The position numbers were made by a program, and so were the translations under genes. The notes under the pieces are model-generated. The model saw nothing but the letters and a program-made list of their open reading frames with translations, was not told the origin of the DNA and did not search any database. Positions 1 through 32,978 of a stretch of 32,978 bases of DNA are shown here, one piece after another; position 1 is the stretch's first letter, and each line of letters begins with the position of its first letter. This DNA is from Phycisphaerales bacterium (GTDB lineage: Bacteria; Planctomycetota; Phycisphaerae; WQYP01). The stretch spans positions 1 to 32,978 of the forward strand of contig DAHVEJ010000024.1 in NCBI GenBank assembly GCA_027313145.1, read 5' to 3'.

Positions 1-1
1 C

Positions 2-1069
2 GAGTTAGCTCGGCAGATTTCGCCCAATCCGCCCAAACGGGAGCTGGATCAATTACTGGCTACCGGCGAACAGGTCACCATTGCGTTAATTGCCATGGCC
101 ATTCACGCCCAGGGGCATGATGCCATCAGCTTTACCGGCGCACAAATCGGACTGATTACCGATGCGGTTCACAGCAAGGCCCGCATCCGGGAAATTGACA
201 AACGCCGCATTATCGCCGAATTGGAGGCCGGCAAAATTGTCATTGTCGCGGGTTTCCAGGGGATTAACGAGCATGGAGACATTACCACCCTGGGCCGGGG
301 TGGAAGCAACGCATCCTTAGTGGCCCTGGGTGCCGTGCTCAATGCGGAAGTGTGTGAAAATTACACCGATGTTGACGGTGTCTACACCGCCGACCCGCGC
401 ATTGTTCCCCAAGCTCGGAAGATTGATCGCATCAGTTATGATGAAATGATGGAGCTTTCCAGCGTGGGTGCCGGCGTGCTGCAGACGCGGGCGGTGGAGT
501 TTGCCAAAAAATATAATGTTCCGATCCATGTCCGAAACAGCGGCCACGACCGCCCGGGTACCTGGATCGTCGCGGAGACTAGTTCTATGGAAAAGATTGC
601 CGTTTCCGGCTGTGCGCTAAAAAAAGATCTGATGCGGGTATCGTTGAAAAACATTCCGGATCGGCCGGGCATTGTAGCGCGAATTTTTACCGCTATCGCG
701 CAGGCCAATATTGTCGTTGATGACATTATCCAGAACGTGCAGGATGACGGGACCGCCAACATCAGCTTTACCGTGGAACATGGCGATGTGGCGGAACTGA
801 AACCGGTCATGGAGCAGTTGCTGGCGGAACTGGGCGGTGCAGCGGCGTATGAAAAAGATATGGCCAAAGTGTCGGTGGTGGGAGTTGGAATGAAGCAGGC
901 CGTCGGCGTGGCAGGCACCATGTTCAAGGCACTTGCCGACCAGAAAATCAACATCCAGAACATCAGCACCAGCGAAATTCGTATCAGTTGTCTGGTAAGC
1001 CGCGCCGACGCGGAAAATGCCCTGCGCGCCGTCCACGCCGCCTTTGGCCTGGACCAGCCGCCGGCATAA
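2..1069 (+). CDS. lysC: Aspartate kinase, 5'-truncated by the window edge
   Basis: Aspartate kinase phosphorylates L-aspartate in the first step of lysine, threonine and methionine synthesis. The frame is open from base 2, so the start codon and the N-terminal ATP-binding part lie outside the window. Visible kinase motifs are RELDQLLATGEQ near the start, SFTGAQIGLITD, TTLGRGGSN, YTDVDGVYTADPR, and the ELSSVGAGVLQTRAVEFAKKY-type segment. About 160 C-terminal residues form two ACT modules (starting near RVSLKNIPDRPGI and KVSVVGVGMK), which normally bind lysine and/or threonine for feedback inhibition. One oddity is GRGGSN, where most relatives have GRGGSD. The gene ends at TAA 1067-1069, and a weak hairpin (1094-1119, arms ACATTTC/GAAATGT) without a T-run follows. 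Family assignment is very secure; the effector specificity cannot be read from sequence alone. Confidence 0.97.
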   Translation, partial: ELARQISPNPPKRELDQLLATGEQVTIALIAMAIHAQGHDAISFTGAQIGLITDAVHSKARIREIDKRRIIAELEAGKIVIVAGFQGINEHGDITTLGRGGSNASLVALGAVLNAEVCENYTDVDGVYTADPRIVPQARKIDRISYDEMMELSSVGAGVLQTRAVEFAKKYNVPIHVRNSGHDRPGTWIVAETSSMEKIAVSGCALKKDLMRVSLKNIPDRPGIVARIFTAIAQANIVVDDIIQNVQDDGTANISFTVEHGDVAELKPVMEQLLAELGGAAAYEKDMAKVSVVGVGMKQAVGVAGTMFKALADQKINIQNISTSEIRISCLVSRADAENALRAVHAAFGLDQPPA

Positions 1070-1455
1070 CGAGCGCCTTGGCCGGTACGTACGACATTTC
1101 ATATCCGACCAAGAAATGTGTCATTAGCTCAATGCGGCAGCGTTGAGTTGGCGGCGGGATGGGGCCTTATGACACAACGCACTTTCGCCCGTCGCGAGTG
1201 TTACGCCGCGTGCCAATCGCTCAACGTGGAAGCGCCGAGCGGCGGAAGGATAATGGTGTAATGCATCGGGATCGCACGCCGAGAAATCGGTATCCTGGAG
1301 TTTGGTACCGGGCACTTTGCACAAGCAAAGCGCTTCCAAATTAGTGGGATGTTCCGCGAAATTCTACGGGTGGCGGGGCGGATTTGGCCAGCCATTACCC
1401 CAGCCTGTGCCTCCACGTTGGGCAATCTACCCGCGATTTGGGGAGGAATGGCCCA
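1070..1455. other. Intergenic region with a divergent copy of the dispersed repeat
   Basis: This 386-bp gap lies between lysC and the convergent NrtA-like gene. It has no convincing ORF: the 60-75 codon frames here lack ribosome-binding sites and recognisable motifs. It holds a hairpin at 1094-1119 and, from 1122, sequence related to the dispersed repeat found near 7.7 kb and 17.0 kb. Downstream of that core, TTGAGTTGGC (from 1143) can pair imperfectly with GCCAATCGCTCAA (from about 1211), so the region may fold into a long structured RNA. Confidence 0.5.
1122..1158 (+). repeat. Dispersed repeat core, divergent copy A
   Basis: The 18-mer TAGCTCAATGCGGCAGCG (1125-1142), followed by TTGAGTTGGCGGCGGGA, matches the centre of the two long repeat copies at 7601-7855 and 16903-17159. 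Beyond 1158 only patches such as TTATGACAC and GTCGCGA still match. CTCAA and TTGAG flank the GCGGCAGC stretch and can form a 5-bp stem. Confidence 0.75.
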
Positions 1456-2520
1456 CTAGCTCCTAACTTCTCGTCCCGCCACCGTCCCGGCGATGCTTTC
1501 CAGGCCTTCGGCGGCCCGGGCAAAAAGATCCGTGCGCACACATCGGGCGGCGATACCCGATACATCAGCACCGGCGTCCAGATGGCCCCAGCGGATCATC
1601 TGTTCAAGAAACCAGACAACATGATCCACGCGGGGGATGCAGTGCTCAAGTTGCCAGGAGCGGAAATGCCATGCCAGACCGCGTTGCCGCTGCACCGGCT
1701 CCAAGCCCAGATGCGCCGCCTCCAGACTGTGCATAATAAGTTCCTGACTTTCATCGACATACTCCTTGTGTGATAGCAACTCCGCTAAAGCCACGCGATG
1801 TTCGGGAGCCTGGCAATAGGCGCACGCCCGTATGATGGCGCGTATGATCCGCGTGAGTTGATCGGCCTTTTGGCGGGCGCACAACTCGGTTGTCAGCAAT
1901 ACTTTTTCCGGATGATCGGGATATATATCAGTCGTCGCCAAGGCAATGCGCCCCCAGCCGCGGCTTTCCGCCAAAGACCCCCACGGTTCACCCACGCAAA
2001 ACAGATCAACATAATGCTTTGCCATGTGATCTGCCAGGAGTATGGGCTTAAGGAGTATGGGCTTAAGCTGCACAAGCTGCACATCATGGTCGGGATCTAT
2101 GCCGCCGCGGGCCAGCCAGTCGCGCAGCAGATAATGGTGCATGGAAAAGGTGGAGACATGGGCACATATTATTTTGCGGCCAACGCGGCCCGAATCAATT
2201 ATTTTTCGCAGCGTTTGCGGGCAATCCACTCCCAGGTCCGCCAATTCCGTGGAGACCACCAGTGTGCTTCCACCGGAGCCAAGGTTCATCACCGCCACCA
2301 TGGGTTCACTAAAGTCGCTGCGACCTAACTGGCTCATGATGGACATGCCAAGAAGGGAATGGCTGGCATCCAGCAGGCCATACGTGAGCTTATCACGCAC
2401 GATCATCCAGCCGCCTTCGCGTTCGATCTCCACCGCGACGCCTTCATCGTCAAAATAGCCGTTGGCGGCGGCCACAACCAGAGGGGCTGCGTCAATGAGT
2501 CGCATGAATCCAATACGCAT
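1456..2520 (-). CDS. NrtA/CmpA-like substrate-binding protein without signal peptide
   Basis: This 354-residue protein has the ABC-transporter nitrate/bicarbonate/sulfonate binding fold. The N-terminus, IGFMRLIDAAPLVVAAANGYF followed by RDKLTYGLLDASH, matches the opening of the NrtA/CmpA family, and FCVGEPWG near residue 180 matches its FCVGEPWN signature. Unlike secreted NrtA, the mature-type fold begins at residue 2, with no signal peptide or lipobox. The protein is therefore probably cytoplasmic, as in the nitrate/nitrite sensor NasS, which binds the ANTAR antiterminator NasT. No permease, ATPase or NasT gene is adjacent. The ATG at 2520 is preceded by AAAGGAA about 11 nt upstream. A perfect 15-bp tandem duplication (2036-2065) repeats KPILL within the protein. 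A nitrate-sensing role is inference; the family is clear. Confidence 0.8.
   Translation of the reverse strand: MRIGFMRLIDAAPLVVAAANGYFDDEGVAVEIEREGGWMIVRDKLTYGLLDASHSLLGMSIMSQLGRSDFSEPMVAVMNLGSGGSTLVVSTELADLGVDCPQTLRKIIDSGRVGRKIICAHVSTFSMHHYLLRDWLARGGIDPDHDVQLVQLKPILLKPILLADHMAKHYVDLFCVGEPWGSLAESRGWGRIALATTDIYPDHPEKVLLTTELCARQKADQLTRIIRAIIRACAYCQAPEHRVALAELLSHKEYVDESQELIMHSLEAAHLGLEPVQRQRGLAWHFRSWQLEHCIPRVDHVVWFLEQMIRWGHLDAGADVSGIAARCVRTDLFARAAEGLESIAGTVAGREVRS
2036..2065 (-). repeat. Perfect 15-bp tandem duplication inside the NrtA-like gene
   Basis: AGGAGTATGGGCTTA occurs at 2036-2050 and again, unchanged, at 2051-2065. Because 15 is a multiple of three, the reading frame is kept and the protein reads KPILLKPILL just before the FCVGEPWG motif. 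The absence of any difference between the units points to a recent slippage or duplication event. Confidence 0.9.
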
Positions 2521-2820
2521 GAAGGCAGAGTTCCTTTAGGTTCTGGCAACGATTACTCGGACAAGCTCCCTGCAAAAGCATTGCCACAGAAATATTGTTT
2601 TAGATTTCTTCTCTTTCCAAGGGCCGCACGATCATGTTTCGTTGAATTATCACATGGGTTTGGAAGCGAAAATGACTTTTGGCTCAAAAATTCCCCGCGG
2701 AACTGACATGTGCATAAGTTGTGCAAAAGTCGATTGGCTGCCCGCGGACAATGCAGCCATGAAAAAATCACGTGGAAAAATTCTTGTCGAACAATTCACA
2801 GTGCCGATAACACATTCTTC

Positions 2821-2850
2821 ACAGAGCCGACGGCGCGCCGTCGGCTCCGT
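2821..2850. repeat. Near-perfect GC-rich palindrome upstream of glgP
   Basis: The arms meet at CGGCG|CGCCG with no loop. Positions 2824-2847 are fully self-complementary (GAGCCGACGGCG with CGCCGTCGGCTC), and the outer bases pair apart from one mismatch. It lies in the 475-bp gap between the divergent NrtA-like and glgP genes, just upstream of the proposed glgP -35 box. It could be a terminator-like hairpin, a cruciform or a dyad protein site; there is no T-run. The rest of the gap from 2521 to 2820 shows nothing recognisable. Confidence 0.7.
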
Positions 2851-2866
2851 GCTGGTCACGCCTAAT

Positions 2867-2895
2867 TTGTAGGCTTGGCAGAGCACTATTATAAT
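2867..2895 (+). promoter_or_regulatory. Candidate sigma-70 type promoter for glgP
   Basis: TTGTAG (2867-2872) and a perfect TATAAT (2890-2895) are separated by 17 bp. Transcription would start near 2902, giving a leader of about 95 nt before the glgP ATG at 2996. It is predicted from sequence only. Confidence 0.5.
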
Positions 2896-2916
2896 CCCGT
2901 TGGGTAGACGGGCTGG

Positions 2917-2955
2917 ACCACCGGTTGCCAGTCCGAGACGGCGGAGGTGGTTTTT
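2917..2955 (+). promoter_or_regulatory. Attenuator-like hairpin in the glgP leader
   Basis: ACCACC (2917-2922) can pair with GGTGGT (2946-2951), and the right arm runs into TTTT (2952-2955), as in an intrinsic terminator. A smaller hairpin, CCCGT/ACGGG (2896-2912), precedes it. Both lie between the promoter and the start codon, so conditional termination is possible, but the 6-bp stem with a loop of more than 20 nt is weak. Confidence 0.3.
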
Positions 2956-2995
2956 ATGCTAGTTGTTATAACCGTACGCCGAAGGAGCCTGCAGA

Positions 2996-5548
2996 ATGTC
3001 TTCAATTCACAAGTTTGTTGTTGTGCCGGCGGTGCCGGAAAAACTCGCGGCGCTGCACGAGTTGGCCTACAATCTCTGGTCGTTATGGAATTATGAAGCG
3101 GCAAGTTTATTTAATCGATTGGACCCGGATTTATGGGAAACCACCGGGCATAATCCGGTACGACTGCTGAATCTCATCGGTCAGGATAAACTGCGCGCCG
3201 CCGCGGAAGATGAAGGATTTCTGTCGCATCTCAATCGCATAACGTCGGACCTGAAATCCTATATGCAGCAAAACACCTGGTTTAAACAGCGCTATCCGGA
3301 TCGCAAGCCCGTGATCGCGTATTTTTCGGCGGAGTTCGGGCTGCATGAATCGCTGCCGATTTACTCCGGCGGCCTGGGAGTGCTTTCCGGCGACCATCTC
3401 AAAAGCGCCAGCGATCTGGGCATTCCGCTGGTCGCAGTCGGGCTGCTGTACCGTGAGGGTTATTTCCATCAACAGTTGAATGCCGATGGCTGGCAACAGG
3501 AATTGAACCCGGAAAATGATTTTTTCTCCATGAGTATTACCCAGGTGAAAAATCAGGAAGGACAACAAGCGGTTATCACCGTGGATTACCCGGACTCGCA
3601 AGTTCGCGCCGCGGTCTGGCGGGTGCAGGTGGGCCGGGTAACGCTGTACCTGATGGATTGTAATCTGGAAATTAACAGCCCGCATAATCGGGACATTACC
3701 GCACGGCTTTACGGCGGCGATCACGAAATGCGCATCCGGCAGGAAATTATGCTGGGTATTGGCGGTTTGCGGGCCTTGGCGGCGGCGGGCATTACCCCAA
3801 CGGTATGCCACATGAATGAAGGGCATTCGGCCTTTCTGGCGCTGGAACGCTGCCGCGTGCTGATGGAACAGGAAAAGCTAACCTTTGCCGAAGCGCGGGA
3901 AATGGTTGCCGCCAGCAACGTATTTACCACGCATACGCCGGTTCCAGCCGGCAATGACGCCTTTCATCGTGATTTAATTGAAAAATATTTCACCAACTAT
4001 TGCCATAAACTCGGTATCAGCATTGATGAACTCATGGCCATGGGACGGGTGAATCCGCAGGACAGCAACGAATTTTTCGGCGTAACCGTGCTGGCGTTAC
4101 GCATGGCGTGGCATGCCAACGGTGTCAGTGAGTTGCATGGGCAGGTATCGCGACGCATGTGGCAGCGGATTTGGCCCGAAATTCCCGCTCCGGAAATTCC
4201 GATTCGCCACATTACCAATGGCGTGCATACGCAGTCCTGGTTAAGTGAAGGCTTCGCGCGGCTCTATCAGGAATTTCTGGGCGCTAACTGGACGGAGCGC
4301 CCGGCCGATCACAGCATTTGGGGACGCACTGATAAAATCCCGGATGTTGAAATATGGCGCGTTCATGAACGCCGCAAGGAACGCCTGATACATTTCGCGC
4401 GCCAGCGGCTGGCCATGCAGCTTGCGCGGCGCGGTCAATCCGCGCTGGATATTCAACGCGTGGACGAAGTGCTGGATTCAAAATCATTAATCATCGGCTT
4501 TGCGCGGCGCTTTGCCACCTACAAACGCGCGACGCTGCTTTTGCGCAATCCGGATCGCTTAATTAAACTTCTTAAAGATTCCAATCAGCCGGTGCAGTTT
4601 GTTTTTGCGGGCAAGGCCCATCCGCGCGATGACGGCGGAAAGCGCTTTATTCAGGAAATCATTCATTTCTGTCGGCGGGAAGATGTTCGCACGCGTATGG
4701 TGTTTCTGGAAGATTATGATATTGATGTCGCGCGGTATCTTACGCAGGGTGTGGATGTATGGCTTAATACGCCCCGTCGGCCCATGGAGGCTTCCGGCAC
4801 CAGTGGCATGAAAGCCGCCATTAACGGAGCGTTGAATTTAAGTATTCTGGATGGTTGGTGGTGTGAGGCGTCGGCCGAGGATAATGGCTTTGCCATTGGT
4901 GCCGGCGAAGATTACAACAACGATGAATATCAGGATGAAGTCGAAAGCCGGAAACTTTTTGATCTTCTGGAACGCGTGGTTGTGCCGCTGTACTACGACC
5001 GCAGCCTTGACGGCCTGCCGCGAAACTGGATCAAACGGATGAAAAATTCCATTCGCACGATCTGCCCGGTGTACAATACCAATCGCATGGTGCAGAATTA
5101 TTCGGAAATGTTCTACCTGCCCGCGCATGATCTGTATATGAAACTCATGGAGGGCCACGGTGCCGGCGCTGCGGCATTGGCCCAATGGAAAAAACGCATC
5201 GCCCAGCTATGGGATCAGGTGAAGGTAACGCACGTGGAATCTCCGTGTGCCGGCACGGTAAAAGCCGGTGAAAGCGTCAAAGTATTTGCCACCGTTGAAT
5301 TAGGCAGCATCCCCGTAGATAACGTGCGGGTGGAACTTTATTTTGGTCCACTGGATGCGTTCGGCAATATTCAGGATGCCCGTGTGCATGAAATGGCGCT
5401 AAGCACAAATATTGGATCTGGAGTGTTTCAATTTGTGGGTGCCATCAGCGCCGGAGCCTGCGGTCAGCAGGGCTACGCCGTTCGGGTATTGCCCAATCAT
5501 CCCAATATCGCTCTGCGGTTTGAACCGGGATTGGTACGCTGGGGATAA
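2996..5548 (+). CDS. glgP: Alpha-glucan (glycogen/maltodextrin) phosphorylase, DUF3417-containing type
   Basis: This 850-residue enzyme releases glucose-1-phosphate from alpha-1,4-glucans using pyridoxal phosphate. The N-terminal ~110 residues (LHELAYNLWSLWNYEAASLF, then LWETTGHNPVRLL) are the DUF3417 region found in the Thermus/mycobacterial-type alpha-glucan phosphorylases. The catalytic body has AYFSAEFGLHESLPIYSGGL, VCHMNEGHSAF, ITNGVH, FARRFATYKRA and the PLP site EASGTSGMK, whose lysine is residue 606. The C-terminal ~130 residues form a beta-rich extension (HVESPCAGTVKAGESVKV) usual for this subfamily. The start at 2996 has GAAGGAG 8 nt upstream. The gene stands alone, with its own promoter and structured leader. 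The length is normal for the family and no defect is visible. Confidence 0.97.
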   Translation: MSSIHKFVVVPAVPEKLAALHELAYNLWSLWNYEAASLFNRLDPDLWETTGHNPVRLLNLIGQDKLRAAAEDEGFLSHLNRITSDLKSYMQQNTWFKQRYPDRKPVIAYFSAEFGLHESLPIYSGGLGVLSGDHLKSASDLGIPLVAVGLLYREGYFHQQLNADGWQQELNPENDFFSMSITQVKNQEGQQAVITVDYPDSQVRAAVWRVQVGRVTLYLMDCNLEINSPHNRDITARLYGGDHEMRIRQEIMLGIGGLRALAAAGITPTVCHMNEGHSAFLALERCRVLMEQEKLTFAEAREMVAASNVFTTHTPVPAGNDAFHRDLIEKYFTNYCHKLGISIDELMAMGRVNPQDSNEFFGVTVLALRMAWHANGVSELHGQVSRRMWQRIWPEIPAPEIPIRHITNGVHTQSWLSEGFARLYQEFLGANWTERPADHSIWGRTDKIPDVEIWRVHERRKERLIHFARQRLAMQLARRGQSALDIQRVDEVLDSKSLIIGFARRFATYKRATLLLRNPDRLIKLLKDSNQPVQFVFAGKAHPRDDGGKRFIQEIIHFCRREDVRTRMVFLEDYDIDVARYLTQGVDVWLNTPRRPMEASGTSGMKAAINGALNLSILDGWWCEASAEDNGFAIGAGEDYNNDEYQDEVESRKLFDLLERVVVPLYYDRSLDGLPRNWIKRMKNSIRTICPVYNTNRMVQNYSEMFYLPAHDLYMKLMEGHGAGAAALAQWKKRIAQLWDQVKVTHVESPCAGTVKAGESVKVFATVELGSIPVDNVRVELYFGPLDAFGNIQDARVHEMALSTNIGSGVFQFVGAISAGACGQQGYAVRVLPNHPNIALRFEPGLVRWG

Positions 5549-5564
5549 GCGGTACCTCGGCGAT

Positions 5565-5609
5565 TGGAATCTGGAACCTGGAACCAAGAAACTGGAATTT
5601 TCTGGAATC
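5565..5609 (+). repeat. Degenerate 7-bp tandem repeat after glgP
   Basis: TGGAATC, TGGAACC, TGGAACC, AAGAAAC and TGGAATT follow each other in strict 7-bp phase from 5565, and a final TGGAATC follows after 3 bp. It sits in the short gap between the convergent glgP and flippase-like genes. No coding role is apparent. Confidence 0.6.
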
Positions 5610-5679
5610 GCTTCGCTGCTAATGTGCAGGCGTGACAGAGAGCCAGTGCCGTGTCAGGGTACCCTGCGGTTTATCTCAT

Positions 5680-6975
5680 TTACGCTTCGGGTGCCAATTC
5701 ATCGAGGCTTTCCACCTGCTGGCGATGGTAGGTTCCCCGCACCACCCAATAGGCTCCCAGCAGATTCCAGCAGATCGGCAGGAAACGAATGGCTTGGGCC
5801 AACGCAAAGGCCTGACTGGCGGTATCGACGCCGCGCGCAACAAAAAAGTGCAGCAAAATGGCATCCATCACGCCGATGCCCTGTGGCGGAACAATCGGCA
5901 AACTCGCCGCCAGGGCCGCCACCGGAATGCACGCCATAAAGTAACCGAATGATGCGTGCATCCCAAAGGCCCGACCCGCTAAGAACCCCGCCAGCGGCAG
6001 TACCGCCTGCGACACTACACTGGCTGCCAGCGTCACCGCGACCACACCCGGATGGTCACGATACACCCGCAGCGTGCGATCCGCGTGTTTGATAAATTCC
6101 GGCAATGGCAGGCGTTCAATCAACGCATCAAGATGTAGAAGTTTCCGCAAGCGGGCCGAAAAATAAACAATTCCGCCCGCCAGCGTCAGGCCCAGCAGGC
6201 CGGTAATCAGCCACAGCACATGCACCAAAACCGGGTCAGAGACGCTCTTGCCGGAAACGGAAAAATGATTCGCCGCAAGCTGCGCCGCCGCCGCTACGCC
6301 GGCCACAATCATCAAACCAATTAAACCGATGACCCGATCCAGAATCACCGTGACCGCACTTTTCGTTTTTTGCCCGGTGATGCGGCCGGTGTAAATAATT
6401 TTGACAATATCCCCGCTGGTGGTCCCGGGAAGAAAGGTGGAATAAAACTGCCCCACAAATGTCAGGGTCAAACATTTCAGGTAGGGCAAATTCATGCCCT
6501 GCACCAGCATGAGTTGCCGCCAGCGCCACGCGGTAATGACAAAGGGCAATCCCAGCAGCAACAATGCCGCCAGCAAAGGCAGCGGCTTAGCCCGCCCCAG
6601 CAGATGCGGCAGCCCCAGGGCCACCGATACTTTTCCGTGCACCGCCACCAGATAACTGCCCGGCACCGCCAGAAGTTTAGGGAATTTGATCGGTGCCTTC
6701 GTGGCCCGGCCCGTTACCATCTGCCCGTGCGGCAGACGGACAGTCACCTTCTGGCCTTGAAATTGCAGCGTATACAGGGTGCCGCGCCGCGCTAAAAGCG
6801 GCAGCGGCGTGTTGTGCAGAAACGTCACATTGCGGATGACCTGTCCTTTTCTGATCACCGCCTGATCATGCCATGCGATATGGGAAATCACATACCAAAG
6901 TCCCACAACCGCAATCAGAATTTTGATCACGGTAATGGCCACTTTGCGCGCGGTGTGCGGTTTTGTCTGGGTCAT
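5680..6975 (-). CDS. Flippase-like membrane protein (lysylphosphatidylglycerol synthase TM / UPF0104 family)
   Basis: This is a 431-residue polytopic inner-membrane protein. The first span is at about residues 12-32. A largely soluble insert of about 90 residues follows, probably periplasmic, then a run of hydrophobic segments from about residue 135 to the end. Hallmarks of the family are WRWRQLMLVQGM, VGQFYSTFLPGTTSGDIVKI and the AVTVILDRVIGLIGLM stretch. The MprF flippase domain and many uncharacterised lipid-translocation proteins share this fold; no soluble aminoacyl-transferase domain is present, so it is not a full MprF. It starts 30 bp after pyrE on the same strand and is probably co-transcribed with it. 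Its own ribosome-binding site is weak, which also suggests dependence on pyrE. The substrate is unknown. Confidence 0.85.
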   Translation of the reverse strand: MTQTKPHTARKVAITVIKILIAVVGLWYVISHIAWHDQAVIRKGQVIRNVTFLHNTPLPLLARRGTLYTLQFQGQKVTVRLPHGQMVTGRATKAPIKFPKLLAVPGSYLVAVHGKVSVALGLPHLLGRAKPLPLLAALLLLGLPFVITAWRWRQLMLVQGMNLPYLKCLTLTFVGQFYSTFLPGTTSGDIVKIIYTGRITGQKTKSAVTVILDRVIGLIGLMIVAGVAAAAQLAANHFSVSGKSVSDPVLVHVLWLITGLLGLTLAGGIVYFSARLRKLLHLDALIERLPLPEFIKHADRTLRVYRDHPGVVAVTLAASVVSQAVLPLAGFLAGRAFGMHASFGYFMACIPVAALAASLPIVPPQGIGVMDAILLHFFVARGVDTASQAFALAQAIRFLPICWNLLGAYWVVRGTYHRQQVESLDELAPEA

Positions 6976-7005
6976 GCAAAGCCAATCTTCACAGGGAATT
7001 CAAAA

Positions 7006-7527
7006 TCAGATGCCCAGGTCCTGCCGGGTTAAAATGGATTCAAACATAAAGCCCGCAGCTTCAATGTTTTCCCGCGCGCCTTCCTGACGGTCGATCACTG
7101 CGATTATTTTTTCCACCTGGGCACCGGCGGCAAGTATCACCTTTGCCGCCTCCAGCACCTGCCCGCCGGTGGTGGCAATATCCTCCACCAGCAGCACCGT
7201 ATCGCCGGCCAGCAATGCTCCTTCAATAAGTTTGCTTGTGCCGTAATCCTTTTTAGAATTGCGCACAATAAAAAACGGCAGACCCGCCGCCAATGATGCC
7301 GCCGCCGCCAACGCCACCCCGCCCAGTTCCGCCCCCGCAATGCGCGTGGTCAGAGGTGAACGCGCCGCCGCCATTCTTGCCCCCAGCGCCGCCAGGATGT
7401 CCGGCTGCGTTTCAAAGAGGTATTTATCCATGTAATATTTGGATTTCCGCCCCGACCGCAACGTAAAATCCCCCTCCAGATACGCCACTTCCTTAATCCG
7501 GGCCGCCAAGTGTAATTTATCCAGCAT
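7006..7527 (-). CDS. pyrE: Orotate phosphoribosyltransferase
   Basis: PyrE joins orotate and PRPP to give OMP in de novo pyrimidine synthesis. The 173-residue protein shows the usual N-terminal LEGDFTLRSGRKSKYYMDK and the PRPP-binding loop VLLVEDIATTGGQVLEAAKVIL in the C-terminal half. It is slightly shorter than many bacterial PyrE proteins but has no missing core motif. The ATG at 7527 follows TAGGAG by about 8 nt, and a perfect TATAAT lies about 30 bp upstream. It is the first gene of a two-gene unit with the flippase-like gene. The long repeat copy B begins about 75 bp upstream of its start codon. Confidence 0.96.
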   Translation of the reverse strand: MLDKLHLAARIKEVAYLEGDFTLRSGRKSKYYMDKYLFETQPDILAALGARMAAARSPLTTRIAGAELGGVALAAAASLAAGLPFFIVRNSKKDYGTSKLIEGALLAGDTVLLVEDIATTGGQVLEAAKVILAAGAQVEKIIAVIDRQEGARENIEAAGFMFESILTRQDLGI

Positions 7528-7556
7528 GAAAAACTCCTAAACAATATCGGAGTCGG

Positions 7557-7562
7557 ATTATA
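7557..7562 (-). promoter_or_regulatory. Candidate -10 box for pyrE
   Basis: TATAAT on the minus strand lies about 30 bp upstream of the pyrE ATG. No good -35 hexamer is visible at 16-18 bp, so the promoter is only partly supported. Confidence 0.35.
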
Positions 7563-7600
7563 GCGATTTTTCAGCCGCATGATATTCTCCACCGCGCCGC

Positions 7601-7855
7601 CGTCGGCGGGAATTTGAGATTTCAGATCTCAAATCTCAAATTTTTAATAATCGCCCATCCGCGCGTTCGCAATAATCCCACGCGAGCCCATAGCTCAATG
7701 CGGCAGCGTTGAGTTGGCGGTGGAATGTCGTTTTATGACACGGTACGCCCCGGCTCGTCGCGATTGGCACCTCGCGTGCCGGATCGGAGTGCGGATTGTT
7801 TCCATGGCCGCGTTCCGCATCCAACCATAACGCTTCCGCGTTAGGCTATGGGTTT
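7601..7855 (+). repeat. Long dispersed intergenic repeat, copy B
   Basis: This 255-bp segment matches 16903-17159 with six substitutions and one 2-nt indel. It starts with a long AT-rich inverted repeat ending in T5 (7611-7645). It then carries the core TAGCTCAATGCGGCAGCG (7691-7708) with flanking CTCAA/TTGAG arms, a TGTC/GACA mini-hairpin and, near its end, CCATAACGC/GCGTTAGGCTATGG arms. No ORF is conserved between copies. It has no transposase and no obvious target-site duplication, so it looks like a non-autonomous element or a structured RNA. It fills most of the gap between pyrE and the M50-type gene. Confidence 0.9.
7611..7645 (+). terminator. Intrinsic-terminator-like hairpin at the head of repeat copy B
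   Basis: AATTTGAGATTT (7611-7622) pairs perfectly with AAATCTCAAATT (7631-7642) across an 8-nt loop, and T5 covers 7641-7645. The stem is AT-rich, so strength is uncertain. It lies upstream of the divergent pyrE start, and no plus-strand gene ends just before it. Confidence 0.45.
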
Positions 7856-7898
7856 TCCTTCGTGCGGGCATTGGGCGCGTGGCCGCAGCGTGTACCAT

Positions 7899-7916
7899 TA
7901 GCTCAATGCGGCAGCG
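7899..7916 (+). repeat. Solo copy of the 18-bp repeat core
   Basis: TAGCTCAATGCGGCAGCG occurs again here, 44 bp after the end of copy B, without the rest of the repeat. It lies about 110 bp upstream of the proposed start of the M50-type gene. Confidence 0.75.
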
Positions 7917-8022
7917 GGAAGCATACGCGGAGCTTTTCGTCGGCGGCGCGATTAGCGTTCGCCTATTGGAAGTTGACCTGCCAATAGACAACGCTCCAAG
8001 CATCTGCATATACTGGAACACC

Positions 8023-8889
8023 ATGGCTTTAAATTCCGATGAAGCTGTCGTCTGGGTTATCGAGGCGGTTGCTGCCGCCACAGCTCTTCTTGTGCTCTCT
8101 ACAGCACTGCTCCGTCGCAAGAAAAATAAGGCTGCGGATAATGTTTGCGATGGCTGTAATGCAAACGCGGTCGATGGTACGAAATTTCGCGTCGAGCGCA
8201 TTCCATTTCTTGGAAAGCGCGTTTATTGCGACAAATGTCACGCCAGGATGGAAGAACACCTTCTTTCCGGATTGCTCCTCGCCGATTTTGGATTGAGTGT
8301 GCTTGGCGTCATCTACCTCCAGATATACCCCGCCTCGGCGGGTGCCCATGTCATCGTAGACATGCTTCTGTATATGCCAGTTATTGTGTTTTCCATCGTC
8401 GCCCACGAGTTCGCACACGCAATTGTCGGGAGGTGGGTCGGCCTGAAGGTCCCGGCGATCTGGATTGGTCGCGGTAATACATTTTTTCGCGCGAAGCTCT
8501 TAGGCTTCGCAACAGAATTCAAGATGATTCCGGATTGCGGGCTGGCATTTTTTACGCACGGCTCCGAGGATAAACTCCGGATCAGATATTTTTTAGCGAT
8601 ATTGGCCGGACCGGCAATAAACGCCGTAATTCTTGCCGTTGCGTGGCATTTCGTTTCATGGCGCTACAGCGCTATCACCAAATCCATTCAATTCGGAACA
8701 GTTATATTCCTTGCCCAAGCAGTACTTCTCGTTTCAGCGTTCATCCCGCGTCAGATCAGGAATGCAATTGGAAAAGGTCGCTCGGACGGCCTGCACCTGC
8801 TTGAATTGCTTGCATTCCAATCTCCCCAACTTTTACGCGCGCGGCCTGATAGAAGCAATACCAGTATCGCAGGCGTGCCTAAAACATGA
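8023..8889 (+). CDS. Site-2-protease-like (M50) membrane protein with zinc-ribbon-like insert
   Basis: This 288-residue membrane protein has HEFAH at residues 128-132, the HExxH zinc motif of intramembrane M50 metalloproteases. It also has AGPAIN at 195-200, typical of the second conserved M50 span, and GRSDG with Asp255, which fits the third zinc ligand. An N-terminal span (about residues 8-30) is followed by two CxxC pairs (42-45 and 69-72), which look like a small cytoplasmic zinc ribbon. M50 enzymes often cut anti-sigma or regulatory membrane proteins; the substrate here is unknown. The frame is open further upstream, but that part reads into the repeat. The ATG at 8023, just before MALNSDEAVVW, is therefore preferred, though its ribosome-binding site is poor. 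It precedes the small-ORF/SWIM unit on the same strand. Confidence 0.72.
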   Translation: MALNSDEAVVWVIEAVAAATALLVLSTALLRRKKNKAADNVCDGCNANAVDGTKFRVERIPFLGKRVYCDKCHARMEEHLLSGLLLADFGLSVLGVIYLQIYPASAGAHVIVDMLLYMPVIVFSIVAHEFAHAIVGRWVGLKVPAIWIGRGNTFFRAKLLGFATEFKMIPDCGLAFFTHGSEDKLRIRYFLAILAGPAINAVILAVAWHFVSWRYSAITKSIQFGTVIFLAQAVLLVSAFIPRQIRNAIGKGRSDGLHLLELLAFQSPQLLRARPDRSNTSIAGVPKT

Positions 8890-8929
8890 GAGGAATGGCA
8901 GGCAGGCGAGAGGCGCAGGGGTTTTACAA

Positions 8930-9013
8930 ATGAAAACCACGGCACCGAGTGCGAAGTTTGCCGGATTTTTCTTGACTTGCGTCAATGTGACGAGTTACTC
9001 TTGGCAGCCATGA
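8930..9013 (+). CDS. Tiny ORF (27 residues) overlapping the next start by ATGA
   Basis: The reading frame MKTTAPSAKFAGFFLTCVN continues to a TGA at 9011-9013, which overlaps the ATG at 9010. The upstream GCAGGGG gives only a modest ribosome-binding site. It has one weak hydrophobic patch and no recognisable family. It is listed because its stop overlaps the next ORF, whose own stop overlaps the SWIM gene start. It could be a leader peptide or chance. Confidence 0.25.
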   Translation: MKTTAPSAKFAGFFLTCVNVTSYSWQP

Positions 9014-9165
9014 ACCGGTTATTATACGGAATCACGCGGCTGGAATTGATTGTGGTGATGGTAATTGCGCTGCTGATTGCGTGCCCCATCCCGAACAACG
9101 AGGGCTTGCCGATGGACCTCCAAGAGTCTGCCATAATCGCAATTAGGTGGGGAGTTTTTGCATGA
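9010..9165 (+). CDS. Short prepilin-like membrane peptide (51 residues)
   Basis: The N-terminus, GITRLELIVVMVIALLIA after MNRLLY, resembles a type IV prepilin / pseudopilin signal: Gly before the cleavage point, Glu at +5 and a hydrophobic helix. Only about 25 unrelated residues follow, so it cannot be a complete pilin. Its TGA (9163-9165) overlaps the ATG of the SWIM gene (9162), an arrangement typical of translational coupling. It may be a genuine small membrane peptide or the 5' remnant of a pseudopilin gene; a pseudopilin 3' fragment lies at 13787-14134. Confidence 0.4.
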   Translation: MNRLLYGITRLELIVVMVIALLIACPIPNNEGLPMDLQESAIIAIRWGVFA

Positions 9166-10553
9166 GCGCTGCCGAGAGCTTGGCTTATACTTACCGCTAC
9201 GCATTCGCCTCCAACCTGGTTTCCCAGGGCGACGGGCTGGGACTGCGCCTTGCGACCTGTGGCGGTCCGGAAGCGAATCCGCATTTCTTCCGCGGTAGAT
9301 TGGCGCATCCCAAGGAAATTGCGGACCAATTGCTCACGCTTGGCCATGTGGTCTCGTCGCGGTTTTATCTGCCCAATGCCATGCGGTTAATTGATCCGGT
9401 AGTGACCAGCAACGATAATATGTTGCGATTCGAAGGCTTTAGTTCCTGTTGCAGCGTCTATGCGCGGGCCGATATAAAAACCGAGGCTTTCGAGATCGAA
9501 TTCCATGGACGGGGCACGACCAATGTGGATTTCAACTCCGGGATGCGCACCGCGCTGGCACGAATCCGTCCACGGGACGAGGTACACCTATCAGTTGGTG
9601 CCGATGAGTTGACACTTGTGCGGGGGCAGCACACGGTTGTCGAGAGAAAAGTCCTGCTCCCGGTGCGTTGGCTCAGAGGGTTCACCGAGGTGCAAGCCTA
9701 CCAACTGAAACTGCGGATGCGGTATAAAGTGTCTGCCCCCGACGCGCTGCGGTTCATTCAGGGCGTGCCGCGCAGCGGAGGGCCTAAGCAGCCATCCTGG
9801 GTGGTGCCAATCGGGAACGGTATCCGACTCAGCCAGCGTGAGTCCAAAGATGGTGTGCGTGTTACCGGCACCGACCGGTTGCGGCTGTTGGAGGGATTGG
9901 TCGGCAGCGCCACGGAGCTTCATATCTGGGACGCCCCCGGGGCCGGAACCAGCGCCTGGGAACTGGTATTTCCCAGCGGCCGATTCACATTGATGCTTAG
10001 CCCGGAGCTTTCACGGGGATTCAGCGGCGAGGGGCAGATGTTGTGGCAATTGGCTGGCCCGAGATGGCAGCGCGCTCTACTGCAAGTGCGGGCCGAACTC
10101 CTCTGGCAATCCCGCATTGATGCGCCGGGAATCGCACAACGCTGCAACTTGTCGCTGCCCGAGGTACAAGGTGCCCTGGCAACGTTTGCGGCCCGCGGCT
10201 TGGTCGGATATGACGCGGCAGAAGAAACCTATTTTCATCGCGAATTACCATTCGACTTCACTGCCGTGGAATCATTACAACCGCGTCTGAAGAGCGCCCG
10301 CGTGCTGATAACCGGTGGCGGGTTGCGGGTCCTACAGCGGCGAGGCACCGGTGATGCGATACAAGCCGTGGTAATGGTTCCCGGCACAGGTGTTGAGCAC
10401 CGAGTGTATTTGTCTCCCGAAGGAGATAAATGCACCTGCCCGTGGCACGCGAAGAATCGGGGCGAAAGAGGACCTTGTAAGCATGTCTTGGCCGCGCGGA
10501 TATTAGTGGAAAAGAATGGCGCGACCACGGTGATGGCTGAGGAATGCTCGTGA
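9162..10553 (+). CDS. SWIM zinc-finger protein
   Basis: This 463-residue protein ends in a SWIM zinc finger. CTC, twelve residues, then CKH (the CxCx12CxH pattern) sits at about residues 421-438 within CTCPWHAKNRGERGPCKHVL. SWIM fingers bind DNA or protein partners. The preceding ~400 residues contain a possible winged-helix-like stretch (ELLWQSRIDAPGIAQRCNLSLPEVQGALATFAARGLVG). A GTG at 9147 extends the frame, but ATG 9162 is preferred because GGTGGGGAG lies about 7 nt upstream. The gene is followed after 16 bp by a DUF6493-like gene. SWIM proteins of this type are known beside DUF6493, MoxR-type AAA+ and VWA genes in other bacteria; the ATPase and VWA partners are missing here. The cellular role is unknown. 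Confidence 0.8.
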   Translation: MSAAESLAYTYRYAFASNLVSQGDGLGLRLATCGGPEANPHFFRGRLAHPKEIADQLLTLGHVVSSRFYLPNAMRLIDPVVTSNDNMLRFEGFSSCCSVYARADIKTEAFEIEFHGRGTTNVDFNSGMRTALARIRPRDEVHLSVGADELTLVRGQHTVVERKVLLPVRWLRGFTEVQAYQLKLRMRYKVSAPDALRFIQGVPRSGGPKQPSWVVPIGNGIRLSQRESKDGVRVTGTDRLRLLEGLVGSATELHIWDAPGAGTSAWELVFPSGRFTLMLSPELSRGFSGEGQMLWQLAGPRWQRALLQVRAELLWQSRIDAPGIAQRCNLSLPEVQGALATFAARGLVGYDAAEETYFHRELPFDFTAVESLQPRLKSARVLITGGGLRVLQRRGTGDAIQAVVMVPGTGVEHRVYLSPEGDKCTCPWHAKNRGERGPCKHVLAARILVEKNGATTVMAEECS

Positions 10554-10569
10554 TTAAGTTGGTGCGCCC

Positions 10570-13500
10570 ATGACGACCAATGAACTTGAGCGGCTTGTCC
10601 GTCAAAACGACATACAGGAACTCGTCGCCGCTGTGGCGGAGCTGCAGGAGCCTGAGCGGCGGAAATTGGCCAAAACAGCCGCGGGGTTATTTAAGGCGGC
10701 ACGGGATGCAACATTGCACATCTGGCAGACCGTGGCACGCACACGCGGCATTTCGTCAGACGACCCGGAAATCCGCGCAGCCAATGCCGCGGAAAGCTCG
10801 GCGGCATTGGCGGTGCTCGCCCTTTGTGGGTGGTCTGAGGTACGCCGTATCGGCCCGCAAGTCTGGGGATACGATCTTTCGCTCTTGACTCTGGTTGAGC
10901 AGGTTCTCCGGGCGCGCCGACCCGATTGGTTGGAGAAGTGGATCAATGCCGAGTTGTCCCCCAACCACGCGAGCCATTGGGGAATCGTCCGCCAATTGGT
11001 TCGTGCCGGTGCCTGTGCCGCTCCCAACAGCGATGCGTACATCATCCAAATGATCCGCCAACTCGCCGGTCGGTTCCACCACGGCACGATCAAGATTACG
11101 CTGGCGGATGTCCTGCGTGGGGATCCGGATCTACTGAAGGATGAGATTTGGCGGATATTCGAGATTGATTATGGCCGCCAGTGCGTCCTATCAGTTGGGG
11201 ATGGAGAAATTGGGCCAGCATGTTCCTGGGGCGCGGCGTTGGTCGAGTTGTCCAATTCCGGGGAGATTGACCGCCAGCGGCTCCTCTCGGCAAGCCTACT
11301 GGCCCTCAATCGCCGATTCCAAGTAAATAATGCCTCATGGTTTTGTCGCCTGCATGAAAAAATGGAACCAACTAAAGAGGAACGCCTTGCCCGCCAGGGA
11401 CTTTATATGGATCTGCTGTCCAATAATTTCCCCGTTGTAGTCGGCTTTACGTTGGGCGCGATCAAGATCATCAACCATTACAGCCAACTGGATATGGCTC
11501 GGTTTACTGAGGAGGTAGGTTCGGTTTTTGGATTGAGGTCGAAGACGCATCCGCTCACCGCTGTGCGAATTCTCAGACTGGCGGCGAAACAAACGCCCGA
11601 GCAAAACGGATTAATAGCGCGGGTAGCTGCCCGTGGCCTGGGCCATCGGTCGCCCGAAGTGCAAGAGGCGTGTGTGGACTTGATGGAGGCGATCGTGCGG
11701 GAACCGGACCCGGCCATCGCCGAGGCATTGGTTCTACATGCAAGCGAGGTGGCCGCTTCGCAGCGCCAGCGCGTGGCAGCCATCCTGAATCGGGTACGGC
11801 CTTATTCTCCCTCGATCCCCGCCCAGGCAACCGCAAGAGAGCAAAATCCGCCAGAATGCGACGCTGGCAGTCCTGCAGAGAATCGCACTATGGTGGATAT
11901 CATGCTCGAAGGTCGGCGGGTTGCCGAAGCTTGGTGCCTGGCTGCAGGAATCGACGCGTGCCTGCAAGCCATGGAAGCCGGTACGGAACCGCCTGCCGTC
12001 GCAATTGATCCACTGTCGGTTCCGAGGCTGGCCTCGAATTCTGCGATTCCCCCTATCGAGACCTTCGATGCACTTTTGGAAGGCCTGTCGGCGGCAGTGG
12101 AAAAACTCGATGAGTCCGAGGAATTTGAGAGTCTTTTAGATGCTTTGAGTCGGCAGGCCGACTACCGCCCGTACGATTTTGTTCCTCGCACCGCACCCCT
12201 GCTCAAGCGCGTCAACGATCTGCAGGGTCAGAACCGGTGGATCAGTGAGGCTACTGATCCCCAGATCAGCTTGCGCGAGTTGGTCAGGGCATGGATTCAG
12301 AAGCAGCCGTTGGTGGGATTGCCACTGAGTCACCGACGAGTTTCTCCTTTGCACTTCATTTCGGCGCGGTTGGTCGCGCTTGCGGGCCGGTTGCACCGGG
12401 GCGTTGCGGCACCGCTTCTGGCCGCTCCGACACACCGAGCCGGGTGGCTCGATCCCCGTGTATTGGTCCGGCGTCTCCAAGATTGGCCGCAGGGCGAGCC
12501 GCTTGATCGTTGCGATCTGATCCAGGCCCTCCTGCGCATGGCACCCGACCACCGTGCGGTCGCACTTGGCCAGGCGGAGGCGCTTCCGGGAGGAGTCGGA
12601 TCCGTTTTGCGCTACGCACTGGGCGGTAGCGAGCCTGGTGGGAACAAGGGGGGACATGAAAGCCACTGTGAAGCCAAGCTTCGCTGGGCCATCGGCGGAT
12701 CGCCGCCACAGTCGCACGACATCGCGCTTTGGATTGCTGCCGCGAGGGCGCGACGGCCTGACGGTGCATTTCTGGATTTTTCGGCCGCGCCGGAGACACT
12801 GGGACCAGACGCCGCATTGCCTGCCAGCTACTCTTGGGAGGTCGGGACAGCGAATTCTTGGCGGAAAAATGAATTGCGTATCCATCTCACGGCTGCTCCG
12901 GCTGTCGCAGCCGTGAACACTTCAGTCGACCGCCCTACTGTCTTGCTCAACGAGTTTCGCGACGAAATATTCCCGTTCGATAGTCTCTTGCGAATCCGTT
13001 GCCGATTAGCAATATGGCCGGTTGACCCAGAGGCCATGTTCGCCTGTGGGGCGCAGGCCATCGCGAGCCGTCTGGACAGCCCCGCGTCAAGCCTCTCCCC
13101 TGCGTCCCCGTATTTCGAACCGCTTTTTGACCCAGATACGCCCTTCTCGGAAATGGCCCAGTTGTGCGTGGCCTTGGGGCTGTTGTCCAAGGATGCCGGG
13201 GCCCGTGGCATGGCGATTGATGTAATGCTTGAGCTGATCAAGGACGGTCGCTGTATCGGCAAGGAGTTGGGCGCTTTGTATGCTAGACTAAGTGCTACAA
13301 AATACTTGGTTCGCCTCAATCGCCTGGCGGATGCACTGGCCGAAGTGGCGAGGGCCTCAATTTTACATAGGCACGCGGCCACCAGCCTGGTAGAGGCTCT
13401 ACTGGCATCGCTGCGTCCGCCGGCACCGGATGATCTGCACTATCTGTTAACTCCTTTGCGGGAGTGGCTCGCTGCAAGTGGTCGAGCCTTGACACCCGCA

Positions 13501-13692
13501 TGCAACGCTCTCCTGCATTCGATCAATGGCGGAGGTAAAACGGCAAAACTGGCGGGCTGTCTCAAATCACAGTCCGGATCCTCTCGACCGCAAACCCAAG
13601 TTTATGCGGACGCGCTGCGCGCACGAATCGCGCGGGCCAAACGCTGGCAACAACATTCTTCGCAAATGGCTCCCGTAACTGCACCATTGTGA
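10570..13692 (+). CDS. Large DUF6493-like helical-repeat protein
   Basis: This 1040-residue soluble protein has no signal peptide or membrane span. The N-terminal third (LERLVRQNDIQELVAAVAELQEPERRKLAK...) and the segments up to residue 400 are alpha-helical and HEAT-like, including VQEACVDLMEAIVREPDPAIAEALV. The C-terminus (GKELGALYARLSATKYLVRL, RLADALAEVARASILHRHAA, then a GGGKTAKLAGCL-like end) fits the C-terminal region of DUF6493 family proteins. These are commonly encoded next to SWIM zinc-finger proteins. It starts 16 bp after the SWIM stop without a clear ribosome-binding site, so translational coupling is likely. A scaffold role in a SWIM-containing complex is inference. The family call rests on overall pattern and neighbourhood, not on a catalytic motif. 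Confidence 0.65.
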   Translation: MTTNELERLVRQNDIQELVAAVAELQEPERRKLAKTAAGLFKAARDATLHIWQTVARTRGISSDDPEIRAANAAESSAALAVLALCGWSEVRRIGPQVWGYDLSLLTLVEQVLRARRPDWLEKWINAELSPNHASHWGIVRQLVRAGACAAPNSDAYIIQMIRQLAGRFHHGTIKITLADVLRGDPDLLKDEIWRIFEIDYGRQCVLSVGDGEIGPACSWGAALVELSNSGEIDRQRLLSASLLALNRRFQVNNASWFCRLHEKMEPTKEERLARQGLYMDLLSNNFPVVVGFTLGAIKIINHYSQLDMARFTEEVGSVFGLRSKTHPLTAVRILRLAAKQTPEQNGLIARVAARGLGHRSPEVQEACVDLMEAIVREPDPAIAEALVLHASEVAASQRQRVAAILNRVRPYSPSIPAQATAREQNPPECDAGSPAENRTMVDIMLEGRRVAEAWCLAAGIDACLQAMEAGTEPPAVAIDPLSVPRLASNSAIPPIETFDALLEGLSAAVEKLDESEEFESLLDALSRQADYRPYDFVPRTAPLLKRVNDLQGQNRWISEATDPQISLRELVRAWIQKQPLVGLPLSHRRVSPLHFISARLVALAGRLHRGVAAPLLAAPTHRAGWLDPRVLVRRLQDWPQGEPLDRCDLIQALLRMAPDHRAVALGQAEALPGGVGSVLRYALGGSEPGGNKGGHESHCEAKLRWAIGGSPPQSHDIALWIAAARARRPDGAFLDFSAAPETLGPDAALPASYSWEVGTANSWRKNELRIHLTAAPAVAAVNTSVDRPTVLLNEFRDEIFPFDSLLRIRCRLAIWPVDPEAMFACGAQAIASRLDSPASSLSPASPYFEPLFDPDTPFSEMAQLCVALGLLSKDAGARGMAIDVMLELIKDGRCIGKELGALYARLSATKYLVRLNRLADALAEVARASILHRHAATSLVEALLASLRPPAPDDLHYLLTPLREWLAASGRALTPACNALLHSINGGGKTAKLAGCLKSQSGSSRPQTQVYADALRARIARAKRWQQHSSQMAPVTAPL

Positions 13693-13786
13693 CGTGACCG
13701 CGTGCGGAAATAAAAGCGGAGAGGCAGAAAATACGGGTAGGAACCGCCATCGAATCGGTATTGTTTGCAGCGGTCCAGTTGAAAGC

Positions 13787-14134
13787 CGGGATAATCGCAT
13801 TACTACGACATTGCTTGGAGATAACACTTTTGGAAATTATATTTATAATTCCATGAATCACCGGGGCAGGGGTCAGAATGTCGGATTCGGGGACGATCAT
13901 GTTTCATGGAATACCAATCCGTATTGCGGCGCCCACCATGACAATATTTTCACATATTATCGTCATGAGTACACCAGCCATGGCGATTCCGCGGCTGCTC
14001 CGCAGGCGGGCTTAAGCGAATTGGGCAATGCCGCCGCGGTGCCGACAATCCTCGGCTCCAAGCCCGATTATGACATTTGCATGGTTCCGGTGCGCAACGG
14101 CAGTCAGTACGGCAAAAAAATGCGAAGGTGGTGA
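13787..14134 (+). pseudogene. 3' fragment of an H-X9/10-DG pseudopilin gene
   Basis: The translated segment TTTLLGDNTFGNYIYNS, then NHRGRGQNVGFGDDHVSW, PYCG-HHDNIFTY, APQAGL and ICMVPVRN runs parallel to the last ~115 residues of the intact pseudopilin encoded at 20719-21759. The pilin signal, the hydrophobic helix and the central domain are absent. In the signature, the DG pair has become DD. The frame is open back to 13694, but the ~30 codons before the match have no counterpart. It lies immediately after the DUF6493-like gene. It is best read as a gene remnant exposed by insertion or deletion rather than a working protein. Confidence 0.75.
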
Positions 14135-14136
14135 CG

Positions 14137-14523
14137 ATGGACGTATCGCAACTCATCAACCCGAACAGCGTGCCAAGGAAGCGATGGGCCATTGTCGATT
14201 GGCTATTAGCCGAGATTCCCCCAAGGTCGGTGGGTGGAATTCTTGCGGTTGCACTGGCAATGTGGGTCCCAGTTTTGGCGGATGCGTTCTTTAACCCCGA
14301 TTGGTTCCCGACCTTACCCGCCAAGCTCTGGATCACGATGGCCATTGCTGCAGGATTTCTATCATTGGCCGGGCTTGGACGAGTTCGGCGCGATATTCGC
14401 CGGGCAAAAACAAAGGTCGGCAAGGGCGCAATTGTTCTGGCGATTGTGCCATTGCTGGCGATGGCAGCGCTTACAATACTCCAGTTCGCCGTTATTTTGA
14501 TAGCGATGCTGAACCGCCTTTAG
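14137..14523 (+). CDS. Small membrane protein, three predicted spans
   Basis: This 128-residue protein of unknown family begins MDVSQLINPNSVPRKRW. Hydrophobic segments lie at about residues 33-52, 62-80 and 97-124, with a basic loop (RRDIRRAKTKVGKG) between the second and third that is probably cytoplasmic. ATG 14137 follows GAAGGTGG and lies 2 bp after the stop of the pseudopilin remnant, so it was probably the next gene of that unit. The frame is open further upstream, but that part overlaps the remnant in another frame. The sigma-type promoter motif of the next gene starts 31 bp after its stop. Confidence 0.55.
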   Translation: MDVSQLINPNSVPRKRWAIVDWLLAEIPPRSVGGILAVALAMWVPVLADAFFNPDWFPTLPAKLWITMAIAAGFLSLAGLGRVRRDIRRAKTKVGKGAIVLAIVPLLAMAALTILQFAVILIAMLNRL

Positions 14524-14554
14524 TCCATATTGCAATCGGATTTCCCAATAGTAG

Positions 14555-14586
14555 ATGTCCAGAATTCCCATTAGCGGCCATATAAC
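14555..14586 (+). promoter_or_regulatory. Sigma-fusion promoter motif, site 1
   Basis: ATGTCCAGAATT (14555-14566) is followed by AGCGGCC and then ATATAA starting at 14580, exactly 25 nt after the first base. The same two boxes with the same spacing occur at five other sites in the window. It is 41 nt upstream of the start of the sigma fusion gene at 14628. The box layout resembles an ECF-type -35/-10 pair. Confidence 0.7.
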
Positions 14587-14627
14587 AGTGGAACCGTGAA
14601 AGCGGGTAAAATGGACGTGGATCAGTG

Positions 14628-16919
14628 ATGATGCAGAAGACCAATAATTTCGTTGGCGACAAGCCACTTGTTCCGGATGGGTTTGAAGCAATCGTCTCGG
14701 AGCATATCGGCTGGGCTTATCACATGGCCCGCCGACAGCTTGCCGATGCCGGCCTTGCCGAAGATGCGGTGCAGGCCGTTCTTTTGGCGTTGTGGCAAAG
14801 GCGAAAACGCCTTGAGGCGCAAAACCGATCCATCGGCGGCTGGCTGGTGCGCGCAACATATTTTATTTGCAGCCAAATGCGCAAATCCGAAGCCCGGCGA
14901 CGAAGCCGCGAAGGGAAGGCAATTGTCACGCGAATTCAAGAAGCAGATGTTCCTGCCGAGGCCGCAGGCTCCAACATCTTACAACTCGCGGCTATGGACG
15001 CGGCAATGCAAAAGCTTTCCAAGGGGGATCGAGCGTTGCTGGTGGCGCGATTTTTTCAGAATCGTACCGCCCGGGAAGTGGCACAGCAGTTCAATATTTC
15101 CGAAGCAGCGGCGGCTAAGCGCACGGCGCGTGCGGTGGAACAAATGCGGAACATAATGACGCGACAGCGTTTGACATTAGATAGCACCGCGATGATGGCC
15201 CTGCTCGCTGGCGGGGCCAGCACGGCACCGGATGGATTAGCATCGCAAGTTCTCCACGCCATTGCGGGCCAGGGGCCGTTAAGCGCCTGCGCCGCCCGTG
15301 CCGCACAAAGCATATCGTTTCGCGCAGGGCGTGCTCCGGCGTTTCTTGGCGCGTCCGCAGCGCTGGTGGGCGTGGCTGCAGTAACTATTCCCCTGGTGGT
15401 AAAAACGCCGCAAAGGGCTGCGGTGCCAATCCCCGCTGCTGCGAGCGCAACCCATCGCTCAGTACATATTCCCAGCGCCCACGCCGCGCCGCACATCACC
15501 GGGCCATTAACCAAAAATGGCTACGTCAATTACGTGGCGAAGTTTAACAAGCGATTCGGCCAAGGCGTCACCGCGTTGAATAATGCTGCGGTGCCGCTGG
15601 TAATTCTATTTCGGCCGGACTCGTTTCGAGACTCCACTACCAAAGTAGTGGCTGGAAAATTCATCAACGTGCCGGACAAAACCTTCGCGCGCAAATTACG
15701 CAGATCACTGGGAATTTCCAAGCGTGATATAACGGGACCGCGCTTTGTCAGCTACCAGAAGTTCCGCAGACACGCCGATCCGGCGGCAGTGGCACAGGGC
15801 CTTGGCTTGGCCGGTAATTTACCGCCTGCGCCGCAGTACACCCCGGCAGGGCTTTACAGGCACCCGTGGTCGGCCAGGACCAACCCATGGACGGCTGCAT
15901 TCTTAAACACCAATGCCGGGGCCTTGGATATCGCACGGTCAGCATTCTCCCGTCCACACTTTTTTCTGCCACTGGTTGAACCCGCCGGTGGCGACCACAG
16001 TATGGCCACCGCAGTAGGTTCGATACTCCCGGCCCTTGCTCCCGCCAAGGCTATTTGCAACGGACTTGTGGCACAAGCCATGCTGGCATTGCACCAGGGC
16101 CGCCTGCGGAGGTGTCAGCAAGATTTGCTGGCCGTCCATCGGCTGGCCCGGTTACTAACCCGTGAACACTTCCTGATCACCAACCTTGTAGCTGTTTCCA
16201 TTGAGATGATGGGGTGTCAGGCGGATATTGCTATGGCCAATTCCCACAAGCTGTCATCGACAGCATTGCGCAACTACCTGAATCAGCTGTTGAAGCTTCC
16301 CCGGCCCACGTCGGTGGCGGCTGTGATTAATACCGGTGAGCGATGGACAACGCTTGACGTCTTGCAGCACGCTTCGCCTAACCTCGCCGCACTCTTCGGA
16401 TTTGCCGCGCCGCGCAAGCCGGCCAAACCCTTGAACGGAGCACAGCGTGCGGCAGCATTGGCGTCCATGAACAGGCTCTTTGACCAAGTGGTTAAAATTT
16501 TTGCGATCAAGAACTACCGGCAGCGAGCCTTGGCGTCGCACCATGCACTGGCTCTTTGGCAACATGCAAAAAAGCCGGTAGACATAACATTCCTCTTCAT
16601 TGTAAAGACGCAGGCCAGAACCATTGCCATGTCAGCCCGGTGCGCCGCCTTTCGGCGCTTAGATCGCCTGTCCCTTGCCCTGGCCGCGTATTTGGAAGCT
16701 CACCAAGTATTTCCCCCTCGCCTTTCCCAACTTGTCCCCAAATTTCTGCCCGCCATTCCACAGGATCCCTACACCAATAAGCCGTTTGCCTACGCCACCG
16801 GACCACAAGGCTGCACGCTCTTTAGTCCCGGAGGATATTCGCCGCCGATAAACACCGGCGTAACACTTCCCCCCGCGCGCCCTATTACGGTACATCTGTC
16901 CTCGTCGCCGGGAATTTGA
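14628..16919 (+). CDS. ECF sigma factor fused to membrane span and extracytoplasmic domain (fusion 1, subfamily I)
   Basis: This protein has 763 residues. Sigma region 2 covers about residues 20-90 (HIGWAYHMARRQLADAGLAEDAVQAVLLAL, IGGWLVRATYF), and region 4 about 125-178 (DRALLVARFFQNRTAREVAQQFNISEAAAAKRTARAV). A single membrane span lies near 238-259. About 500 residues then face outward, starting with ITGPLTKNGYVNYV and NNAAVPLV and ending with FPPRLSQLVPKFLPAIPQDPYTNKPFAY. No separate anti-sigma gene is present, so the C-terminal half may hold or sense for the sigma domain. ATG 14628 is chosen; GTG 14625 is in frame. A five-codon ORF at 14611 ends in a TGATG overlap. The last few codons and the stop lie inside repeat copy C. 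Its outer domain resembles that of fusion 2. Confidence 0.85.
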   Translation: MMQKTNNFVGDKPLVPDGFEAIVSEHIGWAYHMARRQLADAGLAEDAVQAVLLALWQRRKRLEAQNRSIGGWLVRATYFICSQMRKSEARRRSREGKAIVTRIQEADVPAEAAGSNILQLAAMDAAMQKLSKGDRALLVARFFQNRTAREVAQQFNISEAAAAKRTARAVEQMRNIMTRQRLTLDSTAMMALLAGGASTAPDGLASQVLHAIAGQGPLSACAARAAQSISFRAGRAPAFLGASAALVGVAAVTIPLVVKTPQRAAVPIPAAASATHRSVHIPSAHAAPHITGPLTKNGYVNYVAKFNKRFGQGVTALNNAAVPLVILFRPDSFRDSTTKVVAGKFINVPDKTFARKLRRSLGISKRDITGPRFVSYQKFRRHADPAAVAQGLGLAGNLPPAPQYTPAGLYRHPWSARTNPWTAAFLNTNAGALDIARSAFSRPHFFLPLVEPAGGDHSMATAVGSILPALAPAKAICNGLVAQAMLALHQGRLRRCQQDLLAVHRLARLLTREHFLITNLVAVSIEMMGCQADIAMANSHKLSSTALRNYLNQLLKLPRPTSVAAVINTGERWTTLDVLQHASPNLAALFGFAAPRKPAKPLNGAQRAAALASMNRLFDQVVKIFAIKNYRQRALASHHALALWQHAKKPVDITFLFIVKTQARTIAMSARCAAFRRLDRLSLALAAYLEAHQVFPPRLSQLVPKFLPAIPQDPYTNKPFAYATGPQGCTLFSPGGYSPPINTGVTLPPARPITVHLSSSPGI

Positions 16920-17159
16920 GATTTCAGATCTCAAATCTCAAATTTTTAATAATCGCCCATCCGCGCGTTCGCAAGAATCCCACGCAAGCCCATAGCTCAA
17001 TGCGGCAGCGTTGAGTTGACGGCGGAATGTCGTTTTATGACACGGTACGCCCCGGCTCGTCGCGATTGGCACCTCGCGTGTGCCGGATCAGAGTGCGGAT
17101 TGTTTCCATGGCCGCGTTCCGCATCCAACCATAACGCTTCCGCGTTAGGCTATGGGTTT
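16903..17159 (+). repeat. Long dispersed intergenic repeat, copy C
   Basis: This is a 257-bp copy, about 97 percent identical to 7601-7855. It begins inside the 3' end of sigma fusion gene 1 and ends about 65 bp before the convergent stop of sigma fusion gene 2. The core TAGCTCAATGCGGCAGCG is at 16993-17010. The stop codon of fusion gene 1 (16917-16919) lies in the left arm of its terminator-like hairpin, so the element supplies both translation stop and probable transcription stop. Confidence 0.9.
16913..16947 (+). terminator. Terminator-like hairpin ending sigma fusion gene 1
   Basis: The arms AATTTGAGATTT (16913-16924) and AAATCTCAAATT (16933-16944) pair perfectly and are followed by T-run bases to 16947. 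The gene's TGA is inside the left arm. The AT-rich stem makes strength uncertain, but position and orientation fit termination. Confidence 0.55.
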
Positions 17160-17224
17160 ACCTCCATACCGCAAAGATCAGCGAATACATTTGATCAGTG
17201 CTCATTGACGAAGGCCATCGCAAC

Positions 17225-19624
17225 TCACGGAAATGGCCCCTTCTGCCATTTCCGTGGTGGTGGCGGCGGCATGATGATGCGTGACGGGCCAAAATTCGGG
17301 GGTACCCACCCCGAATGCAGGTACGCTTCGGATAGGGCCAGTGCGTACCCGTCGCTGGTCCTGATATAGACGAGGGCCATTCCAGTGAACGGGTCCATGG
17401 GTGGGTGCTTGAAGAACGCTGGTGACAAGGCCGCAAGCGTCGCGGGATAATGGCCGTGTGCGTTGCGGTACATCTCAAGGGCATACGCGATTTTGACCAG
17501 CGTAAGATACCGCATTACGCCATAGGTGCCGGGCACCTCGCCAGAAACTACGTAATTGGTGGCCAGCAGCACCACGTTGTGATATCGGATATTTAATGGC
17601 AATCTCTTCGCCAAGAGATGCTCCAGCGATGCCGGAATATCGCCCGCCGCCCCGGGATTCCACCCTCCAAGCACGTCGATGTAGTGGCTGGCACGGTGCC
17701 AAACATCTTCAGTTGCCCGCAGCCGCAGGCCCGCATTTGAATACACCGGCGCACGAGCCAGCGCCCGCAGCCTGGCGAATGTTCTATTAAGATTTGCGAA
17801 CTGCCAGTTCCAATCAATTCCCGGCGGCGGATGTTCGATGATATCCGTCGGTAATGTTGGTTGGGATAGCGTTCGGGCCAGCGGTTGAAGCGGCGGAATC
17901 TGCGGATGTCGATAACACGAAAGCAGCACCCCAAGAGCCTGCAGGCGGGACGTATGGATATAGCGTTGCCTTAACGGCGGTGGCAACCTGAGGGCGTGGA
18001 TAACCTTCCACACCCGTGCCAGGAGCCTTGGATGTCCTCGAAGCTGTCCCAGCAACGTGCGGTCAACATACAACGATATACGCAACAGCACGTCGCCGGC
18101 GTAACCGCTGATTCCGTCCGGCGCTTGGTATGCCAATTCCGCAAGCCGGGTCACGGCCATCGCGTCGCTCCAGCATTTGTCCGGATAACCGCGCCCCAAC
18201 TCCAGCGTGGCGTGGCAGGCTAGGCACAGGCCGGCGGTGGTGAGGACGTACCTCGTTGGCAAACACCAAGCCATCGGCCCCTTAAGGCGTCTTGTATAGG
18301 GGGCGCTTGGCAAGTAGAACCGCGGGAGAAGGGAAGCTTTCCGCAGAAGTTCCGTTGCCGCCTTGTTCTGTTGCATTGCCGTGGCTAAGAGAAAGCACTG
18401 CGAACTGCGCCAGGGAGAATCAAGCGCATATCCCACCTCAAACTGTTTCATCGCAAAGTACGCCGGGCCGCCCTCGAACACGGTTTTCGTTCTTGGGAGC
18501 TTATATCCCTGCGGCGGATGTTTCTTGAAATACTGGCCGATTTTGTCGATCCGCGGAATTCTATTTCTTGGCGGCGTTACGCCCAGCAACTTGAGCTGGT
18601 AAGCACCCATCTCCCGGTAGTGAATTTCCGGTCCGCCTCCCCACTCATGAAACCCCTGCATCGCGATCTCAATCGCCGGCACAGCCGCATTATTTTCCGG
18701 TGTCACGCCCTTCATTAGATATTCTTTTAACGCCAGCTTGTAATCCGGCAGGCCATTCTTGCCCAACGGGCTGGTGATATAGGTTGTCGCGCGGCTGATG
18801 ATTAATTTTTGCGGGGCTTTTGGGCGGTTGTGCCCGGCCAGTGCCACCGCGATTCCGGCGGCCACCAGTGCGGTTGCCAGAACGGCACCCGTGGCGGCGA
18901 GTGCGGTTTTTCCGCTGGCCAGACCTTTGACCGACATGTGCGCCAACATTTTGGTCTGGCCAGCACTTGTAACTGTGGCCGTTGTGCCGTGTGCGGCGTG
19001 GGCCAATATGACTGCAGTGAGTTTTTCCGGCGCGGCCTGCACGAGTTTGTCTGCCAATATTGCCGTCAGTGCTTCTGACGTTAGCGGCATCTGCCTGCGG
19101 GTCATACGTGATCGCAATTTCTCTACCGCCCGTTGCACACGCTTTTTTGCCGCTTCGTCACTGATGCCCAGAACATCTCCCACTTCCCGCAGGCTGCGGC
19201 GTTCGTAATATCGCAACAGGAGTGCTGTGCGATCGGCTTGGCTTAAGCGGGCGAGCTGTTCGTCCAAAAGCGGTATTAATTCTTCATCGCGCATGGGGGC
19301 CTCCACTGCAACCGCATCGGGCCGCATTCGAGCTGCGGCCCGTTCGTGCCGTCGCCGCGTATTGTCATTCCGCAACGCCCGATTGCAGCAATGCCGGGCC
19401 GTCTTAAAAAGCCACCCGGAGATATTGGCCTCCTGCGGAATGCGCCCTGATTTTTTAAGCAGGGCCATAAATACGCACTGTGTAACATCTTCCGCCAAGG
19501 CGGGATCGCGCACAGACCGCAGGCACAGGCAATAGACCCAATCCAAATGCCGCCGGGTTAATTGCGGCATTTGTGCTTGAGCCGTGGCGTGGCCCACTTC
19601 CGGAATTGTCTGGCCGTCATTCAT
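17225..19624 (-). CDS. ECF sigma factor fused to membrane span and extracytoplasmic domain (fusion 2, subfamily II)
   Basis: This protein has 799 residues. Region 2 is at about residues 20-92 (LTRRHLDWVYCLCLRSVRD, LAEDVTQCVFMALL, ISGWLFKTARHCCNRAL) and region 4 at about 115-175 (DRTALLLRYYERRSLREVGDVLGISDEAAKKRVQRAVEKL). One span lies near 243-263. The outer part starts YITSPLGKNGLPDYKLALKEY and NNAAVPAIE and closes with HYPATLAALSPAFFKHPPMDPFTGMALVY, paralleling fusion 1 although the sigma halves belong to different subfamilies. ATG 19624 has AAAGGAG 9 nt upstream. It is convergent with fusion gene 1. No anti-sigma gene is adjacent. The signal sensed is unknown. Confidence 0.85.
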   Translation of the reverse strand: MNDGQTIPEVGHATAQAQMPQLTRRHLDWVYCLCLRSVRDPALAEDVTQCVFMALLKKSGRIPQEANISGWLFKTARHCCNRALRNDNTRRRHERAAARMRPDAVAVEAPMRDEELIPLLDEQLARLSQADRTALLLRYYERRSLREVGDVLGISDEAAKKRVQRAVEKLRSRMTRRQMPLTSEALTAILADKLVQAAPEKLTAVILAHAAHGTTATVTSAGQTKMLAHMSVKGLASGKTALAATGAVLATALVAAGIAVALAGHNRPKAPQKLIISRATTYITSPLGKNGLPDYKLALKEYLMKGVTPENNAAVPAIEIAMQGFHEWGGGPEIHYREMGAYQLKLLGVTPPRNRIPRIDKIGQYFKKHPPQGYKLPRTKTVFEGGPAYFAMKQFEVGYALDSPWRSSQCFLLATAMQQNKAATELLRKASLLPRFYLPSAPYTRRLKGPMAWCLPTRYVLTTAGLCLACHATLELGRGYPDKCWSDAMAVTRLAELAYQAPDGISGYAGDVLLRISLYVDRTLLGQLRGHPRLLARVWKVIHALRLPPPLRQRYIHTSRLQALGVLLSCYRHPQIPPLQPLARTLSQPTLPTDIIEHPPPGIDWNWQFANLNRTFARLRALARAPVYSNAGLRLRATEDVWHRASHYIDVLGGWNPGAAGDIPASLEHLLAKRLPLNIRYHNVVLLATNYVVSGEVPGTYGVMRYLTLVKIAYALEMYRNAHGHYPATLAALSPAFFKHPPMDPFTGMALVYIRTSDGYALALSEAYLHSGWVPPNFGPSRIIMPPPPPRKWQKGPFP

Positions 19625-19656
19625 CCGAACTCCTTTTCATAGGCTCCTATCTATAA

Positions 19657-19688
19657 TATCCCACGCCGGAGGAATTCGGGACATATTT
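19657..19688 (-). promoter_or_regulatory. Sigma-fusion promoter motif, site 2
   Basis: On the minus strand, ATGTCCCGAATT starts at 19688 and ATATTATAG starts 25 nt later at 19663, with CGGCGTGGG just before it. It lies about 32 nt upstream of the ATG of sigma fusion gene 2. Confidence 0.7.
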
Positions 19689-19920
19689 TTCGGTGGTTTT
19701 TCCCATGGGTGAGGCGGCGTGACTCGAAATGTAACGTTCCGCGTTAGCAGCTCTAAAGTTGAACTTTAGGATTGTCGTAACAAAAGGCCGTCCCGGAGTA
19801 GCGGCAATTGCGTCAGGCGGTGCTATATTTTCCCGCTGTCACCTTTCACCTCGTAGCGCTGCGGCAAGATCACATTATTGCTCCACATAATGCCCGGAGC
19901 GGTATTCTGCAGCGCTTTTG
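19689..19920. other. Intergenic region with a short palindrome
   Basis: This stretch separates the promoter of sigma fusion gene 2 from the 3' end of vapC. It contains the dyad CTAAAGTT-G-AACTTTAG (19753-19769), built like the vapB operator but with different bases, and AACGTTCCGCGTTAG (from about 19733), which resembles the tail of the long repeat. No ORF or RNA gene is supported. Confidence 0.4.
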
Positions 19921-20340
19921 TCAGATGCGAATCGGTATAAGTTTTGCGCCAAGCTTATCGGCGGATTGCCGGATTGCGGCATCAAAGGTTGCCAGTGGCG
20001 AGCGTGAGCGGACCGCCAACTCCAGATATGCGGCGTCATACGCGGTAAGGCGAAACCGTCGGCCAAGGGTGATAATCGAATCGCAGATCTGTTGCTGCGG
20101 AGCATCATCGGTTTGAATTGGTAATGCGTATATGAGTTTCAGGAAGGAATCCGATTCTTCGGCTGATCGGCGTGCCCGGCGTTCGCCCGAAAGAATGCCG
20201 TTTTCCAATTCGTACCACCACAGAGGTGGAACCAACATGCCGTCGCCCTCGACGCGTTGCAGTACCTCCAGGGCTTCTGGTGTATAGTCTTCCTCGAACA
20301 GCCATGCCAGAACGACAGAAATATCAACCACAATGCTCAA
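19921..20340 (-). CDS. vapC: PIN-domain ribonuclease toxin
   Basis: This 139-residue VapC-type toxin is a metal-dependent ribonuclease held inactive by its antitoxin. Acidic active-site residues are visible in order: Asp6 in VVDISVVLAWL, Glu44 in PPLWWYELEN, Asp102 in LTAYDAAYLELA and Asp120 in LATFDAAIRQSA. All four are kept, so activity is likely. Its start overlaps the end of the antitoxin gene by 4 bp (ATGA), the usual coupled arrangement. The target RNA cannot be predicted from this sequence. Confidence 0.93.
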   Translation of the reverse strand: MSIVVDISVVLAWLFEEDYTPEALEVLQRVEGDGMLVPPLWWYELENGILSGERRARRSAEESDSFLKLIYALPIQTDDAPQQQICDSIITLGRRFRLTAYDAAYLELAVRSRSPLATFDAAIRQSADKLGAKLIPIRI

Positions 20341-20576
20341 CGTCTGCCATCCTCAATGAGGCTGCGGATGGTGACACCCTTGGGCAGCCGGGTTCGGCGA
20401 AATCGCGCGATAGCGGCTATCGCACGGCGCGTTTCTTTGTATTTAGTCGCATGATCAGGCGAAATTCGTGCGATGGCTCGCCCGTGTCGTGTTACAACGA
20501 TTGTCTTGCCGCGCTCCACGGCCTTGAGCACTTCAGATAAATGGGTTTTAAGATCATACGTTCCAATGGTTTGCAT
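20337..20576 (-). CDS. vapB: Phd/YefM-type antitoxin
   Basis: This 79-residue antitoxin paired with the PIN toxin has an N-terminal fold typical of Phd/YefM: IGTYDLKTHLSEVLKAVERGKTI, then VTRHGRAIARISP. That part dimerises and binds the operator; the C-terminal tail would wrap the toxin. A perfect dyad (20586-20606) lies just upstream, consistent with autoregulation. The gene is first in a two-gene operon and carries, further upstream, the same motif found before the sigma fusion genes. Confidence 0.92.
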   Translation of the reverse strand: MQTIGTYDLKTHLSEVLKAVERGKTIVVTRHGRAIARISPDHATKYKETRRAIAAIARFRRTRLPKGVTIRSLIEDGRR

Positions 20577-20585
20577 TACCGGTTC

Positions 20586-20606
20586 CTAGTCTGAACTTCA
20601 GACTAG
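20586..20606 (-). promoter_or_regulatory. Probable vapBC operator dyad
   Basis: CTAGTCTGAA and TTCAGACTAG are perfect 10-bp arms around a single central C, ending 10 bp upstream of the vapB start codon. Antitoxins of this class usually repress their own operon from such a site. Confidence 0.7.
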
Positions 20607-20630
20607 AATACCATTTCACGGACATTGTGG

Positions 20631-20662
20631 CAAATATGTCATATCGAGCCGATTCGGGACAT
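20631..20662 (-). promoter_or_regulatory. Sigma-fusion promoter motif, site 3, upstream of vapBC
   Basis: ATGTCCCGAATC begins at 20662 (minus strand) and ATATTTG begins 25 nt later at 20637, preceded by TATGAC. The first 11 bases are identical to those before sigma fusion genes 2 and 4. It is 54 bp upstream of vapB. The second box fits less well than at the other sites. Confidence 0.5.
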
Positions 20663-20718
20663 TATTTGCTGTCCTGCGAACAGGTATCGCTTGGACGAAA
20701 GACCTTGTGCGCCCAGAA

Positions 20719-21759
20719 TCACCAGCAGCCCGTGGCCACATCACGTATCGGTGCCATGCAGGTGTCGTAGGGAACCGTGTTGTACAAACTTGGAATAAAC
20801 AACACGGGACTTGCGTCGCCGCAGGTCAGACCGGCCTGCGGCGCATCAATCGAGGCCCCGAAACCCGAATACGCGGTGGTGTCATACGTGAAAATATTGT
20901 CATGGTTCATGCCGCAATAAGGTGTGGTCTCCCATACCACATGGCCATCGGCGAAGCCGACATTCTGCCCGTCGCCGTTATGGTTGCCGGAATTGTAGAC
21001 ATAATTTCCATACGTGTTGCCGGGCAGCAATGTGGTGTTGCGGTAGGTTCGCCCCAGTGTCGGCGCGCCCAGATCGTCCGGTGCCATATCGCTGATGATG
21101 GGCACTTGAGATCCGGCCCGGCTATTCCACCATGCACCGGCCTGCATGGGGATAACATTGTTCGGATCTGGCGGTGCGGCCAGCCATGGATAGGCGATGG
21201 AATAACTTTCACCCCGGCCCAGATTGCTCAGGGGCTGATGATCGGTGAGGTTGCCAAAATTTCCGAAAGCGTATTGGCCCGTTCCCGCGGTGCTGCCATA
21301 AAGCAGCGACGGGCCGTCGGCGAATGGATCGGAGGGGCAAATAAACCCCGCCGGCGTTTCATATTGCATCAACACCAGCAGCCACAGGCAACCGATGACT
21401 GAACCGGTGCTGGGCTGGTACACAACCGCGCCATCGTTGAGGTTAAACCAGTCATTGACAACCTGCTGGACGGACTGCCCGATCGCATAATGTCCCGGCG
21501 GTACGGAAGTATTGATAAACAAACCACCAAATTCACCGGGCGTGGCGGGAAACTCGTCGTTGCTGCTGGCGGCGTAGGCCAGCATGGATTGAGCGATGCC
21601 GTGGATGTTGGCCGAGCAGGCCACGCGATTCGCCTGTTCCCGGGCCGCCGCCAGAGCCGGCAACAGCAGGCCGATCAGAATCGCAATAATTCCAATGACT
21701 ACCAGTAACTCTATGAGTGTCATTCCCCGCCCGGCGTTTTGTGTATTGGACATGTCCAT
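20719..21759 (-). CDS. H-X9/10-DG type II pseudopilin
   Basis: This 346-residue prepilin-like protein is of the planctomycete DUF1559/H-X9-DG group. The class III signal is RGMTLIELLVVIG, with cleavage expected between Gly12 and Met13, Glu at +5, and the hydrophobic helix following directly. The C-terminal signature reads NHNGDGQNVGFADGHVVW, one residue longer than the canonical H-X9-DG. The start at ATG 21759 is chosen because GGAGG lies 9 nt upstream; the open frame reaches back to 21852 without a better site. Such proteins are exported and processed by a prepilin peptidase; pilus or secretion genes are not in this window. A broken paralogue lies at 13787-14134. A sigma-fusion type promoter motif is found 269 nt upstream. 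Confidence 0.88.
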   Translation of the reverse strand: MDMSNTQNAGRGMTLIELLVVIGIIAILIGLLLPALAAAREQANRVACSANIHGIAQSMLAYAASSNDEFPATPGEFGGLFINTSVPPGHYAIGQSVQQVVNDWFNLNDGAVVYQPSTGSVIGCLWLLVLMQYETPAGFICPSDPFADGPSLLYGSTAGTGQYAFGNFGNLTDHQPLSNLGRGESYSIAYPWLAAPPDPNNVIPMQAGAWWNSRAGSQVPIISDMAPDDLGAPTLGRTYRNTTLLPGNTYGNYVYNSGNHNGDGQNVGFADGHVVWETTPYCGMNHDNIFTYDTTAYSGFGASIDAPQAGLTCGDASPVLFIPSLYNTVPYDTCMAPIRDVATGCW

Positions 21760-21912
21760 GTCGAAAAACCTCCGTGCCATGGGGCGACTTCGCATAGCAG
21801 CTTCAGTTGTGAATACGCACGCCATTATATCTGCCATTTCTTTACCATGCACCGAGTCGCAGCGTGTCGTAATGCCCGCAGGAGCGGCAGTGGCGTCGCC
21901 CGCGGTTGCGAG

Positions 21913-21999
21913 TCAAAGCAGCCTAGCACTAAACCAGCAACCGTCCCGGCATGTACGCGGCCATAACTTTGCGGCCATAGGCTGTGCATCGTGTTTCAT
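21913..21999 (-). CDS. Possible 28-residue ORF behind a promoter motif
   Basis: ATG 21999 has AAGGAG 3 nt upstream (closer than ideal) and lies 28 nt after promoter-motif site 4. The peptide begins MKHDAQPMAAKLWPR and has no known relatives that I recognise. It may be a leader peptide for the pseudopilin transcript or chance. The rest of 21853-22027 shows nothing else. Confidence 0.25.
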   Translation of the reverse strand: MKHDAQPMAAKLWPRTCRDGCWFSARLL

Positions 22000-22027
22000 A
22001 CCACTCCTTGATTCCGTTCCCATTATT

Positions 22028-22059
22028 ATTATATGGCCGCCGACCAGAATTCCGGACAA
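22028..22059 (-). promoter_or_regulatory. Sigma-fusion promoter motif, site 4, solo
   Basis: TTGTCCGGAATT begins at 22059 (minus strand), GGCGGCC precedes the second box, and ATATAATAATAA begins 25 nt after the first base at 22034. It matches the subfamily I sites but points away from the sigma genes, toward the pseudopilin gene 269 nt downstream. Confidence 0.6.
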
Positions 22060-22191
22060 CCATCCCACCTTTTCCGATCTTTTCCACTCGGCGAACTGCG
22101 GTTGGGACTGAGACTCGCAAACTTCAAACGTGAACCACCAATTACCCAAATTGCCCATCGCAGCTCCGCCGCAACCAAAACGTCTTAACCA

Positions 22192-22294
22192 GTAGAGTAG
22201 AAGACTCAACCCCTTGGCCGCGGACGAGCCGTGGTGGCGTAAGTTGAGTCCCCCCTCATCAAACCGGACAGGCAGGTTTCGTGCATCCGGCTTC
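22192..22294 (-). mobile_element. Orphan 3' end of a group II intron (domains V and VI)
   Basis: On the minus strand, GAAGCCGGATGC ... GTCCGGTTTGAT has the shape of domain V: the AGCCG/CGGTT base stem and a GAAA loop. A GAGGGGGGACTCAAC / GTTGAGTC helix and a CTACTCTAC-type 3' end follow, as in domain VI. GGGAACCGAG upstream (about 22303-22312) is also typical of the sequence just before domain V. There is no reverse transcriptase ORF and no room for domains I-IV before the promoter at 22351. The upper helix of domain V has an apparent mismatch, so it is probably inactive. Exact ends are uncertain by a few bases. Confidence 0.65.
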
Positions 22295-22350
22295 CTCGGT
22301 TCCCTCCGTGAATTGCTATTTTCCTTAACAGATCAGATTCCTGATAATAT

Positions 22351-22382
22351 ATGTCCAGAATCTGCTCCGGCGGCCATATTAC
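22351..22382 (+). promoter_or_regulatory. Sigma-fusion promoter motif, site 5
   Basis: ATGTCCAGAATC (22351-22362), then GGCGGCC, then ATATTAC from 22376, exactly 25 nt after the first base. It lies 42 nt before the ATG of sigma fusion gene 3, almost the same distance as at site 1. Confidence 0.7.
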
Positions 22383-22424
22383 ATTGAGGAATCCTCGAGG
22401 ATGTTACATGGAGGCAGACCAATC

Positions 22425-24413
22425 ATGACGCAACACAAAGATAATCACAACGGCGATGCCCCATTTGATCCGGATAACTTTGAAAAAGTGATTTTGACAC
22501 ATGCTGGTTGGGTCTACCACATGGCTCGCCGAGAGCTTGCCGATGCCAGCCTCGCCGATGATGCCGTGCAGGCGATATTTCAAGCCCTGCGGCAAAGACG
22601 CAAGCATGTGCCAGCCAGAAATCGCCACATCGGCGGCTGGCTGGTACGGGCTACGCATTATGTTTGCCGCGAAATGAACAGGTGCGAACTTCGGCGTCAA
22701 TGTCGTGAAAGGAAGGCGGCTATCATGCGAACTCACGAGCCGGATATTTCCCCGGAAACATCACCGTCTAATTCCGCGCAACTTGCGGCCTTGGATGCAG
22801 CCATGCAAAAACTTTGCGTTGGCGACCGTAATATGCTGGTGGCGCGGTTTTTCCAGAACCGTACCGCAGAGGAGGCGGCGCAGGAGTTCAATATATCCGA
22901 AGCGGCGGCGGCTAAGCGCACCGCCCGTGCCGTGGGAAAATTGCGCGGGATCATGGCGGGGCAAAATCTCCCGCTAGATAACAGTGCCGACATGGCATTA
23001 CTGGCCGGCGGTGCCGGAAATGCACCAAATGGGTTGATACCCGAAGTCCTGCGTGCTCTTGCCGGTCACGCGCAGTCAAGCCTCGGTGCCGAATGCGCCG
23101 CACGAAGGGGGTTATTTCATGCGGCGCGTGTGCCAGCCATTTTCGGTGTGCGAGCGGCGGCGGTGATGGCTGTGGCCGCTGTCATATTGCCAGGGGTACT
23201 GAGATTGCCAGGAGCATTATCAGCATCGACCCCGGCTCAGGTTGCACCACCGCCCCGAAAGCATCCCACAATCCCCCTGCCCGCTGGTATAGTGCTCTCG
23301 CCGCAGGGCAAGCCTGTGCCACGCGTGAACGTCTTTCTGGCGAACCGAAACACATGGGCACTGTTTTGCGGACTCAATACCCCGCCAGTGCCCCCTCCAA
23401 AGTTTCCCGCATTTTTTCGATCTGCGGGAGGCCGGCCCTTCGCCGCTATCAAGAGCACGACCACTGACAGTGACGGCAATTTTATTTTTCCTCCACAAAA
23501 ACGGAACTATCTTCTAATAGTCGATTGCTTGCAGGGGTTTGCCGAGATTCCAGCCGCCAGTCTTGGGGCTCAGCCAGTGCAAATTGCATTGCAACCATGG
23601 TGCCAGGTGGACGTCAACATCAAGTTACCGACAGCTCCCGGTATCACATATGGCGTGGGTGCCAATCCGTTCCAGAACAGGGCTTTTCCCAGTGTTAACT
23701 TCAGTTGTGGTTTTTTCCAGACCAGGCCCGGTCACTTCACGTGTTCTGACATTCCAGGAGTTGGAGGCCTGCAGGTTTACGCAGGAAGATATAAAGACGG
23801 TAAGGCCGCCCGCAACTTCTTTTATCGAACTACCGTCATTTTTTTGCAGCCAGGTCAGCATGCCAAAGTGAACTTCGGCGGCACCGGTTGTCCGGTGGCT
23901 GGAAAAATTGTGCTGCCTGCGAGCTTGAAAAGCCGTCCTGCCCCTTCACAATACGTCAAAGCGAGACTGGTGCTGCCGACAATTCCTTATCCCCAACGCT
24001 GGTTCCATTTAAACCATGCCGGGAAAATCAATTGGCTGGTCCAGTGGTTTCGGACGCCTGCCGGACATATATACCAAAGTGCGGCGTTATCCTCTTTCAT
24101 TGCGAAAATTCACAGCAATGGTTTATTCAGAATGGCCGCCATCCCACCTGGCAATTACCATCTCCAATATCTTAGCACCGGCCTAGGTCAGGGCCAGAGC
24201 GTCAACTGGCCGGCTCCGCTTGCCGCCACAGCTTTCCTTGACGAGCCTTTCACCGTTCCCAATCCGCCGGGCGGATTTTCCGGCGAAGCGGTGGATTTGG
24301 GCAAGCTTGAACCAGCGCTAATCCGCAATCTACAAGTTGGCGATATTGCACCGCCATTTGCCCTGCGGACCGCCGACGGTTCAGTAATCAGATTGTCTGA
24401 TTTCAAAGGTTAA
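22425..24413 (+). CDS. ECF sigma factor fused to membrane span and carboxypeptidase-regulatory-like domain (fusion 3, subfamily I), truncated
   Basis: This reading frame has 662 residues. Region 2 is at about residues 18-88 (HAGWVYHMARRELADASLADDAVQAIFQAL, IGGWLVRATHYV), closely like fusion 1, and region 4 is at about 122-178 (DRNMLVARFFQNRTAEEAAQEFNISEAAAAKRTARAV). One span lies near 230-252. A beta-sandwich-like segment starting GIVLSPQGKPVPRVNVFLAN resembles the carboxypeptidase regulatory domain. The protein ends at LQVGDIAPPFALRTADG and SDFKG, the opening of a TlpA/AhpC-type redoxin domain. An in-frame TAA at 24411-24413 replaces the usual lysine codon. ATG 22425 is chosen because GGAGG lies 10 nt upstream; ATG 22401 is in frame. 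The sigma half appears intact. Confidence 0.82.
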   Translation: MTQHKDNHNGDAPFDPDNFEKVILTHAGWVYHMARRELADASLADDAVQAIFQALRQRRKHVPARNRHIGGWLVRATHYVCREMNRCELRRQCRERKAAIMRTHEPDISPETSPSNSAQLAALDAAMQKLCVGDRNMLVARFFQNRTAEEAAQEFNISEAAAAKRTARAVGKLRGIMAGQNLPLDNSADMALLAGGAGNAPNGLIPEVLRALAGHAQSSLGAECAARRGLFHAARVPAIFGVRAAAVMAVAAVILPGVLRLPGALSASTPAQVAPPPRKHPTIPLPAGIVLSPQGKPVPRVNVFLANRNTWALFCGLNTPPVPPPKFPAFFRSAGGRPFAAIKSTTTDSDGNFIFPPQKRNYLLIVDCLQGFAEIPAASLGAQPVQIALQPWCQVDVNIKLPTAPGITYGVGANPFQNRAFPSVNFSCGFFQTRPGHFTCSDIPGVGGLQVYAGRYKDGKAARNFFYRTTVIFLQPGQHAKVNFGGTGCPVAGKIVLPASLKSRPAPSQYVKARLVLPTIPYPQRWFHLNHAGKINWLVQWFRTPAGHIYQSAALSSFIAKIHSNGLFRMAAIPPGNYHLQYLSTGLGQGQSVNWPAPLAATAFLDEPFTVPNPPGGFSGEAVDLGKLEPALIRNLQVGDIAPPFALRTADGSVIRLSDFKG

Positions 24414-24818
24414 GTTGTTTTACTCTATCTTTGGGATTGGCCGGGAATTATCTGGCATGATTTGGTAAATCCACAGTTACCCACACTGCGTCTAACGGAA
24501 ATGCCGGAACTTTTGCGGATACACAAAAAATTTGGCAAGAACCCCAATTTCGTGATGATTTCCGTCGCGACGGATAACGACCGTCAGTTAGTCCGGCAGT
24601 ACCTGGATGCTGCGGAAATTCCCTGGCTGCAAGCGATGACACCCATTCATAATCGACGTTCAATTTTAGACGACTATAGCTACAAGTCGTTTACGAATTT
24701 TTCGTCCGTCAGTTCCGTGATATATCTGATCGGTTCCGATGGCAAAATAGCCGCGCGAAATCCGCAGGGGAAGCAAATCATCGCGGCCGTAGCAAAGGCT
24801 CTTGCGGCAAACCGGTAA
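24414..24818 (+). pseudogene. Severed redoxin domain of sigma fusion gene 3
   Basis: The frame of fusion gene 3 continues directly after its TAA for 134 codons. It reads VVLLYLWDWPG, then VMISVATDNDRQLVRQYLDAAEIPW and a final YLIGSDGKIAARNPQG, the order of a TlpA-like thioredoxin fold. The WCxxC that should follow YLW is replaced by WDWPGII, so both redox cysteines are lost. An internal ATG at 24501 has no ribosome-binding site. It ends at TAA 24816-24818, 10 bp from the convergent stop of fusion gene 4; AACAC-CGGA-GTGTT (24817-24830) is a tiny shared hairpin. Confidence 0.75.
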
Positions 24819-24828
24819 CACCGGAGTG

Positions 24829-27414
24829 TTATCTATGCACTAATCCGATTACCGGGATGCGCATTTTTTCCAGGTGGCCGCTGTACGTGTACCAAACGGT
24901 AACATGAGAAAATATCGCTGCGGCACCCGCCGCGGGCTTGATCACCACATCCATACTTTTCTGCGACCAGCGGGAGACGGCCACGGATCGGCTACCCGGT
25001 TTAATCATATCCACCACGGCACTGCCGCCCAGAGGGCGCAGGAATTGCAGTGTGATGGAAAAACTCTGCCGGGCGGCGAAATTACGGGGATTCAAAATAA
25101 TGCTCCCCGGTTGGGCACCCAGCGCCGGCGAGGGTAGGAAGAAAACCGGCACGGTGGTGGATAACTTGCGCTGCGACGGCGGAGCGCGGCGGCCTTTAAG
25201 TGATAGATAAAAGCAGTACGGCCGGTCGCCGGGTGGTTTCTTCATGGTGACACGAATCTTCTGCGATCCGCCGGGGAAAAGGGTGAAAGCTGGCGGGGAA
25301 ACAGTCACTGCATTGTCCTGTGGACGCAGTTGAAAATCCGCCAGTTTGCCGGCGGTATTTTTGATTGAAAATACGGCAGAAAGTCGGTGGATTGCCTTGG
25401 GCGGTACAAACCGCTCGATTACCCATCCAGGCATGGCAAACCCCTTGAGGTGGGCTGTCGGGACCACTCCGAGTACCAATTTTTCGGGGGCAAAAGGCGT
25501 TGGGGCCGTGTCGTATTCGACGCGGTGCACGTGGTCCCAGACATCCGATGGAAACGGCAGCGTGGACACGAACGTTCCGGGTGAAAATTTCGGATCAACG
25601 CTCAGTCGTGTGATCGCTACCCGATCCTCGAAGCTGAGATGCCGCCGCTTTGCAGGAGAACCGGACCATAATCGCTCGCGAATGAACCTCGGGAACCAGA
25701 TGCCGTGATTTCTCACGAAAATTGAAAATGCGTTTTGCCAGTCTGGTACTTTGCCCTGCGGACCAACCAAAACGCTGGACTCCCGATACACGCGCAGCCC
25801 CCCGACCAATTTTACGTCATACCGGATTTCTTGCACCCACTTATTACCCCCGGGATTGGTGATTTTAAGCGGATTTCCACCCTGAACCTCCGCGTAAACC
25901 AGTTTCACGTGGCCATTACCTGGATCGGTTTTCTGGCTGATCAACCGGTAGTGGAGTGGCCCCTTACCAGGCGGGAATTTTCTAAACCATCCGTTTTTAC
26001 GCCACCCGGCAGGTTCATAGAGAAACGGCGTCTTAAATTGCGTCCATAGGCTTTCTAGGCTTTGCATCTCCGGGTTGGAAAACTGAACGCCGTTCCACGC
26101 CGACCGCCAATCTGACCCGGATTTGCCTTGGCGATTATACAGGTCCACCCGCCATTCGCGGCCGGGTCCACCACCGTCAGGATACGCACTCCATACCTTC
26201 TTCCGGCCGATCACCCATACTTGAACATGGGCATTTGGATCGGGCGTTCCATCGGGCAGGTAATATAGTCCCGTGTTTACGCTGGTGAGATTGACCAGCC
26301 TCCCCGATACGTCCCATTTTAGATTTGCCGCCTCGGTTTGGGTGTGCCAGCCGGGCGTTTCCCCCACCATCGCTTGCCGCAAATGCTTCGGGTCACTTTT
26401 CTGTATGATCGCCCGCAAATTACGTATCTCCCGTCCGCTGATATAATAGCGTGTCACGAATGTCGCCCGCACGCTTAGTGCCCGAATTTCCCGCGCGTAC
26501 GCCTGAAACACCGCCGCCCATTGGGCTTGCGTCAGCATGGGCGGTTTGGCGGTAGCGGCAAGGGCTGGGGCAACGGGCGCAGACGGCGGAATCGCAGCAA
26601 TTTTTGGCGGCAGGGGTGCGGGGCGATTGGGGATTGCTAGCACCACCGCCACGCCCGTGGCAACCAGTCCCGCCACCAACAAAACCGCCGCAGTTCCGAT
26701 CGCAACTTTGCCGCCGGCTGTTTTCATTGCCAGTTTTGCCAATAGTTTTTTCTGCCCCGCTGACAATGCCATTGCCGCGGCCCCGTGGGTCGCATGTGCC
26801 AGCACTGCTGCCGCAAGTTTCGCTGGGGCCGGTTGCACGATTTTTTCAGTCAAAATGGCTATCAGAGCGTCTGCACCCAGCGGTACGCCGCTTGCCGCCA
26901 TGCGCGCACGGAGTTTTTCCACCGCACGCCGCACCCGCTTTTTTGCCGCTTCTTCACTGATGTCCAAGTGCATGCCGACCTCGGCAAAACTACACCGCTG
27001 GTAATAGCGCAGCAGCACCGCAGCCCGATCCGACTCGCCCAAAGCTGCAAGGTGTTCGTCCAGCAGCGGTAGAAGTTCCTCTTCCGGGTTTGGCACATCC
27101 GGTACTGATTCAGGTGCCTTGGCTGCCGCCAATTCATGCCGCCGCCGAGTGTGTTCATCGCGCAGCGCACAACGGCAACAGTAGCGCGCGGTGTTAAACA
27201 ACCAGCCCGACATGTTGACCCCCTGCGGCAAATGCTTCGCTTTTTTTATCAGGACCATGAATACTGTTTGCGTAACATCCTCAGCCAGCGCGGCATCACG
27301 CACGGACCGCCGGCACAAGGAATAAACCCAATCCAGATGCTTCCGAACCAATAACGGCAATTCCCCGCCGCCCTTTTGGACCGCAGACACCAGCATCTCG
27401 CGCTGATCATTCAT
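24829..27414 (-). CDS. ECF sigma factor fused to membrane span and extracytoplasmic domain (fusion 4, subfamily II)
   Basis: This protein has 861 residues. Region 2 is at about residues 20-92 (VRKHLDWVYSLCRRSVRD, LAEDVTQTVFMVLI, MSGWLFNTARYCCRCAL) and region 4 at about 115-172 (DRAAVLLRYYQRCSFAEVGMHLDISEEAAKKRVRRAVEKL), both close to fusion 2. A span lies near 236-260, then a proline-rich linker. The outer domain differs from that of fusion 2. A segment around LSVRATFVTRYYISGREI could adopt a LolA-like fold, and the last ~200 residues (SAVFSIKNTAGKLADFQLRP, FTLFPGGSQKIRVTMKKP) look like Ig-type DUF1573/ASH modules. The TTG at 27417 is in frame, but ATG 27414 with CGGAG 8 nt upstream is preferred. 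No anti-sigma gene is adjacent. Confidence 0.84.
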   Translation of the reverse strand: MNDQREMLVSAVQKGGGELPLLVRKHLDWVYSLCRRSVRDAALAEDVTQTVFMVLIKKAKHLPQGVNMSGWLFNTARYCCRCALRDEHTRRRHELAAAKAPESVPDVPNPEEELLPLLDEHLAALGESDRAAVLLRYYQRCSFAEVGMHLDISEEAAKKRVRRAVEKLRARMAASGVPLGADALIAILTEKIVQPAPAKLAAAVLAHATHGAAAMALSAGQKKLLAKLAMKTAGGKVAIGTAAVLLVAGLVATGVAVVLAIPNRPAPLPPKIAAIPPSAPVAPALAATAKPPMLTQAQWAAVFQAYAREIRALSVRATFVTRYYISGREIRNLRAIIQKSDPKHLRQAMVGETPGWHTQTEAANLKWDVSGRLVNLTSVNTGLYYLPDGTPDPNAHVQVWVIGRKKVWSAYPDGGGPGREWRVDLYNRQGKSGSDWRSAWNGVQFSNPEMQSLESLWTQFKTPFLYEPAGWRKNGWFRKFPPGKGPLHYRLISQKTDPGNGHVKLVYAEVQGGNPLKITNPGGNKWVQEIRYDVKLVGGLRVYRESSVLVGPQGKVPDWQNAFSIFVRNHGIWFPRFIRERLWSGSPAKRRHLSFEDRVAITRLSVDPKFSPGTFVSTLPFPSDVWDHVHRVEYDTAPTPFAPEKLVLGVVPTAHLKGFAMPGWVIERFVPPKAIHRLSAVFSIKNTAGKLADFQLRPQDNAVTVSPPAFTLFPGGSQKIRVTMKKPPGDRPYCFYLSLKGRRAPPSQRKLSTTVPVFFLPSPALGAQPGSIILNPRNFAARQSFSITLQFLRPLGGSAVVDMIKPGSRSVAVSRWSQKSMDVVIKPAAGAAAIFSHVTVWYTYSGHLEKMRIPVIGLVHR

Positions 27415-27435
27415 CAAAGCAACTCCGTTCTTATA

Positions 27436-27467
27436 GTATTATGTCACGCCGATCCAATTCGGGACAT
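27436..27467 (-). promoter_or_regulatory. Sigma-fusion promoter motif, site 6
   Basis: ATGTCCCGAATT begins at 27467 (minus strand) and ATAATACTATAAG begins 25 nt later at 27442, with CGGCGTGAC just before it. It is about 21 nt from the ATG of sigma fusion gene 4. The CGGCGTG block is shared with site 2 only. Confidence 0.7.
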
Positions 27468-27631
27468 TTTTCTCTCCTTTTTTCTCCGCCATCTCTTAAC
27501 GAATCCTCTAATTTCGGCTATTCTGGCCCAACTGGTAATGGCGGCGTTGGGCAGGGTGTATTTTACCCCCCGCTCTCCGCGGTTGCCCCGATGGAATCCG
27601 GAAGTATTGAGAAGCTGAAGGAACGCTTGAA

Positions 27632-30600
27632 ATGAAAAAGTTGCTGGTTGCCAATCGCAGTGAAATTGCCATACGTGTGTTGCGTGCCGCGACGGAATTG
27701 GGCCTGTCCACCGTCGCCATATATACGTATGAGGATCGCTATTGTCTGCATCGATTTAAGGCTGATGAAAGCTACCAGGTGGGCGGCCCGGATGCGCCGG
27801 TGAAAAATTACCTTAATATTCCCGCCATTATTGATATTGCCAAAGCCCATGAGGTGGATGCCATTCACCCCGGCTACGGCTTTTTATCGGAAAATGCGGA
27901 ATTCGCCGCCGCGTGTGAAGCCGCGGGCATTACGTTTGTCGGACCAACGCCGGAAATGCTCCGTGACTTTGGTGATAAAACCGCGGCCCGGCGCATTGCG
28001 CAGCTGGCCGGTGCCCCGGTATTGCCGGGAACCGAACATGGCGTGACCGATCCGGCAAAGATTAAAAAGATGGCGAAAGACATCGGCTTTCCGCTGATTA
28101 TCAAGGCCAGCTTCGGTGGCGGCGGCCGGGGCATGCGCGTGGTGCACCAGCCCGGTGAACTAAGCGCGAAATTGGAAGAAGCCCAGCGTGAAGCCGGCGG
28201 AGCGTTCGGCAAATCCGAAGTGTTTTTGGAACGCTACATCACCAGCGCCAAGCATATTGAGGTGCAGTTGTTGGGCGATGCCCATGGCAATCTGGTGCAT
28301 TTATTTGAACGCGATTGCTCGGTGCAACGCCGACATCAGAAAGTGGTGGAACTGGCACCCAGCGTGGGGCTGCCTGAAGATCTGCGGATTAGAATTTGTG
28401 AGGCGGCGGTAGCCATCGGGCGGCAGGTGAATTACCGCAATGCCGGCACGGTGGAATTTCTGGTGGATGTGGACAGCGGTGAATTTTTCTTTATTGAAGT
28501 CAATCCGCGTATTCAGGTGGAACACACCGTAACGGAAATTATCACCGGTATTGATCTGGTGAAATCACAAATTCGTGTTGCGCAGGGACACAACCTGCAT
28601 GGGCCGGAAATTCAAATTCCCACCCAGGATAAAATCACCCACCGGGGCGTGGCGCTGCAATGCCGGATCACCTCGGAGGATGCCGGCAATCATTTCATTC
28701 CCGACTATGGCCGCATCACCAGTTACCGCTCACCGGCCGGCTTTGGCGTGCGGCTGGACGGCGGAACCGCCTACACCGGCGCGGTTATTACGCCCTACTT
28801 TGATTCGCTTTTGGTCAAGCTCACCTGCTTTGCTCCAACGCTTGAGGAATCTGTGGCCCGCACGCTACGTGCCTTGTCCGAGTTCCGTGTGCGCGGCGTA
28901 AAAACCAATATTCCCTTTCTGGAAAATCTGGTTCAGCACCCCACGTTCGCCTCCGGTGCCGCCACAACCACATTTGTCGATAATACACCGGCCCTGTTCC
29001 GCTTTTCCGCCCGGCGCGATCGCGCCACCAAGTTGCTTACCTATTTGGGCGACATCATTGTCAACGGCTCACCGGAGGTTAAGCGCACGCCGGACCTTTC
29101 CGTCATGACCGCGCCACCGACGCTTGTCTATCCGCGGAATCAGCCTTTGCCGCCGGGCATGCGCGATCGCTTTAAGCAAATGGGCGCGGCACATTTTTCC
29201 CAATGGCTGACCCAACAAAAAGCCGTGCTGTTTACCGACACCACCATGCGCGATGCGCATCAGTCGCTGCTGGCCACGCGTATGCGCACCATCGATATGC
29301 TTCCGGCGGCCCAGGCGATGGCCCATCTGCTGCCGAATTTGTTCAGCGTGGAAATGTGGGGCGGAGCCACATTTGACACCGCCATGCGCTTTTTACATGA
29401 AGACCCCTGGCAGCGCTTGGCCGAATTACGCTCGCGTGCGCCCAATTTGCTGCTCCAAATGCTTTTGCGCGCCAGCAATGCCGTCGGATACACCAATTAT
29501 CCCGACAACGTGGTGAAATATTTTGTGCGGCAGGCCGCCGCCAACGGCATTGACGTGTTTCGCGTGTTTGATTCGTTGAACTGGACGCGCAATATGCGCG
29601 TGGCCATGGACGCGGTGGTGGAAAGCGGAGCCATCCTGGAGGCGGCGATATGTTATACCGGCGATATACTCAATCCGCGGCGGGAAAAATATTCGCTGAA
29701 ATATTATATCGCCATGGCTAAAGAGCTTGAGAAAATGGGCACGCATATCCTGGGCATTAAGGATATGGCGGGACTGTGCCGGCCATTGGCGGCGCAAAAG
29801 CTCGTCAAGGCGCTGAAAAATGAAGTGGGCTTGCCCATTCATTTCCACACCCATGATACGGCCGGTGTGCAGGCCGCCAGTTTGCTGCTGGCGGCGGAAG
29901 CCGGCGTGAATATTGTTGATGCGGCGATAAGTTCCATGAGCGGCATGACCAGTCAGCCCAATCTGAATTCGCTGGTGGCCGCATTGGCCCACACGCCGCG
30001 CGACAGCGGCCTGGATCAAACCGCATTGGCCCAACTGGCGGATTACTGGGAAGCCGTGCGGCGCTTCTATCAACCTTTTGAAGAGGGGATGCTCGCGGGC
30101 ACCGCTTCGGTGTATGAACATGAAATGCCCGGCGGACAATACACCAACTTGCGCGTGCAGGCCAAGAGCGTTGGCCTGGCGGACCGGTGGAACGAAATTG
30201 CCGCGATGTACCAGAAGGTAAATCAGATGTTTGGCGATATTGTTAAAGTCACGCCGTCCAGCAAAGTGGTCGGCGATATGGCATTGTTTATGGTCACCAA
30301 TAATCTGGAACCTGATGATGTGCTGGATGGCTCCCGGCATATTGATTTTCCGAAAAGTGTTGTGGATATGTTCCGGGGAGATCTGGGGCAACCGCCCGGC
30401 GGCTGGCCTAAAAAGTTGCAGCAAATCATCCTGCGCGGAAAAACGCCCATCACCGCGCGGCCGGGCGCTAAACTGGACCCCGTTGATCTTGAGGCCGCCC
30501 GTAAGGAAGTCGCCCAGAAAATGCACCGTGAAATCAGCGATACAGATTTGGCGAGTTATCTGATGTATCCGGAGGTGTTTACCCAGTTTGAACGCTTCCG

Positions 30601-31072
30601 CAAGCAGCATGACAACGTCAGTGTGCTGCCCACCCCGGCGTTCTTTTATCCCATGCAGCCTTACGCGGAAGTGCCCATTGAACTTGAGCCGGGAAAAATC
30701 ATGCTGGTAAAGTTTCTGACGGTTGGAGATGCTGACCCCGATGGCATGAGAACCGTATTCTTTGAACTTAACGGCCAGCCGCGCGAGGTCAAAGTTGCTG
30801 ATAAATCATTAAGCGGGAAAGCCCGCGTGCAAATGCCCAAAGCCGAACGTGACAACCCCGCACATATCGGCGCTCCGATGCCTGGAAAAATTTCCGCGCT
30901 GGCTGTGAGTTTGGGGCAAAGTGTCGGCCGCGGTGATAAATTACTTTCCATTGAAGCCATGAAAATGGAAACCGCGGTCTACAGCCCCCGCGACGGCAAA
31001 ATCAGCAAGATTCTGGTACAGCCGGGCATGAACGTGGCGTCCAATGATCTGCTGCTGGAATTTGAGGCCTAA
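27632..31072 (+). CDS. pyc: Pyruvate carboxylase, single-chain
   Basis: This 1146-residue biotin enzyme makes oxaloacetate from pyruvate, bicarbonate and ATP. Domains in order are biotin carboxylase, about residues 1-450 ([46 protein letters not shown]); carboxyltransferase, about 530-800 ([50 protein letters not shown]); the PYC/OADA conserved region; and a C-terminal biotinyl domain with EAMKM, in which Lys1111 would carry biotin. Length and order match the single-polypeptide alpha4 type. ATG 27632 has AAGGAAC upstream. All key motifs are intact. Confidence 0.97.
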
Positions 31073-31211
31073 GCGACGGGGCCTGATTTGCCGCCCCTTA
31101 AAAAGCCGGCGGTGCGGCCTGAAAGTGCGGCGCAAATCGGGAAATGAATTGCGCTGTTCCGAGCTGATAAATTTGCATCGCGAATGCCGCTTTGTTGCCA
31201 GGAGGTATACC

Positions 31212-31526
31212 ATGTTTCGAAAAGCTTTTGTGATGTCCGTGCATCCCGGAATGGAAACGGAATATGAACGGCGGCATAATCCGGTGTGGCAGGAACTTTT
31301 AGACACCCTGAAAAAGCACGGTGCCCGCAATTACAGTATTTTTCTGCACCCGGAAACGCGGCAGCTTTTTGGCTATGTGGAAATTGAAGATGAAACGCGT
31401 TGGAATGCCGTGGCCGATACCGCTATATGTCAAAAATGGTGGAAGCACATGGCCGATGTTATGCCCAGCAATCCGGATTGCAGCCCGATAGCGATACCGC
31501 TGCGCGAGGTTTTTCATCTGGATTAA
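31212..31526 (+). CDS. rhaM: L-rhamnose mutarotase
   Basis: This 104-residue RhaM interconverts the alpha and beta anomers of L-rhamnose. The sequence follows the family closely: [22 protein letters not shown] with His22, [35 protein letters not shown], and the end [11 protein letters not shown] 31212 sits behind a strong AGGAGG. It begins 139 bp after pyc with no clear terminator, so read-through from pyc is possible. Its stop overlaps the convergent acpS stop by 4 bp. No other rhamnose genes are in the window. Confidence 0.95.
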
Positions 31527-31906
31527 AGCCGTTCGGCGATGGCGCTGGCGAAAGCCACATGGGCGGTGTGGGAAATGGATATATGCCAGGCGGTGATGCC
31601 GGCCTGTTGGGCCAGAGCCGCAGTGTGCCCGGTTAGCCGCAGCACGGGTTTACCTTTGGAATCGGGAAGAATTTCCATATCTGTCCAGGCAATGCGTCCG
31701 CGAAACCCGGTTCCCAGGGCTTTAACAATGGCTTCTTTGGCGGCAAAGCGCCCGGCAAAATGGATCGCAAAGTCCCGATTCTCCCGGCAATAATCGCTTT
31801 CACCGGCGGTGAAGCAACGGTGCAAAAAGTGCTCCCCGTGGCGCTCGATCATGGCGTTGATACGCTCAATATCCACGACGTCCACCCCATGTCCAATAAT
31901 TGCCAT
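31523..31906 (-). CDS. acpS: Holo-[acyl-carrier-protein] synthase
   Basis: This 127-residue enzyme transfers 4'-phosphopantetheine from CoA to acyl carrier protein. Motifs are [12 protein letters not shown] with the metal-binding Asp, [19 protein letters not shown] and [17 protein letters not shown]. The open frame extends seven codons to a TTG at 31927; ATG 31906 ([11 protein letters not shown]) is preferred because the family usually begins about here. The upstream GTGAG is only a weak ribosome-binding site. It is convergent with rhaM, with a 4-bp overlap of the ends. Confidence 0.94.
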
Positions 31907-32147
31907 TGCTAAACTCACTACTTCCAAGTGCTTTGGGAGTCAGTCCGACTAATATGCCCGGAATTGTAACCGTCTCCGGCGAAATGTCACACCCATAACC
32001 GTCCGCTGCGGTTGTCAGGCCGGGGTCCATATTGTTGTTTAATGTGTGGGATCGCGCCGATGATATCCGGAACTGTCGGCTGCGGCGGGTGCGCTTTTCG
32101 CGACGCAGCGGCACATAAATGTGCCGGCTAACATTACTGATGAAGTC

Positions 32148-32168
32148 GCCCGGAAAAATTGCCACGCC
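32148..32168 (+). repeat. 21-bp repeat, copy 1
   Basis: GCCCGGAAAAATTGCCACGCC. It matches copy 2 (32313-32333, opposite strand) with one difference and copy 3 (32409-32429) at 18 of 21 positions. Confidence 0.75.
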
Positions 32169-32312
32169 CGGTTGTCCGCTGCAACGCGAAACACAGCCCC
32201 TGGCCTAGTGCCGGCCCGTAGGCTCATCACCGTGGTAGCGCCCGCTTTGCACTGCGACCACGTCCGGACAACATAGGACGTGAGGTAAGAATGTTGGATC
32301 CCTCTACATCAC

Positions 32313-32333
32313 GGCGTGGCAATATTTCCGGGC
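32313..32333 (-). repeat. 21-bp repeat, copy 2, inverted
   Basis: On the minus strand it reads GCCCGGAAATATTGCC followed by ACGCC. It forms an inverted pair with copy 3, 75 bp away, and both are flanked by a CTACATCA word. Confidence 0.75.
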
Positions 32334-32408
32334 AGGCGGCAAAATTGACGGCATAAATGCCGGCGCTAAGAGAATGCCTGGCCTTGGAAACTCGCATCGC
32401 AGAGGCCC

Positions 32409-32429
32409 GCCCGAATTTATTGCCACGCC
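32409..32429 (+). repeat. 21-bp repeat, copy 3
   Basis: GCCCGAATTTATTGCC followed by ACGCC. It is the most divergent of the three; the ATTGCCACGCC end is invariant in all copies. Confidence 0.75.
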
Positions 32430-32626
32430 CCTACATCAGGTGTCGCCCCAGCCGTGACGAATCACTTTTTCTTCGCACCTTAGGGCCGATCCAATAGCCC
32501 GGCCCGCCTGCCGAAATGACAGGGCGACAGGGGGGCGGGGGATATTTGTTTATATTTTTTTCTCGCACCGCTTGCTTTTTGCCGGATTTATGATAAGTAT
32601 ATACACTTAGTATTAAGGAGGTCGCT

Positions 32627-32935
32627 ATGCGCATTCCCAAACACCCCACCCTGCTCCGTCGCCTGCGCGATGCCCGCGTCAAGCAGTTGGTGCCCCGGTG
32701 CCCCCCTCTTGCCGCGTCATTGGGGCACAATGCCGCGGGGGGAACGCATGTGACACTTAAAGTGCATGGCAAGACACGGACTGTCTATGTTCCCAAGGAC
32801 CTTACGGAGGAGGTTGCCGCATCGATACGAGAACACAAAAGATTAAGACAACTCACCAGCGAGATCACCGCGTTGCAGTTGGCCCTGATCCAAACCCACC
32901 TGACGGCCCAGAGGCGGCGTGCCGGCAGGGATTAG
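32627..32935 (+). CDS. Small DUF6788-like, transposase-associated protein
   Basis: This protein has 102 residues. The central GKTRTVYVPKDLTEEVAASI, then HKRLRQLTSEITALQLAL, matches the pattern of DUF6788 family proteins, which are usually encoded directly upstream of IS-type transposases. Their usual CGKxxCxC-like cysteines in the N-terminal half are not kept: only one Cys (PRCPP) remains. The ribosome-binding site TAAGGAGGT is very strong. A transposase, if present, would begin beyond the window end. The function is unknown; the family call is by pattern. Confidence 0.6.
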   Translation: MRIPKHPTLLRRLRDARVKQLVPRCPPLAASLGHNAAGGTHVTLKVHGKTRTVYVPKDLTEEVAASIREHKRLRQLTSEITALQLALIQTHLTAQRRRAGRD

Positions 32936-32951
32936 CGCTGGGTGCCGGTCT

Positions 32952-32978
32952 GGCCAGAACTATGGCTCATTTCTGGCC
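32952..32978 (+). repeat. Inverted repeat at the window end
   Basis: GGCCAGAA (32952-32959) and TTCTGGCC (32971-32978) are perfect 8-bp arms around 11 nt, 17 bp after the DUF6788-like stop. The structure may continue past the window. It could be a terminator stem or part of an element end. Confidence 0.5.

Follow-up and report, generated by a model that had tools for sequence, protein, structure and literature searches.

A SWIM zinc-finger gene followed by a gene of the DUF6493 type makes up a two-gene operon, and this two-gene form is the normal and complete form of a module that occurs sporadically across phyla. It is not a stripped-down MoxR-VWA system. The sequences give good support to common ancestry, over the full length of the protein, between this SWIM protein and the one that type XIII retrons carry as an accessory. 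That homology was missed in the earlier reading of this DNA. The pair was studied in a window of 32,978 nucleotides, by which we mean the whole stretch of DNA that was analysed.

The original prediction placed a SWIM gene at position 9162 and a 1040-residue gene 16 bp beyond it, and it was right to call them an operon; the reading frames and the gap are as claimed (Table 1). A GTG-start form of the SWIM frame would cover 9147-10553, but the ATG is the better start because it aligns with the starts of homologues. Most relatives of the pair have genes that overlap by 4 or 8 bp instead of a gap, so the two genes are probably translationally coupled. Against a congener that also has the pair (G007), dN is 0.0087 and dS 0.0292 for the SWIM gene, and 0.0121 and 0.0309 for the DUF6493 gene (NG86). 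This comparison suggests purifying selection on both proteins, and since there are fewer non-synonymous than synonymous changes both genes are probably being kept. The GC content of the cassette is slightly higher than that of the window (59% vs 56%), which is not decisive for a foreign base composition.

Table 1. Features of the window and SWIM-DUF6493 pairs found elsewhere
Feature	Position	Strand	Length	Remarks
Direct-repeat copy: promoter region and first codons of a pseudopilin-like gene	8962-9062	+		96% identity to the second copy in G007
Tiny membrane ORF (MNRLLYGITRLELIVVMVIALLIA...), 5' fragment of the pseudopilin-like gene	9012-9165	+		N-terminus same as in intact genes of G007 and G005
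SWIM zinc-finger gene	9162-10553	+	463 aa	Pfam SWIM
Intergenic gap, SWIM stop to DUF6493 start	10554-10569	+	16 bp	
DUF6493-DUF7824-DUF7825 gene	10570-13692	+	1040 aa	Three Pfam domains above cut-off
Gene debris, 3' third of the same pseudopilin-like gene	13785-14134	+		Translation matches the C-terminus of intact genes
SWIM-DUF6493 pairs of Asticcacaulis DW145, Diaphorobacter HDW4B, Streptomyces HUAS 31, Streptomyces NBC_01727 and Nonomuraea				Same order and strand
SWIM-DUF6493 pairs of 13 further Planctomycetota genomes				Same order and strand

The large protein had been assigned to the DUF6493 type from its letters, and profile searches bear this out. PF20103 (DUF6493) matches with an E-value of 5.7e-32 and 111.5 bits against a curated cut-off of 25, and PF25148 (DUF7824, E 1.2e-21) and PF25149 (DUF7825, E 1.8e-14) are also above their cut-offs. 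The claim that it is a helical-repeat protein fares less evenly. A single-sequence structure model is nearly all helix, which agrees with the first half of the claim, but at a pLDDT of 43 it is too poor to use, and a comparison of the protein's profile with itself gives only weak off-diagonal matches for the repeats. We regard the helical-repeat character as no more than plausible. A sequence search of the PDB gave no match, no second DUF6493 gene was found in the window genome, and no published work on DUF6493 was found in the literature searched.

The SWIM protein scores 22 bits against the Pfam SWIM cut-off of 19.6. Its zinc finger lies at the C-terminus (C424-x-C426...C439-x-H441). The N-terminal region carries the motifs DP..T, E.FS, GTTN.D and E.K..LP..W in a fold that was not recognised. 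A winged helix at about residues 300-355 is probable from the sequence, with weak matches only in a PDB sequence search (E >= 0.2). The single-sequence model of this protein is again too poor to use (pLDDT 38).

We gathered DUF6493 loci from Planctomycetota genomes and from plasmids of other phyla; neighbourhoods beyond the Planctomycetota come from plasmid records only. The association does recur in the phylum. In 14 of 14 Planctomycetota genomes with DUF6493 the gene immediately before it, in the same orientation, encodes the SWIM protein, the adjacency in one of them (G320) being taken from hit coordinates. The SWIM gene holds the same place in five of seven plasmid loci, from alpha- and betaproteobacteria and actinomycetes. 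In Hymenobacter and S. cadmiisoli no SWIM gene adjoins DUF6493; the S. cadmiisoli plasmid encodes one elsewhere. Two DUF6493 genes are present in Diaphorobacter and in one planctomycete (G455). In a plasmid of Streptomyces NBC_01340 a SWIM homologue (5007-7479) is split in two by about 1.1 kb of intervening sequence that may be an insertion. Presence is patchy, with DUF6493 in 11 of 392 Planctomycetota genomes surveyed and in two of eight genomes of the window genus. The pair is carried by plasmids, and one locus lies beside an integrase. Pairwise distances among the SWIM proteins and among the DUF6493 proteins correlate at 0.63, a value reached in 2 of 5000 permutations. Together these sequence comparisons show that the two genes travel together with a shared history.

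What surrounds the pair differs from locus to locus. No neighbour family recurs, since no Pfam family is present in more than two of the 78 neighbouring proteins. Recognised defence genes are not enriched beside the pair, where mainly generic kinases are found. No copy of the pair turned up in 50,697 phage records or viral contigs, which speaks neither for nor against defence. The conserved adjacency, the lack of a recurring neighbour and the lack of a MoxR or YehP match in any flank are the reasons we consider the two-gene form complete.

Two accounts of the pair as something other than a defence module can be weighed on these data. The first makes it part of chromosomal maintenance or the stress response: the SWIM protein and a helical-repeat scaffold would bind DNA and assist repair or recombination. 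SWIM domains are linked to DNA transactions, and the purifying selection and the lack of a defence-island neighbourhood would both fit. However, a housekeeping module should not be so patchy within the genus and the phylum, nor should it be carried on plasmids or include a homologue of a retron accessory protein, and we find this account rather unlikely. The second is a toxin-antitoxin-like pair for plasmid or island stability, in which DUF6493 would be toxic and the SWIM protein would bind DNA and neutralise it, or the reverse. Two overlapping genes with no other partner, plasmid carriage and a first gene that looks like a DNA-binding protein from its weak winged-helix matches all speak for it, but the proteins are far larger than those of usual toxin-antitoxin pairs. 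SWIM is also hard to hold as an obligatory adjacent antitoxin because DUF6493 occurs without it alongside in Hymenobacter and S. cadmiisoli. We consider such a pair quite improbable.

The original prediction also pointed to tiny membrane ORFs and an M50-type protease upstream and to gene debris downstream. All are real, and Pfam confirms the M50 ORF, but they are probably not components of the system. The tiny membrane ORF, a 51-codon leader whose stop overlaps the SWIM start (ATGA), and the debris are the two ends of one broken pseudopilin-like gene. The debris has 93% DNA identity to G007 and 73% to G005, a congener that lacks the pair and has the gene intact (about 340 aa). It also resembles a gene of the window at 20719-21852 with Pfam N_methyl and DUF1559 matches. 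In G007 an intact 338-aa copy lies downstream of the pair and the repeat lies upstream; a Pfam search of this intact protein gave no match. A direct repeat of about 100 bp brackets the pair in G007 (contig C197, 27431-27531), and the window no longer has the downstream copy, nor the 5' part of the gene that G007 keeps. The missing part could in principle be an effect of the assembly, which is fragmented. The repeat sequences are consistent with insertion of the pair by recombination at the pseudopilin-like gene. Wider synteny with G005 is lacking, so there is no clean empty site. The M50 gene does not recur with the pair and neither does the short ORF, so we reject both as functional partners; the tiny membrane ORF probably lies outside the system. 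Further downstream, four large proteins of 670-862 aa, each joining an N-terminal ECF sigma factor to a long extension, are encoded within 13 kb, at 14625-16919 (+), 17225-19624 (-), 22401-24413 (+) and 24829-27417 (-).

The idea that the pair is a stripped-down version of a system with MoxR and VWA genes deserves a closer look, since it rested on the claim that these genes are the usual partners of SWIM and DUF6493. It is true that they are absent here: the flanks contain neither, and the MoxR genes of the window genome sit on other contigs. But they are not the usual partners. Searches with YehL and YehP of E. coli and with the MoxR proteins of the window genome matched nothing in any flank examined, and the positive controls were detected. 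The clusters that do have MoxR and VWA genes are of the yehLMPQ type (DUF4132/YehI, MoxR/YehL, DUF5682/YehM, VWA/YehP and SWIM/YehQ). Their likeness to our pair is a SWIM zinc finger and a large partner protein, and this is the whole of the case for a reduced yeh system. E. coli and Iodobacter have DUF4132, MoxR, DUF5682 and VWA genes with a YehQ-type SWIM gene; Sinorhizobium has DUF4132, DUF5682 and VWA with YehQ-type SWIM and no MoxR gene in the stretch read. The window pair has none of MoxR, VWA, DUF5682 or DUF4132, and the yeh clusters have DUF4132 and DUF5682 where ours has DUF6493. A profile of the window SWIM family finds no match in the YehQ loci at an E-value of 10, and hhalign aligns the window SWIM protein with YehQ weakly, in the zinc-finger region only (2.9% probability). 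YehQ is thus homologous to our protein at most in the zinc finger. Because MoxR-VWA clusters use a YehQ-type SWIM protein with DUF4132 and DUF5682, the pair is not a reduced form of them. The reading is already contradicted, we find it barely credible and we reject it. The earlier expectation seems to have been drawn from a different SWIM family.

The window protein does have a full-length homologue in the type XIII retrons. The PADLOC model SWIM_XIII matches it with an E-value of 9.1e-54 over residues 77-455 of the GTG-start form, and matches 20 of 20 members of the SWIM-DUF6493 family tested. The link from this model to retrons rests on the PADLOC model names and the loci examined here. One of these, on a Methylobacterium bullatum plasmid, is a complete type XIII locus by PADLOC, with WGR/HEAT-ARM_XIII, SWIM_XIII and RT_XIII, and its SWIM protein is 26% identical to ours over about 380 residues by BLASTP (E 4e-23). 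About 40 positions along the full length are conserved in both groups, including the four N-terminal motifs and the zinc ligands. An hhalign value of 5e-82 was set aside as evidence because the alignment contained its target. The two groups are nonetheless distinct. The window protein scores 161 bits, weaker than the 399-793 of the main type XIII group, and scores across 384 sampled Planctomycetota genomes are bimodal. A tree of the SWIM proteins splits the SWIM-DUF6493 group from the type XIII group at 100/100; it is unrooted, so it does not tell which form came first. Type XIII SWIM proteins score strongly in about 20 of the 384 genomes (e.g. L117, L120 and L126), some with two or three copies.

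The rest of the module is different. Among 16 Planctomycetota loci that score strongly with SWIM_XIII, 11 have a reverse transcriptase (RT) directly 3' of SWIM, and several of the others sit on short contigs. A search for RT gave no match in any SWIM-DUF6493 flank. Four RT-domain matches exist in the window genome (L041-L044, on contigs C148, C61, C117 and C279), none on the window contig; the three genes inspected resemble group II intron maturases by eye, not retron RTs. Rfam, searched with no model dedicated to the type XIII ncRNA, gave no match in the window, and the 16-bp gap leaves no room for an msr-msd between the two genes. DUF6493 could have been a homologue of the retron HEAT-ARM/WGR proteins. 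We reject this: a PADLOC search of 19 DUF6493 proteins for these families gave one weak match, to another family, and hhalign gave probabilities below 2%. Only half of the module is therefore homologous to the retron; the two systems share SWIM but neither the large partner nor the RT. They are further alike in having some large protein next to SWIM, genes that adjoin or overlap and a patchy distribution. The gene order is helical protein, SWIM and RT_XIII in the retrons, as opposed to SWIM and then DUF6493 here.

One might read this as a degraded type XIII retron that has lost its RT and msr-msd, given the SWIM homology and no RT nearby. We consider this very unlikely. The SWIM-DUF6493 proteins form one group apart from all type XIII SWIM proteins, the order differs, the helical partner has no detectable homology, and both genes are intact and conserved across phyla. 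These facts argue against a recent loss of the RT; an ancient one is possible.

Type XIII retrons are predicted anti-phage systems. The SWIM protein, with its probable winged helix and C-x-C...C-x-H finger, may bind nucleic acid as a sensor or anchor, and the large solenoid-like DUF6493 protein would be its partner, either a scaffold or a harmful effector. A SWIM protein of this kind is paired in type XIII retrons with another helical protein, under an RT and its ncRNA. In the RT-less form the two proteins may hold each other in check or react to foreign nucleic acid without an intermediary, and they would most likely serve to defend the cell against phage or other mobile DNA. In retrons, effector proteins are combined with an RT and an ncRNA and kept inactive until a phage infects; some retrons have effectors that also work as defence systems in their own right, and in one the effector's place is taken by a pair that can also defend alone (PMC12548924). 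It is by analogy with these retrons that we propose a stand-alone conflict module of SWIM and solenoid proteins related to retron XIII. We favour this tentatively, as a little less than probable. A conflict function, which the original prediction had mentioned, is conceivable from the kinship of SWIM, but the neighbouring genes lend it no help. A bolder proposal is that the pair is a stand-alone anti-phage system not described before and that its family supplied the type XIII SWIM protein, the retrons adding an RT-ncRNA switch to an existing module of SWIM and solenoid effector; this is possible but somewhat doubtful.

It is important to realize that these comparisons remove the false lead of a reduced MoxR-VWA system. 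The SWIM partner of DUF6493 has so far been annotated as a zinc-finger protein only. The link to retron XIII gives a specific hypothesis for the pair in Planctomycetota, Proteobacteria and Actinomycetota, and a comparison of the RT-less and RT-bearing forms could reveal what the RT-ncRNA part contributes to a type XIII retron.

Follow-up and report, generated by a model that had tools for sequence, protein, structure and literature searches.

A probable recent nonsense mutation in a membrane-anchored ECF sigma-fusion paralogue of a planctomycete

The window, i.e., the whole stretch of 32,978 nucleotides that was analysed (contig C166; the genome has 335 contigs and is 93% complete), includes a gene at 22401–24818, called sigma fusion 3, whose reading frame is interrupted by an in-frame TAA codon at 24411–24413. 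In this planctomycete, the gene is one paralogue of a family of membrane-anchored ECF sigma fusions with fast turnover; its stop probably arose by a recent nonsense mutation, and the copy would be in the course of being lost. A full-length orthologue without a stop occurs in the genus-mate G006 (JAJZVR010000016.1; 78% identity over residues 3–805).

The interrupted frame and its domains

The frame opened at ATG 22401 meets the premature TAA and is then open for another 134 codons up to a second TAA at 24816–24818, just as the preliminary description had read it. It reads VGDIAPPFALRTADG...SDFKG upstream of the premature TAA and VVLLYLWDWPGII downstream of it. All features described for this gene are on the forward strand. 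The truncated ORF (22401–24413) specifies an ECF-type sigma factor, a predicted membrane helix, a CarboxypepD_reg-like region and the first 25 residues of a redoxin domain, while the relict (24414–24818) consists of the C-terminal 134 codons and the original stop. Annotation of the gene as two ORFs would mislead. Translation may start at ATG 22425 instead of ATG 22401; the Met at residue 9 of the window ORF is common to G006 and to the orthologue in a second genome, G004. A weak terminator-like hairpin of five pairs is located at the original stop (24812–24824); counting both strands, there were three such sites, with 0.8 to be expected from shuffled sequences.

The N-terminal part belongs to the ECF-type sigma-70 factors (TIGR02937: 52.5 bits versus 42.9), with region 2 at 22494–22676 (residues 32–92; PF04542: 27.3 bits, cut-off 24) and region 4 at 22803–22946 (residues 135–182; PF04545 and PF08281, both above the cut-off). 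The membrane helix is predicted at 23130–23186 (residues 244–262), where the 19-residue Kyte–Doolittle mean peaks at 2.15; in G006, the peak is at the same place (2.34). The CarboxypepD_reg-like stretch (23451–23525) scores 29.8–30.8 bits with PF13620, under the cut-off of 32.3, which the G006 orthologue surpasses with 36.1 bits. The interrupted redoxin domain (24336–24815), which is ResA/AhpC-TSA-like, scores 27.9 bits with PF00578 (cut-off 26) when the stop is read as X.

PMC8999054 reviews ECF sigma factors that carry transmembrane and extracytoplasmic extensions at the C-terminus: ECF48, ECF52 and ECF53, SCO4117 and IutY. As in those factors, the sigma domains of the window protein precede a single predicted membrane helix and a large C-terminal portion; the transmembrane helix expected behind the sigma domains of a membrane-bound, IutY/ECF52-like sigma/anti-sigma hybrid is present, as a prediction. 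It differs in that its extension is CarboxypepD_reg-like plus redoxin, and Pfam gave no hit up to E 1 for an anti-sigma (zinc-finger/ZAS) domain. In a limited search of open-access literature, including passages from PMC8999054 and PMC8103513, we found no description of redoxin extensions on ECF sigma factors.

Orthologues, the redoxin domain and sigma region 2

Sigma fusion 3 is present in three of the eight genomes of the genus, including that of the window. The G004 orthologue is 94% identical and ends with its contig at residue 441, short of the stop site, and consequently the comparison at that site rests on G006, the one orthologue that covers it. Among named records, the planctomycete MAGs JAJZVR010000016.1 and JAKATV010000143.1 are nearest. 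No match covering both the sigma and the C-terminal parts was found in the other genomes (28 searched in the family), and a wider scan of contigs yielded no orthologue beyond G006 and G004.

In G006, the frame runs through the stop site (KVVLLYLWDWPAIAWHD), with GGG AAG GTT facing GGT TAA GTT in the window. Because the G006 orthologue continues there, with 79% identity over the 134 codons past the stop, the open frame beyond the TAA is not a product of chance. The AAG codon supports nonsense truncation of the redoxin domain. The preliminary description had proposed that one A-to-T change in a lysine codon AAA accounts for the stop; lysine is indeed what the orthologue specifies, but with AAG, and a single A-to-T change holds only if the ancestor of the window copy had AAA, two changes being needed from AAG.

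In sequence terms, the domain remains a redoxin in G006: PF00578 gives 26.5 bits (cut-off 26) for the module, and a search of the PDB matched the domain best to a thioredoxin-family protein and to thiol-disulfide oxidoreductases, ResA among them (E 4e-6 to about 1e-3). An AlphaFold2 model of the C-terminal module from a two-row alignment had a mean pLDDT of 29.8 and was set aside. Although the fold family is that of the ResA-type thiol-disulfide oxidoreductases and AhpC-TSA redoxins, the CxxC active site of the catalytic (ResA/TlpA-like) enzymes is missing from the window (WDWPGII), as had been noticed before, and equally from the intact G006 orthologue (WDWPAIAWHD); the fusion's domain also lacks the Pro of the paralogues' I/F-P motif. 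Three of the five free-standing paralogues keep WCGPC or WCEFC (WATWCGPC, WASWCGPC or WASWCEFC in C197 and C192 of the window's genome and G024 C37). The preliminary description had left it undecided whether redox function was lost before or after truncation. The loss itself stands and can now be placed before the stop, since G006, with its uninterrupted frame, is without CxxC as well.

Two free-standing redoxins, in G023 C2 and G024 C11, are also without CxxC (WDVWSDSS and WDVVRGPG, respectively), with Asp following Trp in both. They pair at 100/100, apart from the window–G006 pair, in a tree of seven sequences with one long end branch, which suggests that CxxC was lost separately in these free-standing copies and in the sigma fusion.

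In region 2 of its sigma domain, the window copy has undergone two radical replacements, Leu61 to Gln and Trp64 to Arg, at conserved hydrophobic positions of the ECF-type sigma-70 factors. Among 25 distinct homologues (29 loci, minus three repeats and one without coverage), position 61 is hydrophobic in all, and position 64 is Trp in 18 and otherwise Ile, Leu, Ala, Met or Glu, never Arg. G004 retains Leu61 and Trp64; both changes arose in the window lineage once it had separated from G004. The window scores are the lowest of the three orthologues for region 2 (27.3 bits, with 29.4 in G004 and 32.2 in G006) and region 4_2 (26.3, 34.5 and 30.3 bits, respectively), yet still above the Pfam cut-offs. 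Gln61 and Arg64 suggest that the whole copy, rather than its tail alone, is losing function.

Age of the stop and competing explanations

There is no signal of decay past the stop in the comparison of the window with G006. The dN/dS ratio is 0.306 before the stop (bootstrap 0.24–0.40) and 0.307 after it (0.15–0.54). With paralogues as the outgroup, the amino-acid changes after the stop fall four times on the window branch and eight times on the G006 branch (16 unresolved), and those before it, within the module, four and nine times, respectively (18 unresolved). It follows that the stop is recent, unless it is erroneous or read through. In a recent pseudogene, one expects a stop absent from the orthologue and a constrained region downstream; both are found here, with one orthologue. 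Between the window and G004, dN/dS for sigma fusion 3 is 0.45; its wide interval (0.24–0.91) overlaps the 0.36 of the window–G006 comparison, and hence it does not show relaxed selection. The G004 contig is of low coverage (cov 1.8) and its own changes may include errors. For the same two genomes, the ratio is 0.016 in the pyruvate carboxylase gene and 0.09 (0–0.36) over 202 codons of the neighbouring fusion 4. The changes on the window branch are nine nonsynonymous to seven synonymous, versus about 3:1 under neutrality, by which sigma fusion 3 was still constrained for most of that branch's time.

Were the stop an assembly or sequencing error, the organism would have a sense codon at 24411–24413 and make the full fusion. 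In favour of this, constraint past the stop is as strong as in the rest of the gene, and the contig comes from a fragmented genome (335 contigs). However, of the 3438 bases of the pyruvate carboxylase gene on the window contig, 20 differ from those of the near-identical species G004, and 19 of these differences are synonymous; random errors would be mostly nonsynonymous, so errors are rare on this contig. Gln61 and Arg64 are two more damaging changes in the same gene. An error, which the preliminary description had listed as an alternative, is accordingly unlikely. Programmed readthrough or a reassigned TAA, yielding the full-length protein, would also maintain constraint past the stop, but G006 has the sense codon AAG, such that the stop is not conserved between species; TAA ends seven of the 15 listed genes of the window, the truncated ORF included, and is a normal stop here; and the sequence downstream of the stop has no RNA structure, folding no better than its shuffles (z 0.46). 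According to PMC5289835, highly expressed genes favour UAA as their stop, and replacement of UGA by UAA lowers readthrough; both points speak against readthrough at 24411–24413. Readthrough, also raised in the preliminary description, gains no support from these observations and is highly improbable. We give equally little credence to a split gene in which translation restarts beyond the stop to make a separate redoxin: in-frame starts are available, the first of them TTG 24462 and ATG 24501, but these two lie inside the domain, past its first strands and the active-site position, and by eye, no well-spaced ribosome-binding site precedes TTG 24462, while a GGA is too near ATG 24501.

The stop might instead have removed a sensor domain that was already redox-dead, leaving a working, perhaps less regulated, sigma factor. 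The sigma regions and the membrane helix stay open, the former with scores above the cut-offs, and the lost domain is without CxxC even in the intact orthologue. Nevertheless, the helix and about 400 further residues remain in the truncated protein, which implies that the sigma part is not released; Gln61 and Arg64 fall on conserved positions of region 2; and the lost domain is constrained in the comparison with G006. Such functional truncation appears quite improbable. Still more doubtful is a broader version of the idea, where in the intact family a sigma factor would be wired to an extracytoplasmic redoxin fold without its catalytic cysteines, serving purely as a sensor or binding domain, and the window species would have shed that sensor by the stop, with the sigma factor now running alone.

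The stop is most likely explained by an ordinary nonsense mutation that arose recently in a fast-evolving paralogue which the organism can do without. The intact form would have been as in G006, where a sigma domain and a membrane helix precede a carboxypeptidase-regulatory-like region and a redoxin fold already without CxxC. In the window species, a Lys codon would then have become TAA, and ribosomes would halt past the first strands of the redoxin domain, the remainder being a relict. We infer that a real mutation to the stop has been fixed, that the truncated protein does not fold properly or does not function, and that the genome is in the process of losing this gene.

Turnover in the sigma-fusion family

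Nonsense pseudogenes occur in expanded bacterial paralogue families. The present case resembles them in its single in-frame stop, its intact orthologue elsewhere and the broken or missing copies in its neighbourhood, and there is no difference of note: here, the stop would be recent and affects the last 134 codons alone.

Three more sigma fusions flank the gene (window positions 14625–16919, 17225–19624 and 24829–27417). All have sigma regions 2 and 4 above the Pfam cut-off, and their C-terminal parts are unlike that of sigma fusion 3. Upstream of the pyruvate carboxylase gene, fusion 4 is present in G004. None of fusions 1–4 occurs in the corresponding stretches inspected in G001 (19.5 kb), G002 (two contigs, 5.7 and 13.4 kb), G003 (9.2 kb) and G006 (2.4 kb). 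In G006 contig C174, a 43-residue remnant of the fusion 4 C-terminus (locus L046, 14940–15068; 74% identity) comes after the intact orthologue of fusion 3; fusion 4 has apparently been lost at that place. The same locus includes two tandem ORFs (3344–5035 and 5059–6732) that have the C-terminal domain of fusion 1 behind near-identical new N-termini, without a sigma domain. Within the window, the translation of 13694–14134 resembles the C-terminal part of a pseudopilin-like ORF on the opposite strand (20719–21852; NYIYNS.NH...GQNVGF...DNIFTY), and is perhaps another gene remnant.

Single in-frame stops within the sigma domain were seen in two further loci, a TGA in L024 (G003 C196) at query residue 136 and a TAG in L057 (G009 C103) at query residue 39. 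Internal stops consequently occur in three of 34 sigma-bearing matches (E up to 1e-10, five free-standing redoxins left out), namely the window gene and these two, versus none in 48 control matches (25 rows for pyruvate carboxylase and 23 for phosphorylase). The control omits one more full-length row for phosphorylase and short pieces of true orthologues, none of which has a stop, as well as lower-identity paralogue rows, three of which have stops (G020 C113, G024 C40 and G026 C525); judged from coordinates, the latter fall where the match overruns the usual end of the roughly 452-residue protein. Counted by codons, the chance that all three stops fall in the sigma set is 0.004, or 0.021 when the window gene is left out, a post hoc calculation on small numbers. 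An in-frame TAA in C302 was rejected as a sign of a broken copy, being, by its coordinates, the gene's own natural stop, overrun by the alignment. Short sigma genes at L025 (G005 C39), L045 (G004 C95) and L015 (G000 C18) have region 2 in common; in the first two, the frame hits stops near query residues 137–149. A codon-usage scan for further split frames over 208,690 bases of the same genome returned 268 stops flanked on either side by 60 open codons, amongst which true splits were not separable from antisense shadows.

Of more interest than the stop itself is the redox-dead redoxin that the intact orthologue joins to a sigma factor. The stop would mark a single step in how planctomycete sigma-fusion paralogues turn over, and its importance is modest.
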